Origin: Macrolepiota albuminosa
Taxonomy: Eukaryota > Basidiomycota > Agaricomycetes > Agaricales > Agaricaceae
Assembly (NCBI GenBank): GCA_027475525.1
Contig: JAMWFC010000049.1
Span: forward strand, 4,696,947-4,760,946
Direction of reading: 5' to 3'
Length of the DNA stretch: 64,000 bases
Positions 1 to 64,000 of this stretch are shown one piece after another; positions within the stretch are counted from its first letter, which is position 1, and each line of letters starts with the position of its first letter. The translations under genes and the position numbers were made by a program. The notes under the pieces are model-generated. The model saw nothing but the letters and a program-made list of their open reading frames with translations, had not been told where the DNA came from and searched no databases.

Positions 1-570
1 GTGATGTGAGGGTCAGTCATCTTTGTCTCAGGAAGTTCTTCATCTGTTGGCTCTGCAGCCATTTGATCTATCCTATTGTCTGGTTGTTTAGTTATGGGGT
101 CCCACTTTACAGAAGGGGTGTTTAGTATGTTTTTTGCTCTATTTACACACGGGTGGGGGTGAAATTTCATTTGGTATTTTACATATAATGTACAGCCAGA
201 CTACATATTATATTACCGGATAGCTGTATATATGCATAGGAGGAAGAGAGAGAGAAGACTTATATATATATAGAAAATGAACTTGATACTTCCTATATGT
301 CTGTTGGTATAGTATTATTATTATTTATGACAACAAGCTGCTGAATAGCAGTAAGATATGGTAACAAAACAGACAAGTTTAAAGTCTCATTGATAAAGTT
401 GTTGATGATGATTTTTGAAAAAAGTAAGCAAAATAAAATATACTAATAAGGAACTTAATAGAAACTTCTAGAGCATTCTAGAACATCACGTGATCTGCAA
501 CGAACTGTGAGAAACTGAGATGTTTGAGCTTGTAATAATCCTTTCTCTTACTTATGTAAGAGAGTCAGGA
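1..570. repeat. AT-rich dispersed repeat, copy R1 (cut by window edge)
   Basis: This stretch matches 7130-7880 in the same orientation over most of its length, starting at the shared GTGATGTGAG and ending near a shared CTTACTTAT(G/A)TAAGAGAGTCAGG. It is AT-rich, with simple TATATA runs near 260-280, and has no convincing coding content. The shared 3' part contains a short hairpin (TCTCTTAC / GTAAGAGA). It could be an LTR or the end of a larger non-autonomous element; the 5' limit lies outside the window. Confidence 0.6.
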
Positions 571-1741
571 ATCAATGAAATTACCAGTGTGTGCTTCCAT
601 AGTTTATCAAGAATTTTTGTTGTTGTGATAGTCATATATCTGGAATCAACGCTCAGGAATCTTCAAATTGTGTCACAGAAAGAAGTCATTGAATCAAGGA
701 AGTATTCACTGTTGAAAAGCTAAAGCAAGAATAGCTGACGGTGGAAAAAGCAAGGGTGGCCGTGAGAGGTGGGAGAGCTGATCGGAGACAATTGAAGGCT
801 GACCATTGAGGAAGTGTAGTGCAAGCGTGACCTACATCACTGCTCTAATCTTTATTCCTGAAGACTTCCTACTTACCATGTTCCAAGCCAGGTCCTCCTA
901 CAGTATATATAGTTGCATGTACACCCAAAGTAATGAGTTTTTACAACATGAGAACTTAAACCAGTTCTTACCATGAAGACTATTCAGTGTGACAGCAAAT
1001 TGCCGATTTTGGTGGTCTACTATTACATATTTTGAACTTCTCCAAGTCCTAATAAGAACAAGTGACTCGCAAACAGTGGGCTTGACTCGGTCTGATCAAC
1101 CATGAATGCCCTAGTAGTGAGTCAACACTTTACCAAAAGTTACTAAAATGGATTCCAACAGATACAACCTTCATTCGAGGGCAGCAAATGCCCCAGACAC
1201 TAAAATCTCCTTGGGAACGGCAGAAGCAAAGGAAAGCTCCCTAAGTGCCATGCCACCCCACATGTCAAAGCCCACAGGCCCCCCAGGGGAGCTTAGAGAC
1301 ACAAATGTGATAGAGGGAAGAAAAGGATCAGGACCTGCCTCGGTAGCCCTTCGTTGTCAGCTCCAGCGAACAAACCTCAGGGACTCGCTTTGGCAGACTC
1401 ATTCCTTATAGAGATAGATTCTGAGATGTCCTTTCAAACTAGGGCTTGGTGAATAAGTGTACCATTGTTTACACATGTATATATACTATGTTATTAACAT
1501 GTTATTCATATCTCATCCAGGTCCTGGCATACCCTATGTAAATAAATGTGAATATCTCAGAAAAGTATTATTCAAAGATCTTGATCCCATTTAGGGTTTG
1601 TGCCCTTGAGCACATATTGAATCTTGATCGATTGAGGACTATGACAGGGTCTAGAAGAGCCAAGAGCTTAATGCATTGCCAGGCATGTCACTCTGCATTG
1701 CCCAAGAAATTTTCCTGTCATCTCACTGCTGAAGCTCAAAG
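571..1741. other. Non-coding stretch, no gene recognised
   Basis: Only short ORFs without family resemblance occur here (for example 1148-1411). I see no domain, RNA gene or clear repeat boundary. It may be decayed transposon sequence between repeat R1 and the zinc-finger relict that follows. Confidence 0.5.
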
Positions 1742-2624
1742 ATGCCTTACCCAGCACCAGAGCTGATCTCACCACAGGAACTAGATCAAGTCTTGAAGAG
1801 ATTACAACATTTCTTGAAACATTTACCTTCACAACTACCCTTGCCAAATTCACCCACAGATTCTAGATATAGCTTGTTTCTCAACTTTGCGCTAGATCCT
1901 AATTTACTTGAGAAGACAGGAGATGAAATCTGCACACTTGGTGAACAATTGGAGCATGTCTTTGGCTGGCAATCTCAGACTACTGGTGATGGTATTCTGC
2001 CTATTAGAAGTGGGTAATAGATGTAGTAATAGGTGCTGAAAAGATATATGCAAACCATGGAGTTGAGGTATGCGTATTCAATGATTGATAACAAATAGTC
2101 TATAATCTGATCATACTAGATACCTAGTGAAATGACAGACCCTTGTGAAGTGACAAACCACTTGACACAAAAGCAAGCACACTCTCTTGAAGTTACTGAT
2201 GTACCCAAAGCACCAATCAAGAAGCCAAAGCCATCAGTATGTGAGCTGTATCTTTAGGAGCATCAAAATTAACTTCTTCTGAGTATAGAAATCAATCTAC
2301 CAGCCAAACTCTACACTTGGATGCAACTCTAATGATCTCATAGGCTGCCTAATAACCAAATATGTTAGTAGTTCAGGAAAGAAGTCCTGGGGATGTATTG
2401 CACCTGAGTGTAAGTATGAGGCACAAGGAAATGCATCTCTCAGTCATGTCTTGAAGCATTCATCAAAGTGCAAACTCCTTGCTAAAATTGCAAGACAGGA
2501 CAAATCTGGAGTTTTAAAAGTCAGAAAGGCAAACTCCAGCTTATATAAGTGGCCTGTATGCAGTGCTGAAGGAGCCAGACTTGTCAGAATGATAGCTGAA
2601 GACCCAGAGCACCTCAAAGACTGA
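1742..2624 (+). pseudogene. Decayed ORF with BED-like zinc finger, possibly DNA-transposon derived
   Basis: A 91-codon reading frame (1742-2017) is followed by broken coding segments. At about 2131-2237 a Lys/Pro-rich stretch ends at a GTATGT donor-like site. At about 2340-2624 a segment contains a Cys-x4-Cys ... His-x5-Cys arrangement (WGCIAPECKYEAQG and LKHSSKC). This spacing resembles BED-type zinc fingers of hAT-like transposases and related fungal proteins. No transposase catalytic core follows; the frame runs into a stop near 2624, and the host gene island begins soon after. I infer a truncated DNA-transposon gene, but the family cannot be fixed from what remains. It could also be a decayed host zinc-finger gene. 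Confidence 0.35.
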
Positions 2625-2639
2625 AAGTGGTACCAATAG

Positions 2640-3237
2640 ATAGTGTTGAAAGAATAGAAACAGTAATGTAAAATAAATAACTGGTCTCGAGTTCCGTCTT
2701 GTTTGTCTTTGTTCTGGCTTCATTGACATCTGATTCGACGTCAACCACCGCGTGCTCACTGTCTCTGGCAGCGTACCTGGATTCTCTCGGCTTCTCGGCG
2801 AACTTGCTTCTCGGCTTCGGCTTTGATCTCGTCTGTCTCGGTTCTGTCATTGGATTGATCGTTTGTTCCGGCATCTCTGCTTCTGCCTTGGCTTTTTGGC
2901 TTCTCGCTTACTTGACCATCTCGTTGTTGTCGGCTCTACACCTCAGACGAGCCAATCTTGTCTTTTTCTGAGTCAGGAATACTGTTGCACACTCCTTCTG
3001 GCGTCTATCGTTACTAGGCATCTCTTAATCTTCTCGGAGTCAGCTTGTCTCTAGTCTACGAACTCTCGCAACGTCACGACGAACGTTGCTCCACGACGCT
3101 TCATCACATTTTCCAACCTCATACGACTTCTCCCATTACTCTCCGCTTTCGCTTCTTTCATCTTCGCGTTCGATCCACCAGTTACTCCAACCCACGTCCA
3201 CACCGCTCTCGTTGCTCGCTCAGATGCGCCTATCCCC
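2640..3237 (+). promoter_or_regulatory. Upstream region / 5' leader of the small Lys-rich gene
   Basis: The sequence changes from AT-rich repeat to balanced, CT-rich DNA (about 2990-3237 is rich in CT, TTC and CACC stretches). Such leaders are typical upstream of fungal genes. No TATA box stands out. ORFs on both strands here look like chance frames. Confidence 0.4.
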
Positions 3238-3672
3238 ATGACCACTGTTTCGGGACTCGCTGGCAGTGCCCCTACCCCTACCAATCACCCGAAGAACAAG
3301 CATGGCAGTAAACGCCGTCAAAGGCGTACCAAGACCGGGGTAGACGGAACAGTCACTGTGTTCCACAAGGGTAGTTCTACACCCTGCTATGCCGCTCCCA
3401 CTGGAGTTCCTGCTGGTGAAAAATTTGTCTTGATTCCCAAGGATAAGGCCCATCATAAAAAACATAAGAAAGCTAATAGTCCAGAAGCCGTTCTCTCTCA
3501 AGCAGAGGGGACAGCCAACCAGGCATCTGCTCCACGTGGTGACAATAACCGAGCACTCGTAGAACGTACTGTTGATCTTCTGGAGTACGTCGTCATCGTT
3601 TAATTCAGATCTTCTATGTTCTGATGACATTGTTCCAGACGGTATTTCAATGAGCCTGATGAGCTCAATTAA
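3238..3672 (+). CDS. Small lysine-rich hypothetical protein (two exons)
   Basis: Exon 1 is 3238-3584 and exon 2 is 3639-3672, giving about 126 residues. The 54-nt intron 3585-3638 has a GTACGT donor and a TTCCAG acceptor. Without splicing, the frame reads a few residues into the intron and stops at 3603. After splicing the C-terminus reads DLLERYFNEPDELN, a plausible amphipathic helix. The N-terminal half is basic (KHGSKRRQRRTK), followed by a segment around GVPAGEKFVLIPKDK and a Lys/His-rich patch. No catalytic domain is recognised. The ATG is the first in frame after the CT-rich leader. It is convergent with the AT-hook/Myb gene on the minus strand. I regard it as a host gene because it has an intact frame, a canonical intron and no transposon signature. 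Confidence 0.6.
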
Positions 3673-4177
3673 AGACTGAGACTCGTGATTTTTGGACCTA
3701 ATGAGCTAATGACCCGGAAGTGATAGCGTTGTAATCGATATCTTTGTTCAGTGATGGTGTGGTGTGATACATGGGCTTTCACTCGGTTGCATGAGAAATT
3801 CATATATTAAAGAAGAATTGTAGGATACAGCAGTCGCAACGAAGAAGCACAGAGAGGTACGGCAGTCCATTATTGTACATGCTAAAAGCCTGTAGGTTAG
3901 CCTGGTGTATACGACATCAACGCACGATACGCGCATCTCAAGAACATACAGCAGCAGCTATAAAATACTACATGAGTTCTGCGCTCAAGCGGAAAAGGGA
4001 AGTAAACGACAACCAGGGGTCCGTCCATGTTCAAACACAGCAATGAGAATGATACGAGAGCATTGAAAGGAAACAGCAGAACTCCAATCAGTCATAAATC
4101 GCGGATGTCACAAGATAGTAAACAGATGATACGCAATGGAAAGGAAGCGCGCTGAGACGACCGCTTCTTGGTAGGTC
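3673..4177. other. Intergenic region between two convergent host genes
   Basis: This probably holds the 3' untranslated regions and terminators of both flanking genes. No further gene or repeat is evident. Confidence 0.5.
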
Positions 4178-6167
4178 TCACTTCCCATTTTCTTTTCCAA
4201 GCCTAGAGGACCCCGTACTTCCGTTCGGCTGGTACATATACGGATGTGTCGGAACTGTCTCCGCTGCCTTCTGGGCATCCTGGCTTGGTCGGGCACGGTA
4301 ATAACTGGTGCGTTGTTGATCTTGCGTCGCTATCGTTGCAGTCGAAATCACGGGCGACGGAGTGTTCACTGCCACGGTTGGCATGGGACAAGGCAAGGTC
4401 GAGGCGGGTTTAGGCCCCGGGCGCTGCTGATTTGGCAGGGCGGGCGAGGCTGCGGGGGTCGATGCGGTTTGGCTGTGAGAGGGCGAGGTGGAGGTCGGAT
4501 TGGATGCAACAGCAGGTTGGAGAGGAATGGTAGTGGTTGGGGAGGTATTTGTGACTGTAGGTGTATGTGGGACTGAGGGACTCGCTGCGTCGCTGGTGCC
4601 TTCGTCGCGCCGTCGCTTGACTCCCCTTGAAGAACTTTCTTTTAAGCCCAACGAAGTTGCTTTGATGAGAATCTGATGCCTGTGACACAACATTTTTAGT
4701 TTTATTTTGTAATGTAATGAGAAAAGAAAATAAACCTTGTCCGACTGTTACCCCACTGTCCGACAACGCGATCCCAATCAATATCTCCGGTTTGCGTCCC
4801 TGACCTGCTTTCTTCTGCCAGCTTTTTCAACCTCTCTGTTTCTTCATCAGACCATGCGCCTTGATTTCCTCCAGCCCCGGTGCCAGATGTAATGACATTG
4901 GCCGAGCTAACAGTTATTCCGGTGCTTGTCGATGCCTCGGGTTGTGGTTGAGGCGTCTGTACCGGCTGCGTCTGAGTAACTGCTGGTTGAGGTTGTACAG
5001 GCATTGATACCTGAGGTTGTGGTTGTGGATAATAAGTCCCGGGTGTAACGTACGGATACTGATAGTATGGGGTCGTCGGGTATTGCCCTGGGGGTTCATA
5101 CATGGAGTATTGCGGATAAGTGGGTTGCGCGGTGGGTAGGGGCACGACAAATGATGCTGGATTGGATATAACAGCGGAGGAAGTAGCTGTTGTACTGGTA
5201 GATGCCGCTGGACGCGCTGGTGTCGAGGTGGCCGCGACAGCTTGCGTCTGCACTGGCTGATAGAGTGTTGGAGCAGCAGTATAAATGGGTGGGGGTGGGG
5301 AGGCGACTAGTTGTGCCGGATTGTTGAGCTTTGTGTCATGAATCAGAAGCATTGTAGATAGTAGGCTCAAGTCAAACCCTACCAATGTGTCACAGATACG
5401 TTTTGCTTCATTGAGCATGACCAATGGGTCAACCTTACTTCCAGGGCCCATTTGATAACATTGTGCTATTACCAAGGGTTGGGTTGCTTTCTATAATGCC
5501 TTGTAAGAAATGATATTTGTTCTCAGGTCATCGAGCAACAACATACTACAAGCTCTTCCGCAGCTGTGTAGAATTCAGAACATAAATTCAAGACGCGCCA
5601 CTGAAACTCGTAGTATTGTTGATTATGTGCATTCACATCAGGATGTTGAGGTGGAGTTACGACAGCAGGCGTGGTATAAAAAGCAGCGTCTTGCTTCGAT
5701 GCCGTCTGACTGGTACGGGGTTTCCTGTTTTTAGAACCACGCGGACGACCTGGTCGACTCTTTGCTGCCTGAGAATCTTCCCGTTGGCCTTGTTGTGCCG
5801 CATGTGTGTCGGCCGTGCTTATGACCGGTCCAACAACGAATGAGTGCAAAGTGTCTACACCGGACGCCTCATTTGGAGTAAAATAATGTACACACCCAGT
5901 TATCTTTGGTTGTGGAGAAGATGGATTGCTTTGGGTACCTGACTCATGGCGGTTCAATTGTTCCTCCATGAGACCTTCGTCGTCGGCATCTTCTTCTTCT
6001 TCTTCCTCTTCCTCTTCACGATGAGTGCTGTGTGTGTTCGTGGTTGTTGTTCTTGAGTTGAAAATGCCAGTATATGTGCGTTGATGGCCTTGTGGAGGAT
6101 TAAACGCATGAGCAAGAGGCTGGTAATGCTGAGGGTTGTCCATGGACACGAGAACAGACGCAACCAA
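4178..6167 (-). CDS. AT-hook and Myb/SANT-domain nuclear protein (three exons)
   Basis: Exons on the minus strand are 6167-5547, 5490-4736 and 4679-4178, about 625 residues in total. Both introns are 56 nt: 5546-5491 (GTATGT...TAG) and 4735-4680 (GTTTAT...CAG). They join cleanly; the second splits an Arg codon inside the Myb helix. Visible parts are an acidic Glu run (about 51-60), an AT-hook (SRPGRPRGSK, about 137-146), a long Pro/Gln/Thr/Tyr-rich middle, and a Myb/SANT-like domain at about 418-472 beginning GAWSDEETERLKKLAEE with a conserved Trp in the third helix region (VVGQWGNSRT). A basic KRRRDE patch and a Ser/Pro-rich tail follow. A role in DNA binding and chromatin or transcription regulation is inferred from these motifs. 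Translation may start at the second Met (6143). This is the best-supported host gene in the window. Confidence 0.82.
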
Positions 6168-6469
6168 AAAATACGGGGATCTAAATGAAGAAGACTCAGT
6201 TTTTTTTATGTATGGAGGTTACACGGTTATGTTTTCCGAACCAGTTAAGTTGGGAATTGAAATAATGTAATCCTGATAAGGCTTTATTGGGTGACGGAAT
6301 ATAATATGCTGGAATATAATCACATTTGAAAACAGTGTTGGAGAGGAGTCGCGGTACGCGACGATGCGCTAATTAAGCACGTGAGTGGTGTGCCGCAGGG
6401 GAGAGGGAAAACGGACGGATTAGGAAAAAACTATACAGTTAGGTGATATGGATCGGACCCGGAGATCTA
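6168..6469. promoter_or_regulatory. Upstream region of the AT-hook/Myb gene
   Basis: This lies immediately 5' of the minus-strand gene. It contains an AT-rich tract and an inverted CAAT-like box (ATTGGG at 6288) but no firm promoter element. No ORF of interest is present. Confidence 0.3.
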
Positions 6470-6506
6470 ACATACCTCAGTCGTTTATACACCGACTGAG
6501 GTATGT
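6470..6506. repeat. Perfect 14-bp inverted repeat (hairpin)
   Basis: ACATACCTCAGTCG at 6470-6483 is exactly reverse-complementary to 6493-6506, with a 9-nt AT-rich spacer. The spacer plus right arm (TTTATACACCGACTGAG) recurs at about 6593-6611 without its left arm, and AGTAACTGTATCCAACA occurs twice (about 6552 and 6610). This looks like debris of a small inverted-repeat element. Confidence 0.7.
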
Positions 6507-7129
6507 GGTAAATCGCTCATTAGGACAAACACAGTTGACTTACTTATATCTTAGTAACTGTATCCAACAGGTATATTAGACGAATATCAGTTGTTTATAC
6601 ACCGACTGAGTAACTGTATCCAACAAACAGGTCTGTAGTGACTGTAATTTAATTTAGAAGGAAACTGACCTCGAAAGTTATAAAAACGCAATACTTTTTT
6701 GGGGGGGTCTATTATGTACTCAGTCTAGATTTTTAGAGGAAAGATTCAAAAATTGAAAGACATTATTGCATGTTAAAATGCACAAAAAGAGTCGCTAATC
6801 TATCCCATCCCAATAGGCAAAAGTTCAGAGTTATGGGAAAATGCAGATTTGGATCAGGTTTTATTGGATGATCCTGTAGCCAAATTGCAAGGATGCTGAT
6901 TTTGAACCAAGTGACAGACACTCGGACTCTGACTGGGAGAAGATATTGAGGTATCTATACACTATTTGTTGCAGTCAGCAAGTCTGTGAATAAAGGGAAG
7001 ACACAATGAATTCCTGAGCTTGGATAAGGAAATTTTAGAGCTTAGCCAGAACACTCTTTTGCATTGGATTGGAGAGTCCCTATTATGAAAATGGCGGCTT
7101 CCATCACAATCTGTATAGGCATATTAGAT
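6507..7129. other. Non-coding transposon debris
   Basis: This is AT-rich sequence with a G-run at about 6701-6708. Short coding-like remnants at about 6830-6960 are interrupted by stops and cannot be assigned to a family. Confidence 0.4.
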
Positions 7130-7880
7130 CTTGTGATGTGAGAGTCAGTTATCTTTGTCTCAGGAAGTTCTTCTTCATCCATAGCTCTGCAGCCATTTGA
7201 TCTAGCCTATTGTCTGGTTATTTAGTTATGGGGGCCCACTTTTCAAAAGGGTGTTTAGTGTGTTTTTTGCTCTATGTACACACAGGTGTGGGTGAAATTT
7301 CATTTGGTATTTTTTAGTGGCATAGTGGCATCATACATACATAATATACAGTACAGACTATATATTATACTATTCTATACTGGGTAACTGTATATGCATA
7401 ACTTATATACATAGGAGAAAAAGAGAGAGAAAGATTATTGAATATATTATATAGAATAGAATGAACTTGATATTTTCTATGTCTGCATTGATATAGTATT
7501 ATGACAATAACTTCTGAATAGCAGTAGCAGTAGCAGTGGTAACAAACAAAACAGACAAGTTTAAAGTCCTGAATAATGATTTAATTTGAAAAAAGTAAGT
7601 GAGACAAAACAAGTACTATAATGGTTAGCAGTAGCAGACAATGGTAACATAACAAAACAGACAAGTTTAAAGTCATGAATAATGATTTGATTTGAAAAAA
7701 GTAAGCGAGACAAAACAAGTATACTATAATGATATATAAGGAACTAATAAGAAAGTTAATAGAAACTTCTAGAACATTCTAGAACATCACATGATCTGGG
7801 CAAATTTGAGTGGAACTGAGATGTTCAAGCTTGTAAAAGAACCCTTTCTCTTACTTATATAAGAGAGTCAGGGATCCTTC
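7130..7880. repeat. AT-rich dispersed repeat, copy R2, with internal tandem duplication
   Basis: Second copy of the repeat at 1-570, same orientation. It carries an extra tandem duplication of about 106 bp: the block around ACAGACAAGTTTAAAGTC occurs at about 7551 and 7657, whereas R1 has it once. It lies directly upstream of a Ty1/copia relict and could be its 5' LTR, although I see no clean TG...CA ends or primer-binding site. Confidence 0.6.
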
Positions 7881-8368
7881 ATCACCAACTGTCTCTGTGC
7901 ATTTTGATTGAAAGAACTGACACTGAATTTTTTTTGTATTCATGACAGAGATGGCAATGTCAACTATGAATCTTTCATATGCACAGTCCTGAGCCAGTAG
8001 CCGCAATGGTACCCATGTTCTGCTGCAAGTCAGTAGACACCTATCAATTTTACTTTTTGAGTTTGTTAAACTTGAGAAAAGTCCAACCATGGTAATGCCA
8101 TGTTTTAGCAAGTGGGCTGCCTGGGGAAAGGAAAGAAGTAGTGGCAGAAGATGTGTGAATGGTGTGGTAGGTGTTAAGGGAAGGATTCTTAGCAGCTGAC
8201 TGTTGAGTCTGGGACAGCCCTCACAGAACCAGGATCTGCTGATGCCTTTTGGAACCACACAACTGCATTCTGGTAAATCTGGGGAGCCATATGTTTAACA
8301 TGTGATAGACATTCTAATCAGCTTAAAATAGAAGTTGCTTATCATTCTACCACACACTCATATCTCAG

Positions 8369-9960
8369 TTGACTGCTCCTACTACTTCTCAGAAGTGCTC
8401 TCAGTTGTTTCAGTCCCAGGATTTGAGAAAGAAACCAAAAAGCATGGATGATAAAGACAGGAGAATGCTCAATTATGTTTATAAAGAGAGCAACAAAGAT
8501 ATGAAGACATTCAAGTCCTGGCTCTTAGAATGTTCCATTGATGAAATCCTTTGGTTGCTTTGGTTTTCAGTTACAAATGCAGAAATAAAGATCAGGAAAT
8601 CAAAATTTACAGATGTGTGCAGTAAATTGGAAGAAGAGGGGTATACCAAACAGCCAGAGCTGCAAAGTTTAATCAACAAATGCCTCAAAAGTGAGACATG
8701 GACCAAATTAAGAGAGCATGGTGCAGCAAATATGGCAGTCACAGATTCTTTACCAGTACCTGAACCTACTACTATATCTACTCTGTTTCTAGATGACACA
8801 CTCAGTACTCCTGTATTATCTACAATTGTCAAGGACAATGTTTTTCTACCTTTATACTGCTTCTGATACCTCATCAGATTTACCTCTGTATCTCTCTTTT
8901 GTGAGCTCTGCAGATCCAATGGTTTTCATCTTTATCTCACTTTGTTTCAATGCAATTCTCAACTCTGGCAGTACCACTCATATCATTAAGGATCATCAAT
9001 ATTTCTGGACCTATGATTCTAGTCTTGCAGTTCCAGTTAGCATTGCAAATTGTGGCACTCTCAATGTCCTTGCTCAAGGCAAATGTTGTTTTCAGGCACA
9101 TGTCAATAGTAAATCTGTTACTCTTATTTTGTCTGAATGTCTCCATGCTCCTGATGTGCCAATTAACCTTTTATTGGTGGGCTTAATAGTGGAGCATGGT
9201 ATGGATATTCACTTTACTTAGGATGCTACCTTCATTTTCTTCTCTTCATCTTCACCAACTCTTTGTGACAAAGCTATTTTAGCTTCCACTTACAACCAAC
9301 TATTATTTTTATACTGCAACTTTGTTCTATCAGGATTACTTTCCCCAATCTCTTTTCCTGCAATCACCAACAATATTGTCTTGTTTCCCTGCATTCTGGC
9401 TACTCCAAATCTTTGGCATTGTCATATGTGTCATCCTTTGCAGAATACTACTCAAGCAGTTCTTACTAAGAATTTTGCTTCTGAGGTTGAATATACTGGT
9501 TCATTTAATGATGACCACTGCATTCCATGTATCATCAGTAAACAGCCTGCTTGTCTATAAGACCACTATCAGCATAGAGCTGCCAATGTTTGCAACTTAC
9601 TTCATATGGACTCCTGTAGTCCTTTTCCAATATGTTTTGCTAATAATCATGCCAATTATTTCCACTCTATCTTAAACAATTTCTCAAATTTCAGTGATAC
9701 TGCCCTTTTATCAGTCCAGACTCAAGCCACAAAACACTTTAAGAAACAAAGTCAAAGCTGTCTAATATAATAGTGCATGGGAATTTGTTACACAGATGAT
9801 TTTATGAAGACCTTGGTTTAGTGGGCATCATCCTACAATCCATAGCAGCCTACACCTATCAACAGAATAGCAAAGCTGAATGCTATATTTGGACTATTAA
9901 GGATACAGCTCAGACATTGTTTTTTCTTAGTGATACCATTCTGTAAGAAATTAGGTTCTT
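8369..9960 (+). pseudogene. Ty1/copia gag-pol relict (gag, protease, GAG-pre-integrase, integrase start)
   Basis: A gag-like frame runs 8369-8866. From about 8950 a second frame carries a copia protease remnant (NSGSTTHIIKD, where active copies have Asp-Ser-Gly) and CLHAPDVPINLLLVG, the conserved stretch after the protease. After a stop near 9219 the same frame continues with LWHCHMCHP and CIPCIISKQ (GAG-pre-integrase zinc region). LLHMDSCSPFP follows, the start of the integrase core, where family members have H(S/M)D-x-CGP-x-P. At about 9810-9930 a fragment resembles the AYTPQQN...AE region of copia integrases. Reverse transcriptase and RNase H are missing. Several stops, loss of the protease Asp and AT-richness show an old dead copy. 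I infer it was once continuous with repeat R2. Confidence 0.6.
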
Positions 9961-10009
9961 ACTTGCACAAGACACAGAATCTGCCAAATTGGTAGATTTC
10001 TCTGTACAT

Positions 10010-11615
10010 GGTATAAGTAGTCAATATTTATTATAATATAATATTATTATTTACATTGTTATAAATAGTTTCTACTTGCTGCTTATTAAGCAGCTTATTT
10101 TCTTGTTGTATACTACATTGCCAATAGACCAGTCTGGTCTGATTCAGTGTAGTGTGCACACTAAGCTCTATTAACCCATAACTCCGTTACATTTTTTTGA
10201 ATTCGCCAGCTAGGATCTATTGCCTAGCATCCAATGTCAGTCGCTGAGTTCATTGATGGAACTTTATCAGCTTCTTGAGCTTCTTGCACAGCCACACCAT
10301 GCAAATTTCAAACAGAGAATCAATGAGTAATCCCATACCTGCAGTTTCCACTGACAGTAAGCAGAATGCCCACAACCTATGGGGAGACCCAGCAGACACT
10401 CAGGACATGCCAGCATCCAATGCAGGTCAGTCAAGACCCAAGGCTCAAGACTGAGGTCAGAGCACTGACCTTCCTGGGAATGAAGACAAGGCCCAGAGAG
10501 CTGAGAGCTCACAACAGGATGGCCAGCAACGGCCATGGGACAAGATGCCAGGGGAATTAACTCCCCCAGTTATGCAGCTGCCAGGAGGACTGCAATGATC
10601 CAGCTGGCTAGCTTTCAAAGGGCCCCCTGATGGAGGCCAGCAGTCAACAGGCACCCAGGGCACCTCAGAAGACACTGAGTCATTGGTATAGACTGGGGGA
10701 CCTATTTTCCTGAGCCAGAGTAGTGGGGCCAGGTGGGCCGCAGCAGGCTCAATGCCCACCAGAATAGTGGAAGCCCACATAGAGGAGGTACTGGAGAAGG
10801 ATGCAATTCCTGAAGTAGCCTGCATGGAAACTTGCTTTCCACGCATACCAGCAGTGGAGGAAGTCTCAGAGGTTGCAGAATTCTCAGAGGAGGTAATTGA
10901 GTCATCTAGCGATGATGACGCCAGAGCAGAGGAGCAGTGGTTGAAAACCACATACACCGTACACTTGTGGGTGTTCTGGGATCTACACCCAAAGGTGATG
11001 AAATACACCACCCAGGTGTGACTCAAGTGCTACGCTTCAGCACATATAGTAGCACTTAGGCAATAAGGGCACAAAGTGCCCAATGTATTCAGTACTAAAT
11101 ATACTGATTTGATGGTGAGAGTTCTCACTATAGAACTGCAGATGTATTTGCAGTGGAAGGCCACAAGGCAATCAGGGGTATTGACCCCCTGGAGCCACAT
11201 GTCTGAGGAATGCTCAGCATATTGTAATCAAGATGTTGGAGTCGAGCTAGTGGAAGCACTAGCACAGGTGCAGAAAGTGCCCAAAGTAAAACTGGTGAGT
11301 ATCTTCTATACTCCAGCAGGACAAGGGTGGTGTGAGGAGCCACCACACATGCATAACCAAGACCTTAGGACAGAGATGTCAGGCCTGGATGGACACAATA
11401 GTACTGTGTTTAAGGTTGAGAGCGAGGCATCTGTGATGCCGTGCATGCCAATGGCAGAAATATTGAGCAACAGAGTTGCATAGCAATGCATGTGCAATGG
11501 CGACCTCAGGACTAAGGGACAGTCTCTTATTGACAATCAGGGCATTGTATTTGAGGGCACTAAGCCCATTGATGAGATGCATTGTCAATTCATAACACAG
11601 GGCCAGGAGAATTGT
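10010..11615 (+). pseudogene. CpG-depleted relict of the 36-49 kb gypsy family: LTR end plus gag N-terminus
   Basis: About 10020-10190 matches the 206-bp LTR at 48396-48601 (opposite strand), including GCTTATTAAGCAGC and the GACCAGTCTGGTCTG region. Then come the shared leader GTTACATTTTTTTGAA and the hairpin GCTAGG/CCTAGC. From 10331 on, the reading frame follows the gag N-terminus of the intact element (compare 48264 leftwards): MSNPIPA, then ADTQD, then at 11076-11610 VFSTKYTDLMVRVLT, TPAGQGW and KPIDEM. Differences from the young copy are overwhelmingly CG to TG or CA, producing Arg to Gln, Trp, Cys, His or stop. Homology ends abruptly near 11615, where a gag relict in the opposite orientation begins. 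Confidence 0.8.
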
Positions 11616-13300
11616 TGCTGCATATCATCGACAGGCATTACACCCTCACACCCTTCAGAGGCTACCTCCTGGTTGTCAATCAATGACTCACCATGATTGC
11701 GCAAGTCCTAGTTGTGCATCCTCTGATAATTGATGTGTTCATTCCAGTTGTCCACTAGGTGGACATGTTGTACTACATGTCATGGTCACGTTGGCTCCTC
11801 AAGAATGTGGACTTCATCCACCTCTTCCTTGATAGTGACTTGCCTTCGAGGTGTCTTAACCTCCTGCACTGCAAGTAGTGCCTCTGGCTCTGCCAGAGTT
11901 GTTGTCACAGTCTCTACTTCAAATAATGCCTGCTGAGGCACTCTGCTGACAATGCATTGATGGTTTGCAGCATTCTGATGCCTAACGTAGTCTTGCTGAG
12001 ACTCATTGGCCTGACAAGGCACATTTAGCAATTTCATTGCATCCGCAATTAATGGCGCTTGTCAGCACACACTTATTTCACATTCCACTGAGTCGGCTGG
12101 AGTGGCTGTTGAGACTGCTGACCCTCATGCCGCTTTGCGCTTGAGGTATTCCACCACTTTGAGTTCGAAGATACGCACAAATAATTTGATATATTTAGTC
12201 AAATCTGCATGGGATACATTGTGGCTCCTAGCAGCCAGTAACTGTAGATGCTTTACTATGTAAAGCTGCAGATGCTTTCACATTGATTCCTTCGTGACCA
12301 ATGAATATTGGTCCAATATCAGCTGTAGCTGAATAGACAGGGTTGAATGCAACCTCTTGCTTTCCTCATCATCTGAGGATTCCAGCTCAGACTCTAAGTC
12401 CAGAGCTCTCCTGAGGCCTCCATACCTCACCTGCGGCTGTTTGCTGGCCCTTCCATGCAACTCTGGAATTCTAGGTGCTGACGATGCCTTTTCTGACCTT
12501 ATGACCTCGTTGTCCTCCCTACTGACCACTATTGCTGGTTCTTGCTTCTGTCCTTGTGTTGTCAACAACAACGGTCCTGGTTCAGTGGCAGCGTCTGCCA
12601 CATACTCCAAATGCCATTCAGTCAGCGCAGTCCAGAATAGGGTGCTATGTGCAAATGCACTGCCTTGTACCAATTCTGAGTATTGGGTAAGGTCTGGATG
12701 ACCTTTGGACTGAGCTGATGAGCTCTTGGGCAATACCGGGTACATCAATGAAGGCATTTGGCTTGCTGGCAGCGATACTCCTGAGACTGTGGATCTCTCT
12801 CCTGGTTTACCACCAGGCCATACAATGGACATCATCTGTGATACAGATAGCCCACCCAGCATTCCAAAGCTCATGCTGACATTGTGAGGTATCTTTTCAT
12901 CCCACTTTGGCAGGGGCTGGTATGCAGATGTGGATTGCATCTTTACAGCTTGAGACACAGGTGGGTTACCTGTGTCTGCAGCTGAGAAAGGAGGGTCCGG
13001 ATCAAGAGAGCCAGTCATGGAAGCACATTTTTGATGTGATGCCAACAGAAATTGAGAGGTTTTGGTGATGAGTTGCCTAGTCGGTAACAAGCCTAGAGTC
13101 TAAAGCTGATAGCAGAAGATTCAAAAAAATGTAACCGTTGGTTACAAGCTAGAACAATCTTGTGTGTATTACATAGTGCTGAATCAGACTGCAGTATTGG
13201 ATTGACTAGAACTAGAGTGAATACAAGATGTTGTCTTATATAATACTCTATTGAATGCATATAGCATCGTTGATGCTAGTAACATGTATGATGCTCCATT
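11616..13300 (-). pseudogene. Second gypsy gag relict, opposite orientation
   Basis: A 270-codon frame (13090-12278) with Ser/Pro-rich and acidic stretches (ESELESSDDEESK) resembles the acidic block of the gypsy gag at 47.6 kb, and a further frame (12037-11786) continues it after frame breaks. Upstream on the minus strand, GTTACATTTTTTTGAA (13135-13120) is the same leader that follows the LTR of the intact element, but the LTR sequence 13136-13300 differs. I infer a related gypsy family. It meets the plus-strand relict tail to tail at about 11615, so an inverted rearrangement joined two 5' fragments. Confidence 0.55.
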
Positions 13301-13629
13301 ACATGTTCCAAATATTTTTGTCTGTTGGTGCATCACTGTTCATATTTTTCAGACCCCATCTTATCCTGTCTAGGTTTACTTCTGTGCTCCTCCTTATGTG
13401 GGGCAATCTTTTCCTTATGATTCCTCTGTAGAGGGAGGCTTGCAAGGCAGAGCTGAGCCTCACTCCTGTTGTGAAGAAGCCCAGTGCAGGCATGACATCT
13501 ATGTTCAGGCCATTGTTTGTCTGTGCTCCTATTTTTGCCCAAAGTAGGGCATCACAACAGTACATGTCATACATTGTATGGGAGCTTGCTTTGTGCCATA
13601 CTATACGTGTCCAGCAGAGTCTGCTACTG
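13301..13629 (-). other. Unassigned coding-like fragment
   Basis: A 91-codon frame on the minus strand (13574-13299) has a protein-like composition, with an Arg-rich region around RKRLPHIRRS, but no domain I can name. It may be a LINE or LTR-element fragment. It ends before the solo LTR. Confidence 0.25.
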
Positions 13630-14390
13630 TGTCAGGTTCTGCTGAGTTGGAAGCTTTTTGGGAAAGCAATGCCCTTACAAGGCAGACTTGATATATGGAT
13701 ACTCAGGTGTCTGGAACTCTGGGGCTAGGACTCCGGGGTTCAAGACATGGATAAGGGGTGATCTCAGGGAAGGGAACTTGGTCCGGGAGTTTTGGGTTTT
13801 AGAGGCTGAGAGTTGGGAGGGGGTCGAGTTGGGAACTGGGGGTTCTAAGATGAAACTGGGTTAATAAATTGTAAGTCGCAAAGTGTATACCAAACTCAGA
13901 GCATGCGGTTATTCAAGTGTGCCAGTCAAAGCATGCCAGTCAGTGTGTACCAGTCAAGTAGAGGGCACACAGCAATTCAAGTTAATATCAAGACTAGTGA
14001 ACACAACAGGGAACTACGCTATAAGTACTACGGGGCTGGGTCTGGGTCTCTGGGTTCTGGGGTGTCTGGGATTAGTTCCAGGAGGCATTGAGTAGCAGAC
14101 AGGAGACTGTATACCCAGATTGTGCATGTGTGGCATGCAATCAATTGGCATGGAGGGAGTTGTGATGCGTGATGCATGAAAGCCAGAAGCATCCGATTGT
14201 TGATGGCAGTTGATCCCAGGATCTGTGATGCAGGGTTGCCAGGGATGCTGGGTGATGGCAGTCTTTGATGCATATGATGGCAGCGTTGGTAGTCGTGGGG
14301 GCAGGGCATGTTGTGGGGTTGAAGAGAGAGGCTCCCAGATGGGGCTCCGGGAATGTCCCAAGAAGGTCTCAGAGGGGAGGGGTCGTGACA
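13630..14390 (-). repeat. Solo LTR of the chromovirus family
   Basis: It runs from TGTCAGG to GTGACA (761 bp) and matches the LTRs at 15148-15914 and 24839-25576. The flanking pentamers are TACTG (13625-13629) and CACTG (14391-14395), a target-site duplication with one C/T difference. The orientation is that of the neighbouring minus-strand element. TAATATCAAGACT occurs inside at about 13984. Formation by recombination between LTRs is the usual explanation. Confidence 0.8.
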
Positions 14391-15147
14391 CACTGGAGCA
14401 GAGCAGTGCCCACAGTGCCATAGAATACAGAGCTGTAGACATGTCACAATATGCTGTATGACATGGTCCAGTAGATCAATAAAAGGCAGGCACACACATG
14501 TGCATGCAGGCCCAGCAGATGCCAGTGGACACTAGCAGATGTCAATGTGCATCAGCGGCTGCCAGCAGGCATCAGCCCATGAGTGAAAGCCTCCTCCATT
14601 GGCAGACGTCATGGCATGAATAAACCCTCCTTGAGGTTCCCAACTTCCCTCCCCTCTCCCTTCCTCCCCACAATAACTTGAGGCTGCATGCCTCCCCTTC
14701 CCTCCTTTTCCCACCCCCAATGCCAGTGTACGTCCACAAAAGGGCTCTGCAGACCTACACAAGCCACCAGTGGACATCCACACAGACCTATGTCAACTCA
14801 CTCAAACCTATGCAGGGCACCAGCAGACATTTGCAGAGGCCTACGCAGGTCCATGGGGGCTGGTTGGACCAAAGAAAAAGGTAACTTATCTTGTCCATTG
14901 TATGCCTGTGGGGGAGAATTGAACCCCCGACATTGGTGAAGCCTCCAGCAATGGAACACACATTTAACCGCTGCACCACAGGTTCATTACCAACAGATAG
15001 ATTCAAAGGTCGGATAGCACAATGAACGGATGTCAACCTACATTTCCGCAGGTCCCCAGATGGATATTTTGAGGTGGAAGGGGGGTAGCATACCTCCCAA
15101 AAGAGGTTTTGTGGCTTGAAAGGGGCGTTGATATCATCTGCCATCAG
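14391..15147. other. Spacer between solo LTR and chromovirus
   Basis: About 14500-14830 is repetitive, with many CAGCAG, CAGACG and CACATGTGCATGCAGG-like blocks. The only feature I can support is the tRNA-like sequence at 14905-14982. Confidence 0.4.
14905..14982 (-). tRNA. tRNA-like sequence (tRNA pseudogene or SINE head)
   Basis: On the minus strand a perfect 7-bp acceptor stem (CCTGTGG / CCACAGG) closes 78 nt. An A-box-like TGGTGCAGCGG follows the 5' arm. A good T arm contains the B-box sequence GGTTCAATTC. The D arm is weak, and the anticodon arm does not form a clean 5-bp stem; one alignment gives TGC at the anticodon position but with mismatches. No CCA or intron is visible. I read it as an RNA polymerase III-type tRNA-derived sequence, perhaps no longer functional. 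Confidence 0.45.
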
Positions 15148-15914
15148 TGTCAGGTTCTGCTGAGTTGGAGGCTTTCCGGGAAAGCAATCACCCTTACAAT
15201 GCGGACTTGACCCACAGATACTCGGGTGTCTGGAACTCCGGGGCTAGGACTCTGGGGTTCAAGACGTGGACAGGGGAATCCTGGGAGAGGGGACTTGGTC
15301 CGGGGGTTTTGGGTGGTAGGTAGCTGGGGAGTTCAAGTGGGGGTCGAGTTGTGAACTGGAGGTTATAAGACGAGACCAAGTTAGTAAATTAAAGTCGCGA
15401 AGTGCGTACCAGTCTTAGAGCACGCGAGTATTCAAGCGTGCCAGTCAAGCGTGCCAGTCAATGCGTACCAGTCAAATAGAGGGCACGCAACAATTCAAGT
15501 AACCAAGTGAAAACAGTATAAGCAGTGTAAGCAGTGTAATATCAAGACTGGCGAATACAACGGGAAGCTATGCTATAAGTACTACGGGGCCGGGTCTCGG
15601 GGTTCTGGAGTGTCTGGGATGGGTTCCAGGAGTCATTGAGTAGCAGGCAGGGACTGTATACCTGGATTGCGCGTGTGGGGCACGCGATCAATTGGCGTGG
15701 AGGCAGCTGTGATGCGTGATGCATGATGGCCAGGAGCGAGCCGTGTGATTCGATTGTTGATCAGGGCTGGTGGTGGCTGATGGCGGTCCTTGATGCGCGT
15801 GATGGCGGTGTCGGTGGTCGTGATGGCGGGACGTGTCCTGTGGGGTCGGAGGGAGGGTCCTGGGTGGTGTTCCGGGGGTGTTCCGGGGTGGATCTGGAGA
15901 GGAGGGGTCATGAC
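15148..15914 (-). repeat. 3' LTR of the chromovirus
   Basis: It is bounded by TGTCAGG and ATGACA, 767 bp. TAATATCAAGACT at 15537-15549 is the complement of the likely transcript start, and a TATA-like element lies about 30 nt upstream on the minus strand. Confidence 0.85.
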
Positions 15915-16046
15915 ATCACCCCCCCCTCAGTGCCGAGACCCTCCGAGGCGCGCGTAGCTGGGGGTTTGAACTGGGGTCCAATCGTGGGATCCGGCACCTG
16001 ACTTGCCACGTATCAAAAAAAAATTTTTTTACCATCAAACTCAACC

Positions 16047-17637
16047 ATGTCACGTACGCCGATGCATTCCCCGACGCCCCCACAAACTAACGAGGTCGCA
16101 CCCCTCATGGCTTGGGAAGCCCGGGACGCGCAATACCGAGCCCGCCTTGACTGGGAGTGCGTGGCAGAGCTTGCCCAGCAACGTGAGTGTCTTCTCGCAT
16201 CGTCTGCCTATCTCACTGACCTTCCTATTTCAGAACAACTCAGCAATCCTGTCATGGGTCCCAGCCGGCACCCGGAGCCTGCTCCCGATGCGGGTCCTAG
16301 TGTCATCCCGCGCCTACTTTTGTGCAGATGACTGTCCACCCTCCCTGCCCTCAACCCCCTCCCCCCCCAGGCTGCCTGCCCCTCGTTTCCATCGTTCTGG
16401 GATGGTGGTGGGGGCCGTTTCCGAAGTTCCGGAGGGTCAGCGCGTTGCGTGGGTGGACGCGACGCAGGAGTTATTTGGGGAGGCCCTGGAGAGGCCCTGG
16501 GGTCTACCTACCCATGCCTGGTGTGTGAGTAACGGACCGGTGAGTGCTTCCTTACCTCGGGTCTCGTTGCTGACTTTGGTGCAGTGTCTCCACTGCGCTT
16601 GACGGACGGTCTCAGGCCCCTCGTCCTGCCGAGACACGTCCGTGTGTGAGGCATGCTGCCTCAACCATGAGCAATGTTCCGTGTCGGTGCTGTGGAGGGC
16701 GCGCTGCGTCTCCCAGGAGCAGGGGTGGCTGCTGGGGGGGGTCACCCGGAGGATGGGGGTTGAGGAGCGGGACTGGGTGGTGGAGCCGGTGGGGGAGGTG
16801 GCCACGGCAGGTCCAGGGGGGTCGGGGAGTGGGGGTGCCGGGGCCGGCCCGTGGTCTTTATCACGTGCCAGGTGACCTGGGCTGGGGGGAGTCGGGAGGG
16901 GCATGGTGGGCGCCCTGATAAGGGGAAGCAGCGGGCATCGCCGAGCCCATCCCCCAGGCCTTCCAAGAGGGCGTGTCTGCCCTCTGAGACCCCATCCCCA
17001 GTTTCCCCGCTGCATCTGTTCCCGGCAGTGTTCTCCCCCTTGTCCAGGAGGCCCTTGGACGTCAGTGTCAGGGACCTCCAGGAGCGCTTGGGGCGGGCCA
17101 AGCAGGAGCGTGAGGAGGAGGTGGCCATCTGGAGGGGTTTGGAGGAGGGTCGGGAGGCGGCACTCCGGGATCTGGAGGAGGTCAGAGTCGCTCGGGGGGA
17201 CGAGGCCGAGTTGGAGTCGCTGAGGGGGAGGCTGGGGCAGGGGGCAGGGTTCCTGGAGGGGCTGGTGAAGGCGGTGCGTCGGGATGTGGTGGTCGCCTGC
17301 ATGGCTTTGCTGAGTGAGTGTTCCTCTCCCCGGGCTTGGCTCCTTACTGACACCCACAGGCTGGGCCCGGGAGCATTGTTTGCTCCTGGACGGGGCGGCT
17401 GTGGCACTCGCAGCGCTGCAGGAGGGGCAGCGCCCAGAGGTGACGACCCCTGGGGTGGAGCGGGGCCTCGACCTGCTGGGGCGGGTGGTGTCGGCCCACT
17501 GGTGGAGGAACGTGCCCGCCCCCGGCTCTTGGTTCGAAAGGATCCTGGACAAGGGTGAGTCTCTCCCGTCCTGGGAGCAGCTGGTGGAGGAGGTACTGCG
17601 GGAGCACGGTCCGGAGGGGATGGGGGAGGGGTTCTGA
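16047..17637 (+). CDS. Antisense accessory gene in the chromovirus: multi-exon coiled-coil protein
   Basis: The start ATG at 16047 opens MSRTPMHSPTPPQTNEVA. Exon 1 ends at 16182 before a GTGAGT donor, with an intron to 16233. Later coding blocks include about 16330-16539 (VPEGQRVAWVDATQELF ... THAWCV), an intron 16540-16584 (GTGAGT...GCAG), a block about 16880-17313, an intron 17314-17359 (GTGAGT...CACAG) and a last exon 17360-17637. The 16880-17313 block carries KGKQRASPSPSPRPSKRAC, then a charged coiled coil (about 17050-17270). The last exon has helical regions around CLLLDGAAVALAALQEG and GSWFERILDKGESLPSWE. Middle exon borders (16234-16330 and 16585-16880) are uncertain, and a Cys-rich stretch there may be a broken zinc cluster. 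I believe similar coiled-coil proteins accompany retroelements in other mushroom genomes; function is unknown. It is strongly GC-biased relative to gag-pol. Confidence 0.5.
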
Positions 17638-17939
17638 GGCTGGCTGGGGGAGGGGGGGGGTGGGGGTCAGTAGTTTGTCTTTTGTTCGTCCGTTGATTCT
17701 TGTTCTGGGCTGCTACTGTAGAGTATTGTAAAGTAGAACAAAATGTATATACTTGGTTTCCCGGGGTCAGAGGGTAGCGTGGGCAGGGGGGTGAGAAAAC
17801 CGGAAAGAGCACCTTGTCCAGACTCCGGAATACTATAGTGAAAACAGTACTAAAAGGGAGTAAGATCTAGAAAGGGAAAAACAGAAAGTATACATGGGAG
17901 TTGAATCCCTACTGAGCCCAGAGGCAGAGGTTACGCCCA
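17638..17939. other. Gap between the two convergent chromovirus genes
   Basis: A G-rich stretch at about 17648-17665 is followed by AT-richer sequence. It probably holds the terminators of both convergent transcripts. No ORF is supported. Confidence 0.4.
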
Positions 17940-20900
17940 CTACTGCTGTCTGTGAGTCCTGCGCCTGGGGAGGTCATTTCCTGGGTGCCGTTGTTGGAAG
18001 TCCCGGAGTTTGTCGAGGGCGCCTTCAAGGTTTTGGCGCGGTTCCCAAGTGTCGTCTTCCGGGCTGTATCCCTTCCATCATACAAGGAAGTGGGGTCGTC
18101 CACAAATATTCTGGGAGTCGAGGATGTCTTCAACCTTGTAGTGGTACTTGTCCTCGACCTCGACTAGGGGAGGGGGTTCAGGGCGTCATTCGGGGAAGGG
18201 ATCCGGGGGGTGTCGTTCCAGGAGGCGGACGTGGAATACCGGGTGCAGACCTTTTAGTCCCGGGGGAAGCTCGATCTTGTAGGCGTGGGATGAGACCTTC
18301 TTCAATATTTTGAACGGGCCGAGGCGCTTGTAATCGAGTTTTGGGGAGGGCTGGCGGGTGCGGAGGTGGCGTCGATCTAACCATATCTTTGTCCTGGGGG
18401 TCCAGTCAGGGGTCTCTTCCCGTTTCCGGTCAGCGTGTTTTGCATAGGCCTGGTTCGCAGTGTCGATCTCTTCTCGGAGAAACTCGTGAAGGGACTGGAG
18501 ATCCTGGGCGACCTTGTGGGCAGCGTGCGACGGCATGTCCTGGAGTGAGAGTGTCAGTCGAGGGTGGTATCCCTTGTTGGCAAAGAAGGGGGATACCCCG
18601 GTGGCAGAGTGCAGCGTGTTGTTGTAGGTGAACTTGGCCAGGGGGAGCTCGGCGTGCCAGTCGTCCTGCAAGTAGTTGACGTACAGTCAGAGGTACTGCT
18701 CAAGAGACTGGTTGACCCTTTTGGTTTGGCCGTCGGTTTCGGGGTGGTAGGCAGTAGAGAGGTTAGTCTTTACTTCAAGTGCCTTACACAGGGAAGTCCA
18801 AAACTTGGACACGAAGAGAGGGCCACGGTCGGAGACGATGTCGTCCGGGAGTCCATGTTTGGCGAAGACGTGCTCGAGGAACAGCCGGGCGAAGTCCGGG
18901 GCGGTATCCGTGGTGTGGCAGGGTAGGAAGATGCCCTGTTTGGTTAGCCTGCACACAACGACGAGAATGGCATTGAACCCTTCAGATTCCGGGAGTTCAA
19001 CGATGTGGTCCAGGAATATGGAGGACCAGGGGCATTGTCTGACTGGCAGGGGTTTCAGGAGTCTGTATGGTCAGTGTCGGGAGACCTTGGCCTGGAGGCA
19101 GGGTTCACATGATCGAATGTAACGGGTCACGTCCTTCTTCAACCCTGGCCAAAAGTAAGTCCGGGAGATAAGCTGGAGAGTCTTACGTATTCCAGGGTGT
19201 CCCCGGAGCTTGTGGTAGCCGTCCCGGAGGAGGAGTTTTTTGTCGGGGGACAAGGAGAAGGCAGGGTCCCAGTCGGTTCCATCGGGAGGGTTTCAGGGGT
19301 CATGATCAGTGAAGTACTTGTCTTGGGGGGTGCGGCAGATCTGGTTCAGGGTCCCTTCGTTGTTTAAGATCAGTATGGCATTCAAATGTTCAGGAGGGAT
19401 CACCACGCAATGATTGAACGCATTGCGTTCCGCCTCGAACGACTTCTTGGGATAAACGTCCAGCTGACGGGTGAGGGCATCAAGTTTAGCTCCAAGTCGT
19501 CCCAGGCAGTACTGGATCGTGAAGTCGTACTCTGAGAGGATTTCGGACCATCGGGCCTGCCGTCGACTAAGTTGCTTGGTCGTGGTGAAGTACTGCAGGT
19601 TGTTGTGATCCGAGTAGACCTGAATCCAGTGCCGGGCTCCTTCGAGGTAGGCTCACCATTGCTTGAAGGCTTCGACAATGGCGAGAAGCTCCTTGTCGTA
19701 AATGTCATAATTGAGCTCGGCGTCGATCATGGACCAGGTGTAGAAGGCAACTGGCCAGGGCTCCCCTCCGTCAGGTTCCATCTGTGAGAGAATCCTGGCA
19801 ATGGCGTAGTCGGAGACGTCGCATTTCAGGATAATCGGGAGGGCCGGGTCGTAGTGCCGGAGTACGGGGGCAGCCGTGAAAGCCTCCTTGAGCAGGTTAA
19901 AGACACTCTGGCACTTACTGTCCCAGTTCCAGGCGACGTCCTTGCGTGTGAGCCGGTTGAGGAGTTTTGTGATGCCGGAGTAGTTATCTATGAACCTCCG
20001 GTAGAAATTAGCGAAACCCAAGAAGGATTGTACTTCCTTGACGTTCTGGGGTTGCGGCCAGTTGACGACGGCCTCGACCTTGTGGGGGTCCATGCGAACG
20101 CCATTCGGGGATACTATGACGCTGAGATACTCAACCTCTTCCGTGTGGAATGAACACTTCTCAGGCTTGGTGTGGAGGTTGTGTTCCCGGAGGCGTTCGA
20201 GGACTTGCCGGACATGTTTCTGGTGGTCCTCCTTCGAGTCAGAATAGATGAGGATGTTGTCCAGGTAAACGATCATGAAGACGTCACTCATGTCGTGGAA
20301 GATGTCGTTCATGAAGTATTGGAACGTGGCAGGGGAGTTAGTCATTCTGAAAGGCATCACAAGGTACTCAAACAGACCATACCACGTGCGGAACACGGTT
20401 TTCCACTTGTGTCCTGGGGCGATGCGGACGTTGTTGTAACCAGGTCGATCTTTGTGTAAACCTTGGCACTGTGGAGTCGATCGACCAAATCGCCAATGAG
20501 CGGGAGTGGATAGCGGTTCTTCTTGGTGATCTTATTGAGTCCCCGGTAGTCGACGCAGAGTCAGAGCGAGCCATCTTTCTTCTTGGCGAATAGAACCAGG
20601 GCTCCGGCAGCAGAGGCAGAGGGTCGAATGAATCCCTTGCCGAGCATTTTGTCGAGGTAGTCCTTGAGGGCCCGGAGTTCGACCTCCGACATGTTGTACA
20701 TCTTGCCGAAAGGGGGGGCAGCTCCTTCCTTGAGGTCGATGGTATGGTCATAGGGGCGGTGAGGGGGAATCTCCTTGGCGATACTCTGGAGGAACTACTT
20801 CTCGGAGGATTTGCTCCTCGGTTTTCTTTTCTGGGGGAATAGCGTCCCCTCGTAAATGTTCTTCCGGGAGAGAAGGCAAGGTGTGCAGCTGAAACGTGGG

Positions 20901-22220
20901 AGTTCCATCCTTCATGAGGCGGGCAAAGGGGGCGGCCTCAATGATTCTAATGTCGAGTGCGTTCAGGTCGATCGGGGTCGTGGATGCTTTGGCCAGAGCA
21001 GGTGTGACGCGTGTCTGAGACCGGCTGGGGTAGTTCAGCCCTTTGTCCTTGTTCTGAGGAATGTTTGGGGGTCAATCAGGGGCCTTGCGGTCTCGGACGG
21101 GTGTGGGGGGCGTGGCAGTCGTCCCGGAGGTGTCGGGCATTGGGTCGCTTCTTAGGGCCCAGAGGTGCACGGTGGTCGAGGGGTGGTCTTCGGGTCTCAG
21201 GAAGGTCATGGTGAGCGTCCTCCAATCGATGTCGGGGTTCGTGTTGCGCAGCCAGGGTAGTCCCAGCACCATCGGGGTCGATTCGTGAAGTCGCGTGACC
21301 AGGAAGTCGGAGGTGAACTCGTAGTCGTTGTCCAGGGTCACACATCCCAAGTGAGACTTCTGGATGGGGCTGGAGGAGGAGGGGGTGCCGTCGAGGCGTT
21401 GCAGGCGGAGGGGCTGGTCAAGGGAGTCGTGGGGGAGGTCGAGGGCGTCGCTAATGAAAACTCCGGTGGCTCCGCTGTCGATGAGGGCCGATATCAGTCC
21501 CGGGATGCCATCCAGCCTGGCATTGATAATGAAGGATCAGGACGAGCGGGACTGGAGTCCGGGGGGTGGTGGGGGCCCATCCTTCGGAGTAGGGTTCGGA
21601 GAGTGGGGGATGTCAAAGGGGAGTTGCTGGTCGTCGGGCGTCGGGTCCCGGGTCAGGCAAAGGGTAAGATGTTGCCAGTCGATGCGGGGGTTGGTGTCTC
21701 GGAGCCATGGGAGCCCTAGAACCAGGGGTGCGGAAGGGTGGAGTTTGGTTATCAACATCCGGAGGGTGTGAGTCTGTCCGTTGGCAAAAGTAACGGGCAT
21801 ACGCACGAAGTGAGTGATATTCCCCGCCGTAGAAGCGTCTTCGTCGAAGAGGCAGAGCCGTACCGAGACCGGGAGTTGCTGAGCAGGTTCCGGGGCGAAG
21901 GTAGACCATGCTTCATCGATGAAGTTGTCGGTGGTGCCACTGTCAACGAGGGTGTTGAGGGGGGTTCCGGAGGGGGTGAGGCAGGTTTTGAGGAGAAGGG
22001 AGTGTGAAGAGTGGGAGGGTAGGTAAGCCGTGAGGGTGTCCTGTATGAGCGTCATGGAGTGAAGATGCGAGACCAGGGTGGAGAAGACGTTGGGGTCGAT
22101 TCTGCAATTTAGGGCGTCTTCTGGGTCTAAATCGCCGGGTTGTTTTCCGAGTACTCGTAGGTGGCGTCTTCCCCTTCGAAGGTCCAGGTGGCACGTCTCA
22201 TGACCTGTCGTTGGAGGCAC
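17940..22220 (-). pseudogene. pol: Chromovirus pol: two proteases, RT, RNase H, integrase, chromodomain
   Basis: Read from 22220 leftwards: a retropepsin-like domain (VDSGTTDNFIDEAW, about 21950), then after an in-frame TGA at 21537 a second one (ALIDSGATGVFISDAL, about 21480; VLGLPWLRNTN downstream). RT follows ([20 protein letters not shown] at about 20520; YLDN at 20256-20267, where active enzymes have YLDD). RNase H is at about 19850-19600. Integrase has its zinc-binding part (GHPGIRKTL ... CEPCLQAK) and core with SDRGPLF and [10 protein letters not shown], the last with Lys at the catalytic Glu. A chromodomain follows at about 18120-17980 ([13 protein letters not shown]). In-frame TGA codons lie at 21537, 20561, 19653, 19293, 19071, 18687, 18186 and 18078; a frameshift sits near 20440. 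Each TGA I can align to the family falls at a usual Arg position. The enzyme set would copy RNA into DNA and integrate it; this copy cannot. Confidence 0.85.
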
Positions 22221-24808
22221 TCAGAGATGAAATGGTCTTTCTCACCACAAAGTATGCAGACACCCTTCCTTCTCCATCGTTCCTGCACATCCCTCGGGAC
22301 CTCAACCCAGGGTCACCCCTTTTTCGAGAGCCAGTTGGCCCGGAGGGCTTCTTTGTCCCGCTCGTTGGCGAAGTCGGGATCTTCAGAGTCTTCCGGGGGT
22401 TCCTTGGGGTCTGGCGCGTCACCCAGGTCATTGGTGGCCACAGCGGTGTTGAGTTGGGCCTGAGGGCGGGTGCCGCTGCCGGGGTTATTATTGGGCAGGC
22501 CGCGACTCACCAGGGGTCGGCCACCAGGGAATGCGGGGAGACCAGGGTTTTGGATTTGGGGGTTGGGGGTTTCGCCAGAGGGCCATGGGGGTCCTCCTCT
22601 AGAGTTCCAGGGGGGTCGGGAGTTCGAGTACTTGCTGTGGTCTTCCCAGTAGCATTGGTCGATCTGCATGATGAGGGCCTTGTATCCATCATAGAAGGGT
22701 TGTTTCGGGGCGAGTCGGAGAACGTCCTTGATACGTTGCGGCACGGCAGAGGGTGTACCGGAGGGCGCTGTAATTCCAGCCTGTCTCGTAAGCTTCCTTT
22801 TCAAAACGTACGATGAAGGTGGTGAAACGTTCTTCTGAGCGCATCTGGAGGTTGAAGAGGTTGTCCTCGGCCTCAGCCACAGTGTCGTAGATCCCAAATT
22901 TCCCGGAGAACTCGTCGACAAAGGCCTGCCAGCGGGAGAGTGCCGGATTGTTGGGGTCGAACTGGATGAGCGCTGTGTAGTGGTCGAAGGCGATCCCCTG
23001 GAGGTACGAGGCGGCGAAGGCCACTCAGGAGCTGTCAACCTGAAACGTGAGTGGTTTTGCCTGAAACGTATTGAGACACTGAGTGAGGAATGTACGCCAT
23101 TTTTGGGGGTCCCGGCCCGTGAATGCATCGGGTTTCTGAATGTCCAGACATCCTTCACGGGCAAGGGCGTCGCGAGCATTGTCTGGTCCGGCAGTGTTGC
23201 GGGAGGGAGGGCCGGCATTGTAGTAGTAGTAGTAATGATTATCCCCCCCTCCTTGTGGAGGAAAAGCACCGAGGGCGGGACCCCACCCGCCTGGAGGGCC
23301 TCCTCCGGGTGGCTCACCTGGGGGTCCACGCCTGGGGGGTCCGTTGTCTCAGGAGGGTTTGTTCCTGCCGGGAGGAGGCCCAGGTCTCCACACAGGGGGT
23401 GGCAGAGGTGGGGGGCCTGGGGGTTGTCCTCGAGGTTCGGCTGGGGGTGGCGGAGGCGGTCGGGGGGGGGTTCAGCGGTGTCGGGTCAGTCGGAGAGGGG
23501 CCGGGTGCTGGGTCGGGTGCCGGGTTGTGCAGGGGAGGGTCGTGCTTGCATCGGAGGTCACGGGGGGTTCCGTAGGTCAAAGTGGGGTGGGGGGTTGCAG
23601 CAGAAGTTGCGTTCCGGAGGGGCTGGGGCTGACGTAGGGGGTGGGACCGGGGTGGGCGCGAAATGTGGTTCGTTGTTGCCACGCGTGAGCTTGTCGATGT
23701 AGCACAGCATGTCGTCCGTGTTAGGGGTGTCTGCACGGGGTCTACCGGGGTTCGCCGGGGCCGGGGGTCGGGCGTTGTCCGTTCATGGGAGGGGTTCCAG
23801 GGGTCTCTGGGGCTGTCTCCAGGTCTCGAAGGTGCTAGGAATGGAGTTAGCCCTATGGTGAGTAGACAAGCCTACTGTGCGGGCAGCGGGCTGATTGAAT
23901 AGCCCTCCCATCAGGTTAAGGGACCGTAGTATGGCCGAGGCATTTTGCCGCTCTTTCCGTTGTCGTTGCTCTGGGGTGGGGACCACGGGGGCTGCCAGGG
24001 CGGGTTCCGGGGGCTCCCACCAGATGTGAATCGAGCGTCCCGGGTTTGCAGGGTCGTTGAGGAGTCAGGGGGAGGGGGACGCGTGGACTTTGTTGAGCAG
24101 TTGTTGCAATTCTTCTCAGAGAATTGTGTTACGCCTATACTTTACCATAGTCTGCTCCGGGAGTTCTCCTCGCATGAGGCGATCCCCGAATTTGACCAAG
24201 CAGTGGGCCCATTCCTCTGGAGTGCCTGTGAAGTTGTCGTGTCTGAGTTCCGTGAATAGCGTTCTTGCCCATTGCGCGAAGTCCTCCAGCGAGATCCTAA
24301 GCGAGCAGAGCACTTCGTCCCATTGCTGTTCGTAGTCCTTGAGACGTCGTTGTCCCATTGGCGAGGGGGGAGTCCAAGCAGGTGGTGCGGTGGTTGGGTA
24401 GTGTCGAGGGGGATAGTTGTAGTTGAGAGGTCCCCGGGGTTGGGGGGCAGGGCGCTGGTAACCGTAGTAGGGGGTGGGTGCAAAGGGGCCCTCGCTGGGG
24501 GGAATCGGGCGAGGTCCACTGGGTACTGGTGGGGTCTCCAGCAGGCCCCCGGGGATGCTCCGGTACGAGGGGACCTCCATGGGTCGTGCCATGGCTAAGT
24601 TGGGTGGAGGGGCCCAGCTGGCTGAGGGCCCCAGATCATAGAGGGATGGGTCGGGGGCCCAGTGGCGGTGGAGGTACGGAGGTTCGTATGGGAGGGGTGG
24701 ATAGACGGGGCAGGGGATCTGTGCAGAGTAATGCTCGGATACCGGGCGCCCATAGGGGTCAGTCTGGTAGCCCGTGGGGTAGTAGGTGTGAGTATACATA
24801 GCCATCAA
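22140..24808 (-). pseudogene. gag: Chromovirus gag with CCHC zinc knuckle (decayed)
   Basis: The frame starts just inside the 5' LTR (24808 or the nearby Met at 24802) with a Pro/Tyr-rich N-terminus. It is interrupted by TGA at 24116. A capsid-like helical segment is readable at 23024-22689 (SYLQGIAFDHYTALIQFDP, then FEKEAYETGWNY). The nucleocapsid knuckle CILCGEKDHFISEC lies at 22258-22217 in the C-x2-C-x4-H-x4-C pattern. Several frameshifts between 23990 and 22430 scatter the coding sequence over frames. Gag normally packages the RNA into virus-like particles; here it is broken. Confidence 0.75.
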
Positions 24809-24825
24809 GAACGGTGTAAGGAGGG

Positions 24826-24838
24826 AGTCTTGATATTA
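24826..24838 (-). promoter_or_regulatory. Candidate self-priming primer-binding site of the chromovirus
   Basis: The 13 nt immediately after the 5' LTR read TAATATCAAGACT on the coding strand. They are exactly complementary to AGTCTTGATATTA inside the LTR (25232-25220 on the minus strand), which sits about 27-30 nt downstream of a TATA-like element. This is the arrangement known for Tf1/sushi elements, where the mRNA 5' end folds back to prime reverse transcription. No tRNA-type primer site starting TGG is present here. Confidence 0.7.
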
Positions 24839-25576
24839 TGTCAGGTTCCACTGAGTCGGGGGCTTTCTGGGAAAGCAATCGCCCTTACAATGCGGACTTG
24901 ACCCACGGATACTCGGGTGTCTGGAACTCCGGGGCTAGGACTCCGGGGTTCAAGACGTGGACAGGGAAATCCCAGGAGAGGGGACTTAGTCCGGGGGTTT
25001 TGGGTGGATGGGTAACTGGGGAGTTCGGGTGGGGGTCAAGTCGTGAACCGGAGGTTCTAAGACGAGACCAAGTTAGTAAGTTAAAGTCGCGAAGTGCGTA
25101 CCAGTCTTAGTGCACGTGATTATCCAAGCGTGCCAGTCAAGCGTGCCAGTCAATGCATACCAGTCAAATAGAGGGCACGCAACAATTCAAGTAACCAAGT
25201 GAAAACAGTGTAAGCAGTGTAATATCAAGACTAGCGAATACAACGGGGAGCTATGCTATAAGTACTACAGGGCTGGGTCCTGGGGTTCCGGAGTGTCTGA
25301 GATGGGTTCCGGGAGTCATTGAGTAGCGGGCAGAGACTGTATACCTGGATTGCGTGTGTGGGGTGCACGATCAATTGGCATGGAGGCAGCTGTGATGCGT
25401 GATGTGTAATGGCCAGGAGTGAGCGGCATGATCTGATCGTTGATCGGGGCTGGTGGCGGCTGATGGCGGTGTCGGTAGTCGTGATGGCGGGGCGTGTCCT
25501 GTGGGTTCGGAGGGAGGGTCCCAGGTGGTGTTCTGGGGGTGTCCCGGGGTGGATCTGGAGGGGAGGGGTCGTGACA
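24839..25576 (-). repeat. 5' LTR of the chromovirus
   Basis: It is bounded by TGTCAGG and GTGACA, 738 bp. The likely promoter reads on the minus strand: a TTATAG-type TATA element at about 25257-25262, then AGTCTTGATATTA at 25232-25220 as a candidate transcription start. Confidence 0.85.
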
Positions 25577-26413
25577 GAGACAGATAGAGAGATAAAAGAG
25601 ATGGAATTGAGAGAGTAGATAGAGACAGAGGCGAGTACGAGATGAGTTAAGAAATGAGATTGAGACTGGAAACCAGAGATACAAGACTAAGGCAAAAACG
25701 AACAAGTTAGGCAATATCAAGACTACCATACTTAGTGCTATGATGGGGCTTATATACTGGCTACATGACAAGGTAGGTCTGGGGGCTGCTCCCGGGACTC
25801 TGGTGGTGTCCTGGAGCACATAGGAAGACAAAGAATAGGCAGTTTAGAGTTCAACAGTTGCAGAGCTGAACTTAGGTGGAGTGGGAAATGCGGACCGATA
25901 AGCTAAGGTGCCGGTGGATACAAGAGAGATGGAGAAAGAGAAAGAGAGATAGAGGAGAGAAAGAGATAGAATTGAGAGAGTAGATAGAGACAGAGACAAG
26001 AGAATAGAGGTGAGTACGGGACAAGTTAAGAAAGGAGATCAAGACTGGAAACCAGAGATATGAGACTAAGGCAAAATGAGCAAGTTAGGCAATATCAAGA
26101 CTACTGTACTCAGTGCTACAATGGGGCTTATATACCAACTACATGACAGGACAGGTCCAGGGTCTCGGCCCCAGGTCTGGGGATTGCTCCCGGAACTCTG
26201 GTGGTGTTTCGGCACACATAGAAAGACAAAGGGGACCTGCAGGTGTTGGATGGAAGTGGTGCCACTGCTTTGGGAGTCACAGTGGTGCTGCACAAGGAAG
26301 GACATGGTGCGATGAGAGAACGTGGTGAGGCATGATGTGGGAGTTGATGCGTGGCGAGATATGATGTGTGGGCTGATGCACGGGGTGATGTATGATGCGT
26401 TGGGTGATGCAGG
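25577..26413 (-). repeat. Pair of LTR-like direct repeats plus GATG-rich tract
   Basis: Blocks at about 25590-25835 and 25960-26240 are similar to each other: a purine-rich GAGATAGA tract, GAGACTGGAAACCAGAGATA, GTTAGGCAATATCAAGACTAC, ATGGGGCTTATATAC and GGAACTCTGGTGGTG. On the minus strand each has TATATAAG (26136-26129 and 25756-25749) followed 26-27 nt later by AGTCTTGATATT, the same start sequence as in the chromovirus LTR. I read them as LTRs, or a tandem LTR duplication, of a related family. 26320-26413 holds irregular GATG/TGATGCGTGATG repeats. Confidence 0.55.
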
Positions 26414-28413
26414 TCATGCATGATGCATTGAATGATGTGTGATGATCCCTGATGCTTCAGATGCCATGTGGGGGGTCATGCTGTCATGCTGGGGATCTCC
26501 AGGACTGTTGGTGATGTCCGGAGATGCCGGGGTTTGTTGGTGATGTCCAGGGAGAAGTGCCACTACTGGCTTTTCTCCTGCAGGGATATTTTCCAAGTAA
26601 GTGGCAACACAATCTTGATGCACTACTGCACCAGTAGGCAATCCAGATTGAATCCCATCTGCAATGAAATAAGTTGCCATGGGTAGATCATTGACATCCA
26701 CCTTGTCAGGCTCTTTTTCCACTGCTGTGAGGTGTTGAGTAGCTGCCCTTGGAATATTAGGCTCCTTAGGCCTAGGAGGTTTTGGTACCAATTTCTGGAC
26801 CATGACCTCCCTCAAACCAGGTGCCACATCCAGCAATTCTCTGGTGGTTAGTGACACTGGCACCTCCCATAGCTTTTCAGCTATCCTTCCTAACTCCTTC
26901 TTAACCTCTCTCATAGGACTCCCACCAGTGCTCTGCACTGGTGCCTCTTGCTTTTCATTTAAAGCTGGGACCTTCTCAAAAGGTAAGTCCAACTTTGGTG
27001 CTGCCTTGGGAGGAATCCTCAAGGTCAACTTTTCCTTCCAGGTATTTTTAGGTGGTCCCTCTGATAGTATGGGTATCCCTGGTGGAGCCTCCCCTACTAC
27101 CTTCCTTGGGCCTCTCAAAAATCCCTTCCTCCCTGCTGATTTGCCCCAGAACTAGGGGTGGGCCTGGTATTGACCAGAACTGACATTACTTCTGTCAGTT
27201 TCTTCAGTCCCTGCTCCAATTCCCCTATCCTGTCTACTTTTTCATGCTGAATGTGCTCCAGCATGTCATCCCTTGAGTCTCTTACTGCATTGACATAGGC
27301 AGAGTATGTAGGGGTTTCTGAGGCCTCCTCTGCCCAACCAAAGTACAATCCCACTTGAGTGTCATGTAATTTCATGACTCTATCATGGGGTGATATACTG
27401 GATGGTTCTTTGGGAAGAGGAGCTCTGTTTGGCATCCTGGTTCTCCCATCCACCAAGATGACCCATCCCTTTTGTACATCTGACTTTACCTGCTCACACT
27501 CTGCAATACGATGTCCAGTTCCCCAACAGTAGAAGCAATAGGTACTTCCACCAGGTGTGGGCATCATTACCTGAGTGGGCCTCTCCAAAGAACCTCCATG
27601 GTGGGGCTTGGTATTCAGGAAAGCGTTCCTCATATCCATCTGACCATTTTGCAATGCTTGCATGGCACTCTGGATGCTCCCTACTTGTTTGCCAATAGCT
27701 ACCATGGAGTCTTGTAGATGAGCCATTCTCTCCTCTGTCTCCTCATTCTTGACTGCTACACTAACCACCTCTTTGGTGGCAGTATCTCCCACAGGTCTTC
27801 TCACTGTTGTGCCATCTACTAAGGCTGTCACAACTGCAAACACTTCAGACAAATCATATTTGTTGTCCTTGTGTCTATTACAAGTTGGATCCCGGTAGTG
27901 GCCATACTTGTGAATCAACCTTTCCTCCACTAGTTCAGCTAGGGTGGGTGTAAAACACCCCATGAACTTGTCTACTAAAACTCCATTCCCCACTACTTTC
28001 TCTAGCTTTTAAGCCTCTGCCCTGAACTTCCTCATCAAGGAGTATATTTCAGTGACATCCTCCCTGCTCAGCCTTGCATGCTCCCTGCAGATGTGGTCCA
28101 AATTGGCTACACTGCCTGAATCATCTACAGCTTCTGGGTAGGAGTCCTTGACTTCCTTGACAAAATCAGCCCAGGAGTGCCCCTCAGCAAAGCTGTCAAA
28201 TCTCCTCCACTCCTGCTCAGTCTGAGCATCTATATACTCCAATACCCTCTTCCTTTCTAAATCATCCACAATCCCTGCATGACTGAACAGTGACTGCATC
28301 CTCTGCAGAAATCGGTAAACCTCAGATAGTTCACTGTATCTGAAGCGAGGAGCGTCTCTGCTATCAGGCAAGGGCATCTTATATCTTGGGTTGTGCTCCA
28401 TAATGCTGCTCAA
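26414..28413 (-). pseudogene. gag: Ty3/gypsy gag relict with zinc knuckle
   Basis: Read from 28413: a capsid-like segment (YRFLQRMQSLFSHAG, then EQEWRRFDSFAEGHSW) ends at an in-frame TAA at 28009. The same frame continues from 28008 to 27115 with a helical region, a coiled stretch and the knuckle CFYCWGTGHRIAEC (C-x2-C-x4-H-x4-C) at about 27520. It then shifts frame at a T5 run near 27118 and continues to 26414 with TTRELLDVAPGLREVM, a stretch that usually precedes the retropepsin in basidiomycete gypsy polyproteins. Protease and pol are absent, so the element is truncated at its 3' side by the LTR-like and GATG-rich repeats. Confidence 0.7.
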
Positions 28414-29622
28414 ACTAGTTGTTACAGCAATTAAAGACTTGGGTTTGGTAGGGGTTGACGTGTACTTCTCAGTCCAAAGTTTTCATTTACAAAGTACAAC
28501 GTCTGGATCTGGGAGAGAAGGAACTGTGCCTCTAGAGGATGCACGAGTCTCTCTTCTCCTAGGAGAGATAACAATTTTGGCCCTTGGTGTTGTAACCTTA
28601 GGCGTCCCAGGCCAAGAACCTGGGGGGGTGCGAAACTAATGTTTCTTTTGGTGTGTTTGGATCCCAAATAGAGATCCTACAAGGTGTTTGTTTGTGTAAC
28701 AAAAAGCCCCCTCGCGGTGGGCTCCAGATGATGCGAAATGGATTATTTACTCTATGTAAAGTAGTCCAAAATGGAATTCAGACTAAACTTTGTTATATTT
28801 CAATTCTCCAATTCCACAGAGTACGTGGGGCAGTAGTCATGCTAGCGCGCACTTTATAAATGGAGTTTATAATTTTATTGTTTTTGATTTGAATGAGAGC
28901 TCAAAAAGATCACACTTGAGGTTGGGTACAATTAGTATTATAAACTAAAACCCGAAGTCAACAAGTCTGCTGTGGGCCTAAGACATCTGCTCCCTGGGGA
29001 CTCCGAGCCGTGGCAAGTAAGTTGCTTGCCCAACTCCCCCATAATCCTGCCCTTCTTATACCTTTTCCCCAACACACGGACCATCCATCGTATTTCGCGT
29101 GCTTGGATACGGTCATGATATTGCTGTGCCCAGGCCTGGGTAGAGGGCTATTGGTTTTTCCAAATCCCATGCGTGAGAATGAATGAATGAGTTGTGATTA
29201 TACCGCCGGCAAGCCACTATGCAGGGCTAAGAGGCGGGGGTAGGTTCTACTGCGTATCCTACTCCTGGTGTGTTAACTGCAGACTATCTATGTGCGATCG
29301 TGTATCGTAATGTTGTGATGTAGAATTCTCTTCATATTGTCTTTGGCAGCTTTCCTGATGTACTGGGGTGCGTCGCGTACTCCTCCTGGTGTGACATGTG
29401 TGGGGGGGTTTTGCGGTGTCATGATCAGTGGTGAGGCCCGGTGGGCCTGGTCGATTCTTGTGTCCACCCATCATGTGCGCGTACACGAGTCGCCTTGACT
29501 ACTCGCAGTGTGCGTTCCCAGCTCAGCCTCATTGTCGCTGCTGCATTGCGTCCTTACATTCTCTGCCCTCCTAACCTCTACTGCCTCCACCTCTCCTTGT
29601 CCAATCCTTCCTCCCGCCTCTC
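28414..29622. other. Non-coding: gypsy leader remnant and LINE 3' flank
   Basis: 28420-28670 keeps a coding-like leader in front of the gag relict on the minus strand, broken by stops. 28670-28870 may be LTR remnants (no clean ends). 28870-29622 shows no gene; part of it may be the 3' untranslated region of the LINE to the right. Confidence 0.35.
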
Positions 29623-31446
29623 CTAACCCTGTTCCTCCCCAACCCACTCAGGGGGTTCCCCTCCCTCCCCTTCCATCCGCCTCCACCAACCCTCTTCCTC
29701 TTCCTCATTTTCTTTGTCATCAATTGTAGGCGTTGTTTTTTGGTATCTTCTTCTTCCTGTCTTCGAGAATGCCCCTGTCTTCTCCAGGAACTTAGCCATG
29801 GCCTCCAGTCCCTCCTTCGTGCCCAGCAGTTCCCCCAGTACCAACCGTTCGTCCGCTTCCCTTAGAATGTGTCGGTATTCCTCATATCTTGGGCATGCTT
29901 ATATTATATGTTCTCGCATTTGGAACCGCTCTCCGCAAGGGCAACCTACTGGTTTGTTAGGTACAAATTTAGCGTAGTACTCACCTATGAATGCATGCTT
30001 TGTTCGACATTGTGTAAGCCTTCCGAACACCTCCCTGGGGGTGTGGACTACATGTTCTCTCGGCTTCCATCTAGGGCACAACCTGTTGGCAACTGTGAAT
30101 CCTCCCGTAGGCGGCGCCCTCTGCCATTCCTCCTTCCATCTCCTGAGCGCGTCTTCTTTCGTCCTTCTCTTTGCGTTGGCCATTGTCGTGAAGTCCTGTG
30201 CCCATAGCTCCGTCCCCCTCTTTGCCTCTTCATCTGCGCACTCATTGCCTACCACATCCTTGTGGCCTGGGCACCACTCCATGCTGAGTGTTCGTTCGTC
30301 GTTACCCTGCAGGAATGCGTCCACCTTGTGGGTGGTCCTGATCATCTGTCTCTGGCCCGGTGCTGGCTTCGGTCCGTAGATTGATGTCACCGCTGCTGTG
30401 TTGTCAGCAAATATGTATACATGTTTTACCTGTTCGTGTCTCCCCGTGTACCTTATGGCTGCTGCCACCGCTTGCATCAGCCCAACCAGCTCAGCGTCGT
30501 ATACTTCTGCACAGTGGCCCATGCCTCCCCTGCTCGAGAACACTTCTCTTCCTCAGTGGTATCCTACGATCCCTCAGCCCGTATTCTTGACCACCTTTCC
30601 AGGTCCCTCTTCCCGCATTGAGCCATCTGAGTATACCCATACCCTGGAGCCGTCACCTTCTAGGTTACTCACTCTTTCCCTGTGCGTCTTGGCTTCTTCG
30701 GCTTTGGTGCTGCCCTTAGGGGCCCCTATGATAGTTAGTCTTCCGTTGTAGTCTTTAGCCGTTTTCTGCCAAGGTGGCGCTACGAATGGGTCAATGCTTT
30801 CATCTACAAATGGTCTGAAGGTCTTTCTGGCTATCTTTTCAAGTTGGGTCTGCTTCGTCTGTCTCTTGCTTTGGGATCGTCCTCCAGGTGTGAAGGGGGG
30901 CAGTATAGTCGCAGGGCTGCCTTGCCTCCACTCTGCAGGGAGGTGTTTGAGCACCGGGTTGGACGGCTTGAGTTTGTGGAGTCTGACGGCATATCCTCCT
31001 GTGAACATGTCCGATAAGATCTCTATTGGCGGGATCGACATGTCGACTTCAAGTGCTTTCACCGGCGTTGTCCTGAATGCACCAGACATGTGTCTGAGTG
31101 CGTCGTTCTGTACTTTTGTTAGCTTAGACACATGTATCTTCTTACCTGTCCACCATATTGGACTTGCATATGTCATGATTGGCGCCACGCATGCTTTGTA
31201 CATCATCCGCAGCTGGTATTGGCTTAGATCTCGCACGGTGTTGGCTAACATCCATGCTGATGCCACCACCCTCTTGGCCTTCTGTGTAACAATCTGTACA
31301 TGCTGATTGAACGTCAGTTTCCTGTCAATGAACAATCCTAAAATGTGTATTGTTTCCCCTGCCTTCCATGCGCAAGAGCCCTTCTTTTCCTGGCTAAACC
31401 CTCTGCCGTTGTTCTGCCTTAATCCTTCCCCTGCTCCTGCCTTCAT
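29623..31446 (-). pseudogene. LINE (non-LTR retrotransposon) 3' end: RT C-terminus, RNase H, CCHC
   Basis: Frame 31446-30574 has the post-catalytic part of a LINE reverse transcriptase (ILGLFIDRKLTFNQHV, then MYKACVAPIMTYASPIWW and HMSGAFRTTP). It runs into RNase H (VWVYSDGSM; Asp). After TGA codons at 30574 and about 30562 the frame continues with AELVGLMQAV (Glu), VYIFADNTAA (Asp) and EWCPGHKDVVGNECADEEAK (His/Asp). A TAA at 29899 interrupts the C-terminal knuckle CPCGERFQMREHI ... CPRYEEYR. It ends at TAG 29623 with an acidic tail. The endonuclease and RT core are missing, as expected for 5' truncation during target-primed integration. The RNase H suggests a Tad/I-like clade. Confidence 0.8.
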
Positions 31447-31849
31447 TCTCCTCCTGGGACTTCTGGTGCCGTTTTAGTGGTGGCAGCAGCGTGTGCTTGC
31501 TGGCCTATAGACGCGTTCAAGTGTTGTTGGTGGGAGTGGACTCGGGGTTAGCTTGGATGTGTGGATGTGTGATGTCAGCCGGATCTCGGGGTTTGTTCCG
31601 AGATCCGTGCCGAGCACTGCCACCCATCAGCTGTTGCTGATCAGATCCGTGCGGCTTGGGTACACACTGCTTTGCTCGAGCTTTGGTCATCATCATACTG
31701 CAGGTACTTCGTACTTTGAGGTCAGGCTCCGACATCTACCGTTTTCGACGTCACGCTTACAGTTTTCAGCGTTTGTTTCTTTTTGAAACTGTTGTATTAG
31801 AGCTCAGTAATACATGTTTTTCTGCCTCAATTTTGAGGCATACGTATCA
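31447..31849. other. Non-coding gap
   Basis: The 5' truncation point of the LINE lies near 31450-31500. GGATGTGTGGATGTGTGATG is a short tandem motif at 31556-31575. No gene is recognised. Confidence 0.4.
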
Positions 31850-33291
31850 TCATGGAGAGTCCAGGGTAGCATTGCGATACACTGTTGACATATCATTCGA
31901 CTGGGTATTGACAAAATCTGTTTTCTTCTTGCGCTGGCCACGACGGCTCTCAGTAGAGTAATGGCACACGAGACCGCGACGAGTGCATTGGCTTACAATA
32001 GACGGCATCGGTGATTGTCGAAAGACTTATAAGGATCAACTTACTTGCACATAGGATCGTCACTCCCTTGCGGTGGCGGTCCACACGCAATCTTCCTTCC
32101 ATGGCAGAACAAGCAAGCCATCACCGGCTTACCGTCCTTGTCCTTTGAGAGTTTGGCATGCTTACACGGCGCCGGGAGGGTGGGCCGCTCACTTGAGTCT
32201 TGTGGTGAATCAGGCTGCTTAGAGGGCATGAGCGAATGTTGGCGCGAGCGAGATAGATGATGGGTCTTGCATGGCAAAGAGGACTGCGAGCGGGTTGATG
32301 AGGAGTCAGTATCAGATTTTTTTTAATGAGGAGATGGGAAGGAGACAGGTGTTTTATCAGCGGTATGTATTCTGTCTGATGTGTGCAAATGTTCGGCGGC
32401 AGCAATGACTTCAGCCTTCGAATCATCAGTGTATTTTTTGGATGGTGATAGTGCAGGTATGGAGACACAAGCAGACAGAGACTCAGGAGGAGTGGCGAAA
32501 AATGTCGAAGGACAAACATTTTCCTGCTTTTTAGAGCTGATTGAGGCGGTGAATGGGCATGAATTTTCACTGTGCCCTGAGCCAACCTTTGTTGAGCAGG
32601 AGCCAGAACTTGAATGGACGATCGATCAATTACACAAATTTGTACAAAAGAATGGACACACTGGGACGACCTCTGAAATGGGGCTTTGCTGGGATAAGTC
32701 ACATCCCTGAGACGATCCTGCACGATCAGTAGAAACGTAATCTGTGGAGCTTGTGTTGAGATTCTGTCCAGTAACTTTAGTCAATGCATTAAAGATAATG
32801 GTCAGAGGACGGTGTGCAGGAATTTCGAGGTGAGAAGAGGACGAAAGAGCGAGAGCATGAGCCAGAGTGGACGTGGGGAAGTCTGGCACTGGGCGATGGA
32901 CAGAGGTCAGCATCGGCGTTGCCAGCAAGTCACCGCAGATGGTGCCTATTGTATCCTCATAAGAAGCAGACGATGGTTGCGCCCAATGTGCATAAGGAAA
33001 TTCATGCGCAATCCACGTATTGATCGCAGCTTGTCATGCCTGGGAGAAGGTGGCGTAAAAGCGCTCGTCCTCTTCTAGCATGGTCCTTTTGAAGGACGAA
33101 CTAGGCAGAGCTGCAATGCGGGCTTGCACCTGTCGAATACTGTGATAAGCTACGAAGTCAACTAAGAAAGGATGGTTGATTCCTACCTTTTGGCGAGTCA
33201 TTTCCCAGTGAAGCTCAGCTTCATGGCGGGAAATCGGGTATGGGAGTAACTGGTGCACTGGAGAGACAGGACAGGCTGAATTGTCATCCAT
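31850..33291 (-). pseudogene. Zn2Cys6 fungal transcription-factor-like gene, decayed
   Basis: The N-terminal exon starts at 33291 (HQLLPYPISRHEAELHWEM ... PSSSFKRTMLEEDERFYATF) and runs into TGA at 33034, where an Ala-Trp-Gln would fit. The same frame goes on (NTWIAHEFPYAHW) through Ser-rich linker sequence to TGA at 32626 and TAA at 32323, then to a zinc cluster. A 53-nt intron (32044-31992, GTAAGT...AAG) splits the cluster: the first half is ACLFCHGRKIACGPP and the second CNQCTRRGLVC, with all six Cys present, followed by STESRRGQRKKK. The stop is at 31850. I believe this architecture, with the cluster near the C-terminus, matches a basidiomycete-specific family. Three stops with an otherwise readable frame point to a recent pseudogene or a pseudogenised paralogue. 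Confidence 0.65.
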
Positions 33292-33865
33292 GAAGCAGTA
33301 TCAAAGGAATGGCAAATTCGGGGTCTATTTATGAAGTTAGTGTGAGGTTTTTGAACTTCCCGCGATTTCAGCACGACTACATATCTGTCCCGCTGGAAAA
33401 GAGACAAGGTTCGATTTGGACCCTGGGCTATAAAGCAGGGGCGTTCAACAAGGATAAATAACAAGGTACCAATTCGAACAAATCTCTCGATTTTCCATTT
33501 GGTTCTGGGCTTCGATGCTTGATATGGTTCGTTCTCCATTCATCTTGGTTCCATCTTATCTAAATTGAGCAGTTGGTTCTAAATCATATATGTAAGCTGT
33601 TTCACTAGGATGTGGACTCGTGTGATAGGCCAGGCGCATGAGAATAACCGTGCTGAACCGCGTTGCTTAGGTCTTCAGCTTGCACAATTGTTCCCACCTT
33701 TTGAGGAGTGCAATTTTTTTGACAATTTGAGTGAAATTTCAGGTACTCTTCGGAACATGAAATTTTGCTTTTGATAATTCCCTTAGCAAAATTCCATTCC
33801 TGAGCTACTGATCGGCGACACTTTCGTAGTGCTGAAAAACACAAAGATCTATTCACAGTTGTACC
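33292..33865. other. No gene recognised
   Basis: This lies upstream of the Zn2Cys6 pseudogene and may contain its former promoter. A minus-strand frame (33874-33605) has no recognisable domain. Confidence 0.35.
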
Positions 33866-33996
33866 GTGCACCATGTGTATCAGGTAGGATTTCGTTTCAC
33901 AAGTGTTGGCTACCCTTCAGGGTCATTGACTACCTCCAGGGTCAGCCCAAAGAAGCTGAGCGGATCAGTAATTTTGAGGCGTGACATCTGGCACCC
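33866..33996 (+). repeat. LTR-end-like repeat, copy 1
   Basis: It matches 35642-35774 from GTGCACCATGTGTATCAGG through GAGGCGTGACATCTGGCACCCC. The pattern ...GTGACA followed by TCTGGCACC looks like the 3' end of an LTR plus a TGG-type primer-binding site. A third partial match lies inverted at about 48984-49036 inside the palindromic MITE-like element. Confidence 0.6.
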
Positions 33997-34009
33997 CGTC
34001 ACATTTGAA

Positions 34010-34175
34010 ATGAGCATTATAACCTACCAGTGACTTATTATTTTGACCTGAATTTGCTCGGGGAGCACATGACTGGCACATGTGACCAGTGCATGTGATT
34101 CAGGATCTCCTGGGCACATGATCAGGTTTAGTGTCAGAAAGCCACCCTAAAGTTGAGAAGTTGGTTATATTGACG
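34010..34175 (+). repeat. Copy of the MITE arm found at 48.75 kb
   Basis: GAGCATTATAACC, TTATTATTTTGACCTGAATT and GTGACCAGTGCATGTG are shared with 48750-48900, and inverted with 49170-49376. Only one arm is present here. Confidence 0.65.
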
Positions 34176-35641
34176 TCATTTGGATTCTATGTTCCTTGGT
34201 ATGTCTTTCCGTCAACCTATTCTCTATACTTACCTTACAGTTAATTCCTTATATTGATGTCTTTTTTTTTTTTTTTTTTGGTGGTATCACAGCGAAACAG
34301 CAGACAATGCAATAATGTCAGCCTCTGCTGGTCATTGATGTCTTTTCCTTAAGCTGTCTGCCATCCTTACTTTACAGTTAGTTCTTAGATTGACCCTCCA
34401 TTTTATCTGTGACTTGTTGAGAATTTTTTAAAAAAAGTATCAATACAATGACTAATTACTAGTGTTAAGATATGGCATGACAGAAAAACATACGAGCTTG
34501 GTGCAAGTGACGTTGATGACACCCAAAGTTTGGTCAGTAACAAATATAACTATAGTGTTACCGTACCAAAAGCTTGTGTTGGGCGTGCTATAAGTGATGT
34601 GAGGAGTCCCAGGCAGGTCCCAGAGAACGCGCCTGTGAAAAATGAGGAAAAGTCGGTAAGGGGGTCAGCAAGTGTAAAGCGCTAAGGTAAAGCGCCTATG
34701 AAAGAAGCGGTAAGTGAACACGGCAATGTGAGTGGCAAGAGCATGGTAAGCTTAGCAAAGTCTAAGCGTCGATAATGCCTGCCATAGCTGCAAGGCACGA
34801 GTGTGTCGAGTGTTAGCGAGAGTCTGCAACTGCCGATGAGTTTGACGTTGCCAACCGTAAATGAGGTCTTGAGCGTAAGGGGAGACTGAAGTAAAGGGAG
34901 CAGGAAACTCTGGTCTATTGTTTGATGTACAAGTCGGTAAGTACTTTTATACTACAATGAGTTCACCGTTGCCAGTGGCCAATGACGCCAAAGTGCAGTA
35001 AACTAGAAAATTTTATAGGGGTAGCTCCAACGGTTTCAGATCCCTACCGTCCATTCAAGACCCTTAGCGACGCCAGGCGGCAGATCGCAATGCTAAACCA
35101 TCAATCCATCACCCTTCTGTCTGTCCAAAAGGCTTAGCGGTGTCAGGCGCCAGATCGAGGTGCTAAGCAATGTCAGACGCCAAGGTCAAACGCCAAGCTG
35201 TCCATCAGTTTTTGATAGATCATCAGGCTTCTCTCTAAGCGCTGTCGTTAGTGACTGATGCCATCTGTCAGTTGTCATTCTGTCTGCCGTCGGCGCTATC
35301 ACTGATCGGATCTGCTTCTTGCTATACACGGCCGTCAAATATCACCAAAATTAGATAATTAGCACGCGCTAAGGTATCCCGAGTCGGTGCCGTGTTGCCG
35401 TTGCCTGCTGTTGATGCGCTGATCCTGTATGGGGTCCTATCAACATATATTTAAATCCCTGATTTCACGAGGCCATCACGTGTTTCGCATGACTCATTAA
35501 TGATTAATGAGGAGTCGCACAAAGCACGTGATCCTTACACCAGAGAGCAACCTGAGAAACCTAAGTCCGGTAGAGACAACCATCTCAGTGTTTGCTCTTT
35601 AGGTGGGCCATTTAATCAACACAAACAGAGAACCATCTACA
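34176..35641. other. Non-coding repetitive region with CTAAG/GCGCTAAG motifs
   Basis: A T-run at 34262-34279 is followed by sequence rich in AGCGCTAAGG, GCTTAGC, GTAAGC and GGCGCCAGATCG variants (about 34590-35240), with no long ORF. It may be the interior of a non-autonomous element ending in the LTR-like repeat at 35642. Confidence 0.4.
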
Positions 35642-35774
35642 GTGCACCATGTGTATCAGGTAGGATTTCGTTTCGCAAGTGTTGGCTACCCTTCAGGGTT
35701 GGTTGACTATCTCCAGGGTCAGCTCAAAGAAGCTGAGCGGATCAGTAATTTCGAGGCGTGACATCTGGCACCCC
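35642..35774 (+). repeat. LTR-end-like repeat, copy 2
   Basis: Second copy of the 33866-33996 repeat, same orientation, ending ...GTGACATCTGGCACCCC. Confidence 0.6.
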
Positions 35775-36436
35775 ATTATATGTATTCAAAATGACCTCTG
35801 CAGCTCTTTGCAAGATTTGATGAGAGTTCAGATAGGACAGAATAATCAAAGTTTTTAGTGCCCAATTGGCTGCCGAGACGACCACTTTTTATAAATTTTT
35901 TACTTGAAGCGGCGAACGTAGCTGTGGCTGTACACTATGTAGTATGTAGTACAAATAAAAGTTCAATATATTTTAGGGAAAGGTGGGAGAGTGCGCGAAG
36001 AAAGTAAGACTATGCTAATAAAAGTTCTAGTACCAAAAGAAGTATGATTGAGTTTAATGATAGCACGTCAATGCACTGGCTGTTGCTTACTGTGAAGACC
36101 CAACTTGCAAATTATAATCAATTCTTTTGTATGAGCGTTTGTCTATAAACTGCTTTTAATAATGAGAAGACTGATTGACTGCTGACAACTGTAAAATCGA
36201 CCTTACTTCTTAGAGTAGTGATGCCAAAAAACTGAGCAGGACAGCTGTGATGAGGACGAATCACTACTCTGCAAAGGGTGTCAGATTACTGATGAACTGT
36301 GTATGAGTGACTCTGCGCTGACCTGACTGGGGACTGTGGTGGTATGGGTGCAAGGCCGTTGCATGGCCGGAAGAAAATTTCTGCAAGACCGTTGCATGGG
36401 TTACAATGCAATCAACATGCATGTAACGTGACTGAC
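35775..36436. other. Non-coding flank of the 12-kb gypsy element
   Basis: AT-rich sequence without ORFs. The only structured item is the 11-bp stem at 36212-36270. Confidence 0.4.
36212..36270. repeat. 11-bp perfect stem enclosing 37 nt
   Basis: AGAGTAGTGAT (36212-36222) pairs exactly with ATCACTACTCT (36260-36270). The loop contains TGATGAGGACGAA. It may be a structured RNA or a small inverted-repeat remnant; no homologue is recognised. Confidence 0.5.
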
Positions 36437-36642
36437 TGTAACGAAGTTACGAAGTTTAGAGAGCTTAGTGTGCACACACGACACTGAATCAGACCAGACC
36501 GGTCTATTGACAATGTAGTATACATGAAAGTAAGCTGCTTTGTAAGCAGCTGGTAAACTAATTTATATAATAATGTAAATTAATATTATATTATAATAAA
36601 TATAATATAATAATATCTACTGTAAGGTAAGTAAAGCTATGT
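36437..36642 (-). repeat. 3' LTR of the 12-kb gypsy element
   Basis: 206 bp, identical to 48396-48601 except two transitions (ATG versus ACG near 36526, and TACTG versus TATTG near 36620). It contains AGCTGC/GCAGCT and GTAAC/GTTAC short inverted repeats and an AT-rich core. Confidence 0.9.
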
Positions 36643-36717
36643 GGACAATGCCACATAGCGGACTACCCTACACACCCCCCAATCAGACCGAGCTACGGTC
36701 TCGAGATAATACGACGG

Positions 36718-38082
36718 TCATGCCGTCGGTAAGTCAGGGACGGGGGCAATGGGAGAGCCCCCAGGCTCCCGGAATGGATCGGCAGTCACGTCGTCCATGT
36801 CGTAGTCGAGGAGTTCATCCTCGGGTGCGGGCGCGTAAAAAGTACTCGAAGGCCCTGCTACTGGCAGGGAATCATCATAGTCCCGGAGGGGGGACAGTGT
36901 GAGATTGGGGTCAACGGTCGACCCCGGAACAGGTGGTTGGGGATCAGGCAGATCCCCGGTGTCGGACGGGTACTGGCGCGTCCAGATTTCGTGGGCATGA
37001 ATGTCTTGCCCAATAGAGAGGTACATCCCCTTGACGAGCGCGTCGTCGTATGCACGACGACTGTCCTGCTGCTGGAGCATCAGGCGTTGACGATCGCCGA
37101 TGGTGGCCTCGCGCCACCCATCCCACTGAGGGATGGACTGGGGTGTACCGTAGTGATCGAGGCGTTGTAGCCTCTCGTCGTCGATAGCAGCCGCCTCGTT
37201 GTAGAGCCGGCTGTCGCTGAAGAATAGATGGGCCAAGTAGGTGACCCCATAAGTGTACGCGTGGTCAGCCCAGCTGACCGGAATTTGATTGTGAAGAAGG
37301 ACGCGTAACGCGTCCGAAGTGGAGAACACGGAAGCTGACGCTTCCGGAATGTCCACAGCCCGAACCTCGAAGGTAGGGTTGTCGGCGTGGATGGGCTCAA
37401 AGACTCGCCCCGTGGCCGCCTCGTACTCGGCCACGGCCTCTTTATAGAGGCCTGGCCTGGCGAAGACGTAGGCCAGGTACTTGTGTACCGTGGCCTTAGA
37501 GGGGCGGCTGGCGCTGAGGGCGCGTACAAGCGCAAACCCAAAGAGGCTGCACCAATGAATGCGCATGGCTCGGTCCATGGCCAGACCGGTCCACACATTG
37601 GACGTCCCAGGACGTCCATAGAGGAGGGCGTATGAGCCCAGGTAGTCCAAAGCAAATGGTTGCTTTGGATCAGGGGGGGTAAGGCCGACGAAGGCAATCT
37701 TCCCTCCCTCTTTGCGGCGATAGAGCCGCGACGGCACAATCATTCACGGGAAACTCTCCCGCTCCTCTGGACTCGCGAAGGGTACCGCGATAGTCCTATA
37801 CTCAATCTCGTCAAGTAAATGAGACATAGCTCTGTCTCGGGCCGTAGGGTGGCAGTTGAGCGCCACCCGCTTGAATTCGTTGAGCAAGAGGTAGCCCAAC
37901 TGACGCTGACGAAGCGGCGTAAACTGGTTGTTGACCAGTGCGTGAAGTCTGCGGACTTCTCGAGGGCTGCGGGGAAACCTGCGAGGTGCAACTTGGTACA
38001 CCTTACTGTTGTGGGGCGTCGCAGCGGCGTTGCCCGGTTTGTCGTCCTCGAAGGACCTGGCTGCGCGGTGATGAGCCTGCAT
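36718..38082 (-). CDS. Accessory ORF-B of the gypsy element, function unknown (one in-frame TGA)
   Basis: A frame of about 454 codons from the Met at 38082, interrupted by one TGA at 37744-37746 directly before the next ATG. The N-terminal 112 residues are basic (RRFPRSPREVRRLHALV ... RDRAMSHLLDEIEYR). The second part is mixed helical (SYALLYGRPGTSNVW, FALVRALSASRPSK), and the C-terminus is acidic and Pro-rich (EDELLDYDMDDVTADP). No known domain is recognised, and it is not an envelope-like protein since no signal peptide or membrane segment is seen. Its place between pol and the 3' LTR, on the same strand, suggests a subgenomic or spliced transcript. Confidence 0.5.
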
Positions 38083-39050
38083 CGTGGCTGGCTACAGATC
38101 GCACCAATACCCGCACCTCATATAGGCCCACTAGTACCACCAGAAGCGCCACGCTCTAGCGCTTCCAGCGCTATTTTTCTTATATTTTTACACTGATAAC
38201 TCGCAGCTACAGACTCCAATTACTCTCAGACCACTTTTTATGGCACCACTTATTCTTCACACCACTATTGACACCTCGCCGCACCTTGCCACTTGCACTC
38301 CAAGGCTATACATTTACACAGACACTGGGCATCAGTCAATCCGGCATAATGCTCTTAGCCAGTGGCAGCGCTTACAAAGGGAAATGATGAAGTATTTCCG
38401 TGACAGCATCATTATGGACCTTTTTACTATACAATTCAATTCACCGCATTTACTTACATTTTTATCAGTTCACCACCCTCTAGCGGCGCTTAACCTCTTA
38501 GTGTCGGCTAACTTTCTTTACTATAAATACCTACTTTTTGTTAGTAGTACAGGGAATCAATTTGGCAGTAGGGATCGTATCCCAACATTTTGGTCTCCAT
38601 ACGCAACAGACTACCTCTTGTTGACCGTGTCAAGCAAGGGGACTCTGCTCTAGTTTTCTATATCTCTTTCTCTCTAGCGCCTTGCAACTACGGCTTGGCT
38701 TTTGTGCTTAGATCCGCTAAGCAATCTCATTCTTTTATTATCACGTTCTAGGTGCTAACACTTAGCGCTTCTTAGCGACCCTTTCCCGCACCTCTTAGCG
38801 CTTTCCTTAGCGACTTTCCCACGCTCTTAGCGCTCCCCCTTAGCGACTTTTAGCGCCCTGTAGCCACGTTTTGGAGCCATACACAAGTGCCTCCAATTAC
38901 CCACTTTCCTTGCCACCAACCTCTTGCCTACCGTGTGTTCTCTGGGACCTGTCCGGGACTCTCTCACACACTTAGCACGCCCAAAGCTATATCGGCTAAG
39001 TAGCTGCACTAGTGATAGTCCACGCAGCATCCAGCTCGATTTGGGCGTCA
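38083..39050. other. Inter-ORF gap with TTAGCG repeat cluster
   Basis: At 38762-38855 the motif TTAGCG recurs about seven times, roughly alternating TTAGCGCTT and TTAGCGACTTT/CC. The rest is AT-rich with one 137-codon plus-strand frame (38240-38653) that lacks any family resemblance. The gap may hold a promoter or splice signals for ORF-B. Confidence 0.45.
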
Positions 39051-40946
39051 TCAGCGGGCTTCTTGCCCGACGAAGATGGTATTGGTCATTGGCGACCAAT
39101 AGAATTGGGGAGCCAACCCCGCGCCAAAGAATGAGTTCTGGCGCTCAATAGTGTGATCACGGTAGATCACCACACCGAGCGCATCAGGGATGCGCCCAGT
39201 TTCGTCCTCAAGGAGGGCGGCCCCTCGTTTGGCGCTGTTCTGCGCCCGACGCTCCATCTTGGCTCGTTGATTGCTGTTGCGCCGTTCACGCGCCATACGC
39301 TGTGCCGCCGTCTTGTGCGGCACTGGGGATTCCATACGAGCCTCTTCAGGCTCCTCATACCAATCGTCGTTGGAGGGAGGGGAAGGCAGCCTCTCCGGCT
39401 CCGACTTCTCAGATCGTGGGTCCATTGCCCACACACACCGCGGGAGTCAGGCTGGCAGGCCCTCTACCAGTATAGCGGGTAAAAAGGGGATGTTAGCCCC
39501 TGGGGCCCCTTTCGGGGCATCCTCGGGGAAGTGCACGTTGACGTAGGCGCGCACTTCCGGTTGCTTACTCCGACGATCCTTTCGGGGTTGTGAGGCCTTG
39601 GCCTCAGTGGGGCGTGTGCTCACGCCCCTGGAACTCTGCTCCCCAGAGTACGTGGTGGATACCACGGATACTGGTCGCGAAGACGCGACCTCAGACGTGC
39701 CGCTGGCGAGGCGCTGGATAAGCCGGGGGGCGGCTGGAGCAGGAACATCTTCATAAGGGAGGATGTCCCGTCCTAGACCGGCCTCCTGGCTGGGGGCAGC
39801 AACGCTCGACTTAATCAAGCGGGAGGGCGCGTCCTCCACTCCTTGCCGACGCGCCCTTTTGCTGGAGTCGGTGTCCCGACTCGGGGGTGTAGACTGCCGC
39901 TTACGAGCAGCCAAGAGGGCAAGGAGATCAGTTTTGCGCTGAGCGCGCATGTGATCCATGTCGTCCATCATCCGGCAGATGAGGACGACTGCCTCTGCAT
40001 CGCGGAGGAATGATGACTCTGCGGGTACATCGTACCCGTTATCTCCCAGTCGTTGGAGAAGGGTAGCCAGGACTAAGTCCTGGCTGTGAGTGGGCTCGAC
40101 AGCCCGTGCTTTTCCTTTGTCGCGTCGAGGACGCGACTCTTCTTCCGAGCTGGGCTCGGATTGGTGCGGCATTTCCAGCCGCTGTAGCAAGGAGAGCTTG
40201 GCCAGGCTCTCCGTCGGCGCATCGGACGATGAACCGACGCTTCGTTCTGTATTGAGAGTTTCTGCTCTCTCAATGGCCGCGGTGGCCTGCACGAGGGATG
40301 CTCGGCGTCCCTCTAGGTTATCGGTTGGTACTGTGGTCAACAGGGAAATCGACTGGCCTCCCTTGGCTTGCGACTCATGCGAGTCGCTGTACTGGGGCAT
40401 TGCGCCCCAAGCCCCCATCCAAGCCGGGGGGTACGGCATCATTATGGGCACACCACCCATCCCAGGGTAGTGCGCCGGGGCGGTAAACTGGGGAAAAGGA
40501 TGTGTCCCCAGTTGCCCTGTTGCCGGTACAGGGGCAAGCTGCCTCCATGCCGACGCTGCTTGGGGGCTGACTAGCCCCCCGTAGGCCTGTTGCTGGAATT
40601 GGCCCTCGGTGTGATGTGGCGCATAAGCGCCCGGTGCTGGTTGTTGGGGCTGATAGCCGCCCACAGGTGCGTTCTGGGGCATGAAGTTGCCCTGCATGGT
40701 TTGAAGTGGCGGATAGCCACTGATCACCGGCTGCTGCGGCGGGTAGCCCACCGCTGGTTGTTGCTGCTGCTGTGGGAAGCCCACCGCCTGTTGCGATTGT
40801 CCCCACTGGGGCACATTTTGGGTCAGCGGGGGAGCCATCTGCCCCCCCCCTTCAGCCGACGGTAAGACCGACGGCGTACTCTCAAATTGCTGCTGCTGTA
40901 GCTGCTGCTGCTGCTGGTCACTCACGTCCACGGGCATGCTGTCCAT
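39051..40946 (-). CDS. Accessory ORF-A of the gypsy element: Gln/Pro-rich protein (one in-frame TGA)
   Basis: A frame of about 632 codons from the Met at 40946. It begins with a poly-Gln tract (QQQQQLQQQQF), followed by Gln/Pro/Tyr/Gly-rich low-complexity sequence (about residues 25-190). A charged, partly helical middle follows (SLVQATAAIERAETLNTE; LLALLAARKRQS), then a Ser/Arg-rich region. A TGA at 39447-39449 interrupts the frame after EGLPA. The C-terminal part has a basic, bZIP-like charged helix (RMARERRNSNQRAKMERR) but no leucine repeat. It resembles phase-separating or transcription-factor-like disordered proteins in composition only. I know no retroelement protein of this type. Confidence 0.5.
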
Positions 40947-41049
40947 GGTTGGGGAAAAAAGGCAAAAAAGAAATTTCGCCTTTTAAGACGTGTTTCAGCC
41001 ACAGCTGCTGACTAACTCAGCCAAGCCGCAATCGGCACTGCCGATCAAA
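40947..41049. other. Short gap between gag-pol and ORF-A
   Basis: About 100 nt between the gag-pol stop (TAA at 41050-41052) and the ORF-A start. No signal is recognised. Confidence 0.4.
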
Positions 41050-44000
41050 TTAAGCGCCGGCACGCTTACTTAATTGATGTGGGCGCTTAACGCCCTTCAA
41101 CTCCAAATAACGGTCAAGTGCCGCTAGCTTGGAGCAATGGGAGTGTGGCTCCCATGTTGTGTCCCCCAGGGACCATCGTACCTCAAACTCGAGCGTGTTA
41201 CGCTCAGTCCACCGGTGCCCAATTATGCACTCGACGAACCATTCGTCATTGTCTCAAGCCCCAAAATCATAGGGGCCCGGGGTCGCCCTGTTAGGGAACA
41301 GCGCATCGTCAGACGCGCTATAAGGTCGCAACAGCGACACATGAAACTTAGGAACGATGCGTCGTTCCTGTAATGCCAGAGGCAGCTCCAACACGTAGTT
41401 GGAGGTACTTGGCTCCGCGTCTAGGACGCGGTACGGGCCTACCCATTTCGGGCAGAGTTTACTCGCCCGTCCCTTCGGGAGCCTCAGATTACGCGTTGAT
41501 AAGTATACCAACGCTCCTACAGCTATTGGCGGGTCTGTTCGCCTACGGTGATTGGCGTTCTTCGCCTGAAAGACTCGCGCCTCTATGATGGCGTCATGCG
41601 CCGCCGCGATGTTCTCCAGGGCCTGCCTGGCGAACTCGACAACTCCACGGTGAGCTACCGTATCAGCACGAACTTCGTGCAGCATGGAGGGCAAGTACCC
41701 TCCGTTGAGTTCAAAGGGCGCATACCCTGTGGTCTCCGAGATACTCGTGTTAATCGTGAACTCAGTGAGTGGACACCAGTCCACCCAGTCCCGTTGGTCA
41801 GGGCAAACAACTGCCCTCAAAATCTGACCTATACTGCGGTTAACCCGCTCTGTCTGCCCATCCGTCTGCGGATGGAAGGACGTCGACATGAGGAGTCGCG
41901 CTCCTAGCAGTTTGTGGAGTTCTCTCCACCATTGAGACGTGAACTTTGAGTCACGATCGCTCACAATGGTGCTAGGCAGCCCATGCAGCCTAACGATCTC
42001 CCTCAGGTAGATCCACGACAGCTCCTTAGCCGTCAGCGTAGTTCGCACCGGTATGAGGTGCACCATGCTTGTCATACGACATATGACTACCCAGAGGTAA
42101 TCGAACCCTCTGGACTTGGGAAAGGGACCTACGAAGTCCATTCCAATTGAGTCCCAGGGTTTCACCGGCACGGGTAGCTGGTGTAGCTTCCCGAGAGGGG
42201 ATCCAGGGGGCAACTTTGCCCTCTGACACGCTGCGCAGGACGCGCAAAACTTAGTCACTTCTTGGGCCATACGTGGCCACCAATACCATCGCCGGATGTA
42301 GCCCAATGTCCGGGCGGCACCAAAGTGCCCCACCAGGGCATGGGCCTGGTCCAAGACCCACGTAACAATGGTACGCGTACGGGGGAGGCATACCACTGCC
42401 ACCCCTTGACGGTTCTCCGTCGTGATGAGTCCACCAGGCTCATGCCTGAACCGAGGATGGTCGTCAGGATTGGCGATTATCTCAGCAAAGAGAGGATCAT
42501 CACCATAGTCCTGCACCACCTCCTGCCGGAAGTCGTCATTGACCAGGCTAGGAGGCTGGGATGAAGGCAATTCGCCTTCGAGCATCTCCACAAGAGTAAC
42601 GGGTACATCGTGGCGCTCGTGCTCCCTAGTGGATGCTGGGTCCACGGCTTCATGCTCCTTGAGCAACTGGGCGGCCACGTCCCGTTCTTCACGCTGCTCT
42701 CTGAGGCAAGTGCTTTGCCTCCGTTCATCGTCACGCATAGCGCGTACTTCCAGGACATGCTCCCTGAGCTCCTGGTATCGGTGGAGAGGTAAATCCTCTC
42801 CATCAGGGTCTATGCGGCAGTCTGCCTGCACATACTCATGAGGCTCGTGAGCCTCCCCGACTACATCACTCTCAAAGTAGCGTGACAAGCAGTCTGCCAC
42901 TTTGTTGAGTTCACCTTTAACATAGGTGATGTCGAACTGGTATCTCGACATGTAGTCTATCCACCGTCGCTGACGCGGCGACAAGTTCACCTGAGTTTTA
43001 AAGAACTCAAGGGCCTTGTGGTCCGTTATGATGTGGATGGGGTATCCCATCAGCTTATCCTCCCACTTGAGGAGAGCCTCGAGTATGGCAAGAGTCTCCA
43101 ACTCGTGCACCGCATAGTTTTGCTGGGCCGTCGTGAACTTCTTCGACATGAACCCTGCTGGACGGCATGTCTGCCAGCTGCTTCCCTGGCCGTACATGGC
43201 CCCGATGCCTGTCTTGGACGCGTCGCAAATGAGCCATATTGGCTCGTCCCATCTAGGGTCGATCAGTCGAATCACCGGAGTCTTCGTACAGATCCGTTTG
43301 ACCATCTCGAAGCACCGCTGGTGTAACGGCCTCCAATTGAACGGTGATCCGTTCTGCGTCATGGCCATAAGTGGCCCAGTATAGGCTGTGACATCGGGCA
43401 AGAAGCTCGATATGTAGTTGACAAGGCCAACGAATCGTTGGATGTCATTGTAATTTTGGGGCGTGCGCCACTCCCGAATACGATCGAGCTTGTCCTGATC
43501 AGGGTGGATACCCCGCTCGTCTATGACATGCCCTAGGCAGTCTATACTCTGAGCGTAGAGCTCACATTTTTTCCACTTCAAGTACAACTTGTACTTGCGC
43601 AGTCGTTCGAATACGACTCTGAGGTGCTGTTCATGCTCCTCCATAGTATCTGAGTAGATGAATATGTCATCTAAGTAGACGTGCATGAACCGTCCTATTA
43701 CGTCTCGGAAGATAGAGGTCATTAGCCTCTGGAAAGTTGCTGGAGCATTGCAGTCTCCGATCTGCATTATATTGCTCGTGAATGTACCCATGATCAACGC
43801 AAATACGGTCTTTGGAACGTCCTCGGTGCGAATGCGCACCTGCTCGTAGGCATCAGTAAGGTCAATTTTTGAGCGATACTTCGCCCGAGCCACGTCTTCC
43901 CGGATCACCTCTTGATCTGGTAAAGGAGTTACATCCTTTATGGTATTGTCATTGCGCTGACGTGCATCAAGGGCTGTTCGAAGAGTTCCATCCTTCTTTG

Positions 44001-44757
44001 GGATGCACAATAGCGGTGCAGCTTGAGCGGTGGTGCATGGGGACCACCATTGAGCATTCAAGTAGCGATTAGTCTTATCGCATAGTTGCTCCTGGAGGGT
44101 GCGCGGACAGCGCGGCAAGTGGTACTTATACTGCTTGTTCTCGTCTATGAGATTAATCTCATGATTCACCTCCCGCCATGGCGGGAGCTCCTCCTTGGTC
44201 CCATTGACCATGTCGGCAAATTCTTCTTGCCATTGCTGACGCAACCGAGGTATATCTTCCTCACAAAGGCTTGTCGCCTTCTGCTTCCCCTTCATGCGTA
44301 CCGGGGGAAGTACTTCCACCATCTCTGAGGGTGGCCGAGGCGGCGGCGCGTACTGTTCTCGCATTGCGAGCACCCGATTGACACTGTCATCAGGTATATG
44401 TAGTCTCAGCGGGGCACCCGCTACCGCTGCCTTACAAGCCACGAGGCTTCTTCCCTCACGTACAAGCGAGTACGCTACGGATACCTCGTCCGGGGCTGGC
44501 TGGCGATACACTGGTTTGACGGTCATCCGTCTCTGGTGCGCATTTCGCGCACACGTGGCTGCCACCAGCTCGTTCCACTCTTGCGGCATTCGGGGGTCGT
44601 ATGCCCAGTCGTACTCCGGTAGGGGAGCTGGTCGTTCCCATAGAGACCGTGTGTCCCCCTCTACTGAGGCTTCCGCCTCTCGGATGCTGTCTTTCAAGTC
44701 TTCCAACTTGACTCGTGAGGACGTAGGTGGACATACATCCACTGAGTCCTCCCGTCA
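41050..44757 (-). pseudogene. pol: Gypsy pol: RT, RNase H, integrase, chromodomain (in-frame TGAs)
   Basis: The continuation of gag-protease in the same frame after TGA 44755-44757. An open stretch of 1,162 codons (44742-41254) holds RT (LLCIPKKDGTLRTALDARQR; active site YLDDIFIY intact), RNase H (WLICDASKTGIGAMYG; HELETLAILEAL; ITDHKALEFF), the integrase HHCC region (HALVGHFGAART ... CASCAACQRAK) and a core with all three acidic residues (GMDFVGPFP, SDRDSKFTSQWW, TDGQTERVNRS). GPYRVLD and FHVSLLRPY follow. After one more TGA (41254-41256) 67 further codons read as a chromodomain-like module (FEVRWSLGDTTWEPHS) to TAA at 41050. The chromodomain would tether integration to modified histone tails. 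Apart from the TGAs the pol looks intact, so the copy is recent. Confidence 0.88.
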
Positions 44758-47700
44758 TCTCGCCTTTCGATGGTGTTTGTCCGGAGGCCTTGCGCCTCGA
44801 ATCTCAGGAGCGATTATTCGCTCGTTGCTCCTCTTGGAGGCTTGATACTCCTCCTCGCTCATCATTACCACGTTGTGGTCTGCTCTCAGTCCAGGCATAG
44901 CCTGCACTTCCTCCTCCACATCCTCCACGGCCGGCACTCTGCGCCGGCCAAGTCATGGAGAGTCCTTGCGTTTCTCCGTAGTGCGATGACGTCGCAGATG
45001 ATTATCAGTGTCGTCTGCTGTTGTTCGTTCGGCTGGGATCACTTTCCCATTCACTAGTACCTGACATTGGTCAAAGTCTAGTATGACTTTGTTACGCCGC
45101 ATGAATGGCGTTCCCAGTATCATATCGTAGCGATCAAAGTTCGCTACATCCATGTATTCCCGGCTACGTGAGCCCGGCGTTTGGACATTCACATTTGTCC
45201 CATACTGCACCATGGCTCAGCTCCCCACGGTGCCCAGCTGTAACGCCAATGGCGTATCCAACTCCTGCACGGATATTCCGTACACATGGGCGAACTGGGG
45301 CGTTATGCCCGATGTGGTACTCCCAGAGTCCCATAGGGTCCATGCCTTGTGGCCGTCTACGTCCACATACGAGACCAGGCACTCCTTGTCTGCTCGCTTC
45401 AATGTAGGGCGCTGCAAAGTGCCCTCTGCACGACGAAGGGTCACCTTCTTCATCCGAACCACGTTATTCCATTCAGGGTCATTTGCGGACGGCCAATCCA
45501 TCATCGCCGCTAGGCACTCAGAGTCGCTGTCGCGACTGTAATACTCATTGTCGTAGACGTCGTCATATACGTCGACTGTGACGTACTCCTCCCCCTCCAC
45601 GACCACACTCTTGGGCTCGGCGCCCGATGCCTCCTCTGGGGGCTCCTGGTCGTTTGTGGGGTTCTCCGCCTCAGAATTGGCAGATACGTCTCCGTCACTC
45701 CCACTCGCAGCTGCAGTATGTGCAGCTCGAAGGTGGGTGCGGGGTGTATACCCCTTCCTCGGGGGTCCTGGCTTCGCAGGGCAGTTGGTAGCGTAGTGGC
45801 CTGGTTGGCCACACGCGAAACAAGTCCCCGTCTGACCTGGTGGGTTGGCCGGTTTGAAGTCCGGCCTTGATTTAGGACGTTCTCTGTCTGGCGCCCGCTC
45901 TGGGCGTGGGCGGCTCCGTCCTCGGTTTGCAACAGGGGTCTTGCGTACAACAAACCGCGTGTTGCGGTCACGATCCAAATTGGTCTTCTTGGCCAGGAAG
46001 GTCCCCACATGCTGACCCCGTGAGGGCGTCCCACCAGGCGGTAGTCGCCTGGATCCCCCTTTGTGTCCACTCCGATGTTCGTAGTGGTTAGCAGTCTTCA
46101 GAGACTGCTCATACCGGATGGCATATGCCACGAATTCTTCCACATCGTTGACTTCTGGGGACAAGCCGTCCTCACGTATCAAATAGCGGCGCATATCCGC
46201 TGGAATGCCATCCAAGAACGTTTCGAGCATTGTATACCCGTCCGGATATATTGCCATGTTCTGGGCATGGTCACTAAGGGTATCATAGAACCCTTGTACT
46301 CCCAACTTCTCGGTGTACTTGGCAGACTGGAAGTCCCACCTTGCATCCTGAAGCGTTGAGGGGTGTACGAATCGATCGTACAGTCCTGTAAGGACTCCTT
46401 TAAACGTCCAGTCATATTGGACACGATTGACGTGCAGTACTGCCCGTCGAAACCAACCCATGGCCTCTCCGGCCAAGAACTCAGGCAGAACAAAAATTCG
46501 TTCTCGTTCCATACGGTCACCTCCGTATAAGCACATGGCAAGATGGGTGCATACATCCATCGCCCAATCTTCCAGGTCGCTGAACTTGGACGTGCCTGTA
46601 TAGGCGCGAATGTGCCTACTGTCTGCTTTACGCAGCTTCACTCCGTCTGGTAACTGTAAGGTTACGCCCAGGGCATCATCGACTACTTGATGCAGGCGAT
46701 CGTGCATGGCTTCACGATGCATTCGGATGGCTTCCCGCTGACCCGGGGATCTAGTCGCCAAGTCAGCGGCATGGGGAAGTGACTTTCCCCGTCCACCTTG
46801 CGGGGAACGTCCCGAGCCTCCTCGACTGTGGGCATAATTGCCCTCGTCTCGAGGAATCGACCTAGGGCCGTCATCCCGGCCGTTACCAGGGACATCACGT
46901 CTCGTGGCGCCATCTTGATCGAGGAAGTCTCCTCGATCATGATCGTTGCGCCGCCCTGGACCTGGAGAAGCTTGATTCTCCTGACCCTGCGTGACGAATT
47001 GACAACGCATCTCGTCAATGGGCTTAGTGCCCTCGAATACGATGCCCTGATTGTCTATAAAGGACTGTCCCTTAGTCCTGAGGTCGCCATTGCGCATACG
47101 TTGGTACGCGACTCTGTCGCTCAACGTTTCGGCCATGGGCACGCGCGGCATCACGGATGCCTCGCTTTCCACTTTGAGCACAGTGCTATCGTGCCCATCC
47201 GGACCTGACATATCTGTCCTACGGTCATGGTTACGCATGTGCGGGGGCTCCTCATGCCACCCTTGTCCTGCTGGAGTATAAAAAGTACTCACCGGTCTTA
47301 CTTCGGGCACTTCTTGCGCCCGTGCTAGTGCCTCCACTAGCTCGATTCCGACGTCTTGATTGCGTCGTGCCGAGCATTCCTTGGACGTGTGGCTCCAGGG
47401 GGTCGAGACCCCCGATTGCCGTGTGGCCTTACGCTGCACATACATTTGCAGCTCCATAGTGAGCACTCTCACCATCAAATCAGTATATTTCGTACTGAAT
47501 ACATTGGGCACTTCGTGCCCTTGTCGCCTAAGTGCTACTATATGGGCTGACGCGTAGCGCTCGAGTCGCGCTTGGGTGGTGTATTTCATCACCTCTGGGT
47601 GCAAGTCCCAGAACACCTGCAAGCGCACGGTGTACGCGGTTTTCAGCCGCTGTTCCTCTGCTCCGACGTCGTCGTCACTTGACGACTCCATCACCTCCTC

Positions 47701-48264
47701 TGGAAGTTCTACAACCTCCTGAGCTTCCTCCACTGCTGGTGTGCGCGGAAATCGATCTTCCGCGCGGTATCCTTCAGGCCTTGCAGCCTCCTCCGGTACC
47801 TCTTCTAAGCGGGCTTCCGCTACTTTAGAAGGCATTGGCCCCGCTGTGGACCGCCTGGTCCCACTGCTCCGGCTCGTAGGGAGGGCTCTCCCAGTCCGTA
47901 CTGACGACTCGGCATCTCCTGGGGCGCCATAGGCGCCGGTTGACTGTCGGCCATCCTGTGGGGGTCCTTTGGAAGCCAGTCGGCTAGACCGTCACAGTCC
48001 TCCTGGCAGCTGCGTAACTGGGGGCGTTAATCCCCCGGGCATCTTGTCCTGGAGGCGTTGCGGACCGTCCTGTTGTGAGCTTTCAGCTCTCCGGGCCTCG
48101 CTCTCATTCCTGGCCAGGTCGGCACTCTGACCTCGGTCTCGAGCCTTGGGTCTTACCTGACCCGCATTGGACGCTGACGCGTCCTGGGTGTCTGCTGGGT
48201 CTCCCCGTAGGTCGTGGGCATTTCGCCCGCCGTCAGTGGGCGCTGCAGGTATGGGATTACTCAT
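44758..48264 (-). pseudogene. gag: Gypsy gag and protease (in-frame TGAs)
   Basis: Translation probably starts at MSNPIPA (48264). TGA at 47992-47994 interrupts the N-terminus. An open 872-codon stretch (47835-45217) carries an acidic region (VMESSSDDDVGAEEQ), a capsid-like part (VQYDWTFKGVLTGLYDRF, FLDGIPADMRRYL), a basic linker and the zinc knuckle CFACGQPGHYATNC. The protease signature WTLWDSGSTTSG follows. TGA at 45217-45219 falls inside the protease, and the frame continues with YDMILGTPFMRRNKVILDF, the usual protease C-terminal strand. Further TGAs are at 44953 and 44755. All lie in one frame with pol, so the ancestral product was a single polyprotein of about 2,404 residues. Confidence 0.85.
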
Positions 48265-48395
48265 TGATCCCCTGTTTGAAATTTGCACGGTGTGGCTGTG
48301 CAAGAAGCTCGAGAAGCTGATAGAGTTCTGTCAACGAACTCAACGACTGACGTCGGATGCTAGGCAATAGATCCTAGCTGGCGGATTCAAAAAAA

Positions 48396-48601
48396 TGTAA
48401 CGAAGTTACGAAGTTTAGAGAGCTTAGTGTGCACACACGACACTGAATCAGACCAGACCGGTCTATTGACAATGTAGTATACACGAAAGTAAGCTGCTTT
48501 GTAAGCAGCTGGTAAACTAATTTATATAATAATGTAAATTAATATTATATTATAATAAATATAATATAATAATATCTATTGTAAGGTAAGTAAAGCTATG
48601 T
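48396..48601 (-). repeat. 5' LTR of the 12-kb gypsy element
   Basis: Direct repeat of 36437-36642. On the coding strand it ends GTTACA and is followed by TTTTTTTGAATCC instead of a TGG-type tRNA primer site. Shortly downstream a hairpin GCTAGG/CCTAGC (48378-48359) is conserved in the relict at 10209-10228. Confidence 0.9.
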
Positions 48602-48749
48602 CCTACTGTTTCCAACCCAACCTCTGCCAGTGCCATGGCATCGAATCGGAAACGGCTGCTGATGTCTTGATGGTCTGCAGGTATGACTGCTTGTACATGC
48701 AGAGGCCTCCGATAACGCTCCTTACCCTCGGAACCCGTGTTTTTGTTGA
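48602..48749. other. Flank between gypsy LTR and MITE-like element
   Basis: 148 nt of sequence with no ORF or repeat recognised. Confidence 0.4.
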
Positions 48750-49376
48750 GCATTATAACCCACCAGTAACTTATTATTTTGACCTGAATTTGCTCGTGGA
48801 GCACATGACTGGCGAATGTGACCAGTGCATGTGGTTCGGGATCTCCCAGGCACATGATCAGGTTGAGTGTCAGAAAGCCGCCCTAAAGTTGAGGGGCTGC
48901 CCAATGACTTGCTTGTGGTCAGACTATAGAAAATTTTATACTGGTTCTTCCGAGAGGGCTCACTGAGCTAGTCTCAGTCAACTGAAGGGTAGCCAACACT
49001 TGCGAAATAAAATCCTACCTGATACACATGGTGCATGGTAACAATCTCACTGAGTGATCTTTAGATAGCAAAAATATGTATTTACAGTTTCACGCTACCC
49101 ACCCACCACTTCCCTTAGAGTACTTAGCAGCCGCATCAGCAGGTACAGAAATTTTTATTTTGACTGAGACCAGCTCAGTGAGCCCTCTCGGAAGAACCAG
49201 TATAAAATTTTCTATAGTCTGACCACAAGCAAGTCATTGGGCAGCCCCTCAACTTTAGGGCGGCTTTCTGACACTCAATCTGATCATGTGCCCAGGAGAT
49301 CCCAAATCACATGCACTGGTCACATGTGCCAGTCACGTGCTCCCTGAGCAAATTCAGGTCAAAATAATAAGTTACT
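48750..49376. repeat. Palindromic MITE-like element, interrupted by the Ngaro cluster
   Basis: The left arm, about 48757-48975 (AGTAACTTATTATTTTGACC ... CCGAGAGGGCTCACTGAGCT), is inverted in the right arm, about 49160-49376, with some 180 nt between. The right arm stops at AAGTTACT, whereas the left arm begins with GAGCATTATAACCCACCAGT before the matching point. So about 20 nt of the right end are displaced by the element starting at 49377. No coding capacity. A single-arm copy lies at 34010. Confidence 0.75.
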
Positions 49377-50532
49377 CGGCGTAAAGGCGAGCGCCGAAGG
49401 TGGTGAGCGTTTTCGGAGGCCTCTGCGTGCTCAGGAGTCCTTCCGGTCACACCCGCACCTTTCCCTCTCCCCAGCTCGTATGCCGATCTCGGCACGGTGC
49501 CACAGTTCTGGCAGATGCCGTAGCGTGGTCAGCACGGCATGCGGTCTCAGACATCTTGGGCAGTCCTTACCTTCCGTCCACCTCCTTCCCCTGCTGCTGC
49601 CCAGGTGAGCGCCGTCGCGCTCTCTCACATTGTTTTATTCTCACCGAGATCCCCGTCTTTTCACAGTTTATCTTTTATTTATTGCCCCCCTATTTATTCT
49701 TCGCTTGCTCCATAAATCATCGGTGAGACTCCCCCTGCGTGGCCACCGGTGAGCCGGGCTCACCTCTCACCATAGATATTTCGCTCTCTCAAAAAGTTGT
49801 TTGTATTGCGCCGTCCACTAGCGAAATATCTAAAGTAAGTTCGCGATGGGAAGGTCGCGTCTTGGCCCCTCGCTCACTTCTTCACACCAGTATACTAGCG
49901 AAATATCTAAAGTAAGTTCGCGATGGGAAGGTCGCGTCTTGGCCCCTCGCTCACTTCTTCACACCAGTATTATTTAGTGTATTTGACGAAAAATATGTGT
50001 AAAATACACTAAATAATACTGGTGTGAAGAAGTGAGCGAGGGGCCAAGACGCGACCTTCCCATCGCGAACTTACTTTAGATATTTCGCTAGTGGACGGCG
50101 CAATACAAACAACTTTTTGAGAGAGCGAAATATCTATGGTGAGAGGTGAGCCCGGCTCACCGGTGGCCACGCAGGGGGAGTCTCACCGATGATTTATGGA
50201 GCAAGCGAAGAATAAATAGGGGGGCAATAAATAAAAGATAAACTGTGAAAAGACGGGGATCTCGGTGAGAATAAAACAATGTGAGAGAGCGCGACGGCGC
50301 TCACCTGGGCAGCAGCAGGGGAAGGAGGTGGACGGAAGGTAAGGACTGCCCAAGATGTCTGAGACCGCATGCCGTGCTGACCACGCTACGGCATCTGCCA
50401 GAACTGTGGCACCGTGCCGAGATCGGCATACGAGCTGGGGAGAGGGAAAGGTGCGGGTGTGACCGGAAGGACTCCTGAGCACGCAGAGGCCTCCGAAAAC
50501 GCTCACCACCTTCGGCGCTCGCCTTTACGCCG
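49377..50532. repeat. Palindrome made of two inverted Ngaro terminal repeats
   Basis: 49377-49975 is the Ngaro leader repeat in plus orientation. About 49980-50532 is the same repeat in minus orientation, belonging to element A. Both outer ends read CGGCGTAAAGGCGAGCGCCG on their own strand, itself a small hairpin (CGGCG/CGCCG). The arms meet around 49975-49995, where the plus copy breaks off after GTGTATTT and the minus copy begins GACGAAAAATATG. All leader introns are retained in both arms. Confidence 0.85.
49818..49971 (+). repeat. 77-bp tandem duplication containing leader intron
   Basis: The unit starting CTAGCGAAATATCTAAA and containing the 56-nt intron occurs twice (49818-49894, 49895-49971); intron copies are 49835-49890 and 49912-49967. 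Other leader copies have it once. Confidence 0.9.
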
Positions 50533-50551
50533 ACCTCTGCAGTTGGGGAGT

Positions 50552-50558
50552 TTTTATA
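50552..50558 (-). promoter_or_regulatory. TATA box at the 3' end of element A
   Basis: TATAAAA on the minus strand lies about 20 nt before the CGGCG boundary of the leader repeat. The same box is at 54129-54123 (B) and 63983-63989 (C). Confidence 0.6.
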
Positions 50559-50815
50559 GCGCCGAAACTGGTCACGCGGAAGCGTGACCCATTAAATTGA
50601 AGAAAAGAGAGGCGAAAAAGCGACTATTGGCTAGGAAAAAGCTGACGAGGAGAGAGGTGGGGAGGAGGTGGTGAGAAAGATGTTGCGGGAGCTGAGCCGA
50701 ACAAGAAGTAGATTGAAATTATGATCGTGGATTTTTCGTTTTTGTTGCAGGAGCAGGGTCGAAGTAGAATCAGATTGAAAAAAAAACCCGTGTGTCTGTT
50801 CGTGAACTTTTTGTT

Positions 50816-51859
50816 TTATGGTCGTGAATCTTTGTGGAGGTGAAATTCGTGAATGAAAAGAGGATGCTTGCGTTTGTGGAGAGCAGCGAGCTCGAATTCG
50901 GCCCGTACGGAGGGGTTATCCCTGAGGTAGGTCCTCCAAGCTTGCGAAGTCCAGCGACCGATAGCCATAATGACGTCTTCCGAGAGGCCTAAGGATGCGT
51001 AAAACGTGGCTCCTCCAGCACGCGGGGAGTGACCACCGTAAGTTCGATCGAGGAAAGAGGAAAGCTTAGAGTCGAACCAGGCTCGCGTCGGAATGGAACC
51101 ATCTTGGCGGAGGAAGAGTGCAAAACGTGCACCGTGTATAGCGTCGCGACGAGACGTGTATTCACCGAGAAGATTAACTGGGTCAGCCACATTATGGTGG
51201 GCGAACATTACTTTAGAGCCCGTGAAAAATCGGTCGGTTTTATGGTACGGCAGATCATAGGATGCGTATCCATGCGAGAACTGAAGAGAAGAACGTTTGA
51301 TGATTTTGCGCCAGTCTAAAGCAGACTTCGACCTGATCACAAGTTCCCCCGAACGGTGGCATGCGTAGAAAGCGCATGACATCAGGGTTGCAAACAACAG
51401 GTCGTCAAAGTCGTTAGACGTTCGAGCCCGGGTGACGAATCTTTGCAGGTGAGCGATTCGGAGAGGAAGTTTACGATGGATCGGATCCGCGCGAATTTTC
51501 TTTGCGCCTTTAATTGCAGCTTTTACGAGGGGATGTGATCTGTTAACGTCGAAATCGGGGTAGATATTACGAAGGAAGTGACCAGCGCCTGAGAGATATT
51601 TCGGTGCAGAAGCTATATATCTAGAAGTGAACGCTACATATTTAGACAGAGTTTGGGGAGTAGGGTCAATTGGAAGGTTGTGAGAGGAACAAAAATTGAC
51701 GTAGTCTCGTGCTCCTGTAGCATAACAGGAGACTGTCGATTTTTCTATGGCTTCAGTTTGAACGTGAAGAGTCCAAGCGTCTAGATCAGCACTGGACATC
51801 GGTTGGCGGGCCGCTTTTCGAGACGACCCGCCAATTGCCTTCAAAAGGATTTGTTCCAT
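50816..51859 (-). CDS. Tyrosine recombinase (element A)
   Basis: 347 residues, identical in predicted protein to the copies in B and C. Catalytic residues are visible: Arg169 in CHRSGEL, His277-x-x-Arg280 in HSPRAGG, and nucleophile Tyr311 in RWTSQAWRTYL; Lys207 (YHKTDR) fits the beta-hairpin Lys. Such enzymes integrate circular DNA copies of DIRS/Ngaro elements without target-site duplication. The ATG overlaps the end of the RT frame. Confidence 0.9.
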   Translation of the reverse strand: MEQILLKAIGGSSRKAARQPMSSADLDAWTLHVQTEAIEKSTVSCYATGARDYVNFCSSHNLPIDPTPQTLSKYVAFTSRYIASAPKYLSGAGHFLRNIYPDFDVNRSHPLVKAAIKGAKKIRADPIHRKLPLRIAHLQRFVTRARTSNDFDDLLFATLMSCAFYACHRSGELVIRSKSALDWRKIIKRSSLQFSHGYASYDLPYHKTDRFFTGSKVMFAHHNVADPVNLLGEYTSRRDAIHGARFALFLRQDGSIPTRAWFDSKLSSFLDRTYGGHSPRAGGATFYASLGLSEDVIMAIGRWTSQAWRTYLRDNPSVRAEFELAALHKRKHPLFIHEFHLHKDSRP

Positions 51860-53473
51860 CGCGCCGGCAGAGAGTCTCTAGGGGGCTCAAAGTCATGGAC
51901 GCGGTAAGCAGGAAAACGGCGATGAAAATCGTCGAAAAGGAGGCGTGATAAGAGGTCAGCCCGCGTGTTGTCCTTACCTGCTATGTGTCGAACACGCAAG
52001 TCTATTCCGGTTTCAATGATTATTCCAGCCACAGCCTTCACTACGGAGTTATGCATGTCTTCTGCTGCGCCGAGAGTGTTAAAGACTGAAACGGAGTCAA
52101 GACTATCAGTGAAAATAAGCAATCTTTTTGGAGGGTGATCGAAAGAAGCAACGTGATGGATGCTCGAGAGGATGGCCAATAGCTCAAGGAAGAAGATGTC
52201 GACTTTAGGCTTTGAGTGGTCCGGATTCAGCTTATAGACAAAACCATTCCCCGCATAGACAAATGCAAGGGCCAGTTTTAGACTAGCATCAGTCCATAAA
52301 ACGAAATCGGCCGAAGCGTCGTCCCAATTTGTTGCGTCGAGGAATCTTATCCCTATTGCCGAAGGAAGAACCTTGAGCAGCCAAGACATATCATCTGTTA
52401 CTTCCCTGTTGAGGAAAACTCCGGCATGCAGTGTTGTTTTAGATGCTATCTTTCGATATAACGACGATAATGCTGGGCGACCCCACGGTAATACATTGAG
52501 AAGCCAGTTGAGATGGCCAGCAAGGCGCATCCAAGCACGGAGGGGTGGACGACGGTTGGGAGTGTTGACGAAGTCGAAAATCTTCGTGAAGATGTCATCG
52601 ATGGAATCTTTGGTCAGAGTAATAGTGCCTTGGTTTATATCGACCCAGAATCCGATGATCTTAAGGCACTCCCCGAATTCTTGCTTCTTCTCGTCCCACG
52701 GACAGCCGATGGAGTCCCAAAGAATGAGAAGTTGAGCTTGGTGTCTTGGCCTTAATTTGCCTTTGAAGTTCACCAAGTCGGTGGCTCGGTCCCACGAAAA
52801 GAAGTCGTCCATGAAATCATGCAGGTCGGGCATATCTAATTTAGTAACCGCTAACCAGCACATTAAACCTGCCAGTGCGCACCAACAACGAGGGGAAGCT
52901 CGGTTCCCAAATACCAAACGGTGCACTATGCGCCACACACCGTCAACCTTGACGAGCTGTCGTAGCTGCCACAAAGGGTGTGCAGGGAGATTTAGGAAAG
53001 CACTTGAGACATCAGATTTCCAAGTCACCAAAGACTCTGAAGGATGTCGGCGCTTAGCGTTGTAAAGTACTTGCCCAAATGTCCTCATGTCGTCATACTT
53101 CACCTTAACATCAGTTTTTGAGATGCCATCGTTTAGACCGGAAGCTGTATGATCGGTTACGACTCTTGGTTTTCCCTTTTGCCAAACGACAAAAAGAGGA
53201 GACGATTTCATTCCTGGTAGAAGCTTGTCGATGTCGATGGGATCGGACCAACGTTTGGCTTCAATCTCTTTTTTCTGGAAGTCCCTGATGGCGTTGAGGT
53301 CCAAATCTTCCGTCGCGTAATTATCCAGAGGCTCCGCTGCATTCGAATCCCAATTCCCATCATCAAATGGCCAGAAACCTTCCCTGAGACCTTTCATGAC
53401 TGATGCGACGAAAGGCTGGTTGGGGTGATCCCAGAGCATGGCTTCAAAGGAATCAACATTGAAGGGTGTCGTG
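51841..53473 (-). pseudogene. RT-RNase H ORF2 (element A, 5'-truncated)
   Basis: An open frame continues up to the truncation point at 53473; the first Met is at 53439 (532 residues to the stop). RT motifs A to C and RNase H are intact, but ORF1, the ORF2 N-terminus and the usual leader are gone. Confidence 0.85.
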
Positions 53474-53553
53474 ACCCATTAAATTGAAGAAAAGAGAGGC
53501 GAAAAAGCGACTACTGGCTACCTTATTTAATAATACAGGGTGAGGAGGGAGGG

Positions 53554-54103
53554 TTGACGAAAAATATGTGTAAAATACACTAAATAATACTGGTGTGAAG
53601 AAGTGAGCGAGGGGCCAAGACGCGACCTTCCCATCGCGAACTTACTTTAGATATTTCGCTAGTGGACGGCGCAATACAAACAACTTTTTGAGAGAGCGAA
53701 ATATCTATGGTGAGAGGTGAGCCCGGCTCACCGGTGGCCACGCAGGGGGAGTCTCACCGATGATTTATGGAGCAAGCGAAGAATAAATAGGGGGGCAATA
53801 AATAAAAGATAAACTGTGAAAAGACGGGGATCTCGGTGAGAATAAAACAATGTGAGAGAGCGCGACGGCGCTCACCTGGGCAGCAGCAGGGGAAGGAGGT
53901 GGACGGAAGGTAAGGACTGCCCAAGATGTCTGAGACCGCATGCCGTGCTGACCACGCTACGGCATCTGCCAGAACTGTGGCACCGTGCCGAGATCGGCAT
54001 ACGAGCTGGGGAGAGGGAAAGGTGCGGGTGTGACCGGAAGGACTCCTGAGCACGCAGAGGCCTCCGAAAACGCTCACCACCTTCGGCGCTCGCCTTTACG
54101 CCG
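53554..54103 (-). repeat. Leader repeat A2 of element B, introns retained
   Basis: 550 nt from CGGCG to CGTCAA. Introns on the minus strand: 53875-53814 (62 nt, GTGAGC...CACAG), 53757-53705 (53 nt, GTGAGA...CATAG) and 53645-53590 (56 nt, GTAAGT...ACCAG). Confidence 0.9.
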
Positions 54104-54122
54104 ACCTCTGCAGTTGGGGAGT

Positions 54123-54129
54123 TTTTATA
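54123..54129 (-). promoter_or_regulatory. TATA box at the 3' end of element B
   Basis: TATAAAA on the minus strand, about 20 nt upstream of leader repeat A2. It would drive transcription into A2 and, in a head-to-tail array, into the next element. Confidence 0.6.
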
Positions 54130-54386
54130 GCGCCGAAACTGGTCACGCGGAAGCGTGACCCATTAAATTGAAGAAAAGAGAGGCGAAAAAGCGACTATTG
54201 GCTAGGAAAAAGCTGACGAGGAGAGAGGTGGGGAGGAGGTGGTGAGAAAGATGTTGCGGGAGCTGAGCCGAACAAGAAGTAGATTGAAATTATGATCGTG
54301 GATTTTTCGTTTTTGTTGCAGGAGCAGGGTCGAAGTAGAATCAGATTGAAAAAAAAACCCGTGTGTCTGTTCGTGAACTTTTTGTT

Positions 54387-55430
54387 TTATGGTCGTGAAT
54401 CTTTGTGGAGGTGAAATTCGTGAATGAAAAGAGGATGCTTGCGTTTGTGGAGAGCAGCGAGCTCGAATTCGGCCCGTACGGAGGGGTTATCCCTGAGGTA
54501 GGTCCTCCAAGCTTGCGAAGTCCAGCGACCGATAGCCATAATGACGTCTTCCGAGAGGCCTAAGGATGCGTAAAACGTGGCTCCTCCAGCACGCGGGGAG
54601 TGACCACCGTAAGTTCGATCGAGGAAAGAGGAAAGCTTAGAGTCGAACCAGGCTCGCGTCGGAATGGAACCATCTTGGCGGAGGAAGAGTGCAAAACGTG
54701 CACCGTGTATAGCGTCGCGACGAGACGTGTATTCACCGAGAAGATTAACTGGGTCAGCCACATTATGGTGGGCGAACATTACTTTAGAGCCCGTGAAAAA
54801 TCGGTCGGTTTTATGGTACGGCAGATCATAGGATGCGTATCCATGCGAGAACTGAAGAGAAGAACGTTTGATGATTTTGCGCCAGTCTAAAGCAGACTTC
54901 GACCTGATCACAAGTTCCCCCGAACGGTGGCATGCATAGAAAGCGCATGACATCAGGGTTGCAAACAACAGGTCGTCAAAGTCGTTAGACGTTCGAGCCC
55001 GGGTGACGAATCTTTGCAGGTGAGCGATTCGGAGAGGAAGTTTACGATGGATCGGATCCGCGCGAATTTTCTTTGCGCCTTTAATTGCAGCTTTTACGAG
55101 GGGATGTGATCTGTTAACGTCGAAATCGGGGTAGATATTACGAAGGAAGTGACCAGCGCCTGAGAGATATTTCGGTGCAGAAGCTATATATCTAGAAGTG
55201 AACGCTACATATTTAGACAGAGTTTGGGGAGTAGGGTCAATTGGAAGGTTGTGAGAGGAACAAAAATTGACGTAGTCTCGTGCTCCTGTAGCATAACAGG
55301 AGACTGTCGATTTTTCTATGGCTTCAGTTTGAACGTGAAGAGTCCAAGCGTCTAGATCAGCACTGGACATCGGTTGGCGGGCCGCTTTTCGAGACGACCC
55401 GCCAATTGCCTTCAAAAGGATTTGTTCCAT
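54387..55430 (-). CDS. Tyrosine recombinase (element B)
   Basis: Same 347-residue protein as in A and C, with R169, H277, R280 and Y311 present. One synonymous CpG/TpG difference from A and C lies at 54936. The ATG lies 19 nt inside the end of ORF2, a start-stop overlap that suggests coupled translation or a separate mRNA. Confidence 0.92.
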   Translation of the reverse strand: MEQILLKAIGGSSRKAARQPMSSADLDAWTLHVQTEAIEKSTVSCYATGARDYVNFCSSHNLPIDPTPQTLSKYVAFTSRYIASAPKYLSGAGHFLRNIYPDFDVNRSHPLVKAAIKGAKKIRADPIHRKLPLRIAHLQRFVTRARTSNDFDDLLFATLMSCAFYACHRSGELVIRSKSALDWRKIIKRSSLQFSHGYASYDLPYHKTDRFFTGSKVMFAHHNVADPVNLLGEYTSRRDAIHGARFALFLRQDGSIPTRAWFDSKLSSFLDRTYGGHSPRAGGATFYASLGLSEDVIMAIGRWTSQAWRTYLRDNPSVRAEFELAALHKRKHPLFIHEFHLHKDSRP

Positions 55431-57367
55431 CGCGCCGGCAGAGAGTCTCTAGGGGGCTCAAAGTCATGGACGCGGTAAGCAGGAAAACGGCGATGAAAAT
55501 CGTCGAAAAGGAGGCGTGATAAGAGGTCAGCCCGCGTGTTGTCCTTACCTGCTATGTGTCGAACACGCAAGTCTATTCCGGTTTCAATGATTATTCCAGC
55601 CACAGCCTTCACTACGGAGTTATGCATGTCTTCTGCTGCGCCGAGAGTGTTAAAGACTGAAACGGAGTCAAGACTATCAGTGAAAATAAGCAATCTTTTT
55701 GGAGGGTGATCGAAAGAAGCAACGTGATGGATGCTCGAGAGGATGGCCAATAGCTCAAGGAAGAAGATGTCGACTTTAGGCTTTGAGTGGTCCGGATTCA
55801 GCTTATAGACAAAACCATTCCCCGCATAGACAAATGCAAGGGCCAGTTTTAGACTAGCATCAGTCCATAAAACGAAATCGGCCGAAGCGTCGTCCCAATT
55901 TGTTGCGTCGAGGAATCTTATCCCTATTGCCGAAGGAAGAACCTTGAGCAGCCAAGACATATCATCTGTTACTTCCCTGTTGAGGAAAACTCCGGCATGC
56001 AGTGTTGTTTTAGATGCTATCTTTCGATATAACGACGATAATGCTGGGCGACCCCACGGTAATACATTGAGAAGCCAGTTGAGATGGCCAGCAAGGCGCA
56101 TCCAAGCACGGAGGGGTGGACGACGGTTGGGAGTGTTGACGAAGTCGAAAATCTTCGTGAAGATGTCATCGATGGAATCTTTGGTCAGAGTAATAGTGCC
56201 TTGGTTTATATCGACCCAGAATCCGATGATCTTAAGGCACTCCCCGAATTCTTGCTTCTTCTCGTCCCACGGACAGCCGATGGAGTCCCAAAGAATGAGA
56301 AGTTGAGCTTGGTGTCTTGGCCTTAATTTGCCTTTGAAGTTCACCAAGTCGGTGGCTCGGTCCCACGAAAAGAAGTCGTCCATGAAATCATGCAGGTCGG
56401 GCATATCTAATTTAGTAACCGCTAACCAGCACATTAAACCTGCCAGTGCGCACCAACAACGAGGGGAAGCTCGGTTCCCAAATACCAAACGGTGCACTAT
56501 GCGCCACACACCGTCAACCTTGACGAGCTGTCGTAGCTGCCACAAAGGGTGTGCAGGGAGATTTAGGAAAGCACTTGAGACATCAGATTTCCAAGTCACC
56601 AAAGACTCTGAAGGATGTCGGCGCTTAGCGTTGTAAAGTACTTGCCCAAATGTCCTCATGTCGTCATACTTCACCTTAACATCAGTTTTTGAGATGCCAT
56701 CGTTTAGACCGGAAGCTGTATGATCGGTTACGACTCTTGGTTTTCCCTTTTGCCAAACGACAAAAAGAGGAGACGATTTCATTCCTGGTAGAAGCTTGTC
56801 GATGTCGATGGGATCGGACCAACGTTTGGCTTCAATCTCTTTTTTCTGGAAGTCCCTGATGGCGTTGAGGTCCAAATCTTCCGTCGCGTAATTATCCAGA
56901 GGCTCCGCTGCATTCGAATCCCAATTCCCATCATCAAATGGCCAGAAACCTTCCCTGAGACCTTTCATGACTGATGCGACGAAAGGCTGGTTGGGGTGAT
57001 CCCAGAGCATGGCTTCAAAGGAATCAACATTGAAGGGTGTCTCAACGCGTATGTAATCTTTCATTGTTTCTAGTGTTGATCGGATATTAGGGTCGGAAAA
57101 TAAAACAGAAGGGGGAGATGGAAGTGGCGTAGCTGTCATAGTGTCACGAGCTGATGGAGACATAAGTGAGATATGAGAAGAACTGTTCCAGACGAAACCT
57201 CTACGAAAACGAGGTGAATTTTGAGTAAGAGAGTCATTAGGACGTTTGCGGATAGAAGAGAGAGATCTAGGCCCATGACTAATTGCCTCATCAACTCTAC
57301 GCCTCGAGTCCGCCTGTTGCTCGATGAGATTGACGTCGTGCTCTGAGCTTAGAGAGGCATTCCTCAT
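55412..57367 (-). CDS. Reverse transcriptase-RNase H, ORF2 (element B)
   Basis: Probable start at the ATG at 57367 (MRNASLSSEH), overlapping the ORF1 end by 71 nt, giving 651 residues. RT motif A is around Asp262 (TWKSDVSSAFLNL), motif B GNRASPRCWCALA, motif C FMDDFFSWD (Asp330, Asp331). RNase H acidic residues sit in LWTDASLKLALAF (Asp503), FFLELLAI (Glu538), FTDSLDSVS (Asp564) and GKDNTRADLLS. The frame is open far upstream, through all of ORF1 (to 58666), so the start is inferred from overlap style rather than a stop. No methyltransferase domain, which favours Ngaro over DIRS1-type. Confidence 0.85.
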   Translation of the reverse strand: MRNASLSSEHDVNLIEQQADSRRRVDEAISHGPRSLSSIRKRPNDSLTQNSPRFRRGFVWNSSSHISLMSPSARDTMTATPLPSPPSVLFSDPNIRSTLETMKDYIRVETPFNVDSFEAMLWDHPNQPFVASVMKGLREGFWPFDDGNWDSNAAEPLDNYATEDLDLNAIRDFQKKEIEAKRWSDPIDIDKLLPGMKSSPLFVVWQKGKPRVVTDHTASGLNDGISKTDVKVKYDDMRTFGQVLYNAKRRHPSESLVTWKSDVSSAFLNLPAHPLWQLRQLVKVDGVWRIVHRLVFGNRASPRCWCALAGLMCWLAVTKLDMPDLHDFMDDFFSWDRATDLVNFKGKLRPRHQAQLLILWDSIGCPWDEKKQEFGECLKIIGFWVDINQGTITLTKDSIDDIFTKIFDFVNTPNRRPPLRAWMRLAGHLNWLLNVLPWGRPALSSLYRKIASKTTLHAGVFLNREVTDDMSWLLKVLPSAIGIRFLDATNWDDASADFVLWTDASLKLALAFVYAGNGFVYKLNPDHSKPKVDIFFLELLAILSSIHHVASFDHPPKRLLIFTDSLDSVSVFNTLGAAEDMHNSVVKAVAGIIIETGIDLRVRHIAGKDNTRADLLSRLLFDDFHRRFPAYRVHDFEPPRDSLPARWNKSF

Positions 57368-58679
57368 TGTCTCTAGCTCTATGTTTATTCCCACACTCGC
57401 AGCAAACACCGTGCCGACGATTGTTCGAACACGGATCCACATTGCAATAACCCAGGTTCCAGTTTTGGCAAATCGTCGAGGCTCGCCTTTTGTTTGGAGT
57501 GAAACGAAAGAAGGAAGTACGCTTGGTTCCCAGCGTTGGGTGGGAAGCAGCCGCCGAGACGCCAATGAGCTGCGAAAGGAGAGGAATATGGAGCTCATTG
57601 GGATCGTTAAGCCTAAAAGGATTTCGTGCATATCTGTTTCGCGTGTCTGCATCGAAATTAATTGCCATCGAAACAGCTCCGAGAGAGGAACGAATGAAAT
57701 CAACGATTCTGCCACGATAAAAGGCCAGCTCAATCTTGCGATGCGGATAAAAGGATATAACTCCGTCTGCCCAAGCGTCAAAAACCCTGGCCCAGTCAGA
57801 TTCCGACAAAATCGGACGACGAGCAGTAGCATGATCCTTTTTGATAATGGAGAAACCCCCGATGAAGTCTTTCGGTTCATCGTTGTAGTCATAACCTTTG
57901 TCCAAGGTCGCGTAGAGCTTCTCGAAATCGACGTAGTGATCGAGTATGATGAGACGCCAAATAGATCGCGAAATGGGATCTTTGAGCTTCTTGAGTTGGG
58001 CGAGATTGACGAGAGAGTCGATGACTTTTTCTTTCCCATACTCCTGTCGGAGCTCCCACGTTTTGGCCAGGTGAGGGTCGAACGAAGCTTCGTCCTGAAA
58101 AGAAGCGAGGTGTGGCGCAATGGCGAGCAAGGAAGGAGGAATAGCGGCAACTTCTGAGTCCTTGGACTCAAAACCAGCGTTTTGGATATCAAATCGAGTG
58201 GGCTGATCCATCCTCGCATCTTTCCTGGAGGGGTCCACCTGATCGAGCAGAGATGCCCATGCAGCCGACTCGATTGCTTGGGCATGAGAGGACGATTGAA
58301 AGTCCGGACCTTGAACAGGGAGAGTTGCACTTCGATCTGGTCCTTTTGAATGTTCAGGTGGTACCGATGGGGAACATGGACGAGAGACATCAGGCTCTTC
58401 TCTAGCCTTCGCTTGTCGAATTTCAAGACGACGCTTGGCTGCGTCAATAAAGTCTCGAGCTTCGTCTGGTCTGAACCCCGATACTTGGAGAGAAACCACA
58501 AGATCTGAGAGGGTACGTGCTCCCTCGACTGTTTCGTCGACCAGTTTTTGACCAGCCTCTGATTTGGCACGGACTGCTTCAAGACTTTGATCATGACCAA
58601 AGACTTGTCCTTCTGGCACCTCACTAGCATGGCGGATACAAGTTTCACAACGGCAAGACTGGACATTCTCGGAGCTCAT
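57297..58679 (-). CDS. Gag-like ORF1 with Cys/His cluster (element B)
   Basis: 460 residues. The N-terminus has CRCETCIRH (a small Cys motif), then charged helices (about 25-95), a Pro/Ser linker and a helical core (about 170-390, e.g. YGKEKVIDSLVNLAQLKKL, FDAWADGVISFYPHRKIEL). At about 404-441 is a Cys/His cluster (CQNWNLGYC ... CSNNRRHGVCCECGNKH ... C), similar to the zinc-binding tail of DIRS/Ngaro gag proteins. It probably binds the RNA for particle formation. It differs from C by one residue (Asp versus Asn at 57941) and a few silent CpG changes. Confidence 0.8.
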   Translation of the reverse strand: MSSENVQSCRCETCIRHASEVPEGQVFGHDQSLEAVRAKSEAGQKLVDETVEGARTLSDLVVSLQVSGFRPDEARDFIDAAKRRLEIRQAKAREEPDVSRPCSPSVPPEHSKGPDRSATLPVQGPDFQSSSHAQAIESAAWASLLDQVDPSRKDARMDQPTRFDIQNAGFESKDSEVAAIPPSLLAIAPHLASFQDEASFDPHLAKTWELRQEYGKEKVIDSLVNLAQLKKLKDPISRSIWRLIILDHYVDFEKLYATLDKGYDYNDEPKDFIGGFSIIKKDHATARRPILSESDWARVFDAWADGVISFYPHRKIELAFYRGRIVDFIRSSLGAVSMAINFDADTRNRYARNPFRLNDPNELHIPLLSQLIGVSAAASHPTLGTKRTSFFRFTPNKRRASTICQNWNLGYCNVDPCSNNRRHGVCCECGNKHRARDNEECLSKLRARRQSHRATGGLEA

Positions 58680-58725
58680 GGATAGATGATGATGACGAGG
58701 ATGAACGAGTAGAAAATTGACGAAA

Positions 58726-58915
58726 AATATGTGTAAAATACACTAAATAATATTTAGATATTTCGCTAGTGGACGGCGCAATACAAACAACTTTTTGAGA
58801 GAGCGAAATATCGATGATTTATGGAGCAAGCGAAGAATAAATAGGGGGGCAATAAATAAAAGATAAACTGGGCAGCAGCAGGGGAAGGAGGTGGACGGAA
58901 GGTAAGGACTGCCGG
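58726..58915 (-). repeat. Leader repeat A1 of element B, all three introns precisely absent
   Basis: Compared with 53554-54103, three blocks of exactly 62, 53 and 56 nt are missing at CCCAG|TTTAT, CATCG|ATATT and CTAAA|TATTA (coding strand). Each absent block begins GT and ends AG. The 5' end is truncated at GGCAGTCC, where it joins the oppositely oriented element C with a possible CC microhomology. Confidence 0.93.
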
Positions 58916-59073
58916 TCACACCCGCACCTTTCCCTCTCCCCAGCTCGTATGCCGATCTCGGCACGGTGCCACAGTTCTGGCAGATGCCGTAGCGTGGTCA
59001 GCACGGCATGCGGTCTCAGACATCTTGGGCAGTCCTTACCTTCCGTCCACCTCCTTCCCCTGCTGCTGCCCAG

Positions 59074-59135
59074 GTGAGCGCCGTCGCGCTCTCTCACATT
59101 GTTTTATTCTCACCGAGATCCCCGTCTTTTCACAG
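59074..59135 (+). other. Leader intron 1 (62 nt)
   Basis: GTGAGC donor and TTTTCACAG acceptor with a TCTCAC/CTCACC branch-site-like sequence. Its intron status is shown by exact absence from the leader of element B. Confidence 0.88.
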
Positions 59136-59191
59136 TTTATCTTTTATTTATTGCCCCCCTATTTATTCTTCGCTTGCTCCATAAATCATCG

Positions 59192-59244
59192 GTGAGACTC
59201 CCCCTGCGTGGCCACCGGTGAGCCGGGCTCACCTCTCACCATAG
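59192..59244 (+). other. Leader intron 2 (53 nt)
   Basis: GTGAGA donor, CTCTCACCATAG acceptor region. Exactly absent from the leader of element B. Confidence 0.88.
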
Positions 59245-59303
59245 ATATTTCGCTCTCTCAAAAAGTTGTTTGTATTGCGCCGTCCACTAGCGAAATATCT
59301 AAA

Positions 59304-59359
59304 GTAAGTTCGCGATGGGAAGGTCGCGTCTTGGCCCCTCGCTCACTTCTTCACACCAG
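59304..59359 (+). other. Leader intron 3 (56 nt)
   Basis: GTAAGT donor, CTCACTTCTTCACACCAG acceptor region. Exactly absent from element B and tandemly duplicated with its 5' exon flank at 49818-49971. Confidence 0.88.
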
Positions 59360-59432
59360 TATTATTTAGTGTATTTTACACATATTTTTCGTCAATTTTC
59401 TACTCGTTCATCCTCGTCATCATCATCTATCC

Positions 59433-60815
59433 ATGAGCTCCGAGAATGTCCAGTCTTGCCGTTGTGAAACTTGTATCCGCCATGCTAGTGAGGTGCCAGA
59501 AGGACAAGTCTTTGGTCATGATCAAAGTCTTGAAGCAGTCCGTGCCAAATCAGAGGCTGGTCAAAAACTGGTCGACGAAACAGTCGAGGGAGCACGTACC
59601 CTCTCAGATCTTGTGGTTTCTCTCCAAGTATCGGGGTTCAGACCAGACGAAGCTCGAGACTTTATTGATGCAGCCAAGCGTCGTCTTGAAATTCGACAAG
59701 CGAAGGCTAGAGAAGAGCCTGATGTCTCTCGTCCATGTTCCCCATCGGTACCACCTGAACATTCAAAAGGACCAGATCGAAGTGCAACTCTCCCTGTTCA
59801 AGGTCCGGACTTTCAATCGTCCTCTCATGCCCAAGCAATCGAGTCGGCTGCATGGGCATCTCTGCTCGATCAGGTGGACCCCTCCAGGAAAGATGCGAGG
59901 ATGGATCAGCCCACTCGATTTGATATCCAAAACGCTGGTTTTGAGTCCAAGGACTCAGAAGTTGCCGCTATTCCTCCTTCCTTGCTCGCCATTGCGCCAC
60001 ACCTCGCTTCTTTTCAGGACGAAGCTTCGTTCGACCCTCACCTGGCCAAAACGTGGGAGCTCCGACAGGAGTATGGGAAAGAAAAAGTCATCGACTCTCT
60101 CGTCAATCTCGCCCAACTCAAGAAGCTCAAAGATCCCATTTCGCGATCTATTTGGCGTCTCATCATACTCAATCACTACGTCGATTTCGAGAAGCTCTAC
60201 GCGACCTTGGACAAAGGTTATGACTACAACGATGAACCGAAAGACTTCATCGGGGGTTTCTCCATTATCAAAAAGGATCATGCTACTGCTCGTCGTCCGA
60301 TTTTGTCGGAATCTGACTGGGCCAGGGTTTTTGACGCTTGGGCGGACGGAGTTATATCCTTTTATCCGCATCGCAAGATTGAGCTGGCCTTTTATCGTGG
60401 CAGAATCGTTGATTTCATTCGTTCCTCTCTCGGAGCTGTTTCGATGGCAATTAATTTCGATGCAGACACGCGAAACAGATATGCACGAAATCCTTTTAGG
60501 CTTAACGATCCCAATGAGCTCCATATTCCTCTCCTTTCGCAGCTCATTGGCGTCTCGGCGGCTGCTTCCCACCCAACGCTGGGAACCAAGCGTACTTCCT
60601 TCTTTCGTTTCACTCCAAACAAAAGGCGAGCCTCGACGATTTGCCAAAACTGGAACCTGGGTTATTGCAATGTGGATCCGTGTTCGAACAATCGTCGGCA
60701 CGGTGTTTGCTGCGAGTGTGGGAATAAACATAGAGCTAGAGACAATGAGGAATGCCTCTCTAAGCTCAGAGCACGACGTCAATCTCATCGAGCAACAGGC
60801 GGACTCGAGGCGTAG
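59433..60815 (+). CDS. Gag-like ORF1 with Cys/His cluster (element C)
   Basis: 460 residues, same protein as in B except Asn for Asp in the helical core (codon at 60171). The ATG lies 38 nt after the leader repeat end, in AT-rich sequence. The same DNA is also open in the ORF2 frame and has a long antisense frame (60788-59955); I treat the latter as a shadow. Confidence 0.8.
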   Translation: MSSENVQSCRCETCIRHASEVPEGQVFGHDQSLEAVRAKSEAGQKLVDETVEGARTLSDLVVSLQVSGFRPDEARDFIDAAKRRLEIRQAKAREEPDVSRPCSPSVPPEHSKGPDRSATLPVQGPDFQSSSHAQAIESAAWASLLDQVDPSRKDARMDQPTRFDIQNAGFESKDSEVAAIPPSLLAIAPHLASFQDEASFDPHLAKTWELRQEYGKEKVIDSLVNLAQLKKLKDPISRSIWRLIILNHYVDFEKLYATLDKGYDYNDEPKDFIGGFSIIKKDHATARRPILSESDWARVFDAWADGVISFYPHRKIELAFYRGRIVDFIRSSLGAVSMAINFDADTRNRYARNPFRLNDPNELHIPLLSQLIGVSAAASHPTLGTKRTSFFRFTPNKRRASTICQNWNLGYCNVDPCSNNRRHGVCCECGNKHRARDNEECLSKLRARRQSHRATGGLEA

Positions 60816-62700
60816 AGTTGATGAGGCAATTAGTCATGGGCCTAGATCTCTCTCTTCTATCCGCAAACGTCCTAATGACTCTCTTACTCAAAATTCACCT
60901 CGTTTTCGTAGAGGTTTCGTCTGGAACAGTTCTTCTCATATCTCACTTATGTCTCCATCAGCTCGTGACACTATGACAGCTACGCCACTTCCATCTCCCC
61001 CTTCTGTTTTATTTTCCGACCCTAATATCCGATCAACACTAGAAACAATGAAAGATTACATACGCGTTGAGACACCCTTCAATGTTGATTCCTTTGAAGC
61101 CATGCTCTGGGATCACCCCAACCAGCCTTTCGTCGCATCAGTCATGAAAGGTCTCAGGGAAGGTTTCTGGCCATTTGATGATGGGAATTGGGATTCGAAT
61201 GCAGCGGAGCCTCTGGATAATTACGCGACGGAAGATTTGGACCTCAACGCCATCAGGGACTTCCAGAAAAAAGAGATTGAAGCCAAACGTTGGTCCGATC
61301 CCATCGACATCGACAAGCTTCTACCAGGAATGAAATCGTCTCCTCTTTTTGTCGTTTGGCAAAAGGGAAAACCAAGAGTCGTAACCGATCATACAGCTTC
61401 CGGTCTAAACGATGGCATCTCAAAAACTGATGTTAAGGTGAAGTATGACGACATGAGGACATTTGGGCAAGTACTTTACAACGCTAAGCGCCGACATCCT
61501 TCAGAGTCTTTGGTGACTTGGAAATCTGATGTCTCAAGTGCTTTCCTAAATCTCCCTGCACACCCTTTGTGGCAGCTACGACAGCTCGTCAAGGTTGACG
61601 GTGTGTGGCGCATAGTGCACCGTTTGGTATTTGGGAACCGAGCTTCCCCTCGTTGTTGGTGCGCACTGGCAGGTTTAATGTGCTGGTTAGCGGTTACTAA
61701 ATTAGATATGCCCGACCTGCATGATTTCATGGACGACTTCTTTTCGTGGGACCGAGCCACCGACTTGGTGAACTTCAAAGGCAAATTAAGGCCAAGACAC
61801 CAAGCTCAACTTCTCATTCTTTGGGACTCCATCGGCTGTCCGTGGGACGAGAAGAAGCAAGAATTCGGGGAGTGCCTTAAGATCATCGGATTCTGGGTCG
61901 ATATAAACCAAGGCACTATTACTCTGACCAAAGATTCCATCGATGACATCTTCACGAAGATTTTCGACTTCGTCAACACTCCCAACCGTCGTCCACCCCT
62001 CCGTGCTTGGATGCGCCTTGCTGGCCATCTCAACTGGCTTCTCAATGTATTACCGTGGGGTCGCCCAGCATTATCGTCGTTATATCGAAAGATAGCATCT
62101 AAAACAACACTGCATGCCGGAGTTTTCCTCAACAGGGAAGTAACAGATGATATGTCTTGGCTGCTCAAGGTTCTTCCTTCGGCAATAGGGATAAGATTCC
62201 TCGACGCAACAAATTGGGACGACGCTTCGGCCGATTTCGTTTTATGGACTGATGCTAGTCTAAAACTGGCCCTTGCATTTGTCTATGCGGGGAATGGTTT
62301 TGTCTATAAGCTGAATCCGGACCACTCAAAGCCTAAAGTCGACATCTTCTTCCTTGAGCTATTGGCCATCCTCTCGAGCATCCATCACGTTGCTTCTTTC
62401 GATCACCCTCCAAAAAGATTGCTTATTTTCACTGATAGTCTTGACTCCGTTTCAGTCTTTAACACTCTCGGCGCAGCAGAAGACATGCATAACTCCGTAG
62501 TGAAGGCTGTGGCTGGAATAATCATTGAAACCGGAATAGACTTGCGTGTTCGACACATAGCAGGTAAGGACAACACGCGGGCTGACCTCTTATCACGCCT
62601 CCTTTTCGACGATTTTCATCGCCGTTTTCCTGCTTACCGCGTCCATGACTTTGAGCCCCCTAGAGACTCTCTGCCGGCGCGATGGAACAAATCCTTTTGA
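60745..62700 (+). CDS. Reverse transcriptase-RNase H, ORF2 (element C)
   Basis: 651 residues from the proposed ATG at 60745, 71 nt inside the end of ORF1. RT and RNase H active-site residues are as in element B. The last codons overlap the recombinase ATG (62682). The chain of short overlaps ORF1/ORF2/recombinase is shared by B and C. Confidence 0.85.
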   Translation: MRNASLSSEHDVNLIEQQADSRRRVDEAISHGPRSLSSIRKRPNDSLTQNSPRFRRGFVWNSSSHISLMSPSARDTMTATPLPSPPSVLFSDPNIRSTLETMKDYIRVETPFNVDSFEAMLWDHPNQPFVASVMKGLREGFWPFDDGNWDSNAAEPLDNYATEDLDLNAIRDFQKKEIEAKRWSDPIDIDKLLPGMKSSPLFVVWQKGKPRVVTDHTASGLNDGISKTDVKVKYDDMRTFGQVLYNAKRRHPSESLVTWKSDVSSAFLNLPAHPLWQLRQLVKVDGVWRIVHRLVFGNRASPRCWCALAGLMCWLAVTKLDMPDLHDFMDDFFSWDRATDLVNFKGKLRPRHQAQLLILWDSIGCPWDEKKQEFGECLKIIGFWVDINQGTITLTKDSIDDIFTKIFDFVNTPNRRPPLRAWMRLAGHLNWLLNVLPWGRPALSSLYRKIASKTTLHAGVFLNREVTDDMSWLLKVLPSAIGIRFLDATNWDDASADFVLWTDASLKLALAFVYAGNGFVYKLNPDHSKPKVDIFFLELLAILSSIHHVASFDHPPKRLLIFTDSLDSVSVFNTLGAAEDMHNSVVKAVAGIIIETGIDLRVRHIAGKDNTRADLLSRLLFDDFHRRFPAYRVHDFEPPRDSLPARWNKSF

Positions 62701-63725
62701 AGGCAATTGGCGGGTCGTCTCGAAAAGCGGCCCGCCAACCGATGTCCAGTGCTGATCTAGACGCTTGGACTCTTCACGTTCAAACTGAAGCCATAGAAAA
62801 ATCGACAGTCTCCTGTTATGCTACAGGAGCACGAGACTACGTCAATTTTTGTTCCTCTCACAACCTTCCAATTGACCCTACTCCCCAAACTCTGTCTAAA
62901 TATGTAGCGTTCACTTCTAGATATATAGCTTCTGCACCGAAATATCTCTCAGGCGCTGGTCACTTCCTTCGTAATATCTACCCCGATTTCGACGTTAACA
63001 GATCACATCCCCTCGTAAAAGCTGCAATTAAAGGCGCAAAGAAAATTCGCGCGGATCCGATCCATCGTAAACTTCCTCTCCGAATCGCTCACCTGCAAAG
63101 ATTCGTCACCCGGGCTCGAACGTCTAACGACTTTGACGACCTGTTGTTTGCAACCCTGATGTCATGCGCTTTCTACGCATGCCACCGTTCGGGGGAACTT
63201 GTGATCAGGTCGAAGTCTGCTTTAGACTGGCGCAAAATCATCAAACGTTCTTCTCTTCAGTTCTCGCATGGATACGCATCCTATGATCTGCCGTACCATA
63301 AAACCGACCGATTTTTCACGGGCTCTAAAGTAATGTTCGCCCACCATAATGTGGCTGACCCAGTTAATCTTCTCGGTGAATACACGTCTCGTCGCGACGC
63401 TATACACGGTGCACGTTTTGCACTCTTCCTCCGCCAAGATGGTTCCATTCCGACGCGAGCCTGGTTCGACTCTAAGCTTTCCTCTTTCCTCGATCGAACT
63501 TACGGTGGTCACTCCCCGCGTGCTGGAGGAGCCACGTTTTACGCATCCTTAGGCCTCTCGGAAGACGTCATTATGGCTATCGGTCGCTGGACTTCGCAAG
63601 CTTGGAGGACCTACCTCAGGGATAACCCCTCCGTACGGGCCGAATTCGAGCTCGCTGCTCTCCACAAACGCAAGCATCCTCTTTTCATTCACGAATTTCA
63701 CCTCCACAAAGATTCACGACCATAA
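62682..63725 (+). CDS. Tyrosine recombinase (element C)
   Basis: 347 residues with the complete R-H-R-Y set (R169, H277, R280, Y311). Identical protein to A and B. Downstream 63726-64000 is the B1 region: a T9 run at 63754-63762, TTCAATTTAATGGGTCAC and the TATA box. Confidence 0.92.
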   Translation: MEQILLKAIGGSSRKAARQPMSSADLDAWTLHVQTEAIEKSTVSCYATGARDYVNFCSSHNLPIDPTPQTLSKYVAFTSRYIASAPKYLSGAGHFLRNIYPDFDVNRSHPLVKAAIKGAKKIRADPIHRKLPLRIAHLQRFVTRARTSNDFDDLLFATLMSCAFYACHRSGELVIRSKSALDWRKIIKRSSLQFSHGYASYDLPYHKTDRFFTGSKVMFAHHNVADPVNLLGEYTSRRDAIHGARFALFLRQDGSIPTRAWFDSKLSSFLDRTYGGHSPRAGGATFYASLGLSEDVIMAIGRWTSQAWRTYLRDNPSVRAEFELAALHKRKHPLFIHEFHLHKDSRP

Positions 63726-63982
63726 AACAAAAAGTTCACGAACAGACACACGGGTTTTTTTTTCAATCTGATTCTACTTCGACCCTGCTCCTGCAACAAA
63801 AACGAAAAATCCACGATCATAATTTCAATCTACTTCTTGTTCGGCTCAGCTCCCGCAACATCTTTCTCACCACCTCCTCCCCACCTCTCTCCTCGTCAGC
63901 TTTTTCCTAGCCAATAGTCGCTTTTTCGCCTCTCTTTTCTTCAATTTAATGGGTCACGCTTCCGCGTGACCAGTTTCGGCGC

Positions 63983-63989
63983 TATAAAA
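63983..63989 (+). promoter_or_regulatory. TATA box at the 3' end of element C
   Basis: TATAAAA preceded by a short inverted repeat GTCACGC/GCGTGAC (about 63952-63970). In the copies at 50.5 and 54.1 kb this box stands about 20 nt before the leader repeat. Confidence 0.6.
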
Positions 63990-64000
63990 ACTCCCCAACT

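What the first reader, a model, noticed from the sequence alone, without database searches (positions are those of the whole stretch)
58726..58915. A tyrosine-recombinase retrotransposon copy that has lost exactly three leader introns
Five copies of the Ngaro leader repeat in this window (49377-49975, 49980-50532, 53554-54103, 58726-58915, 58916-59395) can be compared. Only the 5' leader of element B lacks three blocks, and these are precisely 62, 53 and 56 nt, all GT...AG with consensus-like donors (GTGAGC, GTGAGA, GTAAGT) and acceptors (CACAG, ATAG, CCAG). Random deletion would not remove three exact introns. This shows in the DNA that element B was reverse transcribed from a spliced RNA, and that this element carries spliceosomal introns in its untranslated leader. 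I know of no description of multi-intron leaders in Ngaro/DIRS elements.
Basis: partly seen in the sequence, partly recalled or inferred. Interest (0 to 1): 0.87.

Follow-up and report, generated by a model that had tools for sequence, protein, structure and literature searches.

The report
Spliced copies of an intron-bearing retrotransposon
A fungal jumping gene of the Ngaro type carries three small removable introns in front of its genes, and two genomic copies that lack exactly such introns show that the element was copied back into DNA from spliced RNA, although the other copies that were read keep the introns.

Summary
The 5' leader of element B (58680-58913, minus strand) equals element C's leader with three blocks (62, 53, 56 nt) removed at GT...AG borders, with no mismatch over the 259 nt compared. 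The element has the Ngaro layout A1-[ORFs]-B1-A2-B2, a Cre-like recombinase and an RT-RNase H protein. In 48 distinct leader copies of the same genome, donors, acceptors and CTNAY sites are almost always kept. A second spliced copy, in another subfamily (contig C95), lacks intron 3 at the same junction. The unspliced intron-3 donor gave 97 hits. Both spliced copies have a 5'-truncated A1; B's A2 keeps three introns, C95's keeps two and then breaks off. So spliced RNA can be reverse transcribed, but the usual cycle keeps or restores introns. Introns 2 and 3 are better conserved than neighbouring exons, and intron 3 holds a hairpin with covarying pairs, on mixed controls. My searches found no description of such leaders. 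There were no RNA data.

The parts
58680..58913 (-). Element B, A1 leader: lacks the first 182 nt of the leader and all three introns (exon junctions 58868/58867, 58812/58811, 58753/58752)
58912..59395 (+). Element C, A1 leader: lacks the first 66 nt, three introns present; the part common to A1 and A2 ends here
59074..59135 (+). Intron 1 in C (GTGAGC...CACAG, 62 nt)
59192..59244 (+). Intron 2 in C (GTGAGA...CATAG, 53 nt); nested stems GTGAGA/TCTCAC and GGTGAGC/GCTCACC
59304..59359 (+). Intron 3 in C (GTAAGT...CCAG, 56 nt) with hairpin CGCGA-TGGGAAGG-TCGCG
53554..54103 (-). Element B, A2 leader copy: three introns retained (53875-53814, 53757-53705, 53645-53590)
53471..53553 (-). Element B, linker and truncated B2 repeat
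54104..54190 (-). Element B, B1 repeat (upstream limit approximate); TATA-like box (GGCGCTATAAAA starts at 54134) about 25 nt before the A2 start
54387..55430 (-). Element B, tyrosine recombinase ORF
55412..57010 (-). Element B, reverse transcriptase-RNase H part of ORF2 (frame open up to 58666)
57297..58679 (-). Element B, ORF1 (gag-like by position and Cys-rich C-terminus; recalled, no family hit)
59433..60815 (+). Element C, ORF1
61102..62700 (+). Element C, RT-RNase H part of ORF2
62682..63725 (+). Element C, tyrosine recombinase
49983..53470 (-). Element A: A2 leader with introns, B1, recombinase, part of RT; 5'-truncated
49377..49982 (+). Leader-only copy X, canonical 5' end CGGCGTAAAGG, introns present, 77-nt tandem duplication over intron 3
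49368..49376 (.). Left copy of TAAGTTACT; the right copy follows C's cut B2 outside the window (C114, about 4761614): target-duplication-like ends of the whole X-A-B-C array

Best explanation
This Ngaro-type tyrosine-recombinase retrotransposon carries three short spliceosomal introns in its untranslated A repeat (leader). Transcripts that start at or near the A1 5' end are spliced at least in part. Element B is a DNA copy of such an RNA: A1 spliced, A2 at the 3' end unspliced, cDNA incomplete at the 5' end. It entered the genome together with pieces of sister cDNAs as one end-joined array, apparently not through the element's own recombinase. In the usual cycle the introns stay, either because unspliced RNA is the preferred template or because A1 is rebuilt from the unspliced A2. 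Shown: exact intron absence, conserved splice signals, a second spliced copy, A1 = A2 identity within young elements. Inferred: splicing in the cell, the cDNA-capture route, and how introns are kept or restored.
For: Exact three-intron absence with 0 mismatches over 259 nt. A second, independent spliced A1 on contig C95: intron 3 absent at the same junction, 5' truncated, ORF1 start follows; downstream on the same strand an open recombinase frame 84% identical to C's (C95:1365580-1366617) and then an A2 with introns 1 and 2. Whole-genome pattern counts, up to 1 mismatch: spliced junction 3 in 3 places, of which the 2 exact ones are B and C95 (reversed-pattern control 5), unspliced donor 97 (control 1). 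A search with the spliced leader found no contiguous match other than B. In 48 distinct copies GT donors in 44/48/46, AG acceptors in 47/48/48 and CTNAY in 47/48/45 for introns 1/2/3. A1 and A2 identical in 7 of 17 pairs compared and at least 98% in 13 of 17, against a mean of 72% between elements. B and C differ at 4 of 4641 positions, so they are separate copies.
Against: No RNA evidence. The C95 copy keeps only about 14 nt of exon upstream of the junction, so it shows loss of intron 3 alone; its A2 breaks off just after intron 2, whose acceptor reads TTG, so intron 3 cannot be judged there. Of 80 leader pieces, L016, L093 and L104 have partial deletions of intron 3 and L099 a shortened intron 1. 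Four of 48 intron-1 donors read AT. Why A1 would be spliced but A2 not in the same RNA is unexplained. C has a 5'-truncated A1 yet is unspliced, so truncation and splicing do not go strictly together.
Confidence: 0.92

Rival explanations
1. B's chromosomal A1 was converted by, or recombined with, a spliced cDNA rather than being an integrated cDNA itself. This still needs reverse transcription of spliced RNA, so it is a variant of the main reading.
For: B's A2 keeps introns while A1 lacks them, as a local conversion of A1 would give.
Against: B's A1 is truncated at its 5' end and joined head to head to C with 2 shared nt, and the whole array is flanked by a 9-nt repeat, which fits capture of cDNA ends.
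Confidence: 0.15
2. Reverse transcriptase skipped structured blocks (hairpins) in an unspliced RNA.
For: The introns contain stems, and intron 1 has a 3-nt repeat at its borders.
Against: The lost blocks do not coincide with the stems; intron 3 has no border repeat; the same exact junction recurs in another subfamily; splice signals are almost always kept in 48 distinct copies.
Confidence: 0.03
3. B's leader is the ancestral intronless form and the other copies gained introns.
For: None beyond the presence/absence pattern itself.
Against: In the 80 leader pieces scored none lacks an intron exactly, and the matches reach down to 74% identity, while B differs from C at only 4 of 4641 positions.
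Confidence: 0.01
4. Assembly artefact, or cDNA contamination joined into the contig.
For: The array is a head-to-head inverted repeat, a structure that assemblers can create.
Against: B and C arms differ at 4 sites and A from B at 1; C95 is an unrelated locus with its own spliced junction; the array has matching flanking repeats on both sides.
Confidence: 0.04

Closest known systems
Ngaro retrotransposons of Basidiomycota (PMC3783388, passages seen); Cafeteria Ngaro (PMC8547959, passages seen)
   Same: A1-[ORFs]-B1-A2-B2 repeats, RT-RNase H, tyrosine recombinase downstream.
   Different: Leader introns and spliced copies. The word starts intron, splic, untranslated and promoter do not occur in the held text of PMC3783388 or of the DIRS1-like overview PMC3266345. 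Neither was read whole.
SpIREs, spliced integrated L1 copies in human (PMC5860796; abstract and one section read)
   Same: Rare genomic copies that lack exactly a spliced-out part of the element's 5'UTR; 131 of 6,609 annotated full-length L1s of subfamilies L1PA1-L1PA6 there.
   Different: L1 is a non-LTR element inserted by target-primed reverse transcription. Here three conserved introns lie in a repeat present at both ends of a tyrosine-recombinase element, so the unspliced form can be kept or restored.
Penelope-like elements with retained introns (PMC3846280, passages seen; it cites Arkhipova et al. 2003, not seen)
   Same: A retroelement that keeps spliceosomal introns through retrotransposition.
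   Different: The introns spoken of in those passages lie in an ORF or in mobilised host genes, and antisense templates are proposed; here the introns are in an untranslated repeat and spliced copies exist.
Reverse-transcribed spliced mRNA captured at double-strand breaks (mouse, PMC4516963, abstract read)
   Same: Spliced cDNA and retrotransposon pieces joined into breaks, as proposed for the X-A-B-C array.
   Different: There most breaks were induced with CRISPR/Cas; here capture is inferred from junctions and flanking repeats.

Membership tests
Ngaro retrotransposon | Split direct repeats A1-[ORFs]-B1-A2-B2 | tested here: met
   Termini CGGCGTAAAGG...CTGCAGAGG and internal B1|A2 junctions in several copies; A1 = A2 in young elements
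Ngaro retrotransposon | Tyrosine recombinase with R, HxxR and Y | tested here: met
   R169, H277, R280, Y311 invariant in 23 aligned sequences (their roles are recalled); Foldseek best hit Cre, E 2.6e-6, TM-score 0.37, on a model with mean pLDDT 68
Ngaro retrotransposon | RT and RNase H | tested here: met
   M210-D211-D212, E419, D445 and D495 invariant, D384 nearly so, in 22 aligned sequences (motif meaning recalled); best fold hits retroviral RTs, but on a poor model with mean pLDDT 62 and TM-scores near 0.2; one homologue bears a reverse transcriptase domain name. Pfam gave no hit
Ngaro retrotransposon | No DNA adenine methyltransferase domain | tested here: inconclusive
   No Pfam hit at all, but Pfam also missed RT and recombinase
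Ngaro retrotransposon | Groups with Ngaro in RT or YR trees | not tested
   No named Ngaro reference sequences were at hand
Spliceosomal introns | GT-AG borders and branch-point-like site, conserved across diverged copies | tested here: met
   (48 distinct of 73 copies covering all three introns)
Spliceosomal introns | Precise absence in reverse-transcribed copies | tested here: met
   B, three introns; C95, intron 3
Spliceosomal introns | Spliced RNA observed | not testable with these tools
   No RNA data
SpIRE (works like one; not a member) | Origin from an L1 element | tested here: not met
   The element encodes a tyrosine recombinase and has split direct repeats

The most novel reading that the evidence does not exclude
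The introns act as a sorting device, as splicing does in retroviruses: they carry RNA signals (the intron-3 hairpin with its well conserved UGGGAAGG loop, the intron-2 palindrome) that only unspliced RNA has. Spliced RNA would serve as messenger, and unspliced RNA, or the unspliced A2 copy, as genome. This would explain why introns 2 and 3 are better conserved than the neighbouring exons and why 2 spliced junctions stand against 97 unspliced donor hits. Conservation for a DNA role (recombinase or promoter sites) is not excluded.
Probability: 0.25. Interest if true: 0.8.

Novelty: new variant of a known kind. Interest (0 to 1): 0.62.

Why it matters
How tyrosine-recombinase retrotransposons copy their RNA into DNA is poorly known (recalled). 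Introns in the repeat that sits at both ends are a natural tracer: they tell whether a given A1 was copied from spliced A1, unspliced A1 or A2. The finding also gives DNA-level evidence of an RNA intermediate for a Ngaro element and suggests that splicing may separate messenger from genome in this group, as it does in retroviruses.

Tried and rejected
Pfam with the three ORFs: no hit, also at E up to 10. Rfam at E up to 1: seven miRNA rows, all below their gathering scores; six lie on the palindrome at 49.9-50.06 kb and one on the B/C inverted repeat. Spliced junction of intron 2: only B is exact; 34 two-mismatch hits are fewer than the 89 of the reversed control. Intron 1 hairpin: 92.5% of cells paired, but covariation is not above shuffles (67 of 500 reach it), so I do not claim it. 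Intron 2 stems: 98.0% paired, only 2 cells with changes on both sides, weak. Intron 3 hairpin: some controls are not for it, see the full report. RNA folding of the whole leader gave z = -2.78, not used as evidence. An upstream ATG in intron 3 overlaps the ORF1 start in the unspliced leader, but both forms carry three other upstream ATGs, so a translational-switch argument is weak. C11 hit: not the element. A link between 5' truncation and splicing is only suggestive: both spliced A1 copies are truncated, but C and others are truncated and unspliced.

Papers: 10 searches (one search found nothing). Those that join Ngaro or DIRS with introns or splicing are 9 (58 papers, 20 listed), (5 of 5 listed; 11 of 11; 325 papers, 10 listed). 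Judged from listings, starts of abstracts and the passages named, none showed a Ngaro or DIRS leader with introns. Unlisted papers and most subscription journals were not seen.

Full report
WHAT IS THERE. The window lies in contig C114 of a 100-Mb, 129-contig genome. The host is probably an agaricomycete fungus: the named relatives of the RT protein come from Pleurotus, Mycena and Tricholomella; this is inference. From 49377 to beyond the window end lies an array of four nearly identical pieces of one element: X (plus strand, leader only), A (minus, 5'-truncated), B (minus) and C (plus). B and C are joined head to head at 58912-58913, with 2 shared nt. They differ at 4 of 4641 aligned positions and A differs from B at 1 of 3488, so they are separate copies and not a fold-back of one read.

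WHAT THE ELEMENT IS. Comparison of copies places its ends: the 5' end is (T)CGGCGTAAAGG and the 3' end ...GGCGCTATAAAACTCCCCAACTGCAGAGG. The order is A1 (leader), ORF1, ORF2, recombinase, B1, A2, a linker, B2. This is the A1-[ORFs]-B1A2B2 order given for Ngaro in PMC8547959 (passages) and A-pol-B-A-B in PMC3783388 (passages). The recombinase keeps R169, H277, R280 and Y311 in all 23 aligned sequences, and its model matches Cre best (mean pLDDT 68; TM-score 0.37). The RT-RNase H part keeps MDD, E419, D445 and D495 in all 22 aligned sequences and D384 in nearly all; its poor model (mean pLDDT 62) matches retroviral RTs best. Pfam found nothing, so the absence of a methyltransferase is not well tested. 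B1 ends with a TATA-like box about 25 nt before the A2 start. B2 ends with the same sequence, so a circle or tandem junction B|A would place this box before a full leader, whereas a single integrated A1 lacks it. That this box is a promoter is inference.

THE THREE BLOCKS. Relative to C's leader, B's lacks 62, 53 and 56 nt and is otherwise identical over the 259 nt compared. The borders can slide by 3, 1 and 0 nt. In the leader stretch that B covers, 47 of 13,940 possible 40-80 nt deletions are GT-AG compatible, so three independent ones would have a probability near 4e-8. Further places came from pattern searches: 97 hits for the unspliced intron-3 donor (control 1) and 90 for an intron-2 motif (control 1), each with up to one mismatch. 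In the 73 pieces that cover all three introns, 48 of them distinct, donors begin GT in 44, 48 and 46 of 48; acceptors end AG in 47, 48 and 48; a CTNAY site lies before the acceptor in 47, 48 and 45 (introns 1, 2, 3). None of the 80 pieces lacks an intron exactly. Four have partial losses: L016 and L104 on the donor side of intron 3, L093 inside intron 3, L099 inside intron 1.

A SECOND SPLICED COPY. A whole-genome pattern search for the spliced exon junction of intron 3 gave 3 hits with up to one mismatch (control 5): B and one on contig C95, both exact, and a one-mismatch hit on C11 that is not this element. At C95 the A1 leader begins only about 14 nt before the junction, intron 3 is exactly missing, and the ORF1 start follows. 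Its sequence next to the junction is like L039, a different subfamily from B. About 3.3 kb downstream lies an open recombinase frame 84% identical to C's, and nearly 5 kb downstream an A2 with introns 1 and 2. That A2 breaks off just after intron 2, whose acceptor reads TTG, so its intron 3 cannot be judged. That all this is one element follows from order, strand and spacing; the middle was not read. Both spliced copies thus have a 5'-truncated A1 and intron sequence in A2. A search with B's spliced leader found no other contiguous match.

HOW INTRONS SURVIVE. Of 17 A1/A2 pairs compared, 7 are identical and 13 at least 98% identical, while different elements share 72% on average (105 pairs of 15 A1 copies). 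The C108 and C79 pairs were compared over 391 and 359 columns only because of rearranged leaders, and the C85 pair lies 16.5 kb apart, so it may not be one element. Both repeats thus seem to descend from one template in each cycle, introns included. The 18 pieces labelled A1 with a complete 5' end all keep intron sequence (labels are rough; L016 lacks the donor side of intron 3 and L118 ends inside it). Either unspliced RNA is the usual template, or A1 is rebuilt from A2. B's A1 may be a first-strand product that never reached the rebuilding step. This is inference.

ARE THE INTRONS MORE THAN INTRONS? Mean pairwise identity among 30 distinct copies is 0.88 in intron 2 and 0.81 in intron 3, against 0.61 in exon 2, 0.70 in the exon between introns 2 and 3, and 0.72 in the last stretch; intron 1 (0.74) is like exon 1 (0.75) (8 of 49 rows dropped first: B, X and repeated views of one place; then identical leaders merged). 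Intron 3 contains a six-pair stem around a well conserved TGGGAAGG, counted on 43 of the 48 distinct copies (three with partial introns and two repeats left out): 87.3% of cells paired (1 of 500 shuffles as high), 20 cells changed on both sides (shuffle mean 7.3, none as high), covariation score above all shuffles, and 0 to 7 such cells when slid. Against it: the number of pairs with a double change (4) and of pair types (8) is no higher than in shuffles (368 and 369 of 500 reach it), the outermost pair forms in only 20 of 42, and the tool warns that relatedness can inflate the first measures. Intron 2 stems (39 of 48 copies) are 98% paired but vary little; intron 1 (40 of 48) gives no significant covariation. 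The data cannot tell an RNA signal from a DNA binding site.

THE ARRAY. The left end of X is the canonical element end, preceded by TAAGTTACT; the right end of C is cut inside B2 and followed by AAGTTACT, again with T before it. The whole array of about 15 kb thus looks like one insertion with a 9-nt target duplication, made of truncated pieces in both orientations. Capture of several cDNAs at a break is the simplest reading; compare PMC4516963 (abstract). Solo A-linker-B2 copies with cut B2 and longer target duplications exist too (L014, L027; by eye).

WHAT IS KNOWN. SpIREs in human L1 (PMC5860796; abstract and one section) are the closest working analogue. Penelope-like elements are known to retain introns (PMC3846280; passages). 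I found no description of introns in Ngaro or DIRS leaders in the searches named under Tried and rejected; this does not cover unlisted papers or subscription journals.

VERDICT. The trait is a new variant of a known kind.

Noticed in passing
49368-64000 and beyond (C114 to about 4761621): The whole X-A-B-C array is flanked by TAAGTTACT on both sides, with an intact 5' end and a cut B2, as if several cDNAs were captured at one break.
   Followed up: partly
54104-54190, 50534-50620, 63960-64000: B1 and B2 end in a TATA-like box placed about 25 nt before A, so a B|A circle or tandem junction would rebuild a promoter-like site that a single integrated A1 lacks.
   Followed up: partly
59446-62700: The ORF2 frame is open through nearly the whole of ORF1 (1084 codons in all) in B and C, which may reflect frameshift expression or composition.
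   Followed up: no
L014, L027, L118: Leader copies with intact 5' ends and cut 3' ends carry target duplications of about 130, 55 and 12 bp (by eye); none was seen by eye at two full-length copies on C14.
   Followed up: no
48765-48981 and 49160-49376: 217-nt inverted repeat (95%) that looks like a fold-back transposon; the array begins directly at its right end.
   Followed up: no
49817-49967: X carries a 77-nt tandem duplication that includes intron 3.
   Followed up: partly
49925-50061: Rfam miRNA matches (mir-2513 and others), below gathering scores, lie on the inverted junction between X and A and are probably due to it.
   Followed up: partly
41254-44742 and 45217-47835: Long open frames on the minus strand that look by eye like pol and gag of a Gypsy-type element; no family search was run on them. 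The genome-wide RVT_1 search lists 150 scored matches of 2743 candidates.
   Followed up: no
G000: The recombinase search lists 119 matches, including distant families (about 25-36% identity) whose leaders were not examined for introns.
   Followed up: no
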